Shown here: in pieces, positions 1 to 64,000 of the stretch
How the letters are laid out: each line of letters starts with the position of its first letter
How positions within the stretch are numbered: the first letter of the stretch is position 1
From: Strigamia acuminata
Lineage: Eukaryota; Arthropoda; Chilopoda; Geophilomorpha; Linotaeniidae
Assembly: GCA_949358305.1 (NCBI GenBank)
Contig: OX442314.1
Coordinates: 66,472,429 to 66,536,428 of the forward strand
Direction: 5' to 3'
Length of the DNA stretch: 64,000 bases
The notes under the pieces: model-generated
Database searches by the model: none
The model's input: only the letters and a program-made list of their open reading frames with translations
Told to the model about the DNA's origin: nothing
Translations under genes and position numbers: made by a program

Positions 1-3000
1 TGCGATGTGAAATAAACTGAAAATTTTTTTTTCAAAATTTATTGCTTGGGTGTTGCTAAAACTTATATTGAAGGCTTCTACTAAGGTTTAAACACTATTT
101 CTGAACATTCAGAGACATTGGACTTTTGGTGTTTGTGCTAAGTCAACTGTGATGAGATCAAAAGTCTATTCTCCCAAATCATTGGTTGGATGTTTCTAAA
201 ACTTACATTGGAGCCTTCTACTAAGGTTTAAACACTATTTCTGAACATTCAGAGACATTGGTCTTGTGGTGTTTGTGCTAAGTCAACTGTGATGAGATCA
301 AAAGTCTATTCTCCCAAATCATTGGTTGGATGTTTCTAAAACTTACATTGGAGCCTTCTACTAAGGTTTAAACACTATTTCTGAACATTCAGAGACATTG
401 GTGTTTGTGCTAAGTCAACTGCGATCTGAAATGAGCTCAAAATTTTTTTTTCAAAATTTATTGCTTGGGTGTTGCTAAAACTTATATTGAAGGCTTCTAC
501 TAAGGTTTAAACACTATTTCTGAACATTCAGAGACATTGGACTTGTGGTGTTTGTGCTAAGTCAACTGTGATGAGATCAAAAGTCTATTCTCCCAAATCA
601 TTGGTTGGATGTTTCTAAAACTTACATTGGAGCCTTCTACTAAGGTTTAAACACTATTTCTGAACATTCAGAGACATTGGTCTTGTGGTGTTTGTGCTAA
701 GTCAACTGTGATGAGATCAAAAGTCTATTCTCCCAAATCATTGGTTGGATGTTTCTAAAACTTACATTGGAGCCTTCTACTAAGGTTTAAACACTATTTC
801 TGAACATTCAGAGACATTAGTCTTGTGGTGTTTGTGCTAAGTCAACTGTGATGAGATCAAAAGTCTATTCTCCTAAATTATTGGTTGAATGTTTCTAAAA
901 CTTACATTGGAGCCTTCTACTAAGGTTTAAACACTATTTCTGAACATTCAGAGACATTGGTCTTGTGGTGTTTGTGCTAAGTCAACTGCGATGTGAAATG
1001 AACTGAAAATTTTTTTTTCAAAATTTATTGCTTGGGTGTTGCTAAAACTTATATTGAAGGCTTCTACTAAGGTTTAAACACTATTTCTGAACATTCAGAG
1101 ACATTGGACTTGTGGTGTTTGTGCTAAGTCAACTGTGATGAGATCAAAAGTCTATTCTCCCAAATCATTGGTTGGATGTTTCTAAAACTTACATTGGAGC
1201 CTTCTACTAAGGTTTAAACACTATTTCTGAACATTCAGAGACATTGGTCTTGTGGTGTTTGTGCTAAGTCAACTGTGATGAGATCAAAAGTCTATTCTTC
1301 CAAATCATTGGTTGGATGTTTCTAAAACTTACATTGGAGCCTTCTACTAAGGTTTAAACACTATTTCTGAACATTCAGAGACATTGGTCTTGTGGTGTTT
1401 GTGCTAAGTCAACTGTGATGAGATCAAAAGTCTATTCTCCCAAATCATTGGTTGGATGTTTCTAAAACTTACATTGGAGCCTTCTACTAAGGTTTAAACA
1501 CTATTTCTGAACATTCAGAGACATTAGTCTTGTGGTGTTTGTGCTAAGTCAACTGTGATGAGATCAAAAGTCTATTCTCCTAAATCATTGGTTGAATGTT
1601 TCTAAAACTTACATTGGAGCCTTCTACTAAGGTTTAAACACTATTTCTGAACATTCAGAGACATTGGTCTTGTGGTGTTTGTGCTAAGTCAACTGCGATG
1701 TGAAATGAACTGAAATTTTTTTTTCAAAATTTATTGCTTGGGTGTTGCTAAAACTTATATTGAAGGCTTCTACTAAGGTTTAAACACTATTTCTGAACAT
1801 TCAGAGACATTGGACTTGTGGTGTTTGTGCTAAGTCAACTGTGATGAGATCAAAAGTCTATTCTCCCAAATCATTGGTTGGATGTTTCTAAAACTTACAT
1901 TGGAGCCTTCTACTAAGGTTTAAACACTATTTCTGAACATTCAGAGACATTGGTCTTGTGGTGTTTGTGCTAAGTCAACTGTGATGAGATCAAAAGTCTA
2001 TTCTCCCAAATCATTGGTTGGATGTTTCTAAAACTTACATTGGAGCCTTCTACTAAGGTTTAAACACTATTTCTGAACATTCAGAGACATTGGTGTTTGT
2101 GCTAAGTCAACTGCGATCTGAAATGAGCTCAAAATTTTTTTTTCAAAATTTATTGCTTGGGTGTTGCTAAAACTTATATTGAAGGCTTCTACTAAGGTTT
2201 AAACACTATTTCTGAACATTCAGAGACATTGGACTTGTGGTGTTTGTGCTAAGTCAACTGTGATGAGATCAAAAGTCTATTCTCCCAAATCATTGGTTGG
2301 ATGTTTCTAAAACTTACATTGGAGCCTTCTACTAAGGTTTAAACACTATTTCTGAACATTCAGAGACATTGGTCTTGTGGTGTTTGTGCTAAGTCAACTG
2401 TGATGAGATCAAAAGTCTATTCTCCCAAATCATTGGTTGGATGTTTCTAAAACTTACATTGGAGCCTTCTACTAAGGTTTAAACACTATTTCTGAACATT
2501 CAGAGACATTAGTCTTGTGGTGTTTGTGCTAAGTCAACTGTGATGAGATCAAAAGTCTATTCTCCTAAATTATTGGTTGAATGTTTCTAAAACTTACATT
2601 GGAGCCTTCTACTAAGGTTTAAACACTATTTCTGAACATTCAGAGACATTGGTCTTGTGGTGTTTGTGCTAAGTCAACTGCGATGTGAAATGAACTGAAA
2701 ATTTTTTTTTCAAAATTTATTGCTTGGGTGTTGCTAAAACTTATATTGAAGGCTTCTACTAAGGTTTAAACACTATTTCTGAACATTCAGAGACATTGGA
2801 CTTGTGGTGTTTGTGCTAAGTCAACTGTGATGAGATCAAAAGTCTATTCTCCCAAATCATTGGTTGGATGTTTCTAAAACTTACATTGGAGCCTTCTACT
2901 AAGGTTTAAACACTATTTCTGAACATTCAGAGACATTGGTCTTGTGGTGTTTGTGCTAAGTCAACTGTGATGAGATCAAAAGTCTATTCTTCCAAATCAT

Positions 3001-6000
3001 TGGTTGGATGTTTCTAAAACTTACATTGGAGCCTTCTACTAAGGTTTAAACACTATTTCTGAACATTCAGAGACATTGGTCTTGTGGTGTTTGTGCTAAG
3101 TCAACTGTGATGAGATCAAAAGTCTATTCTCCCAAATCATTGGTTGGATGTTTCTAAAACTTACATTGGAGCCTTCTACTAAGGTTTAAACACTATTTCT
3201 GAACATTCAGAGACATTAGTCTTGTGGTGTTTGTGCTAAGTCAACTGTGATGAGATCAAAAGTCTATTCTCCTAAATCATTGGTTGAATGTTTCTAAAAC
3301 TTACATTGGAGCCTTCTACTAAGGTTTAAACACTATTTCTGAACATTCAGAGACATTGGTCTTGTGGTGTTTGTGCTAAGTCAACTGCGATGTGAAATGA
3401 ACTGAAATTTTTTTTTCAAAATTTATTGCTTGGGTGTTGCTAAAACTTATATTGAAGGCTTCTACTAAGGTTTAAACACTATTTCTGAACATTCAGAGAC
3501 ATTGGACTTGTGGTGTTTGTGCTAAGTCAACTGTGATGAGATCAAAAGTCTATTCTCCCAAATCATTGGTTGGATGTTTCTAAAACTTACATTGGAGCCT
3601 TCTACTAAGGTTTAAACACTATTTCTGAACATTCAGAGACATTGGTCTTGTGGTGTTTGTGCTAAGTCAACTGTGATGAGATCAAAAGTCTATTCTCCCA
3701 AATCATTGGTTGGATGTTTCTAAAACTTACATTGGAGCCTTCTACTAAGGTGTAAACACTATTTCTGAACGTTCAGAGACATTGGTCTTGTGGTGTTTGT
3801 GCTAAGTCAACTGTGATGAGATCAAAAGTCTATTCTCCCAAATCATTGGTTGGATGTTTCTAAAACTTACATTGGAACCTTCTACTAAGGTTTAAACACT
3901 ATTTCTGAACATTCAGAGACATTGGTGTTTGTGCTAAGTCAACTGCGATCTGAAATGAGCTCAAAATTTTTTTTTCAAAATTTATTGCTTGGGTGTTGCT
4001 AAAACTTATATTGAAGGCTTCTACTAAGGTTTAAACACTATTTCTGAACATTCAGAGACATTGGACTTGTGGTGTTTGTGCTAAGTCAACTGTGATGAGA
4101 TCAAAAGTCTATTCTCCCAAATCATTGGTTGGATGTTTCTAAAACTTACATTGGAGCCTTCTACTAAGGTTTAAACACTATTTCTGAACATTCAGAGACA
4201 TTGGTCTTGTGGTGTTTGTGCTAAGTCAACTGTGATGAGATCAAAAGTCTATTCTCCCAAATCATTGGTTGGATGTTTCTAAAACTTACATTGGAGCCTT
4301 CTACTAAGGTGTAAACACTATTTCTGAACATTCAGAGACATTGGTCTTGTGGTGTTTGTGCTAAGTCAACTGTGAAGAGATCAAAAGTCTATTCTTCCAA
4401 ATCATTGATTGGATGTTTCTAAAACTTACATTGGAGCCTTCTACTAAGGTTTAAACACTATTTCTGAACATTCAGAGACATTGGTGTTTGTGCTAAGTCA
4501 ACTGCGATCTGAAATGAGCTCAAAATTTTTTTTTCAAAATTTATTGCTTGGGTGTTGCTAAAACTTATATTGAAGGCTTCTACTAAGGTTTAAACACTTT
4601 TTCTGAACATTCAGAGACATTGGACTTGTGGTGTTTGTGCTAATTTAACTGTGATGAGATCAAAAGTCTATTCTGCCAAATCATTGCTTGATGTTGCTAA
4701 AACTTACATTTAAGGCTTCTACAAAGGTTTAAACACTATTTATAAACATTCAGACACATTGGACTTGTGGTGTTTGTGCTAAGTTAACTGTGATGAGATC
4801 AAAAGTCTATTCTCCCAAATCATTGGTTGGATGTTTCTAAAACTTACATTGGAGCCTTCTACTAAGGTTTAAACACTATTTCTGAACATTCAGAGACATT
4901 GGTCTTGTGGTGTTTGTGCTAAGTCAACTGTGATGAGATCAAAAGTCTATTCTCCCAAATCATTGGTTGGATGTTTCTAAAACTTACATTGGAGCCTTCT
5001 ACTAAGGTTTAAACACTATTTCTGAACATTCAGAGACATTGGTGTTTGTGCTAAGTGAACTGCGATCTGAAATGAGCTCAAAATTTTTTTTTCAAAATTT
5101 ATTGCTTGGGTGTTGCTAAAACTTATATTGAAGGCTTCTACTAAGGTTTAAACACTATTTCTGAACATTCAGAGACATTGGACTTGTGGTGTTTGTGCTA
5201 AGTCAACTGTGATGAGATCAAAAGTCTATTCTCCCAAATCATTGGTTGGATGTTTCTAAAACTTACATTGGAGCCTTCTACTAAGGTTTAAACACTATTT
5301 CTGAACATTCAGAGACATTGGTCTTGTGGTGTTTGTGCTAAGTCAACTGTGATGAGATCAAAAGTCTATTCTTCCAAATCATTGGTTGGATGTTTCTAAA
5401 ACTTACATTGGAGCCTTCTACTAAGGTTTAAACACTATTTCTGAACATTCAGAGACATTGGTCTTGTGGTGTTTGTGCTAAGTCAACTGTGATGAGATCA
5501 AAAGTCTATTCTCCCAAATCATTGGTTGGATGTTTCTAAAACTTACATTGGAGCCTTCTACTAAGGTTTAAACACTATTTCTGAACATTCAGAGACATTA
5601 GTCTTGTGGTGTTTGTGCTAAGTCAACTGTGATGAGATCAAAAGTCTATTCTCCTAAATCATTGGTTGAATGTTTCTAAAACTTACATTGGAGCCTTCTA
5701 CTAAGGTTTAAACACTATTTCTGAACATTCAGAGACATTGGTCTTGTGGTGTTTGTGCTAAGTCAACTGCGATGTGAAATGAACTGAAATTTTTTTTTCA
5801 AAATTTATTGCTTGGGTGTTGCTAAAACTTATATTGAAGGCTTCTACTAAGGTTTAAACACTATTTCTGAACATTCAGAGACATTGGACTTGTGGTGTTT
5901 GTGCTAAGTCAACTGTGATGAGATCAAAAGTCTATTCTCCCAAATCATTGGTTGGATGTTTCTAAAACTTACATTGGAGCCTTCTACTAAGGTTTAAACA

Positions 6001-9000
6001 CTATTTCTGAACATTCAGAGACATTGGTCTTGTGGTGTTTGTGCTAAGTCAACTGTGATGAGATCAAAAGTCTATTCTCCCAAATCATTGGTTGGATGTT
6101 TCTAAAACTTACATTGGAGCCTTCTACTAAGGTGTAAACACTATTTCTGAACGTTCAGAGACATTGGTCTTGTGGTGTTTGTGCTAAGTCAACTGTGATG
6201 AGATCAAAAGTCTATTCTCCCAAATCATTGGTTGGATGTTTCTAAAACTTACATTGGAACCTTCTACTAAGGTTTAAACACTATTTCTGAACATTCAGAG
6301 ACATTGGTGTTTGTGCTAAGTCAACTGCGATCTGAAATGAGCTCAAAATTTTTTTTTTAAAATTTATTGCTTGGGTGTTGCTAAAACTTATATTGAAGGC
6401 TTCTACTAAGGTTTAAACACTATTTCTGAACATTCAGAGACATTGGACTTGTGGTGTTTGTGCTAAGTCAACTGTGATGAGATCAAAAGTCTATTCTCCC
6501 AAATCATTGGTTGGATGTTTCTAAAACTTACATTGGAGCCTTCTACTAAGGTTTAAACACTATTTCTGAACATTCAGAGACATTGGTCTTGTGGTGTTTG
6601 TGCTAAGTCAACTGTGATGAGATCAAAAGTCTATTCTCCCAAATCATTGGTTGGATGTTTCTAAAACTTACATTGGAGCCTTCTACTAAGGTGTAAACAC
6701 TATTTCTGAACATTCAGAGACATTGGTCTTGTGGTGTTTGTGCTAAGTCAACTGTGAAGAGATCAAAAGTCTATTCTTCCAAATCATTGATTGGATGTTT
6801 CTAAAACTTACATTGGAGCCTTCTACTAAGGTTTAAACACTATTTCTGAACATTCAGAGACATTGGTGTTTGTGCTAAGTCAACTGCGATCTGAAATGAG
6901 CTCAAAATTTTTTTTTCAAAATTTATTGCTTGGGTGTTGCTAAAACTTATATTGAAGGCTTCTACTAAGGTTTAAACACTTTTTCTGAACATTCAGAGAC
7001 ATTGGACTTGTGGTGTTTGTGCTAATTTAACTGTGATGAGATCAAAAGTCTATTCTGCCTAATCATTGCTTGATGTTGCTAAAACTTACATTTAAGGCTT
7101 CTACAAAGGTTTAAACACTATTTATAAACATTCAGACACATTGGACTTGTGGTGTTTGTGCTAAGTTAACTGTGATGAGATCAAAAGTCTATTCTCCCAA
7201 ATCATTGGTTGGATGTTTCTAAAACTTACATTGGAGTCTTCTACTAAGGTTTAAACACTATTTCTGAACATTCAGAGACATTGGTCTTGTGGTGTTTGTG
7301 CTAAGTCAACTGCGATGTGAAATGAACTGAAATTTTTTTTTCAAAATTTATTGCTTGGGTGTTGCTAAAACTTATATTGAAGGCTTCTACTAAGGTTTAA
7401 ACACTATTTCTGAACATTCAGAGACATTGGACTTGTGGTGTTTGTGCTAAGTCAACTGTGATGAGATCAAAAGTCTATTCTCCCAAATCATTGATTGGAT
7501 GTTTCTAAAACTTACATTGGAGCCTTCTACTAAGGTTTAAACACTATTTCTGAACATTCAGAGACATTGGTGTTTGTGCTAAGTCAACTGCAATCTGAAA
7601 TGAGCTCAAAATTTTTTTTTCAAAATTTATTGCTTGGGTGTTGCTAAAACTTATATTAAAGGCTTCTACTAAGGTTTAAACACTATTTCTGAACATTCAG
7701 AGACATTGGACTTGTGGTGTTTGTGCTAAGTCAACTGTGATGAGATCAAAAGTCTATTCTTCCAAATCATTGATTGGATGTTTCTAAAACTTACATTGGA
7801 GCCTTCTACTAAGGTTTAAACACTATTTCTGAACATTCAGAGACATTGGTGTTTGTGCTAAGTCAACTGCGATCTGAAATGAGCTCAAAATTTTTTTTTC
7901 AAAATTTATTGCTTGGGTGTTGCTAAAACTTATATTGAAGGCTTCTACTAAGGTTTAAACACTATTTCTGAACATTCAGAGACATTGGACTTGTGGTGTT
8001 TGTGCTAAGTCAACTGTGATGAGATCAAAAGTCTATTCTCCCAAATCATTGGTTGGATGTTTCTAAAACTTACATTGGAGTCTTCTACTAAGGTTTAAAC
8101 ACTATTTCTGAACATTCAGAGACATTGGTCTTGTGGTGTTTGTGCTAAGTCAACTGTGATGAGATCAAAAGTCTATTCTCCCAAATCATTGGTTGGATGT
8201 TTCTAAAACTTACATTGGAGCCTTCTACTAAGGTGTAAACACTATTTCTGAACGTTCAGAGACATTGGTCTTGTGGTGTTTGTGCTAAGTCAACTGTGAT
8301 GAGATCAAAAGTCTATTCTCCCAAATCATTGGTTGGATGTTTCTAAAACTTACATTGGAGCCTTCTACTAAGGTTTAAACACTATTTCTGAACATTCAGA
8401 GACATTGGTGTTTGTGCTAAGTCAACTGCAATCTGAAATGAGCTCAAAATTTTTTTTTCAAAATTTATTGCTTGGGTGTTGCTAAAACTTATATTGAAGG
8501 CTTCTACTAAGGTTTAAACACTATTTCTGAACATTCAGAGACATTGGACTTGTGGTGTTTGTGCTAAGTCAACTGTGATGAGATCAAAAGTCTATTCTCT
8601 CAAATCATTGGTTGGATGTTTCTAAAACTTACATTGGAGCCTTCTACTAAGGTTTAAACACTATTTCTGAACATTCAGAGACATTGGTCTTGTGGTGTTT
8701 GTGCTAAGTCAACTGTGATGAGATCAAAAGTCTATTCTCCCAAATCATTGGTTGGATGTTTCTAAAACTTACATTGGAGCCTTCTACTAAGGTGTAAACA
8801 CTATTTCTGAACATTCAGAGACATTGGTCTTGTGGTGTTTGTGCTAAGTCAACTGTGATTAGATCAAAAGTCTATTCTCCCAAATCATTGGTTGGATGTT
8901 TCTAAAACTTACATTGGAGCCTTCTACTAAGGTTTAAACACTATTTCTGAACATTCAGAGACATTGGTCTTGTGGTGTTTGTGCTAAGTCAACTGTGATG

Positions 9001-12000
9001 AGATCAAAAGTCTATTCTGCCAAATCATTGCTTGGATGTTGCTAAAACTTACATTTAAGGCTTCTACAAAGGTTTAAACACTATTTATAAACATTCAGAC
9101 ACATTGGACTTGTGGTGTTTGTGCTAAGTTAACTGTGATGAGATCAAAAGTCTATTCTCCCAAATCATTGCTTAGATGTTGCTAAAACTTACATTTAAGG
9201 CTTCTACAAAGGTTTAAACACTATTTATAAACATTCAGACACATTGGACTTGTGGTGTTTGTGCTAAGTTAACTGTGATGAGATCAAAAGTCTATTCTCC
9301 TAAATCATTGGTTGGATGTTTCTAAAACTTACATTGGAGCCTTCTACTAAGGTTTAAACACTATTTCTGAACATTCAGAGACATTGGTCTTGTGGTGTTT
9401 GTGCTAAGTCAACTGTGATGAGATCAAAAGTCTATTCTGCCAAATCATTGCTTGGATGTTGCTAAAACTTACATTTAAGGCTTCTACAAAGGTTTAAACA
9501 CTATTTATAAACATTCAGACACATTGGACTTGTGGTGTTTGTGCTAAGTTAACTGTGATGAGATCAAAAGTCTATTCTCCCAAATCATTGGTTGGATGTT
9601 TCTAAAACTTACATTGGAGCCTTCTACTAAGGTTTAAACACTATTTCTGAACATTCAGAGACATTGGTCTTGTGGTGTTTGTGCTAAGTCAACTGTGATG
9701 AGATCAAAAGTCTATTCTCCCAAATCATTGGTTGGATGTTTCTAAAACTTACATTGGAGCCTTCTACTAAGGTTTAAACACTAATTCTGAACATTCAGAG
9801 ACATTGGTCTTGTGGTGTTTGTGCTAAGTCAACTGTGATGAGATCAAAAGTCTATTCTCCCAAATCATTGGTTGGATGTTTCTAAAACTTACATTAGAGC
9901 CTTCTACTAAGGTTTAAACACTATTTCTGAACATTCAGAGACATTGGTCTTGTGGTGTTTGTGCTAAGTCAACTGTGATGAGATCAAAAGTCTATTCTCC
10001 CAAATTATTGGTTGGATGTTTCTAAAACTTACATTGGAGCCTTCTACTAAGGTTTAAACACTATTTCTGAACATTCAGAGACATTGGACTTGTGGTGTTT
10101 GTGCTAAGTCAACTGTGATGAGATCAAAAGTCTATTCTGCCAAATCATTGCTTGGATGTTGCTAAAACTTACATTTAAGGCTTCTACAAAGGTTTAAACA
10201 CTATTTATAAACATTCAGACACATTGGACTTGTGGTGTTTGTGCTAAGTCAACTGTGATTAGATCAAAAGTCTATTCTCCCAAATCATTGGTTGGATGTT
10301 TCTAAAACTTACATTGGAGCCTTCTACTAAGGTTTAAACACTATTTCTGAACATTCAGAGACATTGGACTTGTGGTGTTTGTGCTAAGTCAACTGTGATG
10401 AGATCAAAAGTCTATTCTGCCAAATCATTGCTTGAATGTTTCTAAAACTTACATTGGAGCCTTCTACTAAGGTTTAAACACTATTTCTGAACATTCAGAG
10501 ACACTGGTCTTGTCGTGTTTGTGCTAAGTCAACTGTGAAGAGATCAAAAGTCTATTCTTCCAAATCATTGATTGGATGTTTCTAAAACTTACATTGGAGC
10601 CTTCTACTAAGGTTTAAACACTATTTCTGAACATTCAGAGACATTGGTGTTTGTGCTAAGTCAACTGCGATCTGAAATAAGCTCAAAATTTTTTTTTCAA
10701 AATTTATTGCTTGGGTGTTGCTAAAACTTATATTGAAGGCTTCTACTAAGGTTTAAACACTATTTCTGAACATTCAGAGACATTGGACTTGTGGTGTTTG
10801 TGCTAAGTCAACTGTGATGAGATCAAAAGTCTATTCTCCCAAATCATTGGTTGGATGTTTCTAAAACTTACATTGGAGCCTTCTACTAAGGTTTAAACAC
10901 TATTTCTGAACATTCAGAGACATTGGACTTGTGGTGTTTGTGCTAAGTCAACTGTGATGAGATCAAAAGTCTATTCTACCAAATCATTGCTTGAATGTTT
11001 CTAAAACTTACATTGGAGCCTTCTACTAAGGTTTAAACACTATTTCTGAACATTCAGAGACACTGGTCTTGTCGTGTTTGTGCTAAGTCAACTGTGAAGA
11101 GATCAAAAGTCTATTCTTCCAAATCATTGATTGGATGTTTCTAAAACTTACATTGGAGCCTTCTACTAAGGTTTAAACACTATTTCTGAACATTCAGAGA
11201 CATTGGTGTTTGTGCTAAGTCAACTGCGATCTGAAATGAGCTCAAAATTTTTTTTTCAAAATTTATTGCTTGGGTGTTGCTAAAACTTATATTGAAGGCT
11301 TCTACTAAGGTTTAAACACTATTTCTGAACATTCAGAGACATTGGACTTGTGGTGTTTGTGCTAAGTCAACTGTGATGAGATCAAAAGTCTATTCTCCCA
11401 AATCATTGGTTGGATGTTTCTAAAACTTACATTGGAGCCTTCTACTAAGGTTTAAACACTATTTCTGAACATTCAGAGACATTGGTCTTGTGGTGTTTGT
11501 GCTAAGTCAACTGTGATGAGATCAAAAGTCTATTCTGCCAAATCATTGCTTGGATGTTGCTAAAACTTACATTTAAGGCTTCTACAAAGGTTTAAACACT
11601 ATTTATAAACATTCAGACACATTGGACTTGTGGTGTTTGTGCTAAGTTAACTGTGATGAGATCAAAAGTCTATTCTCCCAAATCATTGGTTGGATGTTTC
11701 TAAAACTTACATTGGAGCCTTCTACTAAGGTTTAAACACTATTTCTGAACATTCAGAGACATTGGTGTTTGTGCTAAGTGAACTGCGATCTGAAATAAGC
11801 TCAAAATTTTTTTTTCAAATTTTATTGCTTGGGTGTTGCTAAAACTTATATTGAAGGCTTCTACTAAGGTTTAAACACTATTTCTGAACATTCAGAGACA
11901 TTGGACTTGTGGTGTTTGTGCTAAGTCAACTGTGATGAGATCAAAAGTCTATTCTCCCAAATCATTGGTTGGATGTTTCTAAAACTTACATTGGAGCCTT

Positions 12001-15000
12001 CTACTAAGGTTTAAACACTATTTCTGAACATTCAGAGACATTGGTCTTGTGGTGTTTGTGCTAAGTCAACTGTGATGAGATCAAAAGTCTATTCTCCCAA
12101 ATCATTGGTTGGATGTTTCTAAAACTTACATTGGAGCCTTCTACTAAGGTTTAAACACTATTTCTGAACATTCAGAGACATTGGTCTTGTGGTGTTTGTG
12201 CTAAGTCAACTGTGATGAGATCAAAAGTCTATTCTCCCAAATCATTGGTTGGATGTTTCTAAAACTTACATTGGAGCCTTCTACTAAGGTTTAAACACTA
12301 TTTCTGAACATTCAGAGACATTGGTCTTGTGGTGTTTGTGCTAAGTCAACTGTGATGAGATCAAAAGTCTATTCTCCCAAATCATTGGTTGGATGTTTCT
12401 AAAACTTACATTGGAGCCTTCTACTAAGGTTTAAACACTATTTCTGAACATTCAGAGACATTAGTCTTGTGGTGTTTGTGCTAAGTCAACTGTGATGAGA
12501 TCAAAAGTCTATTCTCCTAAATCATTGGTTGAATGTTTCTAAAACTTACATTGGAGCCTTCTACTAAGGTTTAAACACTATTTCTGAACATTCAGAGACA
12601 TTGGTCTTGTGGTGTTTGTGCTAAGTCAACTGTGATGAGATCAAAAGTCTATTCTTCCAAATCATTGGTTGGATGTTTCTAAAACTTACATTGGAGCCTT
12701 CTACTAAGGTTTAAACACTATTTCTGAACATTCAGAGACATTGGTCTTGTGGTGTTTGTGCTAAGTCAACTGTGATGAGATCAAAAGTCTATTCTCCCAA
12801 ATCATTGGTTGGATGTTTCTAAAACTTACATTGGAGCCTTCTACTAAGGTTTAAACACTATTTCTGAACATTCAGAGACATTAGTCTTGTGGTGTTTGTG
12901 CTAAGTCAACTGTGATGAGATCAAAAGTCTATTCTCCTAAATCATTGGTTGAATGTTTCTAAAACTTACATTGGAGCCTTCTACTAAGGTTTAAACACTA
13001 TTTCTGAACATTCAGAGACATTGGACTTGTGGTGTTTGTGCTAAGTCAACTGTGATGAGATCAAAAGTCTATTCTCCCAAATCATTGGTTGGATGTTTCT
13101 AAAACTTACATTGGAGCCTTCTACTAAGGTTTAAACACTATTTCTGAACATTCAGAGACATTGGTCTTGTGGTGTTTGTGCTAAGTCAACTGTGATGAGA
13201 TCAAAAGTCTATTCTTCCAAATCATTGGTTGGATGTTTCTAAAACTTACATTGGAGCCTTCTACTAAGGTTTAAACACTATTTCTGAACATTCAGAGACA
13301 TTGGTCTTGTGGTGTTTGTGCTAAGTCAACTGTGATGAGATCAAAAGTCTATTCTCCCAAATCATTGGTTGGATGTTTCTAAAACTTACATTGGAGCCTT
13401 CTACTAAGGTTTAAACACTATTTCTGAACATTCAGAGACATTAGTCTTGTGGTGTTTGTGCTAAGTCAACTGTGATGAGATCAAAAGTCTATTCTCCTAA
13501 ATCATTGGTTGAATGTTTCTAAAACTTACATTGGAGCCTTCTACTAAGGTTTAAACACTATTTCTGAACATTCAGAGACATTGGTCTTGTGGTGTTTGTG
13601 CTAAGTCAACTGTGATGAGATCAAAAGTCTATTCTTCCAAATCATTGGTTGGATGTTTCTAAAACTTACATTGGAGCCTTCTACTAAGGTTTAAACACTA
13701 TTTCTGAACATTCAGAGACATTGGTCTTGTGGTGTTTGTGCTAAGTCAACTGTGATGAGATCAAAAGTCTATTCTCCCAAATCATTGGTTGGATGTTTCT
13801 AAAACTTACATTGGAGCCTTCTACTAAGGTTTAAACACTATTTCTGAACATTCAGAGACATTAGTCTTGTGGTGTTTGTGCTAAGTCAACTGTGATGAGA
13901 TCAAAAGTCTATTCTCCTAAATCATTGGTTGAATGTTTCTAAAACTTACATTGGAGCCTTCTACTAAGGTTTAAACACTATTTCTGAACATTCAGAGACA
14001 TTGGTCTTGTGGTGTTTGTGCTAAGTCAACTGCGATGTGAAATGAACTGAAATTTTTTTTTCAAAATTTATTGCTTGGGTGTTGCTAAAACTTATATTGA
14101 AGGCTTCTACTAAGGTTTAAACACTATTTCTGAACATTCAGAGACATTGGACTTGTGGTGTTTGTGCTAAGTCAACTGTGATGAGATCAAAAGTCTATTC
14201 TCCCAAATCATTGGTTGGATGTTTCTAAAACTTACATTGGAGCCTTCTACTAAGGTTTAAACACTATTTCTGAACATTCAGAGACATTGGTCTTGTGGTG
14301 TTTGTGCTAAGTCAACTGTGATGAGATCAAAAGTCTATTCTCCCAAATCATTGGTTGGATGTTTCTAAAACTTACATTGGAGCCTTCTACTAAGGTGTAA
14401 ACACTATTTCTGAACGTTCAGAGACATTGGTCTTGTGGTGTTTGTGCTAAGTCAACTGTGATGAGATCAAAAGTCTATTCTCCCAAATCATTGGTTGGAT
14501 GTTTCTAAAACTTACATTGGAACCTTCTACTAAGGTTTAAACACTATTTCTGAACATTCAGAGACATTGGTGTTTGTGCTAAGTCAACTGCGATCTGAAA
14601 TGAGCTCAAAATTTTTTTTTCAAAATTTATTGCTTGGGTGTTGCTAAAACTTATATTGAAGGCTTCTACTAAGGTTTAAACACTATTTCTGAACATTCAG
14701 AGACATTGGACTTGTGGTGTTTGTGCTAAGTCAACTGTGATGAGATCAAAAGTCTATTCTCCCAAATCATTGGTTGGATGTTTCTAAAACTTACATTGGA
14801 GCCTTCTACTAAGGTTTAAACACTATTTCTGAACATTCAGAGACATTGGTCTTGTGGTGTTTGTGCTAAGTCAACTGTGATGAGATCAAAAGTCTATTCT
14901 CCCAAATCATTGGTTGGATGTTTCTAAAACTTACATTGGAGCCTTCTACTAAGGTTTAAACACTATTTCTGAACATTCAGAGACATTGGTCTTGTGGTGT

Positions 15001-16836
15001 TTGTGCTAAGTCAACTGTGATGAGATCAAAAGTCTATTCTCCCAAATCATTGGTTGGATGTTTCTAAAACTTACATTGGAGCCTTCTACTAAGGTTTAAA
15101 CACTATTTCTGAACATTCAGAGACATTAGTCTTGTGGTGTTTGTGCTAAGTCAACTGTGATGAGATCAAAAGTCTATTCTCCTAAATCATTGGTTGAATG
15201 TTTCTAAAACTTACATTGGAGCCTTCTACTAAGGTTTAAACACTATTTCTGAACATTCAGAGACATTGGTCTTGTGGTGTTTGTGCTAAGTCAACTGTGA
15301 TGAGATCAAAAGTCTATTCTTCCAAATCATTGGTTGGATGTTTCTAAAACTTACATTGGAGCCTTCTACTAAGGTTTAAACACTATTTCTGAACATTCAG
15401 AGACATTGGTCTTGTGGTGTTTGTGCTAAGTCAACTGTGATGAGATCAAAAGTCTATTCTCCCAAATCATTGGTTGGATGTTTCTAAAACTTACATTGGA
15501 GCCTTCTACTAAGGTTTAAACACTATTTCTGAACATTCAGAGACATTAGTCTTGTGGTGTTTGTGCTAAGTCAACTGTGATGAGATCAAAAGTCTATTCT
15601 CCTAAATCATTGGTTGAATGTTTCTAAAACTTACATTGGAGCCTTCTACTAAGGTTTAAACACTATTTCTGAACATTCAGAGACATTGGTCTTGTGGTGT
15701 TTGTGCTAAGTCAACTGCGATGTGAAATGAACTGAAATTTTTTTTTCAAAATTTATTGCTTGGGTGTTGCTAAAACTTATATTGAAGGCTTCTACTAAGG
15801 TTTAAACACTATTTCTGAACATTCAGAGACATTGGACTTGTGGTGTTTGTGCTAAGTCAACTGTGATGAGATCAAAAGTCTATTCTCCCAAATCATTGGT
15901 TGGATGTTTCTAAAACTTACATTGGAGCCTTCTACTAAGGTTTAAACACTATTTCTGAACATTCAGAGACATTGGTCTTGTGGTGTTTGTGCTAAGTCAA
16001 CTGTGATGAGATCAAAAGTCTATTCTCCCAAATCATTGGTTGGATGTTTCTAAAACTTACATTGGAGCCTTCTACTAAGGTGTAAACACTATTTCTGAAC
16101 GTTCAGAGACATTGGTCTTGTGGTGTTTGTGCTAAGTCAACTGTGATGAGATCAAAAGTCTATTCTCCCAAATCATTGGTTGGATGTTTCTAAAACTTAC
16201 ATTGGAACCTTCTACTAAGGTTTAAACACTATTTCTGAACATTCAGAGACATTGGTGTTTGTGCTAAGTCAACTGCGATCTGAAATGAGCTCAAAATTTT
16301 TTTTTCAAAATTTATTGCTTGGGTGTTGCTAAAACTTATATTGAAGGCTTCTACTAAGGTTTAAACACTTTTTCTGAACATTCAGAGACATTGGACTTGT
16401 GGTGTTTGTGCTAATTTAACTGTGATGAGATCAAAAGTCTATTCTGCCAAATCATTGCTTGATGTTGCTAAAACTTACATTTAAGGCTTCTACAAAGGTT
16501 TAAACACTATTTATAAACATTCAGACACATTGGACTTGTGGTGTTTGTGCTAAGTTAACTGTGATGAGATCAAAAGTCTATTCTCCCAAATCATTGGTTG
16601 GATGTTTCTAAAACTTACATTGGAGCCTTCTACTAAGGTTTAAACACTATTTCTGAACATTCAGAGACATTGGTCTTGTGGTGTTTGTGCTAAGTCAACT
16701 GTGATGAGATCAAAAGTCTATTCTCCCAAATCATTGGTTGGATGTTTCTAAAACTTACATTGGAGCCTTCTACTAAGGTTTAAACACTATTTCTGAACAT
16801 TCAGAGACATTGGTGTTTGTGCTAAGTGAACTGCGA
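1..16836. repeat. Satellite array, ~140-bp monomers with higher-order repeats
   Basis: This is an unbroken head-to-tail array. The landmark attggttgga/attgcttggg recurs at 181, 321, 460 and 600, giving a period of 139-140 bp and about 120 monomers. Several monomer classes exist: the common one, a class with a run of 8-10 T after 'gatctgaaatgagctcaaaa' or 'gatgtgaaatgaactgaaa', and a diverged class with 'tttataaacattcagacac'. The classes recur in fixed order: T-tract monomers at 987 and 2679, and at about 1695 and 3385, are about 1.69 kb apart, which is 12 monomers. A rare gaacgttcag variant at 3768, 6150, 8252, 14414 and 16100 marks further blocks 2.38 kb and 1.69 kb apart. No ORF of note is present. 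The array starts before the window and is cut by an LTR element at 16837. Confidence 0.97.
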
Positions 16837-17510
16837 TGTTTCTAGCAGTGCTTGAAGACCGTGTTGCACTCTAGAAGACATTTGAAAATGGTTAAAATAA
16901 ATAACCCTATTTACCAGAACTTGTGAAGAATCCCAAAGAAGAAAGTCCATTACAGGAAAAAACCTTGATGTGAAACCTGTAAAGTGAGCTGTGAACATGT
17001 TGGGACAATTCAATACTATTGTGCTCAAGTTAGCACACAAAAACGAATTTATTGTAAAGTTAAAATCTATCAAAACATTACACATAAGAGAGGAGAAAAT
17101 CAACGTTACTTAGGACTAGGAAAAACATATAACAAGTCAGAGTAGTTGCTGCGCAACCTACAACAATTAGAGCAGCGGCTCTTAGCAACGAGTGGCAACA
17201 ATCACTCGCAAGAGGCGAATTGTCCCTCTAGTGACAAAATGATAAAGCGTATACAAGAAAATACACAGTTTCGAGTATAAAATCATTACAAAAGGCACAA
17301 AAACGTAATAAATTAAGACAAAGTGTTTCAAATAAACGAACTAACTTAGGAACTAACAGCAGCAACTCTTTGGACGAATCCAAGCAGTAAAACTCCAAAG
17401 AATCAAAGAAAAGATACAAGATTACCTTAAAAAAGACAGCTTAAATCAGGTAATTCACCACTCCCACGTCACAAACTACACGAAATTCATTTAACCTTTA
17501 GCCAAAACTT
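16837..17510 (-). repeat. Left (3') LTR of outer element, shared part
   Basis: It is identical in length to 22003-22676, with no indels seen. The similarity ends at ccaaaactt: here the sequence runs on as aagctgcac, whereas the other copy is interrupted at exactly this point by the inner retrotransposon. The left LTR therefore preserves the empty target site. Its true inner end must lie beyond 17510. Confidence 0.85.
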
Positions 17511-20500
17511 AAGCTGCACTACTAACTAAACACAAACTTAAATTAATGATTAATCAAAGCAAATCCGCTATTGCGATAGCAAAAATCCATGTTGCGCGTG
17601 CTCGCAACAGCGTTGCCGGCCAAAGAAGAAGGAAAGGCAAGGTAGAAAACCGTTGAAGGAATTCCCCATCAAAACCAAGAGAACGGGAAGAAAAAGTATC
17701 GAAGCCAAGCTCGACTTTGTAAAAGTCGCGAAGGCAAAACCATAGACACGAAGGCAAAAAGCTGTAACCTAAACATCCGAGACCTCTAGGAGCGTCCCAG
17801 GGTCAAGGGCATCGAAGTCGGATCGCGGCCCAAAAACACCGGAGAGACGAAAGAAAAGAGAAGTTGCGTTGCGGCGCACTTCCTATCAACAACCAACAAA
17901 AACTAAAAGAAACTTAAAACACGAGAGAAGAAAGAGAAGGGCCGTGCCACGATGACCTACTCCAGACACCGAGGGGCTACGACGTCGCCAATAGACACGT
18001 GGCACACACACAAAATACCTTTAGAAAATCCGACTGAACGGGTTTTCTAACCGGAACAACGTGAGAACATTGCGGGAGCTTCTCAGAAAGCTCAGTCTGT
18101 CAACCCGTAGACAGACGCTTAAACTAATGAAAGCTAAAAACAGGAAAACGAGAATCCTCGTCAAAGAGGAAGGAAAACTGTCACAAAAGCTCTTGAACGA
18201 GCATGGTCTCGCAAGGAACAAGACATGCATGAAGACTAGAAGAAACTTGGAACGCAAAAAGGAACAAACTTGAGACACGGCAGGCTTCACCGCCTCGTTG
18301 TTCTCGAGCCAGCGCTCAAGTGGCAACGTACCACGGAAACCTCCGTCCGCCTGCAAACACAAGCTGCGAACTCAAACTTATTAAACTATTAAAGACGACC
18401 CTTTTCTAGAAAACAAGAAAAATGCAAAATAAGGGAATGAATGCGTTGACCCAGACCTATCGTCTGACCAACCACCCAGCATTCGTACGAAGAACTAGAA
18501 AATGCCGTCAAGACCTAGGCACCACTCTTTCGCAAAGAGTGACTAACTAACCACTTACCCAAAGCCATGACCACCTAGCTAACAGGATCACGCCAGAAGA
18601 AGGAAAAAGAGAACGAAAAAGCATGAAGCTCAGGCAATGCGAACCATTCGCAGCAACTGCCACGCAAAGGCGTTGACCGCACCCTGACTTGACATGAACC
18701 CACGAAACCGCTAAGAGCAGAGAATAAAGAAAAAAGGAAAGACTTGGTCAGATGACTGTGCAAGCCAACTGCGACCTCTTGTTCACAGTGACAATGAAAC
18801 ACGCGCACGCTGACCCATCGACCACAACTTTATCTAACTAATAAGAGAAAACGGTTCAATTATCTAAAAAAAACGAGCACGTTCCGTGCAAATAAATACC
18901 GGCAAAAACGTCAATATTATCACTAAAGCTATTGGCCAAGTATGGCCTCACAAGGGAAACTAACAAACTGGAACTGTGAAAACCAGCAAGAATTCCAAAA
19001 CACTAAACTTTCTGCTTTTTTTTCGAAGAGGGAATAAGTCCGTACCCAAATAATCAATCCATTTCCTCCCCACGAGAAAAGAAAGGAAAGGGGCCTGCTT
19101 CTTTTTGAAGATCAACAGGTGTCAAACGATACTGAAAAACGTTGGAAGCAGTGCAACTGCAACCAAATGAAGCGAAGCTACACTTCCTGCACGAAAACTA
19201 ATCACGTCGTTGAAAAGAAATTAAAACCGGTGGCTATCTTTCAACCGAGCTGCGCTTTACGAATGCGCCTTGAACAAGGAGGTACCCGATGGACTGCACG
19301 TCCGCACTCGGGCCACCGTGTAGCCTGTTGTGAGCAGACTACCACGAAGACTGAAACTTCTTTAACCGAGAGGGAAATAGAAACTAGATCTAGTTAAAAC
19401 CCCATGCTCCAATAAGGAGGCTACTGTATGAACGCTTGGCCCACCCCGAGTCGGAACCAATATGATTGAACCGAGAAACGAGAGAAGAGGGGGGGTTGCT
19501 TGACGTCCCTGATTGCGAGGGGCGTCACACATAGACATGAGCAGAAGGACTTGCCAGTTGCCAACCGCATTACTGGAACCGGTAAGCAACTGCAAGTCGA
19601 CAATTGACTCGCTCACATACCCATTGACCACATCGTCGATCAGCAAGCCGACTTCCGGAAATCGCCACTCTACTGAAAGCACGTGTTGTCCAATGACTAA
19701 AACGTGTTGCCGAGTGCCGGCGCCAAGAAGGCCGCACACACACGTCCTTCGACCCATCATAGAGTGGGCTCCCTGCCTAGTGCATGTCTGCCTCACTGCA
19801 GAGCTAGGGATGAAAGACTAACAACAACTACTCAGTCGCGGGAAGCAAACGTAGAAATAGGGGCCGCCAAAAGGCGCAGGGACTTTGTCTCGGACACGAC
19901 ATCTAACAGAGTATGGCAGTGCAAACCTGCCCTCTGTAACACATCGAATGGCAGTCTTTGCTGTGCACAGCAAAAACGACCATCCAAAACAAGTACCTAT
20001 ACCCTAACGCCACGCTAGCTAGCCACAACCCAAAAATAGCAAGCAAGCTATTTCCTAAACGAATAAGCTAAAATGTCCAAATTCTAAAGTTGCCCCAAAG
20101 AACTAGAATAACTAAACTCCCTTTTTTAAACGATAAAAGGCGAGACTAATCACTAATGAAGACTCATGAAACGCTACGGACGTTTCCACGAAGAGAAAGC
20201 GAAAATGCAGAACGTACATCACCAGCGGTAGACACTGGGTGCAGCGGTCAACAACAGAAACTGGACTTGCCCAGTGGGCGGTGCGGATCGGCTGCTCTAA
20301 ACTTCCAGCACCGACAGAAGTCACACGCCTATCTAATTCCAAACCCACTTGCAAACAAGTCGTATAACAATCTAAACTAACAGAGATTGACGGACAGGTA
20401 AGAACCGACTGACCTCGCGGGCCAGCGCTCGTTCAGCTAGACATGAGCAGCAAAAGAACGAATCACGTTCTATAAACAAGAAACGTTCTACAAACACACG

Positions 20501-21429
20501 AATACAAACGGGTGTGCCCTCTCCCGAAGCGGAGAGATGACCGACACCAGAGCTCACGAGGAAACTCGTGCGGCACACGAAAAACATTGGACACAAAACG
20601 TAAAGACCAGAGGTCGTCCACATTCCAAACACAAGAGCAGGCTCACATGACGAGAAGAAGCTAGATCACTCAAGGACCCCCCTGACCGCCGCTCTGAAAA
20701 GCGGGAAGGACGAGAAGAGGAAACCGGTTGGTCCACAATAGCTAGTAATTTAACTTTAGCGTAGGGCAGAAAGCTAAAAGCGGGAGTTAATCGACCCCGA
20801 GCTGACGACTAACTGGCCAACACCACTAAAAATTTGCAAATGTGACGACGCTCCTGTCATTAAGCCTAAAAATTTCTTAAAAAGACTACACGTAAAAGGG
20901 AAAAACCCCGGGAGATCAAAGAACTCAAATCCAAAGAGCTAATAACGCGATAAATTGGCAAACTCGTTTAAGAAAGGGAAACTTGGAAACAAGTAGCTTT
21001 GCTTCTCACATATTAAACCAAAAATTCTTACCAAAAACGTGAGTGAACAAAGAATAAAGCTATTAACCAGCACAGGCATAAATGCGATCAGAAAATTGGA
21101 CTCCCTTATTAAATCCAGACACAGAAAGCCAATAAATTCGTAAAAGCCATTCTTTGGCACTTAAACAAGGAACTGAGGACGATAACAACATAACCGTAAG
21201 CGAGGAGGGCAAAAACAGAAGTTTAGGGTTTAAGGGGACTCCAAACAAGGCGCAAATAGGCGTGGAAACTAGCTACACTTGCACAACGACGTATGCAGAA
21301 GCATGAAACAGAACTAACGCCCCAAAACTCCCAAAACAACCACAATTTCCCCCAAAAACCTTAAAATTAACATTTGATGAAAACGAGAAAAATATAATCG
21401 ACAAAAAAACGAAATCTTCATTGCCGACT
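17511..21429. other. Interior of outer LTR element, no recognised gene
   Basis: About 3.9 kb with many short ORFs on both strands, the longest 144 aa on the minus strand (19362-19796) and about 113 aa (18021-18362). None shows zinc knuckles, a DTG/DSG protease motif, RT or integrase residues. The plus strand is rich in A between 17.5 and 18.9 kb. I see nothing here that I can support as a gene. Confidence 0.5.
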
Positions 21430-21477
21430 CTAGTACATTGCGTTGTGTATAACTGGCGGCCGACTGACGCTTGAAGA

Positions 21478-21873
21478 GTGACTCTTCCAAACTCGGTGAC
21501 CATTCTGTGTGCGCTGACGGCACGAATCTTTCGGCGGGACTGTCCGGTACAACTGAGAGAACTCGCTCTGCTGCTGAAGAAACAACTCGACTGGAATCTT
21601 GACCGCGTCGCTTGTGAGACGGCGCACGTCTGTGTGGACACAGCCTCGTACTGTCCAACGAACTGGGCACACGAAATCCTGGAAAATCTTGCCGAAACTC
21701 TCTCCATCGACGATCCCGAAGTGGTCGCTGCATTCCGCCATACGACGCACTCGTACTGGGCGAATCTGAGACGAATTTCGCCATCCCGAGCAGCAATTCT
21801 CGATTTGACCGACAGCCACACGCATTGCGCTTGTGAATGCGCTGGCTTCACACGATGCGTCTGTCGTCACTAA
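21478..21873 (+). CDS. Unrecognised ORF beside the outer element's PBS (uncertain)
   Basis: The open frame of about 131 codons begins only at a non-ATG (GTG-like) codon after an in-frame TGA. The predicted protein is helix-friendly, with leucine-rich stretches, about nine cysteines (several near the C terminus, CACECAGFTRC) and the segment RELALLLKKQLDWNL, and the codons look gene-like. The frame is antisense to the retroelement and could be a captured host exon. The minus strand is also open here, as a 279-codon frame that runs into the LTR (21430-22269), so the true coding strand is undecided. I recognise no family. Confidence 0.25.
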   Translation: MTLPNSVTILCALTARIFRRDCPVQLRELALLLKKQLDWNLDRVACETAHVCVDTASYCPTNWAHEILENLAETLSIDDPEVVAAFRHTTHSYWANLRRISPSRAAILDLTDSHTHCACECAGFTRCVCRH

Positions 21874-21984
21874 GCGCTGGCAGCCTCCACTGCAATTACC
21901 GATCTTGTTTCCGAAAATGGCGGCGATGTCACCCATTTTCGAACTCACGGCAACCTGACGACACTTGGCTAGCATCCTGGTCAA

Positions 21985-21998
21985 GCAAAACGGCACCA
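21985..21998 (-). promoter_or_regulatory. Primer-binding site of outer LTR element
   Basis: On the minus strand the LTR ends …GAAACA, followed by the spacer AAGT and then TGGTGCCGTTTTGC. Starting with TGG, the complement of a tRNA CCA 3' end, within a few bases of the LTR is diagnostic of a PBS. The priming tRNA was not identified. Confidence 0.6.
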
Positions 21999-22002
21999 AC
22001 TT

Positions 22003-22676
22003 TGTTTCTAGCAGTGCTTGAAGACCGTGTTGCACTCTAGAAGACATTTGAAAATGGTTAAAATAAATAACCCTATTTACCAGAACTTGTGAAGAATCCC
22101 AAAGAAGAAAGTCCATTACAGGAAAAAACCTTGATGTGAAACCTGTAAAGTGAGCTGTGAACATGTTGGGACAATTCAATACTATTGTGCTCAAGTTAGC
22201 ACACAAAAACGAATTTATTGTAAAGTTAAAATCTATCAAAACATTACACATAAGAGAGGAGAAAATCAACGTTACTTAGGACTAGGAAAAACATATAACA
22301 AGTCAGAGTAGTTGCTGCGCAACCTACAACAATTAGAGCAGCGGCTCTTAGCAACGAGTGGCAACAATCACTCGCAAGAGGCGAATTGTCCCTCTAGTGA
22401 CAAAATGATAAAGCGTATACAAGAAAATACACAGTTTCGAGTATAAAATCATTACAAAAGGCACAAAAACGTAATAAATTAAGACAAAGTGTTTCAAATA
22501 AACGAACTAACTTAGGAACTAACAGCAGCAACTCTTTGGACGAATCCAAGCAGTAAAACTCCAAAGAATCAAAGAAAAGATACAAGATTACCTTAAAAAA
22601 GACAGCTTAAATCAGGTAATTCACCACTCCCACGTCACAAACTACACGAAATTCATTTAACCTTTAGCCAAAACTT
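22003..22676 (-). repeat. Right (5') LTR of outer element, interrupted
   Basis: Second copy of 16837-17510. It stops at 22676, where the TGTTTCTGG end of the inner retrotransposon begins. The rest of this LTR should lie beyond the inner element, but the sequence there (28420 on) is unrelated, so the remainder has been lost. Confidence 0.85.
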
Positions 22677-23453
22677 TGTTTCTGGCAAGGTCGCAGGCGA
22701 CAACCAGGCCAGAAGGAGGGGCGGCAATACTTGACTGCTGCTTGGCTAAAATTGATACACAGAAGTTGGCCAAAGACTTGAAGAAATGCAAACACTGGAC
22801 TTGAACTTGCTGCTTCACATGATGATCTGCCACTGGTGAGTTCAAGGAGGAGGAAGGAGGATTTTTCTACTCACTGCACATTGCTTTCTGGTTGTATAGA
22901 GAAATGAGACTTGGAGAGAAATAAAAAGCAACCATTTTATTCTCTAAATTCTTAACAACACTACTACAATTGAATCACGAGGATATTACAAAGAAGTCAC
23001 ACTTTAACAATAATAAGAAACAACAAGTGTAACTATCTCCACATTGTATAAGGACACTTGCACTTAAAGTTACAGAGGTCTCTAAGTGCTTGTAAAGAGA
23101 AATAAGTACTGCTGGCACAACAAAACTACCGTAGAAGTTAATAGTTGAAAACACATAAGCCTAACAGCAAGTATTTGACATTAAATGCAAAAGTATACAT
23201 TAACAACAGTCTCTAAACACAATGCTCATTGAGAACTAAATTATTCACTCTAAAACACACTGAACAACTCATAAAATAGAGAAAAGAATAAGTAAAGACA
23301 TTTTAGACCAATGAGCTGGCAACTTTACAGTAAGTGCAGAAGTTAAGTTATAAATCAACACAGATAAATCTCAAACTTAACACTTTTACATTGCATAATA
23401 ATTAAGTGATTAATTATTAATCAGAACCCACAAAAACTCTTTGGGATTAAACA
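22677..23453 (-). repeat. 3' LTR of the TK-bearing element (777 bp)
   Basis: It runs from TGTTTCTGGC to GGGATTAAACA on the plus strand, and the end is set by the adjacent pyrimidine tract at 23454. Its first 522 bp match the 5' LTR copy. The last 255 bp have no counterpart because the 5' LTR is truncated. Confidence 0.85.
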
Positions 23454-23468
23454 TTTTCTCCTCTCTTT
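23454..23468 (-). promoter_or_regulatory. Polypurine tract
   Basis: The plus strand reads ttttctcctctcttt, that is AAAGAGAGGAGAAAA on the element strand, immediately before the 3' LTR starting TGTTTAATCCC. Position and composition fit the plus-strand primer of LTR retroelements. Confidence 0.75.
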
Positions 23469-24068
23469 ACAGATACAAGTAGACCACTCCCACAGTAATG
23501 GCCGACAATGTAAACAGAGATCATTTGCAGGAGGATAAAAAGGCTTGAAATTAGCTCACTAGACAGGCTACACACAATCTAAGTTAACAAAACGCTTAAT
23601 TGGTTAGTAATATACAGAAAACAAACAGAAATTGATTGAAACAGCTTAAAACTGATAATAACATACATTTCTCATTCTAGTACACTTTAGCTGTCTGAGA
23701 GCATCACTACACTTTGTCACTACATTGACAGTAGTGGACTGGAAACAGGAAAACACTTGAAAACATCAAAACATGCATAACACAGGTAAACAAGATAGAA
23801 AATAAATTCTAAGTGGAAAAATAACTAATGTAAAACTCTTTTCTTCCCAGATTTATCCGGTCAGATCAACCAGTACTGAGAAATTCACTCAAACTAACTC
23901 AAAGAAGACTTATATTCAGATAAGTGCCTAATTAAATTCCCAATCTAAGATAAATATTAAAAACCCTTTTTAATAATTCCAGATGACTAATTTTTAAGAC
24001 GTTTAGCAACTTTCCTTTATGTTGCTAGCAACATAGATTGCCGGCGAAAAGAAAGTGCGAACAACCCA
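23469..24068 (-). other. Untranslated 3' region of the TK-bearing element
   Basis: 600 bp of AT-rich sequence between the TK-domain stop codon and the polypurine tract. RT and integrase would lie here in an intact element, but no ORF above 60 codons and no polymerase motif is present. Confidence 0.7.
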
Positions 24069-27000
24069 TCATTTAGTTTGATTACTTCTGGTCTTTGATG
24101 ATAATATTTGGGAGACCTCTTTCACCTTTTTGTATTTCACTCTGGATGGCAAGATTCTTTGACGGATCAAATATGGTATCCACGGAGGTATTCTTCGGTT
24201 GACAATCATACAACTAAGTCGAATAATTCCGTTGATGATTTTCCTTTTTGTCTCTACTGACTCCATGGGCTTTGAGAAACATACTCGACAGGTTGGTTTG
24301 TATTTGTCGATCCCTCCTATCACCTTGACTCTGGTTTCGTGCGAAATTCGTCTTGAAAATTCAGCTTTATCTCCGCAAAAATAACATTTTGCTTGTAGTT
24401 TCACAACAGACTCGGCTAGTGGAACTAACTTGGATATCTGATCAAATGGCTTCCTCTTGAAGTCGACGTCTAATGCGGCGACTATTACCTTTTTCTTTTG
24501 CTCAGCCATTTCATTTGAAAAAGTAAAAATGTCGGGAAAAAACTGTCCTTCATCAATTCCGATTGTCTTCATTAATTTCGTTTTTTCCACAGCATTGGTT
24601 AGGCTACTGGTCGCGATTGCTTCTCGTCGATGACCATCGTGGGTCACGACTTCGGATTTACTGTAACGTTCGTCATTGGAGTGCTTAATGAGCAAGGACG
24701 ACGTCTTCTCTTCTTTTTCTAAGATCTTCAATAACTTGGTCGTTTTCCCGGCATACATTGGACCAAGGATAAGGTGAATTCCTCTTTGATTGTTCGATAA
24801 GACATTTTTCTTTTTCCAGAAATTGAAAATCAATTCTCCGGTCCATCTCAAGATTGCACACAATTTGGGTAAACTGGGCACTTGGTTTGCTTTCTTTCTC
24901 AGTGACTCCGACTGATTTCGCCCTCGTAATTCCGGCTTCATGTCCGAGCTTGGAGTTCTGTTGGCCAATCCTCCATCCTTGAACGACTTTTTCGTTTTTT
25001 GGAGGGTGGTATCCAGTTCCTCTTTCTCCAGACCACTGGAGAGGCTCGCGGCAAAACAAGAAGGTGTGACGTCTGTCTGTTTATTCACACCGGGTTCGCC
25101 ATTCATGTCGGACGGTGATTTCGGAATTAACTGGACTATTTTGTTTTCGTCATTTTCAGGTTGATTTGAGATCACTTCTTCTTTGGACTCGACCGCCATG
25201 CAAGAAATGTTGCACGCTGCCATGTTTTCTTCAAGCGGGTTGTTTGGTCTCAGTCGACCGTTTAGAATCCACCCAAAAATTGTCTCCATTAATCCCAACT
25301 CGTCGTTGATTTTTCGGCTTCCACCTTGACAAATCTTCCACCATGCGTTGCTTCCTAATAAGATGTCAATGTCTTCCGATTCTGACGGATGTATCTCAGC
25401 CATCTCAAGTCCGAGTGATTGGACTTGCTTTATGGCTTCTGCTCCAATTATCCCTTTGACTTTCGGGAGCGTGTCGGTTTCTAATGCAAGGATTGATGTC
25501 TTTTCCGTTCCGTGTCTTGATTGCAGTTCGAATCTAAAGACATCATGTGTCGTCGGAACTGGCTTTTTGTTGAGCAGACACTGTGTCATCGTGTGTAGTG
25601 TCTCGATCTTTTGCATCCGGAATTTATTTACTAGTCTCTTCGTGACGTAGGAGCGATGACTTCCTGGATCTAGTAATCCGCGGACGGGGTACATGTCTCC
25701 ATTTTTCTTCACAAAAAGAGCAGTGAAGACCATCAGTTGAATCTCCACCGACTCGGTAAGCGATACATTAGTAGACACGTTTTCTTCTTTTGGTGTAATC
25801 GCTTTTTCTTTGTTGTTTTTGTTGCAGATCGATGTGTGATGTCTTCCACCACACAAGCGACAACAAAACTTCACGGTACATTCTTTGGCTGTGTGGTTAT
25901 ATCTCAAGCAGTTGAAACAAAGTCGTTTCTTCTTCACTATTTTGATCCTCGCTGGTACATCGAGATCCGCATCACAATTTGCGTGTGCGTGATCACCATC
26001 ACAATAAGCGCAGGCGGGTTTGCGGTTTGGATTTGACTTGGAATTCATACTCAATTTTCCATTTTCGGAAGTCACGAATGAGGACATGGTTCCAGTTGGT
26101 CTTTCTCTTGTTTCCTTTGAAGTTTTCTCAAATTTTTCTGACTTCTTCAGATGAGCGCGCTTAAGGAGAACGCTTTCTTCCGACAATTCAGCCAGTTGTA
26201 TCTCGGTTGCTACGAAGTCCAGAAAAACGTTAACATCATCAACTTTTCCTTGATGCTTTCGGTAAAAACGTTGGGAGATCTCCGGTGGAAATTTTCTAAG
26301 TAGCTCTGGAATAAGGTACGTTCCAGTAGTGTCAACTGACACAGACAGTTGCGCCATGGTCCGGACAGCAGATGCCAATGACGTGAATAGAGCTTTAAGT
26401 GGCTCGATTGGGTAGAGATCGAAAACGGGTTTCGACTCCCTAATCATCTTTGAAATCGCATTTCTCTGCGTGTTTTCAGATCCGAATAGACTCTCCAATG
26501 TATTTTTCGCTAATGGGTAGGCGTCATCAGTTATTGGGTACGACTTGATTGCGGATTCTGCAGCCCCAGTGCAGCATGATCTCAGATATATAAGCTTTTC
26601 CACGTTCGAAAGCTCCGTGTTCTGATCAACTGCTGATTCGAATAAATTCGCAAAACCTCTATATTCAGTTGCATCGCCACTAAATTTGGCAATGTCGGTT
26701 TTCGGCAATCTCGTGTTTCTCCTAGATGAAGCGGACGTCTGGCTTAAACTGGAATTCTGTCCCGGATGGGAACCAAATTGCCCTGCCATTTTTCCAGACA
26801 CTTTTGCTCTTTGCTTCAATAAATTTACTCTGGTTCTAATGTCTTCAATTCGTTGAAGCCCCGCTAAATAGTCCTCTCTTTTTGACTCGTCTTTAAGAGC
26901 TTTCAATTCGTCGGCGAGATCACTCAATTGCTGGTCAACCGTTATTTGCATGGCTTCCAGCTCTCCTCCGTCTAGAATGTTGACTGAAGATCCCAGCAGA

Positions 27001-27083
27001 TCCTCGGCTCCTTGAGCCTTTGCTTTCCAAATGACCTCCTTTTCCTCGAGATCAGCAGCGGATAATGTAGCCATAATCCTCAC
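24069..27083 (-). CDS. Gag - aspartic protease - thymidine kinase fusion protein (1004 aa)
   Basis: One uninterrupted frame; the start may be Met1 or Met4. Residues 1-125 are charged and helical. Residues about 128-270 match the DUF1759 Gag domain of Bel/Pao elements (KFSGD, then EKLIYLRSCCTGAA). Three zinc knuckles follow from C358 to about residue 424: CX2CX3HX4C, CX2CX4HX4C and another CX2CX3HX4C. A DUF1758-type retropepsin surrounds LLDPGSHRSYV (D472), where DPG replaces the usual DS/TG. A low-complexity linker (about 610-760) leads to a type II thymidine kinase at about 766-950: P-loop GPMYAGKTT (774-782), DEGQFF with the expected catalytic Glu845, CX2C at C900/C903, GGIDKYKPT and CX2C at C932/C935. 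KPF…LVPLAESVVKL is typical of metazoan TK1, which suggests capture of a host gene. Expected activity is ATP-dependent phosphorylation of thymidine, perhaps inside the particle; this is inference. Whether the DPG protease is active is unknown. Confidence 0.93.
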   Translation of the reverse strand: MRIMATLSAADLEEKEVIWKAKAQGAEDLLGSSVNILDGGELEAMQITVDQQLSDLADELKALKDESKREDYLAGLQRIEDIRTRVNLLKQRAKVSGKMAGQFGSHPGQNSSLSQTSASSRRNTRLPKTDIAKFSGDATEYRGFANLFESAVDQNTELSNVEKLIYLRSCCTGAAESAIKSYPITDDAYPLAKNTLESLFGSENTQRNAISKMIRESKPVFDLYPIEPLKALFTSLASAVRTMAQLSVSVDTTGTYLIPELLRKFPPEISQRFYRKHQGKVDDVNVFLDFVATEIQLAELSEESVLLKRAHLKKSEKFEKTSKETRERPTGTMSSFVTSENGKLSMNSKSNPNRKPACAYCDGDHAHANCDADLDVPARIKIVKKKRLCFNCLRYNHTAKECTVKFCCRLCGGRHHTSICNKNNKEKAITPKEENVSTNVSLTESVEIQLMVFTALFVKKNGDMYPVRGLLDPGSHRSYVTKRLVNKFRMQKIETLHTMTQCLLNKKPVPTTHDVFRFELQSRHGTEKTSILALETDTLPKVKGIIGAEAIKQVQSLGLEMAEIHPSESEDIDILLGSNAWWKICQGGSRKINDELGLMETIFGWILNGRLRPNNPLEENMAACNISCMAVESKEEVISNQPENDENKIVQLIPKSPSDMNGEPGVNKQTDVTPSCFAASLSSGLEKEELDTTLQKTKKSFKDGGLANRTPSSDMKPELRGRNQSESLRKKANQVPSLPKLCAILRWTGELIFNFWKKKNVLSNNQRGIHLILGPMYAGKTTKLLKILEKEEKTSSLLIKHSNDERYSKSEVVTHDGHRREAIATSSLTNAVEKTKLMKTIGIDEGQFFPDIFTFSNEMAEQKKKVIVAALDVDFKRKPFDQISKLVPLAESVVKLQAKCYFCGDKAEFSRRISHETRVKVIGGIDKYKPTCRVCFSKPMESVETKRKIINGIIRLSCMIVNRRIPPWIPYLIRQRILPSRVKYKKVKEVSQILSSKTRSNQTK

Positions 27084-27880
27084 CGAGAAATGAAGAATTC
27101 AAGGATCAGTTCAGGATTCAAACTCAACTTAACTGACTAAATTGGTTAACAAGAAATTGTCTAATTCTTTTACACTCTAGGATTTACTGAACACACAAAA
27201 AAACAGGATGGATATCCACAAGCTGTTAACAGGATTGAAACACACGAGATGTTAAAAGGATTGGCAAATTAACCCCCAAAATTCAATAATTAAAGGTAAT
27301 TGACAATTCTCTTATTTTCACAATTGAGTTTCTGACTAGATACTCGTTTTAAATTGGGATACCAACACTAAAGCTTGGTATTATTCACTAATTCACTGGA
27401 TATTCTCTAAATTCCACAAACTGGAATCGAGAATTTTATCAAATGGTTAAGACTTAAACTTCTTCTCCCCCCAACTACACCAGTTTCTAATCAAAAACTC
27501 TTTTTGAAATAATTACAGCAGCAAATTCGGATATTATTCTATTTAAATAATAATTCTTAATAATTATTTCTTCAAATCTTCTTGTAGGATGTACATTGCG
27601 TTGTGTTTGGAATTGATTGTCGTGCAGGATCGCTCGTACTCTCGAAGCCTTGCTTGATCCAAGTTGAAAAACATCTTGACCATCTTGACAATTTGAGAAT
27701 CCAACTTGAAAAACCCACTTTTTTGCCTGTGAAAGGCGGACGAGAGCATACACTTCACTGTAGTGGCACAACTTCAATGGCACTTTACACATAAAAGCTT
27801 TGCACAGGTTGAGAACAAAACCCACTGATGAATTTTGCAGCACACATGAAGGTCCACTGAGATAACTGGAAGAAATCCTT
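27084..27880 (-). other. 5' leader of the TK-bearing element
   Basis: About 0.8 kb between the PBS and the Gag start, AT-rich near the ORF. A 153-codon frame (27487-27948) overlaps the PBS and LTR and resembles nothing known to me. I take the stretch to be untranslated leader, possibly with packaging signals. Confidence 0.5.
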
Positions 27881-27894
27881 GGTTCACGGTACCA
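27881..27894 (-). promoter_or_regulatory. Primer-binding site of the TK-bearing element
   Basis: On the element strand the LTR ends GCCAGAAACA, then ATT, then TGGTACCGTGAACC. It begins with TGG and resembles the TGGTGCCG site of the outer element, as expected for related lineages. Confidence 0.7.
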
Positions 27895-27897
27895 AAT

Positions 27898-28419
27898 TGT
27901 TTCTGGCAAGGTCGCAGGCGACAACCAGGCCAGAAGGAGGGGCGGCAATACTTGACTGCTGCTTGGCTAAAATTGATACACAGAAGTTGGCCAAAGACTT
28001 GAAGAAATGCAAACACTGGACTTGAACTTGCTGCTTCACATGATGATCTGCCACTGGTGAGTTCAAGGAGGAGGAAGGAGGATTTTTCTACTCACTGCAC
28101 ATTGCTTTCTGGTTGTATAGAGAAATGAGACTTGGAGAGAAATAAAAAGCAACCATTTTATTCTCTAAATTCTTAACAACACTACTACAATTGAATCACG
28201 AGGATATTACAAAGAAGTCACACTTTAACAATAATAAGAAACAACAAGTGTAACTATCTCCACATTGTATAAGGACACTTGCACTTAAAGTTACAGAGGT
28301 CTCTAAGTGCTTGTAAAGAGAAATAAGTACTGCTGGCACAACAAAACTACCGTAGAAGTTAATAGTTGAAAACACATAAGCCTAACAGCAAGTATTTGAC
28401 ATTAAATGCAAAAGTATAC
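27898..28419 (-). repeat. 5' LTR of the TK-bearing element, truncated
   Basis: 522 bp identical by eye to 22677-23198. It ends abruptly at …aaagtatac|ccttttcgcgg, where the 382-bp tandem unit starts. The missing part is the outer 255 bp, which would contain the U3 start and promoter. This copy may therefore lack its own transcription start. Confidence 0.85.
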
Positions 28420-29565
28420 CCTTTTCGCGGATTGGCTTCCGCGAAATCCGCATTTCGGGGGCGACTATTCTGGGGATTCCGGGTGGACCAAACTCTTCCG
28501 GAAAATGTCCGGGGTGGTGTTGGGAGTGTCAATAGACTGTTTTGTGTCAAGGTTGTCAATTTTCATGTGAGTATTGGAAGGTTCATTTCTGCACATTCTC
28601 ATGTATTTTTTTTCACAGGAGCGACAAGGAGCGATGAAGCGGGATCGAGCGAGAGTGGGTAAAATAAACTGGTTTACGTCTCCAATGCGCGTTCAAGATG
28701 GAATACGAACTCGGAATCGACTCCAACACGCGTTCGCGTGACATACGGACGCATTCACGACCCAGATCAAAAAATGATCTCGTATTCGACTCGCTTTCTA
28801 GCCTTTTCGCGGATTGGCTTCCGCGAAATCCGCATTTCGGGGGCGACTATTCTGGGGATTCCGGGTGGACCAAACTCTTCCGGAAAATGTCCGGGGTGGT
28901 GTTGGGAGTGTCAATAGACTGTTTTGTGTCAAGGTTGTCAATTTTCATGTGAGTATTGGAAGGTTCATTTCTGCACATTCTCATGTATTTTTTTTCACAG
29001 GAGCGACAAGGAGCGATGAAGCGGGATCGAGCGAGAGTGGGTAAAATAAACTGGTTTACGTCTCCAATGCGCGTTCAAGATGGAATACGAACTCGGAATC
29101 GACTCCAACACGCGTTCGCGTGACATACGGACGCATTCACGACCCAGATCAAAAAATGATCTCGTATTCGACTCGCTTTCTAGCCTTTTCGCGGATTGGC
29201 TTCCGCGAAATCCGCATTTCGGGGGCGACTATTCTGGGGATTCCGGGTGGACCAAACTCTTCCGGAAAATGTCCGGGGTGGTGTTGGGAGTGTCAATAGA
29301 CTGTTTTGTGTCAAGGTTGTCAATTTTCATGTGAGTATTGGAAGGTTCATTTCTGCACATTCTCATGTATTTTTTTTCACAGGAGCGACAAGGAGCGATG
29401 AAGCGGGATCGAGCGAGAGTGGGTAAAATAAACTGGTTTACGTCTCCAATGCGCGTTCAAGATGGAATACGAACTCGGAATCGACTCCAACACGCGTTCG
29501 CGTGACATACGGACGCATTCACGACCCAGATCAAAAAATGATCTCGTATTCGACTCGCTTTCTAG
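28420..29565 (+). repeat. Three tandem 382-bp units, each with an intron-like segment
   Basis: Units start with ccttttcgcggattgg at 28420, 28802 and 29184 and look identical. Each has an open region of about 145 bp, a consensus donor (tttcatGTGAGTATT), a short intron-like stretch ending ttttttttcacAG, and then GAGCGACAAGGAGCGATGAAG. The open frames read through both sites, so translation does not settle whether this is coding. Further copies lie at about 31815-32180 (diverged) and 60690-60845 (reversed, ending at the donor). I do not recognise the product. It may be a multicopy transcript or a transposon end. Confidence 0.8.
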
Positions 29566-31460
29566 TCGAGTACGAATTTTGCCCTTCTTCAACGCGAAAT
29601 CGTATTCGACTCGTTTTCGAGTCGAATGCGAATTTTGCCCTTCTTCAACGCGAAATCGTATTCGACTCGTTTTCTAGTCGAGTACGAGTTTTGCCCTTCT
29701 TCAACGCGAAATCGTATTCGACTCGTTTTCGAGTCGAATGCGAATTTTGCCCTTCTTCAACGCGAAATCGTATTCGACTCGTTTTCGAGTCGAGTACGAG
29801 TTTTGCCCTTCTTCAACGAGAAATCGTATTCGACTCGTTTTCGAGTCGAGTACGAGTTTTGCCCTTCTTCAACGCGAAATCGTATTCGACTCGTTTTCGA
29901 GTCGAATGCGAATTTTGCCCTTCTTCAACGCGAAATCGTATTCGACTCGTTTTCGAGTCGAGTACGAGTTTTGCCCTTCTTCAACGCGAAATCGTATTCG
30001 ACTCGTTTTCGAGTCGAGTACGAGTTTTGCCCTTCTTCAACGCGAAATCGTATTCGACTCGTTTTCGAGTCGAATGCGAATTCGTATTCGACTCGTTTTC
30101 GAGTCGAATGCGAATTTTGCCCTTCTTCAACGCGAAATCGTATTCGACTCGTTTTCGAGTCGAATGCGAATTCGTATTCGATTCGAATACGATTCGAATT
30201 CGATTCGAATACGAATACGATCAAAATACGAACTCGTAACAACTCGAATACGATGACCCGTTACCGGACTTTGACTCGTACGACTCGTATTCGAGATGTA
30301 TTCGAGATGTATTCGAATCGTATTCGAGTCGCATTCGAGATGGTCGATGATTTCCACTCGCTCATATACGCGTTGTATACGAGCTCGTATTTTGATCGTA
30401 ATCGTAAACGAATCGTTTACAAGTCGTATACAAGTTGTATACGACGTGTATACACCTCGTATACGAACGAAGTTTGGAAAATCCACCGGATACTTACTAC
30501 GACATGAAAACACATAGTAGTCACATACGTCTTATTTGGAAATTGTGTTTTCACAAACTTCGTTCGTATACGAGGTGTATACACGTCGTATACAACTTGT
30601 ATACGACTTGTAAACGATTCGTTTACGATTACGATCAAAATACGAGCTCGTATACAACGCGTATACGAGCGAGTGGAAATCATCGACCATCTCGAATACG
30701 ACTCGAATTCGATTCGTATTCGATTCGAATACGATTCGAATTCGATTCGAATACGAATACGATCGAAATACGAACTCGTAACAACTCGAATACGAATCAA
30801 AGTCCGGGAAACAAAAATCGACCATCTCGTATACGATTCGAAAGCGAATCGAATACGATTTCGCGTTGAAGAAGGGCAAAACTCGTACTCGACTCGAAAA
30901 CGAGTCGAATACGATTTCGCGTTGAAGAAGGGCAAAACTCGTACTCGACTCGAAAACGAGTCGAATACGATTTCGCGTTGAAGAAGGGCAAAATTCGTAC
31001 TCGACTCGAAAACGAGTCGAATACGATTTCGCGTTGAAGAAGGGCAAAACTCGTACTCGACTCGAAAACGAGTCGAATACGATTTCGCGTTGAAGAAGGG
31101 CAAAACTCGTACTCGACTCGAAAACGAGTCGAATACGATTTCGCGTTGAAGAAGGGCAAAATTCGTACTCGACTCGAAAACGAGTCGAATACGATTTCGC
31201 GTTGAAGAAGGACAAAATTCGCATTCGACTCGAAAACGAGTCGAATACGAATTCGCATTCGACTCGAAAACGAGTCGAATACGATTTCGCGTTGAAGAAG
31301 GGCAAAATTCGCATTCGACTCGAAAACGAGTCGAATACGATTTCGCGTTGAAGAAGGGCAAAATTCGTACTCGACTAGAAAGCGAGTCGAATACGATTTC
31401 GCGTTGAAGAAGGGCAAAATTCGTACTCGACTAGAAAGCGAGTCGAATACGATTTCGCGT
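29566..31460. repeat. Large inverted repeat of 56-bp palindromic CGACTCG units
   Basis: The left arm (29566-30475) and right arm (30555-about 31460) are reverse complements around a 79-bp spacer (30476-30554). The outer part of each arm is a tandem array with a 56-bp period (for example 29601 to 29657). Each unit combines gcccttcttcaacgcgaaat with a hairpin CGACTCG-TTTT-CGAGTCG. The inner part is a looser series of short palindromes such as cgtatacg, cgattcg and acgagctcgt. Long open frames on both strands here (up to 314 codons, repeating SYSTRFRVE and FCPSSTRNR) are a consequence of the repeat and not genes. Confidence 0.93.
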
Positions 31461-31814
31461 TGAAAAAGGGAAAAACTCGTACGCGATTCAGTGAAACTAA
31501 ATTTACATGTGCGCGTTGACGCGCGCGATTCGTGTGTTCTACGTGAGTAAATAGAGTGCGCGTCACATATGAATACAAAATGTCGACCATGCGTCGCCAC
31601 GATGCCAGTGGACGAATTCTGCGAATTCGTGCAAACGCAGAAAGTTAAAAATATTCAAATTTGACGCCCACGATGACTCGTTCGTAGTAGACGCCTCCAC
31701 AACTGCTTTTGAAAAGAATTTGATAAATGTTTGGAAATAATATTTAGGATTTTCTTTAATCATATCAGGAAACTGAAAACAGAAATAAAGTTTATACATT
31801 GGAAATTTTTTATC
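31461..31814. other. Unassigned spacer
   Basis: AT-rich sequence between the palindromic array and a diverged copy of the 382-bp unit. It contains a cgcgcgattcgtgtg segment and ends in aaagtttatacattgg. No gene or repeat is recognised. Confidence 0.4.
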
Positions 31815-32180
31815 CTTTTCGCGGATTGGCGTCCGCGAAATCCGCATTTCGGGGGAGACTATTCTGCGGATTCCGGGTGGACCAAACTCTTCCGAAAAAT
31901 GTCCGGGGTGGTGTTGGGAGTGTCGATAGACTGTTTTGTGTCAAGGTTGCCAATTTTCATGTAAGTATTGGAAGGTTCATTTCTGTGCATTCTCATATAT
32001 TTTTTTTCACAGGAGCAATGAGGCGCGATAAAGGGGGATCAAGCGAGAGTGAAAAAGATAAACTTGTTTACGTCTCAAATGCGCGTTCGCGATGGAATAC
32101 GAACTTGGAATCGACTCCAATACGCGTTCGCGTCGCATACGAACGCATTTACAACTCGTTTTCGACTTTGATTAAAAAGG
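31815..32180 (+). repeat. Diverged copy of the 382-bp unit
   Basis: Starts ccttttcgcggattggcgtcc, keeps the tttcatGTAAGTATT donor and the tttttttcacAG acceptor, and continues with gagcaatgaggcgcg. It differs at scattered sites from the three copies at 28.4-29.6 kb, so it is older. Confidence 0.8.
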
Positions 32181-35100
32181 AACAAATATGATTAAAAATC
32201 AACAAAAATATACAAAACTTGATAAGAAATGTATAAACATTGATTAGAAATCGACAAAAATCGACTGAAATCTGACAATAATCGAATAAAATCGGACAAT
32301 AATCAATTCAGAATGACAAATAACAATTACAATTGGTAAAAATTGACCAAAAATACAGAAAAATCGATTAAAAACCAGCAAAAACAAACAGAAAACGATT
32401 AAATCAATTAAAAATCAACAAATAACCAAAATTGCCCTCAACACACCCCAACAACCTTCCACCACTCAAATTACACCGGAAAAAAACAAATTCAAACCGA
32501 AAAATCAACAAAGAATGCCAAAAAAAATATTGCAAACAAAGAGATAAGATCAATTCTCGAGGCAAATTCTCACCACAAAACAACGCATCGCCGCCGACAT
32601 CAACTTTTTAAATTTGAGAAACTCGCGTTTTTACGTGTACCGGTGCAGTACCGGGACCGCGGTACTTGTACTGCGGTATACATTTAAGTGTACAGTGCAC
32701 AACACTACTGTTTATTTTTAATGATCCAATAAATAAAATTTGAAACAAAGTTGAGTGGAATTGTACGTTTCTCGTATATTAAAGTTTTTATTTTTTAATT
32801 TTTTTTGTTCCATACTAGAATGGCGATTCGATACTTTTGTAGCTCGAATTCACTGATATAAACGTGGTCGGTTTTCATCACGCGTCAATGCGCTCGTGCA
32901 ATAGTATAGGCGCGCATGGCTTGATGCGCACAAAACTTGCAAAACTTGCACGGAATTTGGTCAATTTTTGACAAATTTCAGCAGATTTTTGCCTATATTT
33001 GACAAATTTCCACTGATTTTTGACAATATTTGACCCAACAACTGCGCCACGTTCCAGGCGCCGGTTTAGGCATTTTAGACCCGTTTTAGACCGTTTTAGA
33101 TGGTGAAAACGTTCTCTCCATCATTTTCTACCCCTGGGTGAGGTTTTCAGCGTTCATGATTGATGAAAAAGCTGTTTTCTAACTAGCTGTCCCATTGCTA
33201 GTTTTGGCGTCAGGTTTTAGCAACCTTCCGATCCGACTCTGTCGTCTGCACGACCTCCAAGACTGTTTTAGGGTTAATTTGAGTCAAATAATTCATTCTG
33301 GGGGTTGTTTTGGGTTTTTTACAAGTGTGTTTTTGTAGTTTTTATTGGTTTCAAACATTGTCAATTCTTTATACAAGTGTAACTTTCATTTCTCTGTATT
33401 TTGAGAACTTTGCATTGCAGCAAAGTTCATTTCTTGCCCCTTAATTATTGTGTAATTGTTGGTTTTGAAGCCCGTTTTTTAACAATAACTTTATTTGAAG
33501 TGCCTATTGTTTCAGGCACGTGCTTCCACGTGCCTTTTATTGTTGAGCAATTTCTTGGGCAGTTGCGCTCCTGTTGCTAGCATTGCCGCGCGTTCTCCGC
33601 GCGCGTACTCGCGTTTCGCATCACACACATTCGGATTCGATGGCCTATCGCGGCGGCACATTGTGTGGCATAGCGCGGCACGTTGCAATTGCTAATGCTA
33701 CGGTCGACGGCGATTCGCATGCGCTATCCGCTGCATCAAACCCCAAATACCGATAAAAAATCGCTGAAAACACTAATCCCGACCCAAAAACCGCCAAAAT
33801 TACCCTCAACACACGCAACAACCTTCCACCACTTAAATTACACCGGAAAAAAACAATTTCAAACCGAAAAATCAACAAAAAAGGCCAAAAAAATATTGCA
33901 AACAAAGAGAAAAGATCAATTATCGAGGCAAATCCCCACCACAAAACAACGCATCGCCGGTATACACTTAAGCGTACAGTGCACAACACTACTGTTTATT
34001 TTCAATGATCCAATAAATAAAATTTGAAACAAAGTTGAGTGGAATTGTACGTTTCTTGTATATTAAAGTTTTTATTTTGTTTGTTTACACTTAATTTTTT
34101 TTTTCCATCATAGAATGGCGACTCGATACTTTTGTAGCTCGAATTCACTTCGTAAACGTGGTCGGTGTTCATCACGCGTCAATGCGCTCGTGCAATAGTA
34201 TAGGCGCGCATACAATTTGATGCGCGCAAAACTTGCAAAACTTGCACGGAATTTGGGCAATTTTTGACAAATTTCAGCAGATTTTTGCCTGTATTTGACA
34301 AATTTCAGAAGATTTTTGCCTATATTTGACAAATTTCAGAAGATTTCCTCAATCCTCAAACATTTGCTGAAATTTCTCATAAAATTTCTAAAATTAATTG
34401 AAATTTGTCTGAAATTTGTCTGGAATTTGTCAAATATTGTCAAAAATCCGTGGAAATTTGTCAAATACTGGCAAAAATCCATGTAAATTTGTCAAAAATT
34501 GCCATAATTCGGTGCAAATTGTGTTAGATATTGGAAAAATTTATTTTAACGCTTCCAACGCGCCAGTAAATCGCGCGTGCACACGCATGGATTTTTCGTC
34601 ATAGTTGGATGCGCGCAAACCTCACGTAACTTGCGCCAAAATTTGGCAATTTTTGACAAATTTCAGCAGATTTTTGCCAGTATTTGACAAATTTCCACTG
34701 ATTTTTGACAATATTTGACCCAACAACTGCGCCACGTTCCAGGCGCCGGTTTAGGCATTTTAGACCCGTTTTAGACCGTTTTAGATGGCGAAAACGTTCT
34801 CTCCATCATTTTCTACCCCTGGGTGAGGTTTTCAGCGTTCATGATTGATGAAAAAGCTGTTTTCTAACTAGCTGTCCCATTGCTAGTTTTGGCGTCAGGT
34901 TTTAGCAACCTTCCGATCCGACTCTGTCGTCTGCACGACCTCCAAGACTGTTTTAGGGTTAATTTGAGTCAAATAATTCATTCTGGGGGTTGTTTTGGGT
35001 TTTTTACAAGTGTGTTTTTGTAGTTTTTATTGGTTTCAAACATTGTCAATTCTTTATACAAGTGTAACTTTCATTTCTCTGTATTTTGAGAACTTTGCAT

Positions 35101-35377
35101 TGCAGCAAAGTTCATTTCTTGCCCCTTAATTATTGTGTAATTGTTGGTTTTCAAGCCCGTTTTTTAACAATAACTTTATTTGAAGTGCCTATTGTTTCAG
35201 GCACGTGCTTCCACGTGCCTTTTATTGTTGAGCAATTTCTTGGGCAGTTGCGCTCCTGTTGCTAGCATTGCCGCGCGTTCTCCGCGCGTGTACTCGCGCG
35301 TTTCGCATCACACACATTCGGGTTCGATGGCCTATCGCGGCGGCACATTGTGTGGCATAGCGCGGCACGTTGCAATT
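32181..35377 (+). repeat. Duplicated 1.3-1.7 kb block
   Basis: 33001-33690 and 34686-35377 are nearly identical (offset 1685-1687). Flanking parts are also paired: about 32430-32580 with 33785-33960, and 32641-32960 with 33958-34250. The second copy is longer because of a small minisatellite of tttgacaaatttcagca-like units at 34240-34700. The first 250 bp (32181-32430) are A-rich with gattaaaaatcaacaaaa-type repeats. ORFs of about 60-70 codons in both copies are short and I do not call them genes. Confidence 0.85.
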
Positions 35378-35460
35378 ACGTGACGTGGCACGTTGCTGTT
35401 ACGTGACGCGATAGCCAGTATTTAAGCAGGGGATTCCATCATCGTTTACACAAATGCGCA
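35377..35460 (+). promoter_or_regulatory. Promoter-like segment with TATA box and repeated ACGTGACG
   Basis: Two CRE-like motifs (attacgtgacg and ttacgtgacg) lie within 30 bases, each close to a gcacgttgc motif. They are followed by TATTTAA at 35419-35425 and, about 30 bases on, a pyrimidine/CA start region (ttccatcatcg). No clear ORF follows; the CGACTCG-type repeat begins at about 35487. Inference from motifs only. Confidence 0.35.
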
Positions 35461-35486
35461 TTGCAACGTGGAGGCGCATTCGAGTC

Positions 35487-35787
35487 CTTTTCCCAAGCGA
35501 AATCGTATTCGATTCGCTTTCGAATCGTATACGAGATGGTCGATGATTTTTGTTTCCCGGACTTTGATTCGTATTCGAGTTGTTACGAGTTCGTATTTTG
35601 ATCGTATTCGTATTCGAATCGAATTCGAATCGTATTCGAATCGAATACGAATCGAATTCGAGTCGTATTCGAGATGGTCGATGATTTCCACTCGCTCGTA
35701 TACGCGTTGTATACGAGCTCGTATTTTGATCGTAATCGTAAACGAATCGTTTACAAGTCGTATACAAGTTGTATACGACGTGTATAC
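35487..35787. repeat. Detached piece of the palindromic array
   Basis: Reads as the reverse complement of about 30576-30868, including the cgtatacgagatggtcgatga segments. It ends at gtatacccc exactly where the 25-kb duplicated segment begins. Confidence 0.85.
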
Positions 35788-36628
35788 CCCTATGGCGCGC
35801 ATGCGGATTTCGCGGAGTGCGAAAGGGACCCTATATTTAACATTACGGCGGCCTATACCTTGACCCCCTGTTCGCAGTCTCGTGGCGGATTCTGCGGATT
35901 TCACCTATTCGTACAATCCGCACGATCGCGCGTGTTTTATCATTCTTGGCAAACCGTTTTTTGAAAACGCGTTGTAACGCATCCTCAACTTTACAAATCT
36001 CGCTTAGCGCGATCGCGCTATAACGCTTCTTCGTGTCCAACAAAAACAGCCGATTAAAAACGAAACTTCGGGTTTCGCTAAAACGCGATTTTGATATCGG
36101 GAAGGGCACGTGACCACGTGGGTAAAAATAGAATCGAGTTTCGTGAAAACCTAATTTGGAGAAACGGCGTGGTGGTTTTGCGAAATATATCACATGTCAC
36201 GTGATCGGACGTTGGATCTCGTACATAAACGTTCGTGCCTGGTCAAACCAGAGTCTTTAAAAAATATAAATGCATTTCCCGATCATAGGATTAATTTCGC
36301 GCCGTGTGCTCCAGTCATTAATTAGGTTATCTTCGTCGCAACTCGTCATAATAAAATTTTTACAGAAAATCAATCGTTTCGTATTTTATTTTCACTTTCC
36401 GGGAGTCTCGCGTCGTCGTAGTCGACGCGAGTCTCACCGAACGCGTTCTGCGGGTTCGGCGAGCGTTTTCAGATCGGGGCGGACCGTCTCGTATAGTACC
36501 GGGCGCGCCTCCCCAACTGACCGGTCGATGGTTATATAGTTTAAAATTTCCTCGACCGAGTAAACGGTCGATGCTTCAGCGTCCGGTCGATGATGTGGCA
36601 TTTGTGCGCGTTCATCCCGTGTCTCTCA

Positions 36629-36648
36629 GACTGGCCTTCGGGCCGGTC
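36629..36648 (+). other. UUCG-tetraloop hairpin, copy 1
   Basis: GACTGGCC-TTCG-GGCCGGTC: an 8-bp stem with one G-T pair and a C(UUCG)G tetraloop, preceded by ctctcaga and followed by an (AAAT)n run. The copy at 61737 belongs to the duplication. Confidence 0.8.
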
Positions 36649-36652
36649 AAAA

Positions 36653-36691
<39 letters not shown>

Positions 36692-37222
36692 ATTGGCCGT
36701 AAAATTGGGGCAACTGGGGTCGCTGAGCGGCGGCGGTGGCGGCAGCAACGACAGCCCCGACGACTCGCCCCGAAAATAAGTTTCCGCGTCGGCATCCGTT
36801 CGTTCGTTCGTTCGTTTAAACGTGCGCGCGGTCGCGTGCATCCTACTCGTGTCTGACGTGGCGATCGGTACGGAGTAAAAAAAAATCACCCGAAAAAGGA
36901 AAGACGATTAAAATTTTAATTCTCCGGTCGTGGCACCGACTTTGCGGTCCGTGCTTTAACCGATAATTAGGTTATCTTCGTCGTAATTCGTTGGAATAAA
37001 AATTTTATAGAAAATGAGCCGTTTCGTATTTTATTTTCATCTTCCGGGGGTCTCGCGCCGTCGTTGTGGACGGGAGTCTTCCCGAACACGTTCGATGGGT
37101 TTTGCCAACACTTTCAGATCGAACTCGGGACTCGGGCCCGCCGCTCGGTCGAGCGGCGCACAGTACCCGCCGAGCGGCGCGGTATCCGATATAAAAACAC
37201 CCTTGCTTCGCCACGGTCTCAG

Positions 37223-37242
37223 ACTGGCCTTCGGGCCGGTCA
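37223..37242 (+). other. UUCG-tetraloop hairpin, copy 2
   Basis: Same stem and loop as at 36629, preceded by cggtctca and followed by aaaataataaataaataa. Confidence 0.8.
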
Positions 37243-37840
37243 AAATAATAAATAAATAAATAAATAAATAAGTCCGAAAATGGAACGTATCCGTCCCGAC
37301 GAATAGATGCGGTTGGGGTCGTTGAGCGACGGCGGCGGCAGCGGCAGCCTTGACGACTCGCCCCGAAAATAAGTTTCCGCGTCGGCATCCGTTCGTTCGT
37401 TCGTTCGTTTATACGTGCGCGCGGTCGCGTGCATCCTACTCGTGTCTGACGTGGCGATCGGTACGGAGTAAAAAATATCACCCGAAAAAGAAAGACGATT
37501 AAATTTTTAATTCTCCGGTCGTGGCACCGACTCTGCGGTTCGTACTTTAACCGTTAATTAGATTATCTTCGTCGTAATTTACCGGGAAAAAAAATTTGTA
37601 GGGAATCCGTTGTTTTGTATTTTATTGTCATCTTCCGGGGGTCTCGCGCCGTCCCAGTCGATGGGAGTCTTTCTCAACACGTTCGATGGGTTTTGCCAAC
37701 ACTTTCAGATCGCCAGCGGAACTCGGGCCCGCCGCTCGGTCGAGCGGCTCAGTACCCGCCGGGCGGCGTGGTAGCCGGGTTCTCGCTTCCAGTGGCTGTA
37801 GGCGTCCTTCTTGAACGCCTTCCTCGCTCTCTCGGTCTCA

Positions 37841-37860
37841 GACTGGCCTTCGGGCCGGTC
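37841..37860 (+). other. UUCG-tetraloop hairpin, copy 3
   Basis: Same stem and loop, after ctctctcggtctca and before aaaataataaataaatg. Confidence 0.8.
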
Positions 37861-38876
37861 AAAATAATAAATAAATGAAGAAACAAATAAATCGGAAATA
37901 GAACGCGCCCGTCCCGACGAGAATAGGGGCAAATGGTGTCGTTGAGCGGCGACGGCGGCGGCAACCCCGACGACTCGTCCCAAAAATAAGCTCCCACATC
38001 GACACTCATCCGTTAGTCTAAACCTCTTGACGTGCATTCTACTCGCGTCCGACAGATTCGGTTCGTTGTGGGCATAGAAAACATCCGCACACCGATACGG
38101 CATGTTTCGACGTCGATGCGCGACCGCGAAGCCGAGTCCCCGGCGACGTACATACTCGCACAAGCGCGTTCGCGCGCGCGATATTGCGTGTGATGCGATG
38201 CCGATGAGCTCGACACGGTCTTTCGACGCGGGCGTCGATAATAATGTCCGTCAACGTGGATAAATGCCCGCAGAGTGCTTTGTGTTTATGGCAACGCACC
38301 GGGACGCAATTAACCAACCACTTACGAAAATTCAAAACATAATTGTTTAACAAAAGGAAACTCGTATAATGTTGAAACGATAAAGAAAACGCAAAATTTA
38401 GATTCAAATTCAGATTCGAATTGGGTAAGATTAGGTCAGGTTAGACCCACAAACTCTGGGGGAGCGACACGAAAATGAAAAGGGCGCACCTATCGCTTAT
38501 AGATGTCTGGCGATCGACAATGGGTGGACGATTAAAGTTTAAATTTCGGATCGTGGTATCGGTTTCGCGGTTCGTATTCCAATAGTTAATCACATTATCT
38601 TTGTACCAAACGACCGATACAAAAGTTTTGTAAAATATCCGCCGTTTTATATTTTAATTTCACCTTCCAGTTGCCACGCGCTGTCGTAGTTGGTGCGAAT
38701 CTCCATCAACGCATTCGACGGGCTTCGAGAGTGATTCCAGTAATCCAGACCAATCCTGGCCCTCGCGGAAATCCGGAGGGTTTTGGTTTTCCGCGATTGT
38801 TTTACTCACTTCTGTGGTTTTTCTACTGTATGAGTTAATAGATGTTCTTTTGAACGTCTCTCTCTGTACAGAATAC

Positions 38877-38910
38877 GGGGCAGCTGGCGCCGACAAGCAC
38901 CGGCAGCCCC
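38877..38910 (+). other. 34-nt GGGGC/GCCCC stem-loop
   Basis: Outer stem of 5 bp, one A-A mismatch, inner stem of 8 positions with one A-C mismatch, and a six-base loop cgacaa. It is followed 19 bases later by aaaaataag. Confidence 0.75.
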
Positions 38911-38945
38911 AAACAATTTGTTCAAAAATAAGCTTCTGCAAGATG

Positions 38946-39524
38946 TTTCGTAAAAAAACCCGACGGGATTCCCATTTTTAACATTATGGTGTTTTTTTTT
39001 TTTATTGCCACCAAAGCGCGCTACCACCGCAAATTTTCCCGCGTTTGCCATGTACGCGCCGAAAACCACAGGCAATGAACTTTTCCACAAACTGAAAAAC
39101 AAAATATATGGGTAAGCGCACATGGGCGAATAAAACAAGATTAGCCCAGTTTCGGAATTTATTGGGTCGACGTTTTGTATTCACGCGTGACGGGGGCACC
39201 ACATGTGGAAAACGCGCGAATCACGCGCGTCTACGCACATTGGAAACTTAGTATTAACGTTCGTTTCGAGTTAAATAAAAACGACGACCGTGACGAGGAC
39301 CACAAAGACGGCGATAGCAGGATTCGTCGGAACAACGAGGATTGCCAACGAGAGAGACCCGTTCATTCGCCAACGCTCCATAGTTCAAACTTAAATCGTT
39401 CTCGGACTGCCACCAGATGTCACATCAGCCGCTCACGACATACACACACTTTGGTTCGGCAGCTTATATCAAACGCGCGCGTTTCATCTTCCGTCTGATC
39501 CTCACTACCACCTCGTGTTCGTTG
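38946..39524 (+). other. Upstream region and probable leader exon of the 39.7-kb gene
   Basis: 38995-39180 resembles 51380-51560 (shared aaacaaaatatatggg and tttcggaatttatt…). 39470-39524 reads as a transcript leader ending ctcgtgttcgttg before a consensus donor GTAAGTAAG at 39525. The start point is not resolved. Confidence 0.45.
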
Positions 39525-39587
39525 GTAAGTAAGTTTGATGCTTTGTGTGATTTCTCGGTCAATGGACCACGCCCACGACCACAATCA

Positions 39588-39645
<58 letters not shown>

Positions 39646-39657
39646 ATTTACTTTCAG
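39525..39657 (+). other. Leader intron with a (TC)n pyrimidine tract
   Basis: Donor GTAAGTAAG at 39525, acceptor ttactttcAG at 39656-39657, length 133 bp. A (CT)n run fills 39593-39643 and probably serves as the polypyrimidine tract. The start codon follows 31 bases later. Confidence 0.65.
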
Positions 39658-39687
39658 TTGTTTACTCGTCTCACAAACAAAAGGAAA

Positions 39688-40236
39688 ATGGCGGAAGCAC
39701 CACAAGAGGAGGGTGGCGGCAGGTCATACTCCTGCGCTCTATGCGATGATAAACACCCCGATAGTAAGAAACGGTTATTTATTTACTTATTATTTTATAT
39801 CTTTTGTTCTATATCTTTTATTTATTTTATATACATAAATATTTTTTAATTTTATTTTAATTTTTTTCTTCTTCTTCTTCTCCCCCGCCCCATGTGCCTC
39901 AGGACCGAACGGATTCTTCTGCGTCGACGTCTTTCGCCATCAGCGACAGCGACACAACATCCACAAGGACGTGAAAAATTTCTCGCGCGAGCTCGTCTGT
40001 CTGGCATCGGTGAGTGTCCGATTATCCTCTTCACTCACACACTAGTTAACTAATTCGTATTTTTATTTTTTCCCCTTTCTTCTTAGGCGTTGAAACGAGT
40101 GCACCGACTCAACGGGCGACGCTGTCCGTTTTGTGCGGCGACGCCCTCTCCCGGGGATCTCGTCACTCATTGGGCGGAGGCACACGATTACCAAGCGCCC
40201 GCCGGAAACGATGGAGGTGGCGTCAATGGACATTAG
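39688..40236 (+). CDS. Small cysteine/histidine (zinc-finger-like) protein, three exons, 110 aa
   Basis: Coding exons 39688-39763, 39903-40009 and 40087-40236 join in one frame (61 codons, then 49 plus stop). All sites are GT-AG, with T-rich acceptors (cctcAG, ttcttAG). The N-terminal part has CX2C followed by H (SCALCDDKH) and then another Cys and several His (residues about 15-50). The C-terminal part has CPFC…LVTHWAEAH, a CX2CX11HX4H arrangement like a C2H2 finger. The Gly/Asn-rich tail is short. An AATAAA lies 120 bases after the stop. Paired Cys/His sets suggest a zinc-bound fold that could bind nucleic acid or protein; I do not recognise a family. It faces the acidic-tail gene on the other strand. 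Confidence 0.7.
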
Positions 40237-40355
40237 TTTTTATTTAATTTTATTTTTTCCCCATAATTTGCACTGTCCAACTCTTCTTCATTTGCTTTTA
40301 TTTGTTCTTTACTTTTTATTATTTATCTATTTATTTAATTTTTTTTTTTTTTTTT

Positions 40356-40361
40356 AATAAA
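40356..40361 (+). terminator. Poly(A) signal of the 39.7-kb gene
   Basis: AATAAA at the end of an 18-base T run, followed by an A-rich stretch and then T-rich sequence. Confidence 0.55.
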
Positions 40362-40439
40362 AAAGAAAACAAACAAAAAAAAATCCACATTAATCATTGT
40401 TATTGTTATCATTATTACAAATACACGGTCAATTTTTTA

Positions 40440-40721
40440 TTATCCCGCGTCTTCTTTGCCAGCCTCTCGATTCTCTTTCTGAGACTCGTCGCCGTCTCCT
40501 TCGTCTTTTTCTGATGTGACTCTTACCACACCCACATGGACTAACGCGCTCACCACTGAATGCGACAAAAGAACGTCTCCATCTGGAAGCATCTCGACTC
40601 TCATGGGGACGTTTCTGTTGCCTTCATTCTTTCGTTCCTCCTCCTTCGTCGCTCTTTGGACTATAAGATCCACCGTCTTCAACCTGCCCGTCGGCGCACG
40701 CGGGATGGAAGCGGCGGACGA
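40440..40721 (-). CDS. Terminal exon of an acidic-tail protein (93 aa seen)
   Basis: The exon begins after a clear acceptor (ttctttccttttcCAG) and runs 93 codons to TAA. The protein has a basic/charged first half with a GRLKTVDLIVQRATKEEE segment. A hydrophobic middle (DVLLSHSVVSALVHVGVVRV) precedes a tail rich in Glu/Asp/Lys (residues about 72-93). I could not find a 5' exon in matching phase: the nearest ATG exon (to 40854) ends in phase 2 at its only good donor, whereas the acceptor needs phase 0. The layout resembles that of the coiled-coil genes at 50.2 and 55.7 kb (phase-0 intron before a Ser, acidic end). Function unknown. Confidence 0.5.
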   Translation of the reverse strand, partial: SSAASIPRAPTGRLKTVDLIVQRATKEEERKNEGNRNVPMRVEMLPDGDVLLSHSVVSALVHVGVVRVTSEKDEGDGDESQKENREAGKEDAG

Positions 40722-40799
40722 CTGGAAAAGGAAAGAAAACAAATAAAAAAATAAAAAATAAACGAAAAAATGAACAAATAGTGAGAATCTCAACGTGAT

Positions 40800-41554
40800 A
40801 CCCCTTTTTTTCAGATTTCACTTCCATTTGTCCAATTTTCATTACGAAGTACATTACATTACGTTTCGGTCACGGCTTCCGTCAGATGGCGCTCTGGTTT
40901 ACTTAAATTTTGCCGTAAATTGCTTTTTTCGCCTTTGTAACTATATTTGATCCAAAAACTAATGACGCCATCGTTTTCAGCGCCAAATTACACGTAGGAA
41001 ACCTCATTTAATCATTAAAATTGTTCAGTTTTAAAAATCAGTCTTTTTCAAATTTCCCACCAAATTTGCCACGCGGTTGCCGACTTCGGTGGATCGTAAC
41101 GGTACTTTTTCTTGACCAAATTGAAAAATAAAAGATACAGGCAGGTGCAGATTTGGATTTCCAGTCGAATGAGACTGATTTCAAAATTTATAAACCTCAT
41201 TTCGAGATAGAAAACAATATTTTTCAGTTTGCGACGAAGATTTCTGCCTCCATTATAGCTTACGGGATCCGCCGAGTGGCGCTGTTTTCCATTACATTTC
41301 GCCGTAATTTAGCATTTTCTTCTTTTTAACTATATTTAATGCCAATTTCATATTTATAATTGGAAAATAGACCAAAAACTGCACCAGAAAAGTCTACTTT
41401 CCAATCGTCCGATTAATTTTTTAATTCATTTTTTTGGGATATTACACAAACCGGAAGTACCGGAAGTAGAAACATTACATACAGGTCACGTGACCGGACG
41501 TCGAAGACGGACAGACAGAGCCGTTTCATTATTAGACTTTCTAAACACAAGGTT
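40800..41554. other. Intergenic region with a repeated cggc-gccgtaa motif
   Basis: Two related segments (about 40865-40985 and 41255-41350) share cagatggcgct/gagtggcgctg…gccgtaaatt…ctttgtaactatatttgat. The region ends with caggtcacgtgaccgg, a palindromic E-box-like CACGTG site that recurs before other repeat units (36106, 36195, 51658). No gene is seen. Confidence 0.45.
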
Positions 41555-41903
41555 TAGAAGTCTAAAAAATAGAAATGCATTTCCCGATCGTAGAATTAAT
41601 TTTGTGCCACGTGCTCCAATCATTAATTAAATTATCTTCGCCGCAACTCACTGCCATAAAAGTTTTATAGAAAACCAATCGTTTCATATTTTATTTCCAT
41701 CTCCCGGTGGTCTGGCGCCGTCATAGTCGACGGAAGTCTCTCCGAACACGTTCAACGGGCTTCACGAACGCTTTCAGATCGAATGCGGAACTCGGGCCCG
41801 CCGCTTGGTCGAGCGGCGCAGTACCCGCCGAGCGGCGTGGTAGCCGGGTTCTCGCGTATGGCGATAGGGGGTCCTTTCTAAACAAACACCTCTCTCGGTC
41901 TCA

Positions 41904-41923
41904 GACTGGCCTTCGGGTCGGTC
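41904..41923 (+). other. UUCG-tetraloop hairpin, copy 4
   Basis: GACTGGCC-TTCG-GGTCGGTC. The base change in the 3' arm keeps pairing through a G-T pair. Confidence 0.7.
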
Positions 41924-42923
41924 AAAATAATAAATAAATGAATCGGAAATAGAACGCACCCGTTCTCGCTCGGTCTACCGGCGAATGGGAGCAGTTGGGG
42001 CCGTTGAGCGGCGACGACAGCAGCCCTAACGACTCGTCCCGAAAATAAGTTTCCGCACCGACATCCGTTCACTTATTTAAACCCCATGACGCGCGCGTGG
42101 TTGCCTGCATTTTTCGGCTCGTTTCGACACGTTTCGACGTCGACGCGCGACCGTGAGCAAAGTCCTCAGCAACATATGGACATGAGTGTGTCTTTGCTCG
42201 CGATCTACGCGTTTGAGCGCGTTACGACGCGCGATAATGCACGTGATGCGATGGGGGTGAGCGCGACACGGGCTTTTGGCGCGGGCGTCGGTAATGATGT
42301 CCGTCAACGTGGATGAATGTCCGCGAAGTGTTTGGTGTTTATGGCAACGCACCAGGACGCAATTAACAACCAACAAGAATTAAAAATATAACTGTTTAAC
42401 AAAAAGAAACTCCTATAATGTTGAAACAATAAAGAAAACGCAAAATTCAGATTCAAATTTAGATTTGAATTAGGTCAGATTAGGCCAGGTTGTAGATCCA
42501 CAGACTCTCGAGACGACAACAAGAAAATAAAAAGGATGCGTTTATCGTTTGTAGGTAGAATCTCGCGCCGAGTTAAATAAAAGTCTTTAAAAAATAGAAA
42601 TCGATTTCCCGGTCGTAGAATTAATTTTGTGTCATGTGATCCAGTCATTAATTAGATTTTCGTGGTAGATGTTGCGTGAAACAAGATCGTGAACGTCTCA
42701 ATTGGTTTACGATTTAAATTTCATCTCGCAATACACGCTGCACCAACGTAGTCGACGCGAGTTTATATCACTGCACTCGATGGGTTTTGTGAGCATTTTT
42801 AGACCAATCGATCGTACAGCTTGTTTGCTAGTTTCCTTTCGAGGTCAGCGGTTAACTCTTTGCATTCTATGATGCTGTTGGTTCCAACGGCGATACGCGT
42901 CTCCCGCCTGCCTCTCGGTCTCA

Positions 42924-42943
42924 GACTGGCCTTCGGGCCGGTC
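42924..42943 (+). other. UUCG-tetraloop hairpin, copy 5
   Basis: Same sequence as copies 1-3, followed by an A-rich run instead of (AAAT)n. Confidence 0.8.
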
Positions 42944-43443
42944 AAAAAAAAAGAAAAAAATTAATAAATAGATAAATAAGTCGGGAACAAAACGCATCCA
43001 TCCCGACGAATAGTGACAGTTGGGCTCGTTGAGCGGTGGCGAAGGCGGCGGCAACCCCGACGACTCGTCCCAAAAATAAGCTCCCACATCGACACTCATC
43101 CGTTCGCGTGTGCACGTGTGTGTCTGTGTGTGGCATTTTACAACGGAGTGGCATCGACGTGTCCATTGGTTGACTCGAGTTCCAACCGTCCCCAACGCCT
43201 CGTAAAAATCGACACCGATTTTATGACTTTGAACGACTTTATCGCTAACATTTCCATCTGATTCCCCGTAACGACGTTTTGACCATTGCTCCCCCCACAC
43301 TCCAATTCAAAATTTAATAAGAAATTGTCAAACTTTTCAAATTCTATGATAAAAGTTGAGTGTTTTTATTGTTTACAAAATAAAAACGAAAAATAAAAAA
43401 ATAAAATAAAAAAAGATTCAAAATCGACTCGTCACATCGCCGA

Positions 43444-43701
43444 TTACGCGCCTGGTCGTGGGTCACTGAGGAAGAGATCAAATTGAATAAACTAAATGAA
43501 CAAACTGATGGACGAGCGGACAAATTGAAACGTTGAACCGAATTAATTACCTCGACGCCGGACGCCCTGGCAACGTCGGTTCGGTGGCCGCGAAACGCGC
43601 TAGCATCCTGGCGCGCCCGCGGGATTGACTTGAAAAATAGAAAATAAAATAAAATAAATATAAATAAATAAATCAATTCGAATCAAACCAACCAATCGGT
43701 C

Positions 43702-43732
<31 letters not shown>

Positions 43733-43839
43733 GTTGAATCGAATTAACTCACATCGGCATCGGACGTCCCGGTCCCATCAACTGGGCGCCCGCGAAGCGA
43801 AGAAACAGTAAGGAACGTCCGCGAGGATGGCTTAAAAAA

Positions 43840-43870
<31 letters not shown>

Positions 43871-44148
43871 ATGAATAAATAAATCAAACGAGACGTTTGA
43901 CCGGATTACATCGGTTCCGGAGTCGCGCGCTGGAATGGCGCAACCCGCATGATGGGTCGAATGTGACCGGGTTCGGTCCACTGCCACGATGGCGACTGGG
44001 GCGGATCAATTGGCTGACAACTGAATAAACAAAGAAATAAAGAAATGAAGAAACGGATAAACGAACGATCGAAACCGGTCGGTCGAATCTCTCACCTTGC
44101 ATCATCGCCGTCGTTGTTGTGGTCGTTGGTTTTCTCGTTTTTGTTCAT
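43444..44148 (-). CDS. Five-exon Arg/Pro/Gly-rich protein with a tandem exon duplication (113 aa)
   Basis: Coding exons on the minus strand: 44096-44148, 43910-44020, 43753-43830, 43551-43628 and 43444-43465. The lengths 53, 111, 78, 78 and 22 sum to 342, and every internal junction is phase 2. Acceptors end CAG or AAG after T-rich runs; donors are GTGAG or GTAAT. Exon 1 is polar (MNKNEKTNDHNNDGDD). Exon 2 contains WQWTEPGHIRPIM. Exons 3 and 4 are equal in length and clearly related (PRGRSLLFLRFAG against SRGRARMLARFAA; both end GRP plus two residues), so one is a duplicate of the other. No known domain is recognised. An upstream noncoding exon is joined by an intron at 44152-44415. The exon plan matches the 48-kb gene. 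Confidence 0.72.
43831..43883. repeat. (AAAT)n microsatellite in an intron
   Basis: About thirteen AAAT repeats directly before the exon 3 acceptor. On the gene strand this is an (ATTT)n pyrimidine-rich tract. Confidence 0.9.
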
Positions 44149-44151
44149 CGT

Positions 44152-44415
44152 CTGGAACATAGAAATTAAATTAAAGTCGAATGCAAAGGAAAATAAAATA
44201 ACGGCTAAGAAAAAATAAAAAATTGCAAGTCACGAGTCTGTCAAATGAGCGAGCGAGCGGTGCCCGACCGAACCAATGCAGGCGTTCGTGTTTGCACGCG
44301 CGTGTTAATTGATACGTTGTCGAGAGAGGCGTAGAGGTAATCGAGGGTTGTTTTTTTTTTCAATTTGTCGATCGATTGACTGATAAATGTGACGGTAGAA
44401 CGGTCAACTACTCAC
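44152..44415 (-). other. Leader intron of the five-exon gene
   Basis: Donor GTGAGTAG at 44415 downward, acceptor atgttcCAG at 44154-44152, 264 bp. The ATG follows after three bases (ACG ATG). The leader exon extends from 44416 toward about 44530. Confidence 0.6.
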
Positions 44416-45025
44416 TTTTTGGAAGATGGAAACACGACGTCGTCTGTCCCGCGCGTGATCACTATCGATGCATAGAGCGACACCAAGTGACATAATCCGG
44501 AAACATGGCGGCTGTCTGTCTCCATCCTCTCGGCACACGGTTCCACGCGGCGGGTATCTCCGTCCACTCGACCAATCGTCGTATTCGTTGTTATCCTTTT
44601 TCCTTTTTTTTTTCTTTTTTTTTTCTTTCTTTTTTTTTCTTTTTTTCTTTTTTAGGCGAGTAAATAAAACTGACTGAAATAAAAATTCCCATCCGTCCAC
44701 CCATTTCGTTTTGTTTTTTAACGTGACGATTCTGAGTAATTACGTCACACCGTGTACCCCAACCATTAATCAGATTATCACGATAGATGTCGCGTGAAAT
44801 GAGATTGTGAACGCTTAAACTGGTCTACGGTTTAAATTCCATTACGCGATGCACGGCGCGCCATCGTAAATGACGCGAATTTCGGTCACTGCATCCGATG
44901 GATCTACTAACACCTTCAGACCAACCGGGACTGATTCGAGCCCTCGCGGAAATCCGGGGGGTTTCGGTCACAAAAGTCTGCATTCGGGTTGCGCAACCAC
45001 TCTATTGTTCAGCCGTTGGTCAACC

Positions 45026-45059
45026 GGGGCAGTTGGCACCGACGAGCGTCGACAGTCCC
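45026..45059 (+). other. 34-nt stem-loop, copy 2
   Basis: Same architecture as at 38877 with loop cgacga. Relative to other copies a T-G pair has become T-A, which keeps the inner stem; one A-C mismatch is present. Followed by aaaataaac. Confidence 0.75.
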
Positions 45060-46041
45060 AACAAATTCTTCCAAAATAAACTCTCACATCGACATCACAA
45101 CGTTCCGCCCGGTACAAACAAACAAACAGTTATGAAAAACACTTGGTTTATCTATTTATTTATTTATTTGTCCGTTCGTTTCCACACACTCTCTTTGCAC
45201 ATGACAGATTCGGCATCTGGTCGTAGAAAATTTCAATATTTTGATGCAACACGTTCTGGTGTCAGTGCGCGATCGTGAGCGAAGTCCTCGACAATGTGCT
45301 CGCATGAGCGTGTCTTTGTTTGCCATGCACACGCGTGAACGCGTTCCCACGCGCGATAATATGCGAGGTGCGATGTATGTAAGCGCGACATGGATTTTTG
45401 ACACCGGCATCGATAATAATGTTCACCAACGTGGATAAATGTCCGAAGGTGTCCGGTGCTTATGGCAACGCACCGGGACGCAGTTAAATAGCAAGTAGAA
45501 TTAAAAATATAATTGTTTAATAAAAGGAAACTCTCATAATGTTGAAACGATAAAGCAAACGCAGAATTCAGATCCAAACTCAGATTCGAATTAGGTCAGA
45601 TTAGGCCAGGTTATAGATCCACAAACTCCCGAGACGCGACAAGAAAATGAAAAGGACGCGTTTATCACTTACAGGTGCCTGGCGATCGACAACGAGCGGA
45701 CGATTAAAGTTTAAATTTCGGATCTTGGAACCGGTTCCGCGGTTCGTATTCCAATGATTAACGAGATTATCTTCGTAGCAACCGACTGGAACAAAAGTTT
45801 CGTAAAATATCCGCCGTTTCATATTTTAATTTTACCTTCCAGAGTTGACGTCCCGTCGGAGTCGACGCGAGTTCTAATCACCGCGTCCGCTGCATTTTGC
45901 GAAAGCCTTCAGACCGAGAGCAGAGCGAGGGGCCGTCGTCGCTCGGTCGAGCGGCACAGTACCCACCGAGTGGCGCGGTACCCGAGTTCTTCTGACGCCA
46001 GTGCCGATAGGTGTCCCTTTTGCACGCCCCTCTCGGTCTCA

Positions 46042-46061
46042 GACTGGCCTTCTGGTCAGTC
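46042..46061 (+). other. UUCG-type hairpin, variant loop
   Basis: GACTGGCC-TTCT-GGTCAGTC. The fourth pair is now T-A instead of T-G, so the stem is kept while the loop has drifted. Confidence 0.65.
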
Positions 46062-46070
46062 ACAATAACA

Positions 46071-46805
46071 AATCAAAAATAAGCTACACAACTGACAAAA
46101 GTTATGATTAAAATGCTGATTAAAAATGTAATAATATTGTTGCCAAATAACTGACGACTATAAATAAATTTTCCACATTGAAATTGTCCGTAAAATCCGA
46201 AGTAAAATTCATCGGAGGAAATTATACCTGTGCACCTCGCTGCGCGGTATCTGCGCATGCGCATTTACGATTTAACGCAAACTTTAAATTAATCCCAGAA
46301 TCCATCATTGTTCGCAATTGTGATTGCGTCTGGAATTGTGTGCTATTTTAATTGTAAATTTTAATATTTCAATAATCTCAAATCAAACTGAAAAAAAAAA
46401 AAAAAAAAAAATATTCATTTCATTAAATTCTGATTGTCGCCCCTCTCGACCACGTTGCGTTCATTATCACGCATTAGGGCGCGCTCAAACGCGCGTACCA
46501 TTAGAGGCGACGCGTTTGCGTTGGTGCACTGATGTGCGCTTCTCTCGCGGGTGGGCGCAAAGAAATGGAGAGGAAAAGAGAAAACGTAAAGAAGAGAATG
46601 GAAAGAATCCTCTCTTTATTTTTTTTTATTTCTTTATTTATTTATTTATTTTTTTTCTTAATTTCTAATTTGTGTCACCGAGTGTCGCGTCGTATTCTCG
46701 CGTCTTTGCAGCGAGCGACGGGCTAAAGCTTTCCTACCATACCGCGCTTTGCTTCGCGCACTTGTACGCATTGGTTCATTCGCTATATCGAGTTTCGTTT
46801 GCACG
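46071..46805 (+). other. Upstream region and leader exon of the thymidine kinase gene
   Basis: 46380-46411 is A-rich with a pure A run of about 23. 46450-46530 holds the cgcgcattagg…aaacgcgcgtacca module also seen at 54.8, 57.65 and 59.3 kb. 46600-46660 is T-rich. 46690-46805 is probably the transcribed leader, ending gtttcgtttgcacg before a GTAAGC donor. No TATA box is obvious. Confidence 0.45.
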
Positions 46806-47081
46806 GTAAGCAAACCTAGTCAATTTTCAAAATAGAAAAAGGGGAAGAATCTCCAACAATTTGACCGACTCGTCAATTAAACCGACCGACCAACTAACTA
46901 AATGAACCAGAACGGGTCGATGCGCGAGCACGGGCGGGAATCCCCGTGGTTACACCACTATCACCGCCATTTTGTTCTCGATCTCTATCCAATTTTAGTT
47001 TTGCAGTCGGACTCACGATTTTGTCAGTTTTTCGTTTTTCATTTATTCGTTTAAATTCTTTCTCTTTTTCCTCGATGGTAG
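46806..47081 (+). other. Leader intron of the thymidine kinase gene
   Basis: Donor cacg|GTAAGC, acceptor cgatggTAG, 276 bp. The start codon follows 15 bases after the acceptor. Confidence 0.6.
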
Positions 47082-47096
47082 ACGCAACAAGACGAG

Positions 47097-47654
47097 ATGT
47101 CGACGTCGGCCATCGAGGATCGACCACGAGGCAATATCCAGTTAATAGTGGGCCCGATGTTTGCAGGGAAAACAACTGAACTCTTGAGGCGCCTAGAAGG
47201 AGAAGAAGCGTTGTTATTGAAGCCCAAAATCGACAACCGCCACATTCCCGGAGAAATCGTCGCTCGTGACGGAAAATCGAGAGCGGCGCGCGCCGTCGAA
47301 AACCTCGCGGAAGCCCGAAGACAATCCGAAAATTTCGGGATTATCGGGATTGACGAGGGCCAGTTTTTCGAGGACTTGGTACAATTCTGTCAAGAAATGG
47401 CAGAGAAAGGAAAGACTGTGGTAATCGCGGCCCTCGATGGGGATTTCAAGTTGAACCCGTTCGGTCAAGTCTGCGATTTGCTCCCGAAATCAGAGCACAT
47501 CGTGAAGCTGAAGGCAACGTGCTACCGGTGTCGAGGGGAAGCCGCGTTCACGAAGCGGACGTCGGGCGAAGAAGACGTCGTGGTGATAGGGGGTGCCGAG
47601 AAATACGCCCCCACGTGTCGCGCGTGTTTCGCAAATTGTTCACCAATCGGCTAA
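47097..47654 (+). CDS. TK: Thymidine kinase, TK1-type (185 aa)
   Basis: An intronless coding exon that starts 15 bases after a 5' UTR acceptor. The enzyme transfers phosphate from ATP to thymidine (dTMP salvage, cytosol). Visible motifs: P-loop GPMFAGKTT (19-27), DEGQFF with the expected catalytic Glu87, AALDGDFKLNPF (111-122), zinc ligands C142/C145 and C174/C177, and the substrate-binding lasso VIGGAEKYAPT (163-173). The length fits the core type II TK and lacks the long C-terminal regulatory tail of vertebrate TK1. Cysteine spacing is identical to that of the Gag-TK fusion (32 residues between pairs), but the sequences differ widely, so this is a separate gene and not a recent copy. All key residues are present, so the product is probably active. 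Neighbours are not nucleotide-metabolism genes. Confidence 0.95.
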   Translation: MSTSAIEDRPRGNIQLIVGPMFAGKTTELLRRLEGEEALLLKPKIDNRHIPGEIVARDGKSRAARAVENLAEARRQSENFGIIGIDEGQFFEDLVQFCQEMAEKGKTVVIAALDGDFKLNPFGQVCDLLPKSEHIVKLKATCYRCRGEAAFTKRTSGEEDVVVIGGAEKYAPTCRACFANCSPIG

Positions 47655-47727
47655 CTAACAAACCGGTCGTGTCGTTTTTAACACCGATAGATTCATTCGA
47701 ATTAAATTTTTTTTTTTTTTGCGATCA

Positions 47728-47733
47728 AATAAA
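47728..47733 (+). terminator. Poly(A) signal of the thymidine kinase gene
   Basis: AATAAA 73 bases after the stop codon, following a T run. Confidence 0.6.
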
Positions 47734-47880
47734 CCCAATCAATCGTGGCCACTTATCTCAAATTCAATTTTTATTTAAATTATAAACCACAAACGAACAA
47801 AATACAATAAAAAATGAAAAATTACGCCGATGGCGCTACGTTTGATAACGATGTCCCACTAAGAGGAAGAAAAAAAAATA

Positions 47881-47958
47881 TATGTATATATATATATATC
47901 AAACAAACAAACAAACAAACAAACAAACAAACAAACAAACAAACAAAAAAAAAAAAAA
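47881..47958. repeat. (TA)n and (AAAC)n microsatellites
   Basis: A short atatatatat run at about 47880-47900 is followed by about twelve AAAC/CAAA repeats and a poly(A). It lies between the convergent TK and five-exon genes. Confidence 0.95.
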
Positions 47959-47977
47959 AGAATGATAAAAAGAATAA

Positions 47978-48865
47978 TTAATTAACTAACTGGACAGGTA
48001 GATATAGCGCGACGAACTGGTGGCGGTCGCGGGTGACTGGTGACTGGTAACTGGTGACGAACGGGTTGCAACCACCAAACTGGTAGCAAGTTGTGCAGAA
48101 TTGAAACACATAGTTTCGGGTGGATCTTGGGATATCCGACCACCCATGCGTCGGTGGTGTTGGGCGATCCCGCGCGTGGCGCCTGTTGCATTGGAAATTA
48201 TTGGCACGCATAGGTGGCAACCATGGTAAGTTACTATGGAAAAAAAAAAAAATGATTAATCAAATCGCGACCGACGAATCGACCATAAATTGCTTTACTC
48301 ACTCTGGCACATAGCGCCTCGGCCCGAAGAATATGTTATTACCAAATTCCCCGGGCCGCACATAGATGGTCTGCGGCGACCTCGTCGAAGGTGGCGATCG
48401 CGACGAACCCCTTAAAAATAAAATAAAAATAAAATAGAATGAAATAAAAAGTGTCAAATAAATAAAACCAATCGATCGACCAATCACTCTCACCTTGTGC
48501 CCGGGCGCATTTCACCCCAAATGATGGGGTTATTCACGTTCTTTTTCCCAAACGACAATCGCGATGGGCCCCTTAAAAATAAAATAAAAATAAAATGAAA
48601 TAAAATAAAATGTGTCGAATAAATAAAACCAATCGATCGACCAACCACTCTCACCTCGTGCCCGGGCGCATTTCACCCCAAATGATGGGGTTATTCACGT
48701 TCTTTTTCCCAAACGACAATCGCGATGGGCCCCTTAAAAATAAAATAAAAATAAAATGAAATAAAATAAAATGTGTCGAATAAATAAAACCAATCGATCG
48801 ACCAACCACTCTCACCTCGTGCCCGGGCGCACTTCACCCCAGATGACGTTCTTTCCGTTCTCCAT
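47978..48865 (-). CDS. Five-exon protein with recently duplicated 78-bp exons (189 aa)
   Basis: Coding exons on the minus strand: 48816-48865, 48655-48732, 48494-48571, 48303-48410 and 47978-48233. The lengths 50, 78, 78, 108 and 256 sum to 570, and all junctions are phase 2. Exons 2 and 3, with their flanking introns, are almost identical (161-bp spacing). Each encodes 26 residues containing PSRLSFGKKNVNNPIIWGEM and ending RPGT. Exon 1 ends with the same IWGE-RPGT motif, so it is a third, partial unit. Exon 4 is a diverged relative (SSRSPPSTRSPQT…, NNIFFGPR). Exon 5 encodes a longer domain with four Cys in its first 60 residues (CNRRHARDR, CTTCYQFGGC) and a Ser/Thr/Pro-rich end. The first ATG directly follows an acceptor. 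No family is recognised. Confidence 0.72.
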
Positions 48866-48868
48866 CTG

Positions 48869-49128
48869 AAATGTAAAAATTAGATTACCGTAAATTAAAT
48901 ACAAACGAGAATTGAACAGCAAAACACAATCAATGAAAAGGAAAGGAAGGTGAATAAAACCACAGATCAATCAAACAATGATAAACCGAATTATTCTCTT
49001 TTCATTTCTGGCAAGCGAGAATATGGCGACGAATTCCGCGCCTCTCCACGCTTCCACTCGTTTAGACACAAGCGGACGAATGGTCGGATTGTTGAAACAA
49101 TTGTTGTCGTTGTCAATTGGTTGATTGG

Positions 49129-49161
<33 letters not shown>

Positions 49162-49510
49162 TGATAAATAGATAAACGGCATAAATACTTTCAACTTGCT
49201 CAGCAGCGAAGCACGTGGCGGCGCGGAATCAGCGGTCAGGTATGGCGGATTTCGATAACGACGCTGCTTGGTGAGCGGAGTTACAAAAAAATAAAAATTT
49301 GAAAGCATCGTGAAACAAATAGATGAATAAACAAATAAACATAAATATATAAATAAACAAATAAATAAATAAAATAGACAAAAATAAACAAACAACGTCG
49401 CATCACGCGCGGGATTCCATGGTTGTCGCCAGATGCCGCGTCGAATCACTCGCGCGCTCGCCATCAGTAGTGTGGACCCCGTGTCGTGAACAAGTGAACA
49501 AGTGGAACGA
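48869..49510. other. Upstream region of the 48-kb gene with (GATA)n and (AAAT)n runs
   Basis: A (GATA)n run fills 49130-49162 and AAAT/AAAC repeats fill 49318-49400. A leader exon for the minus-strand gene probably lies near 49448-49500, but I could not fix its donor. No ORF is supported. Confidence 0.4.
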
Positions 49511-49689
49511 TTAGAGGTAAATTAACCATTTTCCCGGTAAACACTCGTCAGTTGGCGTTTTTACACGCGGTTCGCGGCCCTGGACTGCATTGCTTTTTGC
49601 GGCAGGTGAGCGTCGGGACCGCGGTGCCGTTTTAAAACCGAGACGGTATCGTGTACCAGGGCCACGGTACTTTGAAAAACTCGTGTAAC

Positions 49690-49906
49690 GCGAACCGACT
49701 TTGTCGTACAACGAGAAAATACAAGATTCTCACTTTTTCTCGGTTTTGCTTTCATTTGATTAATTCTTATGTTACGTTTCAATGCAATTTATCTCATTTC
49801 AGAAAACTACAAGACACGAATAAAAAGAAGATTTTTTCGTCTGTTTCTTATTGCATGGTGGGTTAAGCCTATATATAAGATTTTTCTCATTTAATTAGAA
49901 ATAAAC

Positions 49907-49938
<32 letters not shown>

Positions 49939-50062
49939 CTTTTTATATGTGTCTCGCAGACTTCTGAAATAAGATAAATTGTATTGAAACCAAAGGTAAG
50001 AATTAACCAAATGGAAGTAAAACCGAGAAAATACGAGAACTTCGTATTTTCTCGTGTTTTCT
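49690..50062. repeat. Imperfect inverted repeat with a poly(A) loop
   Basis: The arms (about 49703-49842 and 49934-50062) are reverse complements with scattered changes: aaaaagaagattttttcg pairs with aaaaaatcttctttttata, and cgagaaaatacaagattctc pairs with gagaacttcgtattttctcg. The loop of about 90 bp includes an A run of about 28. The right arm contains the likely leader donor (ccaaag|GTAAG at 49996) of the coiled-coil gene. Confidence 0.75.
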
Positions 50063-50228
50063 CGCATTGTTCCGCGGTAGGCATCAAATGTACCACGTCC
50101 AACACGTACATGTACGCGCGTAGACTTGCGCGAACAATATGTGCGCGGATGTTTTATTCGACGTCCCACGTTTTGGTTCTTTTTGTTGCGATTTTAATTT
50201 TTATCTTTTTTTTCACATCGAAGAAAAT

Positions 50229-50820
50229 ATGGAAAAAGGAAAGAGAGGAGAAAAGCCGTCCACAAAGTCGCACCTGTCACCCGTCGTCCTTTTGGAACGC
50301 ATCGACTTCATGGAGGCGTGGAGCCACACGCCAAACTTGAGCGCCGCCAGTAGTTCCGTGCATGATGCACGCGAGCGAAAAACTAATGATCCCACGAAGA
50401 TCAAGGGGGTATGTGTCCCATTCCGATATTTACTCTTTTGTCTTTTTTATTTGACCTTTTTTTTTTTTTTATTTTTTTTTTTATTTTTATTCGTTCTTTT
50501 CTCTCTTTCTCCAGTCGCTCGGTCGAAGACAGACGAAGGTCCAGGAGACGGCAATGGCGGCGACGGAGGAAAGGGTCGAAAAAATGATGGAGGGACTAGA
50601 GGAGAGAATTGAGGAGTTGATAGACAGGACGGAACAAAGACTCAAGAAAATGGTGAAGGCGACGATGGAGGAATTTGAGAAAACATTTGAAGAAGCAGAG
50701 GAAAAATGGTGGAAGGCGATGGAGGGAACGATGGGTTGGATAGAGGATGTCGTTGACGACGATGATGACGAAGGCGCTGAAGAGGCAATTGGTGGTTCCG
50801 ATCTTTCGATGGAATTATAA
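50229..50820 (+). CDS. Coiled-coil protein with acidic tail, two exons (161 aa)
   Basis: Coding exons 50229-50408 (60 codons) and 50515-50820 (101 codons plus stop) are joined in phase 0 across a 106-bp intron with a T-rich acceptor (ctttctcCAG). A leader intron (49996-50223) probably precedes the ATG. Exon 1 is basic and contains VVLLERIDFMEAW. Exon 2 is a long heptad-like helix (MAATEERVEKMMEGLEERIE… to EKWWKAMEGTMGWIEDV), then an acidic run VVDDDDDEGAEE and a short end GGSDLSMEL. It shares gene structure with the 55.7-kb gene: a phase-0 junction before SLGRR here and before SRRET there, a coiled coil and an acidic end. Role unknown; self-association is likely. Confidence 0.7.
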
Positions 50821-51135
50821 GAGGAGACGGTTTATTCCCACTCTCGTTTGTTTGTTTGTTTGATTGATTTAGTTTTTGTTTTTGTTTTTAATTTTATTTA
50901 TTCATTTATTTTTTTTTTTTTTTCAATTGTCAAAGATGTGACACAACTCTTATGGGATAAAAACAACAATCCCCCATCTCATTGTCTCGTATTGTTTGTT
51001 TATATTGCGTATATTTTGTTTCTCATTGTAAAAAAAACATCTCATCGGGTGATTAAATATACGTCTTTATTTTATTTATTTTATTTATTTATCTGTTTCT
51101 CTTCTTTTCTATATTTTAGCACAATTTATAATCGA
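50821..51135 (+). other. 3' region of the coiled-coil gene
   Basis: T-rich sequence with gtttgtttgtttg and ttatttattcatttatttt runs and a gattaaatata site. No gene is seen. Confidence 0.4.
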
Positions 51136-51209
51136 CCCAGAGTGGTCGAGTGGGCAGGACTACCTGCCGCATGGAGCCGTGGACTCTGGGTTCGAGTCTC
51201 GCTTCCGCG
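51136..51209 (+). other. tRNA-like sequence with A and B boxes
   Basis: TGGTCGAGTGG (51143-51153) fits the RNA polymerase III A box, and GGTTCGAGTCT (51189-51199) fits the B box with one mismatch, at a normal distance. The T arm pairs at four of five positions. The acceptor stem does not pair, so this is not a working tRNA; a tRNA-derived SINE or a pseudogene is more likely. Confidence 0.4.
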
Positions 51210-51327
51210 ATCTTACGTTTGCTTTGTGCAGAAAAAAGGAAAGAAAGAGACTGACTGACTGCTGGGCGACAATGATGATGGTCCGAGAAATTCAACCCTT
51301 CTTTATTTTGTTTTAATTTTTATCCTA

Positions 51328-51365
51328 TCTATCTATCTATCTATCTATCTAATTTTTTTTTTTTT
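51328..51365. repeat. (CTAT)n microsatellite and T run
   Basis: Seven CTAT repeats followed by about 14 T, just after the tRNA-like sequence. Confidence 0.85.
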
Positions 51366-51699
51366 TAATTTAAAACAATTACCGTCAGAGTGCGTTACCG
51401 TCGGAGATTTTTTCGTGATTGCCGTGCGCGCGAGAAAAATTGCAACCGACAAACTTTCCCACATTGAAATTGGAAAACAAAATATATGGGGAGATCCACG
51501 TAGACAAGTAAATCAAGATTAACTTGGTTTCGGAATTTATAGGACACCTTTTAACGCGGGAAACGCAAAAATCCGCATCGAATGGACACTTTGGCGTCCA
51601 TCGAAGGGCACGGCTTACGTCGGGTGGCGTGGCGGTTCTGGGAAATTACATTACAGGCCACGTGACCAGGTACAAAGTCCTGCGCACAAACGCTCGAGC

Positions 51700-52450
51700 G
51701 GAGTTGAATAAAAGTCCTTGAAATATATAAATCGATTTATCGACAGTGGAACTAGTTCCACGACGAGTGCCCCAACGATTAATTAGATTATCGAATTGGG
51801 TGCCGTCTGAGTCGAAGATCGCGAACGCCCCGATCGGTTTACCATTTTAATTTCAACTCGCAGTACACGTTGCACCATCGTAGACGATGCGAGTTTGTAT
51901 AATCGCGTTCGACGAGTTTGCATACACTTTGAATTCGTTCGCTTCGAGCCATCATGGAGATCCGAGGGTTTCGGTCGAAATTTCCTGAATCGATTTGAAA
52001 CGGTATTTCCCACCCACGGGTGTTCTGCTCCACCACGAACATTCCGGCGACCATTGCGGCGACCATTGCGGCAACGAGCGCCTCACCTACGGTGAATGCG
52101 GGGCAGCTGGCACCGACGAGTGTCGGCAGCCCCAACAACTTGTTCCAAAATAAGCCCACAGACAGACACACCTATAAAGCGTGTTTATTTCAAATAATTG
52201 TGCAAAAACACCCATTTAATTGTTTATTTATTTGTTCCTCGTGATACGCGCGTGGCCTGTGCGTTGACGACGTGTTCGCGATTTCACGACGGAATTCGTG
52301 GATCCGTTCGTCGGGATTGGACTTTTGGGTGTCGGGTGAAAACGACCGACCGGGGACGAAATTCGAGGCGGAGAAGGGAGAAGGGAGCAAACAAGCGCGC
52401 GCGCAAGACGCCAAACGGAGTAAAAAAAATATCCAAAGAAGATGACTAAA
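51700..52450 (+). repeat. Hairpin-repeat units, block 4
   Basis: A unit at 51700-52170 starts with the conserved gaatataaaatcg-like lead (ttgaaatatataaatcgattt) and attaattagattatc. It contains two tandem gcggcgaccatt repeats (about 52045-52075) and ends with the 34-nt hairpin. The linked module at 52190-52450 (cctcgtgatacgcg, cgtggatccgttcg, ttttgggtgtcggg) recurs at 54955-55215 and 57000-57180. Confidence 0.8.
52100..52133 (+). other. 34-nt stem-loop, copy 3
   Basis: Compared with 57493 the inner-stem G-C pair is replaced by A-T and a T-G pair by C-G. Both changes preserve pairing. Loop cgacga; followed by aaaataag. Confidence 0.8.
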
Positions 52451-52881
52451 CTTTACTTTACTTTACTTAATTTTCGAATACTATGAGCACCCGGGATTCC
52501 ATACTAAGGTCGAAATGACTAAAGTCGAAATCCCGTTTCGACCTAATTCGTTTCGACCCAGGTATCCCATCTAGTCTAAAATAAAAACAAACTCGCTGTT
52601 CACTGAAATATCTATATTTAAAGTTTTTACAGTTTTTACAGTTTGCAGAATGTTATAAAAAAAAAAAAAAAATAAAATAAAATAAATAAATAAATAAAAA
52701 TAAAAATAAAAACAAATAAACAAATAAAACGGAATAAAACGAAACGATGAAACAACGATACATTGAAGCGACGATTATATGGTGGAATAACGCCGAAAAA
52801 GTTACGCGAAAACGACAGTTATTTATTTGTATAACATTTTTTTCCCACATTTTTTACCCCATTCACACATAGGATTGCCAT
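52451..52881. other. Spacer with gtcgaaat inverted motifs and (AAAT)n
   Basis: 52508-52560 has ggtcgaaat, agtcgaaat, tttcgacc and tttcgaccc in opposing orientation. 52656-52730 is an A/AAAT run. The 3' end of the minus-strand retropepsin-like gene lies here. Confidence 0.45.
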
Positions 52882-53425
52882 TTATTGACACTTGTACATT
52901 TTATCTGGATATTCGACAAAGTACAAATTTGTCCATGGAACAAATCCATACTCGAATGGGATGGTGACGCCAAGTTTACGGTCTTTGAAGAATCGATCAA
53001 ACCGCGCGCAAGACATATTCGAGTCCCAAAGGAAACGCATCCCCAAGACGAGAGTTCTTTCTTTCGTCACGACGATGAAGTTGGTTTCGGTGCCTCGATT
53101 CACCCACTCGACGTTCATCTTGATCTGTCCAATTATTTGGAAATGGTCACCAACGATGTTTTTTAGGTACCGGTGTCTATCGTCGTCGTCGTCTAGTTCG
53201 CGGATACTGTCCCGAGGGTAGCCCGTTTCTTCGAATAAACGTTCGTCGATGGCGCAGAAGCGCGACCACTCGATTACCAGGGCATTACGCGCGAGATTCC
53301 CTATCTTCACCTTGAGCAAGGGATGTTCGTTCGTGGGTTCAAGCGGTTTCGGCTGAATAAGAGAAGTTTTAGATTAAAAATTATACGAAACAATTCGTAT
53401 CTGTTTCTGGAATTACCTGGAACAT
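52882..53425 (-). CDS. Retropepsin-fold protein lacking the catalytic Asp triad (159 aa)
   Basis: Coding exons 53417-53425 (Met-Phe-Gln) and 52882-53352, phase 0, joined by an intron with donor GTAATTCC and acceptor ttattCAG. The first ATG in this frame sits nine bases before the donor. The protein follows the retroviral-type aspartic protease layout: LLKVKIGNLARNAL, then the position of the active-site D-T/S-G, then SRFCAIDERLFEE. A flap region is followed by HFQIIGQIKMNVEW, TNFIVV and LVLGMRFL, which corresponds to the hydrophobic ILGxDFL strand. At the active site the sequence is VIEWSRF, so the Asp-Thr/Ser-Gly is gone, and ILGMD has Arg for Asp. A run of five Asp lies in the middle. No Gag, RT or LTR surrounds it, so it looks like a domesticated, non-proteolytic derivative. 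Function unknown. Confidence 0.68.
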
Positions 53426-53559
53426 GGTTCAATGTTGCGAGGAACGCCAACGAGACGCGGAAAACAGTCTTGTATCGTGTCTGAACTTGATTTGGATGCA
53501 AATGAGACACGGGTTACGTCAGATGGCGTGGCGGTTGTGAGAAATTACATCACACAGGC

Positions 53560-55380
53560 GCTCGCGCGGAGTTAAATAAAAATCCTCGAAATATAGAAAT
53601 TGATTTATCGACGGTGGAACCGATTCCACGTCGAGTGTCCCAACGATTAATTAGATTATAGAACTGGGTGTTGTCCGAAACGAAGATCGCGAACGCTCCG
53701 ATCGGTTTACGATTTAAATTTCAACTCGCGGTACACGTTGCACCATCGTAAGCGATGCGAGTTTGTATAATCGCGTTCGACGAGTTTGCAGACACTTTGA
53801 ATTCGTTCGCTTCGAGCCATCATGGAGATCCGAGGGTTTCGGTCGAAATTTCCTGAATCGATTTGATACGGTTGTTCTGCTCCGCCACGAACACTCCCTG
53901 GTTCGTCGAAATATACTCCAAAGTGGGTTCGTCGGAGAACACGGGGCAGTTGGCGACCGATGCGCGCCGACAGCCCCGACAAATTGTTCCAAAATAAATC
54001 CAAGCTACCACAACGTTGTTTTCGATACGCGCGTTCCTACACGCGATGACGCGCGTGATGCGATGCGGGTGAGTGTGACACGGGTTTTCGAATTGGGCGT
54101 CGACGATGATGTTTGTCAACGTGGATAAACGTCCGCAAAGTGCCCGGAACGCAGTTAATTACCGACGAGAATTGAAAATGTAATCGTTTTTGATAAAAAG
54201 AAACCCTCGTAACGTTGAAACGATAAAGAGAACGCAAAATTCGGATTCGAATTCAGGTTCGATCCGCGAACTGTCGAGGCGCGACATGCCAAGCGTGGAG
54301 GGGAGCGTTTATCGCTCATAGGTGCCCGATGATCGGAGACGGGTGGGTGATGGGTGGGTGATCGGTACCAGACAGACACAAAACAGAATAAAATCTACCC
54401 CCGTACTTCGGTCGTCACTAAGATTACCTTCGCAGTGACCGACTAGAATAAGAGTTTTGCAAAATATCCGTCGTTTCATATTTTAATTTTGTCTTTCCGG
54501 CGTCTCGCGCCATCGCTTTCGACGTGAGTTTGTGTCATTGCGTTCGGTGGATTTGCAAGCGCCTCTAGGTCGATCGAGACCAGACACGCTTACTTCAGAG
54601 TAGGGACCACTCCACCACAAACATTCCGAGGGTATTGGCGCGCAAAAAGGACGGGGTCCTATCTTCTCGCCACGCAGAATACGGGCAGCCAGCATTGGCA
54701 GCCCCCAATAACTTGTTCTAAAATAAGATCGAGTTGATTAGATTCCTTCACTCGTCCCGTAAATACCGTAAATTTCGTAAATGTCACAATACGTGGTGAA
54801 AATGATGCGTCACGTGTCTTATCGCGCATTGGGTCACATTTAAACGCGCGTATCGTTAAGGGTGTCGCGTTCATGGTGGTACATTGGTGCCGGGATGTTC
54901 AGATACGCGCTCCCGTACGCTTTCACGGCGTTGGTATTGTTTGGTTATAGCGATTGTTTGTTCCAAATAATTGTGCAAAAACACTAGTTTAATTGTTTAT
55001 ATATTTAATCCTCGGGAGATGCGTGCGACCTATACGCCGACCCCAAGCTCGTGATTTCGCTGCGGATTTCGTGGATCTGTCCGGGCTTTTGGGCGCCGGA
55101 CAAAAAAAGTTTGATTGGAAATGGGTCCCCGGACGGAGAAAAGAGAAAGGAGTAGACACGCGCGCGTGGGACACCCTGTGGAATAAAAAATACCCATGGA
55201 AGACAATGAAAGTTTAATCCCACAATCGTCGAATCGGTTTCGTGGTTTGCGCTCCAACTGTTAATTAGATTATCGTCGTTGGGACCGATTGAAACAAATG
55301 TTTTGTGAAAAATTTGCAGTTTCAGATTTTAACTTTATCTCCCAGACTTCTTGCCCCATCGCTGTCTACGCTGTCTACGC
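53560..55380 (+). repeat. Hairpin-repeat units, block 5
   Basis: Units at 53560-54005 and 54410-54730, and a start at 55215-55380, with linked modules at 54025-54270 (gtcgacgatgatgtttgtcaac; acgttgaaacgataaag) and 54780-54900 (cgcgcattgggtcacatttaaacgcg). 53640-53890 is very close to 51775-52010, so these two units are recent relatives. 54682-54705 is a shortened form of the 34-nt hairpin. No gene is seen. Confidence 0.8.
53943..53977 (+). other. 34-nt stem-loop, diverged copy
   Basis: GGGGCAG…CAGCCCC outer stem kept; the inner stem is altered (ttggcgaccgatgcgcgccga). Followed by aaaataaat. Confidence 0.55.
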
Positions 55381-55671
55381 GAGCCAGACGACAATATGAG
55401 TCCTGAGGTCCGAGAGCGAGTCTGCATGTCCCAGGGGACGACATGCGAGTAGCCACTCGTGCGCCCCTTGCCATCGCCAGACATGCTTTCGCCAAAGTAT
55501 GAACCGTGACAACAACTATATTAAAACAATGTTTATTCGATCGAAAGAATCTATACAACAATTATGAGTACACTTGTCAATTTATTTATCTATTTATTTG
55601 ATAGAATCTTGGTTGTGGTCACTGTCGGTCACATCGTAACCATCGTCTCCAGGGCCCATCACCCCTTCTCC
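55381..55671. other. Spacer upstream of the 55.7-kb gene's 3' end
   Basis: Contains tcctgaggtccgagag and a TTTAT-rich run at 55575-55600. No ORF of note apart from short frames antisense to the neighbouring gene. Confidence 0.4.
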
Positions 55672-56358
55672 CTACCACTCCTTTTCATCACCGTTATCAT
55701 CGAGTCCTTCGTAACCACAGCCATCTTCCTCCTCCATCATGTCCACCATGTCCATCTCCATTTCCTTCACCTCCGCCTGCACCGCCTCTAGCTTCTTCCC
55801 CACCGACTTCAACACGCACAACGTCTTCGTCTTCTTTTCCCGCCATCTCGCCGCTTTCTCCATTCGCTCCGCAACCACTTTGTCCAGTTGCTCCGCCAAC
55901 ACCTTCTCCATTCGCTTCGCCATAACCTTCTCCACCACATTCTCCGCCACATTCTCCACCACATTCTTCACCACATTCTTCACCACATTCTCCATTTTTT
56001 CTGTTATCACCGCCTCGACCCTTGTTGCCAATCTCTCTTCCCGCAGCACCGAAGGTGAAGACGGCGGCGGCAATGATGTCTCTCTTCGCGACTGGAAAGG
56101 GAAAGGGAGAAAAAAAAAAAAAAAAGAGAATAAGCAAATAAATAAAACCCAAGACGTGGCGCGTACCCTCTTGATCAGCGTCAGTTTACCCCTTTTCTGC
56201 CTGCCTGGACGCTTGGACAAAGCGGGATCGAGCGGTACCGACGCGATAGCGGCAGTCGACGACGGCGATGTGGTTCTAGTCCGCGTCGCACGGAGAACGG
56301 GCGTCGAGATGGACGATGTTTCCCCTTCCCCTTTCACCTTCCATGTTCCTGTCATCAT
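55672..56358 (-). CDS. Coiled-coil protein with four-residue repeats and acidic tail, two exons (203 aa)
   Basis: Coding exons 56167-56358 (64 codons) and 55672-56091 (139 codons plus stop), phase 0. The frame stays open through the 75-bp intron, but GTACGC/…cctttcCAG and the clear loss of protein character support splicing. A leader intron (56364-56603) precedes the ATG by five bases. Exon 1 is Ser/Thr/Arg-rich (RATRTRTTSPSS). Exon 2 has a stretch of five NVV-type units (ENVVKNVVKNVVENVAENVV), encoded by 12-bp DNA repeats. A charged helix follows (KRMEKVLAEQLDKVVAERMEK), with an acidic tail near EEEDGCGYEGLDDNGDE. It resembles the 50.2-kb gene in plan, and the two are probably diverged paralogues on opposite strands. 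Role unknown. Confidence 0.68.
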   Translation of the reverse strand: MMTGTWKVKGEGETSSISTPVLRATRTRTTSPSSTAAIASVPLDPALSKRPGRQKRGKLTLIKRVRATSWVLFICLFSFFFFFLPFPFQSRRETSLPPPSSPSVLREERLATRVEAVITEKMENVVKNVVKNVVENVAENVVEKVMAKRMEKVLAEQLDKVVAERMEKAARWREKKTKTLCVLKSVGKKLEAVQAEVKEMEMDMVDMMEEEDGCGYEGLDDNGDEKEW

Positions 56359-56363
56359 GGTCT

Positions 56364-56603
56364 CTGAAAACGAAAAAAACGCGATAGATAAAATCAAAAG
56401 AAAAAGAAAAAAAAACAAAAAAAACAAAAACAAATGGGTTATTAAATTGAGCTTCATTTTCTGTTAGCAACAATGACCAAACAAACAAATTTTTTCTGCG
56501 CGCGCTCACGGATACAATACGTGCATAATTGGGCGGGAATAATTGACAAATGATACCACAAAACACTTGGCTCATTCGCTCGTTCACTCGCTCGCTCACT
56601 CAC
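56364..56603 (-). other. Leader intron of the 55.7-kb gene
   Basis: Donor gttaaac|GTGAGTGAG at 56603 downward and acceptor tttcgttttCAG at 56366-56364, 240 bp, with a T-rich 3' part. The leader exon extends upstream from 56604 through gtttgcgtttgcagttgcg. Confidence 0.55.
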
Positions 56604-56783
56604 GTTTAACGAAACGAAACAAAACACGCAACTGCAAACGCAAACTGTCTTTGCCCGGCTCTAGCTCGATTTAAAAATGGCGACAATTGAAGCGAAGCTT
56701 CGTGCTTCACTGCAACGTGGTGTCGACGAGAGCTTGAGCGAGAGCGAGAGTGAGAGCGAGAGAAAGCGAGTGAGTGGGTGAGC

Positions 56784-56817
<34 letters not shown>

Positions 56818-57169
56818 CCAAGTGGAGCATGCGTGGACTGGCGACGATATTTCCGCAGTCGTTCAATTTGGCGTGGGTTTACAACTCCGCTTATTTGGTC
56901 GCTGATCGAGTCGGCACGCACTTTAAACATGTTGACGGCAAACAATACACGCGGGAAAAAAAATAACGCTAAGTTGTACGTAAGAAGAGTCTTCATTATG
57001 AATAAATGCAAAGGACCGAACCCCGAATATTCGAGTGTCCACACAACCTATCGTCCACCGGGTCTTGGTGTCCGGGTAGAAAGAGGGAGGGGACGGACGC
57101 GCGCGTACCGGACATTGCCACTCGGAACAAAAAATGTGCATAATAGGGAAAACGATCAAAGTTTAATTT
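56604..57169. other. Leader exon, (GAGC)n and (TAAG)n runs
   Basis: 56725-56775 is a degenerate gagagcgag repeat and 56785-56818 a (TAAG)n run. 56990-57169 is the gggtgtcgg/gacgcgcgcg module seen at 52.3 and 55.1 kb. No supported ORF. Confidence 0.45.
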
Positions 57170-57492
57170 CCTGATCTTGGAGTCGGTTCCGCGATTTGTG
57201 TTCCGACCAATAATTAGATTATCCTCGCAGCGACCTACTGGAACAAAGATTTTGTGGAAAATCCGCCGTTGTATATTTTATTTTTTCTTTTCCGGTTGTC
57301 TCGCACCATGTAATCGACGCGAGTTTTTGAGATTGCGCTCGACCGGACTTTGCGAACATTCTCAGAGCGTTCCGGGCCCTCGCGGATATCCGGAGGGTTC
57401 CGGTGTGTGGCATCGGTTTGATTGCGCTCGTTTTATTCTGCGTCGTCACTGGCCAGACGCGAATGGTCGGAGGGTCGCGTTCGCGACAAATA

Positions 57493-57526
57493 GGGGCAGT
57501 TGGCGCCGACGAGCGCCGGCAGCCCC
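57493..57526 (+). other. 34-nt stem-loop, best-formed copy
   Basis: GGGGC/GCCCC outer stem, single A-A mismatch, eight consecutive inner pairs (two of them T-G), loop cgacga. The poly(A)-signal-like AAATAAAG follows 12 bases later. Confidence 0.85.
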
Positions 57527-59134
57527 GACACATTGTTTCAAATAAAGCTCCTGTCGAGTTGATTCGATTCGATTCGTATCGTGTTAATTTATCTCTGCGA
57601 TCTACGCGGTTGAAACAATGCCCCGCTCTTCTACCCCGTATTGCGCGCCTCATCGCGCATTAGATCGCATTTAAACGCGCGTACAATTAAGGGTGACGCG
57701 ATCACGCCGCTAAATCGACGCACACTTTACTCACGGATGCGCACCGGCACTGAAACGTCCAGAAACACGCTTCTACACGTTTCTACGGCGTCGGCATTGT
57801 TTATTTATTTGTTTATTCGTTTACTTATTTATTAATTCATCTATTCGGACCTCGTGGTGTGCAAATTGCGGAAAGGTCCCTCATTTTTAGCGTTACGGCG
57901 GCCTGTGTATTGGTCCCGTGTTCGCAATTCTGACTTGAACGCAGCCAATCGACCGAGACCCGACGTCAAATTCGATAGCAACGCGTCGGAATGCAAATAA
58001 CTATCGACGAAAATTAAAAGTATAATTGTTGAATAAAAGGAAACTGACGTAATGTTGAAACGCTAAAAAATACGTAAAATTAAGATTCAAATTCGGGTTC
58101 GATCCAGGTCAGATTAAGTCAGATCAGATCCACGAACTCTCGAGGCGCGACATGTTTATCGCTTAAAGATACCTGGCGATCGACGATGGGCGGACGACTG
58201 GAGTTCGATTTCCCGATCATGGGATCAGTTTCGCGGTTCGTGCTCCATTGTTTAATGAGATTATCTTCGTTGGGGTCGATCCCAACAAAAAAATTGAAAA
58301 CAAATTACATTTTACATTTTAGAACTGGCTTCCGGACGCCTCGCACCATCCCCGGCGACGCAGTTGTTGTCGTTGGATTCGACCGACTCTGCGGACATTT
58401 TCAAACCCAGACCAGACACACTTGTTTCGAACAAGGAGCCATCAAGCGCTGAGCGCTTAAACGGACCTGTTTCGTCCTTTTCGTGTCTCAATACCCTCGG
58501 GGTGTTCGTGGTGGAGTAGATGTCATTTATGCGTTGTAAAAAGTGTTTTCTCTATTGCATCGGCATACGGGCATACGGGGCAGCTGGTGACGGCAGCCCC
58601 CAATAAATTTGTTCCAAAAATAAGTTCCCGTCGAGTCGTGTCGATTTCTCTTTCTCTCTCTCTCTGGTCCGCCGTGATCGCGCTTCATTGCGCTAAATTG
58701 CCGCCAGAACGCGCTACCGTCGCAACAAACATTTTTGGCGTCCATTAAAGGACGCGGATTACGCGAACGGGCGTCAAATCCCGCGCGCAAACGATCGTGT
58801 CGAGTTAAATAAAAGAATAGAAATCGGTGACAAGTGTTGCACGAAACGAGGCCACGAACGCCTCTATTGGTTTACGATTTTATTTTCACCCCATTGTACT
58901 CGACGCGCCAGCGTAGGAGAAGTGAGTTTTCGTCACTACGTTCGATGGATTTGCAAACAAACAGACAAACAAACAAACGGTTTCAGACCGTTCCGGGTCC
59001 TCGCGGATATTCGGAGGGTTCCGGTGGTGGATTTGTCTCATCACTTTTAATCTATCCTGTGTTGTCATCGGCCAAACCAGTGCCGGTTTGCACGGTACAA
59101 AGGGTCGTGCAAAGGGTCGCATTCGCGGCAAATA

Positions 59135-59172
59135 GGGGCAGCTGGTGTCGACGGACGAGCGCCGGCAGCCCC
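59135..59172 (+). other. 34-nt stem-loop, copy with enlarged loop
   Basis: Outer stem kept; the inner stem pairs agctggtg-type and gccggca-type strands around a longer loop tcgacggacgag. Followed by ccaaaaaaaagc. Confidence 0.55.
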
Positions 59173-59660
59173 GACACATTGTTCCAAAAAAAAGCTCCTG
59201 TCGGGTTGATTCGATTCGATTCGACTCGTGTTAATTTATCCCTGCGACCCGCCCCCGTAAATGTCGTAATACGCGGTGGAAACGATGCCCGCTCTTCTAC
59301 CCCGCATTGCGCGCCTCGTCGCGCACTAGGCCGCGTTCAAACGCGCGTACTATTAACGGGTGACGCGATCTCGCCGGTAAGTCGACATGCGCTTTACTCA
59401 CGAATGCGCGTCGGCACCGAAACGTTCGGAAACATGCTTCCGCGGTGTCGGCATTGTTCATTTATTAAATTATTTGTTTATTCATTTATTTAAACTCCGT
59501 GGTTGATTGATTGATGGGCGTGTGGATTTCGCGATTTGCGTTGGCCCTGTGTTCACAGTTTTGATTGATTTGAACGCAGCCAATCGAACGAGACCCGACA
59601 TCAATCTCGATAGCGACGCGTCGGAACGCAAAGAACTGCTCACCGAGAATTGAAAGTGTA

Positions 59661-59737
59661 ATTGTAAAACAAATAATCAACAAATAATCAATGTGGAACA
59701 ATCATCGTGTAACATTTTATTAATAAATAGTATTTTG

Positions 59738-59768
<31 letters not shown>

Positions 59769-59870
59769 AACAACAACAACAACAACAACTAATTTATCTT
59801 TCGATGCGAGTAAATTACAAACTTTGTCTTTGAGTTTTAGTCACCCCAAAAGTTGAATCAAATTTTCAAT
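59661..59870. repeat. Poly(A) run and (CAA)n
   Basis: 59739-59767 is an A run of about 29 and 59768-59788 a (CAA)n, followed by AT-rich sequence that may be the 3' UTR of the minus-strand exon. Confidence 0.8.
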
Positions 59871-60092
59871 TTAATTATTAATTCCATCTATCCGTCTGCC
59901 TGTCTTCTCCTTGCAGCACCCCGGGTCCGCAGCGATGGGACGCGCGCCGTCGACGAGCGTGTACGTGCTGAGCGGCCCATTGCCCGGCATCGCAACGGAG
60001 CATTTCGAGCGACCAGACTCGGTGTCGTCGTAGAGGAGACACAGACTGCACGTCCTTCTTGTTGACGCACCAGGAGCTGATACCATCGTCCA
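59871..60092 (-). CDS. Cysteine-containing terminal exon (71-73 aa), unrecognised
   Basis: On the minus strand a likely acceptor (tgcctccTAG) at 60095-60093 is followed by TGG ACG ATG, as in the other genes of this cluster where ATG closely follows an acceptor. The frame runs 71 codons from that Met to TAA. The protein has CSLC early, then single and paired Cys (SKCSV, DPGCCKEK) and ends GRRIDGINN. Codons favour G/C at third positions like the other genes here. Two other frames are also open over this stretch, so the call is uncertain. An upstream exon may lie near 60240-60290 (ttgaatttCAG|gtgg…), next to the assembly gap. Confidence 0.4.
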   Translation of the reverse strand, partial: WTMVSAPGASTRRTCSLCLLYDDTESGRSKCSVAMPGNGPLSTYTLVDGARPIAADPGCCKEKTGRRIDGINN

Positions 60093-60386
60093 CTAGGAGG
60101 CAACACGCCACGTCTAGGTTGCAATTAATCAATCAGTTTAACAAAATCCTGCAATCATAAAACGTCTGGTTAAAATTCAAATATTTATACATTTTCTGAT
60201 CATATTTCACCCATCCAACAACTCGTTTCGTTCCAGGTGTCGCGAAACACTCGATTTTATATCTAGTCGGTCACTTGTTTTTCTTCCACCTGAAATTCAA
60301 GATAAATTAATTCAATTCGTTCAAACCAAATAAATCAACTCGTATTAAAAAGATTCGATCCGCATTATTTCACTCGGTTTAACATC

Positions 60387-60586
60387 NNNNNNNNNNNNNN
60401 NNNNNNNNNNNNNNNNNNNNNNNNNNNNNNNNNNNNNNNNNNNNNNNNNNNNNNNNNNNNNNNNNNNNNNNNNNNNNNNNNNNNNNNNNNNNNNNNNNNN
60501 NNNNNNNNNNNNNNNNNNNNNNNNNNNNNNNNNNNNNNNNNNNNNNNNNNNNNNNNNNNNNNNNNNNNNNNNNNNNNNNNNNNNNN
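60387..60586. other. Assembly gap (200 N)
   Basis: Exactly 200 N, a typical placeholder length, so the true distance is unknown. The contig that follows begins with sequence not seen elsewhere in the window (60587-60689) and soon enters the duplicated segment. Confidence 1.
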
Positions 60587-60689
60587 TGCAAGAACTGCTG
60601 CGATCCGGGTTTTTATCCACTTAATTTCTAATAAATTAAGCAGAAACCGCAGGTGAATGCTTTACAAGACTTATATCGCGGCCGCAATA

Positions 60690-60845
60690 CTCACATGAAA
60701 ATTGACAACCTTGACACAAAACAGTCTATTGACACTCCCAACACCACCCCGGACGTTTTCCGGAAGAGTTTGGTCCACCCGGAATCCCCAGAATAGTCGC
60801 CCCCGAAATGCGGATTTCGCGGAAGCCAATCCGCGGAAAGGATAT
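60690..60845 (-). repeat. Reversed, truncated copy of the 382-bp unit
   Basis: On the minus strand it runs from the fccgcggattggc start to the tttcatGTGAGTATT donor, and then changes abruptly into gcggccgcgatataag. It contains only the part before the intron-like segment. Confidence 0.85.
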
Positions 60846-60895
60846 GTTTTTAGCGGCGCGCCGACGCGTGCGACACACGCTTCTGGAGTGCTTAA

Positions 60896-61760
60896 CCCTA
60901 TGGCGCGCATGCGGATTTCGCGGAGTGCGAAAGGGACCCTATATTTAACATTACGGCGGCCTATACCTTGACCCCCTGTTCGCAGTCTCGTGGCGGATTC
61001 TGCGGATTTCACCTATTCGTACAATCCGCACGATCGCGCGTGTTTTATCATTCTTGGCAAACCGTTTTTTGAAAACGCGTTGTAACGCATCCTCAACTTT
61101 ACAAATCTCGCTTAGCGCGATCGCGCTATAACGCTTCTTCGTGTCCAACAAAAACAGCCGATTAAAAACGAAACTTCGGGTTTCGCTAAAACGCGATTTT
61201 GATATCGGGAAGGGCACGTGACCACGTGGGTAAAAATAGAATCGAGTTTCGTGAAAACCTAATTTGGAGAAACGGCGTGGTGGTTTTGCGAAATATATCA
61301 CATGTCACGTGATCGGACGTTGGATCTCGTACATAAACGTTCGTGCCTGGTCAAACCAGAGTCTTTAAAAAATATAAATGCATTTCCCGATCATAGGATT
61401 AATTTCGCGCCGTGTGCTCCAGTCATTAATTAGGTTATCTTCGTCGCAACTCGTCATAATAAAATTTTTACAGAAAATCAATCGTTTCGTATTTTATTTT
61501 CACTTTCCGGGAGTCTCGCGTCGTCGTAGTCGACGCGAGTCTCACCGAACGCGTTCTGCGGGTTCGGCGAGCGTTTTCAGATCGGGGCGGACCGTCTCGT
61601 ATAGTACCGGGCGCGCCTCCCCAACTGACCGGTCGATGGTTATATAGTTTAAAATTTCCTCGACCGAGTAAACGGTCGATGCTTCAGCGTCCGGTCGATG
61701 ATGTGGCATTTGTGCGCGTTCATCCCGTGTCTCTCAGACTGGCCTTCGGGCCGGTCAAAA

Positions 61761-61799
<39 letters not shown>

Positions 61800-64000
61800 A
61801 TTGGCCGTAAAATTGGGGCAACTGGGGTCGCTGAGCGGCGGCGGTGGCGGCAGCAACGACAGCCCCGACGACTCGCCCCGAAAATAAGTTTCCGCGTCGG
61901 CATCCGTTCGTTCGTTCGTTCGTTTAAACGTGCGCGCGGTCGCGTGCATCCTACTCGTGTCTGACGTGGCGATCGGTACGGAGTAAAAAAAAATCACCCG
62001 AAAAAGGAAAGACGATTAAAATTTTAATTCTCCGGTCGTGGCACCGACTTTGCGGTCCGTGCTTTAACCGATAATTAGGTTATCTTCGTCGTAATTCGTT
62101 GGAATAAAAATTTTATAGAAAATGAGCCGTTTCGTATTTTATTTTCATCTTCCGGGGGTCTCGCGCCGTCGTTGTGGACGGGAGTCTTCCCGAACACGTT
62201 CGATGGGTTTTGCCAACACTTTCAGATCGAACTCGGGACTCGGGCCCGCCGCTCGGTCGAGCGGCGCACAGTACCCGCCGAGCGGCGCGGTATCCGATAT
62301 AAAAACACCCTTGCTTCGCCACGGTCTCAGACTGGCCTTCGGGCCGGTCAAAATAATAAATAAATAAATAAATAAATAAGTCCGAAAATGGAACGTATCC
62401 GTCCCGACGAATAGATGCGGTTGGGGTCGTTGAGCGACGGCGGCGGCAGCGGCAGCCTTGACGACTCGCCCCGAAAATAAGTTTCCGCGTCGGCATCCGT
62501 TCGTTCGTTCGTTCGTTTATACGTGCGCGCGGTCGCGTGCATCCTACTCGTGTCTGACGTGGCGATCGGTACGGAGTAAAAAATATCACCCGAAAAAGAA
62601 AGACGATTAAATTTTTAATTCTCCGGTCGTGGCACCGACTCTGCGGTTCGTACTTTAACCGTTAATTAGATTATCTTCGTCGTAATTTACCGGGAAAAAA
62701 AATTTGTAGGGAATCCGTTGTTTTGTATTTTATTGTCATCTTCCGGGGGTCTCGCGCCGTCCCAGTCGATGGGAGTCTTTCTCAACACGTTCGATGGGTT
62801 TTGCCAACACTTTCAGATCGCCAGCGGAACTCGGGCCCGCCGCTCGGTCGAGCGGCTCAGTACCCGCCGGGCGGCGTGGTAGCCGGGTTCTCGCTTCCAG
62901 TGGCTGTAGGCGTCCTTCTTGAACGCCTTCCTCGCTCTCTCGGTCTCAGACTGGCCTTCGGGCCGGTCAAAATAATAAATAAATGAAGAAACAAATAAAT
63001 CGGAAATAGAACGCGCCCGTCCCGACGAGAATAGGGGCAAATGGTGTCGTTGAGCGGCGACGGCGGCGGCAACCCCGACGACTCGTCCCAAAAATAAGCT
63101 CCCACATCGACACTCATCCGTTAGTCTAAACCTCTTGACGTGCATTCTACTCGCGTCCGACAGATTCGGTTCGTTGTGGGCATAGAAAACATCCGCACAC
63201 CGATACGGCATGTTTCGACGTCGATGCGCGACCGCGAAGCCGAGTCCCCGGCGACGTACATACTCGCACAAGCGCGTTCGCTGCGCGCGATATTGCGTGT
63301 GATGCGATGCCGATGAGCTCGACACGGTCTTTCGACGCGGGCGTCGATAATAATGTCCGTCAACGTGGATAAATGCCCGCAGAGTGCTTTGTGTTTATGG
63401 CAACGCACCGGGACGCAATTAACCAACCACTTACGAAAATTCAAAACATAATTGTTTAACAAAAGGAAACTCGTATAATGTTGAAACGATAAAGAAAACG
63501 CAAAATTTAGATTCAAATTCAGATTCGAATTGGGTAAGATTAGGTCAGGTTAGACCCACAAACTCTGGGGGAGCGACACGAAAATGAAAAGGGCGCACCT
63601 ATCGCTTATAGATGTCTGGCGATCGACAATGGGTGGACGATTAAAGTTTAAATTTCGGATCGTGGTATCGGTTTCGCGGTTCGTATTCCAATAGTTAATC
63701 ACATTATCTTTGTACCAAACGACCGATACAAAAGTTTTGTAAAATATCCGCCGTTTTATATTTTAATTTCACCTTCCAGTTGCCACGCGCTGTCGTAGTT
63801 GGTGCGAATCTCCATCAACGCATTCGACGGGCTTCGAGAGTGATTCCAGTAATCCAGACCAATCCTGGCCCTCGCGGAAATCCGGAGGGTTTTGGTTTTC
63901 CGCGATTGTTTTACTCACTTCTGTGGTTTTTCTACTGTATGAGTTAATAGATGTTCTTTTGAACGTCTCTCTCTGTACAGAATACGGGGCAGCTGGCGCC
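60896..64000 (+). repeat. Copy 2 of the direct duplication
   Basis: Continues to the window end without divergence from 35788-38891 except for one inserted base near 63282. It contains the same three type-A units (UUCG hairpins at 61737, 62331 and 62950) and ends inside the copy of the 34-nt hairpin at 63986. Confidence 0.92.

What the first reader, a model, noticed from the sequence alone, without database searches (positions are those of the whole stretch)
24069..27083. Retrotransposon whose Gag-protease is fused to a complete thymidine kinase
The ORF has the Bel/Pao order Gag, three zinc knuckles, retropepsin; where polymerase should follow it continues in frame into a TK with intact P-loop, DEGQFF, lasso and four zinc cysteines. 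The TK part carries the LVPLAESVVKL segment typical of animal TK1, so host capture is likely. A TK inside the particle could raise dTTP for reverse transcription in resting cells. The first two statements are read from the sequence; capture and role are inference. I know of no Bel/Pao element described with a TK.
Basis: partly seen in the sequence, partly recalled or inferred. Interest (0 to 1): 0.92.

Follow-up and report, generated by a model that had tools for sequence, protein, structure and literature searches.

The report
Retrotransposon satellites carrying a thymidine kinase
An animal genome holds about a hundred copies of jumping elements that lack their own copying enzymes and carry, fused to their shell protein, an intact-looking enzyme for making the DNA building block dTTP.

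Summary
The frame at 24069-27083 (-) is one open reading frame for Bel/Pao Gag, three CCHC knuckles, a retropepsin-like protease, a linker and a TK1-type thymidine kinase with intact catalytic and zinc motifs.

It is neither a chance fusion nor an assembly join. The host genome (237.5 Mb) gave 98 scored Gag-PR-TK copies in two families about 51% identical; 84 of 98 keep the full frame. Three autonomous Bel/Pao loci of the same genome match it at 34-36% through Gag-PR and not after residue 640, where reverse transcriptase follows. The true LTR is 1,357 bp, and 35 nt separate the stop codon from the 3' LTR, so the element has no room for reverse transcriptase, RNase H or integrase.

It is best read as an old satellite lineage moved in trans. 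It shares genomic islands with one group of autonomous Bel/Pao families (55 of 98 copies within 100 kb, against 1 of 150 other Pao copies) and a similar 3' LTR junction. That the TK raises dTTP inside particles is plausible but untested.

Host capture is unproven: the 47.1-kb TK is itself repeated dozens of times, and further TK lineages exist here.

The parts
22677..28419 (-). Whole window copy of the TK satellite element, 5'-truncated inside its 5' LTR
27898..28419 (-). Remnant of the 5' LTR (last 522 of 1,357 bp)
27877..27894 (-). Probable primer binding site TGGTACCGTGAACC...; some copies read TGGTGCC; resembles the 3' end of tRNA-His (recalled, not tested)
   Evidence: read from sequence
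24069..27083 (-). Gag-protease-TK open frame, 1004 codons; first ATG at 27074
26259..26684 (-). DUF1759 Gag domain (residues 134-275)
25209..25766 (-). Protease region (residues 440-625), motif LLDPGSHRS
24789..25208 (-). Linker with weak constraint (residues 626-765)
24276..24779 (-). Thymidine kinase domain (residues 769-936)
24034..24051 (-). Junction motif before the 3' LTR, CTTTTCGCCGGCAATCTA, similar in the 995 family and at the matching place in three autonomous loci
22677..24033 (-). Complete 3' LTR, 1,357 bp, TG...CA

Best explanation
It is a non-autonomous Bel/Pao LTR retrotransposon (a satellite) in which a TK1-type thymidine kinase stands in frame where reverse transcriptase would begin. 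Shown by sequence: Gag, knuckles, protease and TK in one frame; full LTRs in other copies; no room for RT, RNase H or integrase; two diverged families with the same plan; many near-identical copies with full frames; the same genomic islands and a similar 3' LTR junction as one group of autonomous Bel/Pao families. Inferred: its RNA is packaged in Gag shells and copied and integrated by RT and integrase of those families in trans. Because TK is part of each Gag polyprotein it is carried into the particle, the protease may release it, and it phosphorylates thymidine to raise dTTP for reverse transcription where dTTP is scarce.
For: Frame and domains. 84 of 98 scored TK-element copies keep full frames; 45 of 46 full-length copies without a stop. 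LTR pairs 99-100% identical to the window LTR. Two families 51.5% identical over the whole frame. Gag-PR match to three autonomous loci ends at residue 640. 35 nt from stop to 3' LTR. Co-location 55 of 98 against 1 of 150. Junction motif: best match 42-49 nt after the pol stop in 3 of 3 autonomous loci. dN/dS 0.18 for TK between 1009 and 1013 types; dN 0.37 with saturated dS against the 995 family.
Against: No expression, particle or activity data. Mobilisation is not observed. Apart from short coding matches, blastn found no similarity between the window element and the autonomous loci L061-L063. The 995-type junction motif beat the shuffles in only 1 of 3 loci. Among the eight 1009-type copies TK shows no sign of constraint (ratio 0.90, few changes). 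Co-location could also reflect survival in heterochromatin. The protease is below Pfam's cut-off.
Confidence: 0.6

Rival explanations
1. Passenger capture: TK came in by template switching and is kept only because it is fused to Gag-PR. It serves as a folding or assembly module or not at all, and its kinase activity does not matter to the element.
For: The linker and the C-terminal tail are weakly constrained (dN/dS 0.56 and 0.83). Within the 1009 type TK shows no constraint. Maize Bs1 is a known element with host gene pieces (PMC13317346, passages).
Against: TK motifs are intact in both families after about 50% divergence. dN/dS of TK is 0.18 between 1009 and 1013 types, one-sided p 0.009 on 10 changes.
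Confidence: 0.2
2. The TK was taken from a large DNA virus or its remnants in the genome rather than from the host's TK1. This concerns the donor and is compatible with the best explanation.
For: Five collinear places in this genome link a dUTPase fragment and an uninterrupted TK frame, four of them also with thymidylate kinase, a gene set known from large DNA viruses (recalled).
Against: The element TKs form their own branch, not inside that TK group (8 sequences). The fetched 3 kb around one such TK shows only one clear gene. No viral core gene was looked for.
Confidence: 0.3
3. The many near-identical copies arose by segmental duplication of heterochromatin, not by retrotransposition of a satellite.
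For: Copies cluster in a few islands, and tandem arrangements exist (L004).
Against: 3' flanks differ among the copies read; paired LTRs are present; a 4-bp target duplication in the C127 copy; copies lie on many contigs.
Confidence: 0.1
4. Chance fusion or assembly join in this copy only.
For: None found; the window copy does lie among repeats.
Against: The same junction in 46 full-length copies and the same plan in a second family.
Confidence: 0.01

Closest known systems
Bdelloid rotifer LTR retrotransposons with a dUTPase domain between PR and RT (Juno, Vesta, TelKA; PMC5408684, abstract and passages seen)
   Same: An enzyme of dTTP supply placed directly behind the protease of an LTR retrotransposon.
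   Different: There RT, RNase H and integrase follow; the enzyme is dUTPase, not TK; those are not Bel/Pao satellites.
Maize Bs1 (PMC13317346 and PMC7264820, passages seen)
   Same: An LTR retrotransposon carrying host gene sequence.
   Different: Bs1 holds partial segments of three host genes; here a complete-looking enzyme is kept in about a hundred copies and two families.
Gag-onc acutely transforming retroviruses (recalled)
   Same: A cellular-type gene fused in frame behind gag in place of pol; helper needed.
   Different: Those arise anew and are short-lived; this lineage predates the split of two families, keeps its protease and carries a metabolic enzyme.
Non-autonomous gag-bearing LTR elements of plants such as BARE-2 (recalled)
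   Same: Elements with LTRs that depend on a related autonomous family.
   Different: No captured enzyme; not Bel/Pao.
Human cytosolic TK1 and other type II TKs
   Same: Fold, P-loop, DEGQFF, lasso region, four zinc cysteines; 49% identity to human TK1.
   Different: Fused behind Gag-protease; two residues shorter before the second strand, as are the 995-element TK and L051 (two other TKs here are five shorter); different C-terminal tail.

Membership tests
Bel/Pao LTR retrotransposons | Bel/Pao-type Gag (DUF1759) | tested here: met
   E 1.9e-17, over the curated cut-off
Bel/Pao LTR retrotransposons | Bel/Pao-type protease | tested here: inconclusive
   DUF1758 E 0.026, below cut-off; aligned throughout with the protease of three autonomous loci
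Bel/Pao LTR retrotransposons | pol with RT, RNase H, integrase in the same element | tested here: not met
   no such Pfam match in the frame or the pieces scanned; 35 nt between stop and LTR. It is a derivative of Bel/Pao, not an autonomous member
Bel/Pao LTR retrotransposons | LTRs with TG...CA and a short target duplication | tested here: met
   1,357-bp LTR TG...CA; 4-bp duplication in 1 copy (C127), none clear in 1 other (C13:10.27M)
Type II (TK1-like) thymidine kinase | family match and catalytic and zinc motifs | tested here: met
   PF00265 E 8.3e-54; motifs
Type II (TK1-like) thymidine kinase | thymidine kinase activity | not testable with these tools
   needs an assay
Satellite moved in trans by autonomous elements | lacks RT and integrase but shares ends and target zones with an autonomous group | tested here: met
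   the motif evidence is weaker for the 995 family (1 of 3 over shuffles)
Satellite moved in trans by autonomous elements | actual mobilisation by the helper | not testable with these tools
   needs expression or insertion data

The most novel reading that the evidence does not exclude
A multipartite retroelement community: autonomous Bel/Pao families supply RT and integrase, and TK satellites supply packaged dTTP synthesis that also helps the helpers copy in resting germ cells or embryos, so the satellite is a lasting partner rather than a parasite. The non-coding neighbour at 16837-22676 and a further 892-aa Gag family may be other members.
Probability: 0.22. Interest if true: 0.93.

Novelty: new variant of a known kind. 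Interest (0 to 1): 0.8.

Why it matters
Supply of dNTPs can limit reverse transcription, and retroelements that carry dUTPase are known. A lineage without polymerase that keeps Gag, protease and a thymidine kinase, and has spread to about a hundred copies in two old families, suggests that nucleotide supply can be worth more to an element than its own polymerase if helpers are at hand. That makes the question of which nucleotide limits reverse transcription in germ cells testable, first with the isolated kinase domain.

Tried and rejected
Assembly join and one-off fusion: rejected by the copies. The 523-bp repeat first taken as the LTR: rejected, other copies show 1,357 bp. The 47.1-kb TK as single-copy host TK1 or direct donor: rejected, 55 full-length copies at 99-100% among 150 scored matches and 49% identity. 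C127 copy with LTRs 6.3 kb apart as an autonomous form: rejected, it is a TK copy with a ~1.07-kb insertion in TK. TK in frames of 1118 and 1999 aa on C130: rejected as fusions; the listed frames there are low-complexity and none looks like pol (read by eye). dUTPase, thymidylate kinase or dNK as the extra part of the 892-aa Gag family: no match in a frame of that length. Relatives in viral contigs by close-peptide search: none. Rfam and tRNA scans of the window: nothing. I found no paper with a TK in an LTR retrotransposon in the searches (listings only); in PMC3118150 the word search gave 'kinase' 0 times. Most subscription journals are not in that library.

Full report
What is there. The window lies at C1:66472429-66536428 of a 237.5-Mb assembly in 157 contigs; it looks like animal DNA, but the species is not known to me. 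The frame 24069-27083 (-) has 1004 codons, starting GTG with the first ATG at codon 4. Pfam sees DUF1759 (E 1.9e-17) and TK (E 8.3e-54). The protease and the one reported knuckle score below Pfam's cut-offs. The best solved relative of the TK part is human TK1 (7e-44). A model of the TK part (pLDDT 69) matches human TK1 at E 2.3e-17. A model of the protease part (pLDDT 65) matches retropepsins weakly, best E 8.3e-4.

The element. A first look gave 523-bp repeats. Other copies show that the true LTR is 1,357 bp, from TGTTGCTAGCAACA to CCAGAAACA, and that the window copy keeps only the last 522 bp of its 5' LTR, next to a 382-bp tandem repeat. Its own promoter region is therefore probably lost (inference). 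Between the stop codon and the 3' LTR lie 35 nt, so nothing else can be encoded there. Of 40 scored LTR hits (116 candidates), 36 form 18 pairs: 17 are 5,218-5,256 bp apart; the C127 pair is 6,319 bp apart because of an insertion inside TK. Of the eight loci L001-L008, 5 have identical 523-bp LTR parts; L001 is identical over the 522 bp that remain; L004 differs at 2 positions and runs on into a tandem copy; L002 shows one LTR only. The C127 copy has a 4-bp target duplication and 1 mismatch in 1,358 LTR bases; the C13:10.27M copy shows no clear duplication.

Copies. One search scored 46 full-length copies of 1389 candidates, 45 of 46 without an internal stop. One search scored 150 TK matches of 204 candidates. 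I count 98 of the 150 as TK elements: 54 of the window's family (13 with a 1009-aa frame, 34 with 1013 aa, 7 shorter or interrupted) and 44 of a second family (32 with 995 aa, 5 with 1002 aa, 7 shorter or otherwise different). The other 52 belong to TKs outside these elements. The second family, read in one copy (L049), is 51.5% identical over 996 aa, TK included, and its LTR hits fall in pairs about 5.2 kb apart. So the fusion is older than their split.

Autonomous relatives. Three Bel/Pao loci with open frames of 1781, 1751 and 1783 aa (L061-L063) match at 34-36% over residues 7-640; beyond that only one chance 14-residue match appears (E 2.7). L061, scanned in two pieces, has RVT_1 (28 bits, just below its cut-off of 29.6), Peptidase_A17, Integrase_H2C2 and DUF5641. 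The motif DPGSHRS is shared by all six proteins aligned. The TK thus stands where RT begins.

Who moves it. Autonomous families were found with an integrase piece (147 scored of 1371; I dropped the query's own place and used 146). Within 100 kb of them lie 55 of 98 TK copies, but 1 of 150 of the best-scoring Pao pol copies; the zone covers about 5.5% of the genome. These are best-scored subsets, not censuses. The sequence at the 3' LTR junction, CTTTTCGCCGGCAATCTA|TGTTGC, finds its best match 42-49 nt after the pol stop in 3 of 3 autonomous loci. The window-type motif exceeds the best of 100 shuffles in 3 of 3, the 995-type motif in 1 of 3. Otherwise blastn finds no similarity between the window element and these loci. 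The neighbouring non-coding element has a similar junction near 17609 (score 32 against shuffle maxima of 31 and 30 for the two TK-type motifs; the L063-type motif failed, 33 against 38). This fits shared RT and integrase, but mobilisation itself is inferred.

Selection. Between the window copy and one 1013-type copy (L050), dN/dS is 0.04 for Gag, 0.27 for knuckles and protease, 0.56 for the linker, 0.18 for TK and 0.83 for the tail. The excess of silent change in TK (6 of 10 changes) has one-sided p 0.009. Against the 995 family synonymous sites are saturated for Gag, protease and TK, and dN is 0.39 (Gag), 0.28 (protease), 0.37 (TK) and 0.69 (linker). Against my reading: among the eight 1009-type copies TK shows few changes and no constraint (14 synonymous and 46 other over 28 pairs, ratio 0.90), with mean pS 0.0044 against 0.044 in Gag, so copies have probably recombined.

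Origin of the TK. The element TKs of both families form one branch (support 97.4/96) against the other TKs of this genome, human and Leishmania (8 sequences, unrooted). The six TKs read from this genome are 2 or 5 residues shorter than human and Leishmania TK at one place. The TK at 47.1 kb is 49% identical to the element TK; 55 of 150 scored matches are full-length copies of it at 99-100%, and in the window it lies in a unit repeated about every 25.1 kb. Five places link another TK with a dUTPase fragment, four of them also with thymidylate kinase. The donor may thus be a host gene or a DNA virus; I cannot tell.

What is known. dUTPase between protease and RT is described in bdelloid LTR retrotransposons by PMC5408684 (abstract and passages seen), which also names retroviruses and basidiomycete elements. 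Host gene pieces in maize Bs1 are described in PMC13317346 and PMC7264820 (passages seen). I found no TK in an LTR retrotransposon (listings only).

Verdict. Function and donor remain open.

Noticed in passing
window 47097-47654 and 35785-60892: The uninterrupted 185-aa TK frame lies in a unit repeated about every 25.1 kb (35785-38891 matches 60893-64000 at 99.9%); genome-wide 55 full-length copies at 99-100% among 150 scored matches, in mosaic surroundings.
   Followed up: partly
G000 C3:1.80-1.88M, C5:11.23-11.29M, C5:11.72-11.78M, C13:1.13-1.33M, C13:7.70-7.71M: Five collinear places link a dUTPase fragment and a TK frame, four of them also thymidylate kinase, in the same order and orientation; perhaps remnants of a large DNA virus or an amplified block.
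   Followed up: partly
   Followed up: partly
window 16837-22676: Neighbouring LTR element with 674-bp identical repeats and no recognised coding (10 of 37 frames scanned, none over a Pfam cut-off); its 3' LTR probably starts near 17609 with a junction like that of the TK element, and its 5' LTR looks truncated.
   Followed up: partly
window 22677 and 28419: Both elements are truncated at their 5' ends and stand head to tail without a visible target duplication; how this arose is unexplained.
   Followed up: no
window 41-16814, 28420-29565, 29544-31519: Long 140-bp satellite array, three 382-bp tandem copies, and 56-bp repeats in two inverted blocks rich in TCGA.
   Followed up: no
L049 5165-6018: A 995-family copy is followed by the integrase part of an autonomous 1781-aa element (95.6% identical to L061), so one probably inserted into the other.
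   Followed up: partly
L001-L008: Among eight 1009-type copies silent diversity is ten times lower in TK than in Gag, which suggests recombination or gene conversion.
   Followed up: no
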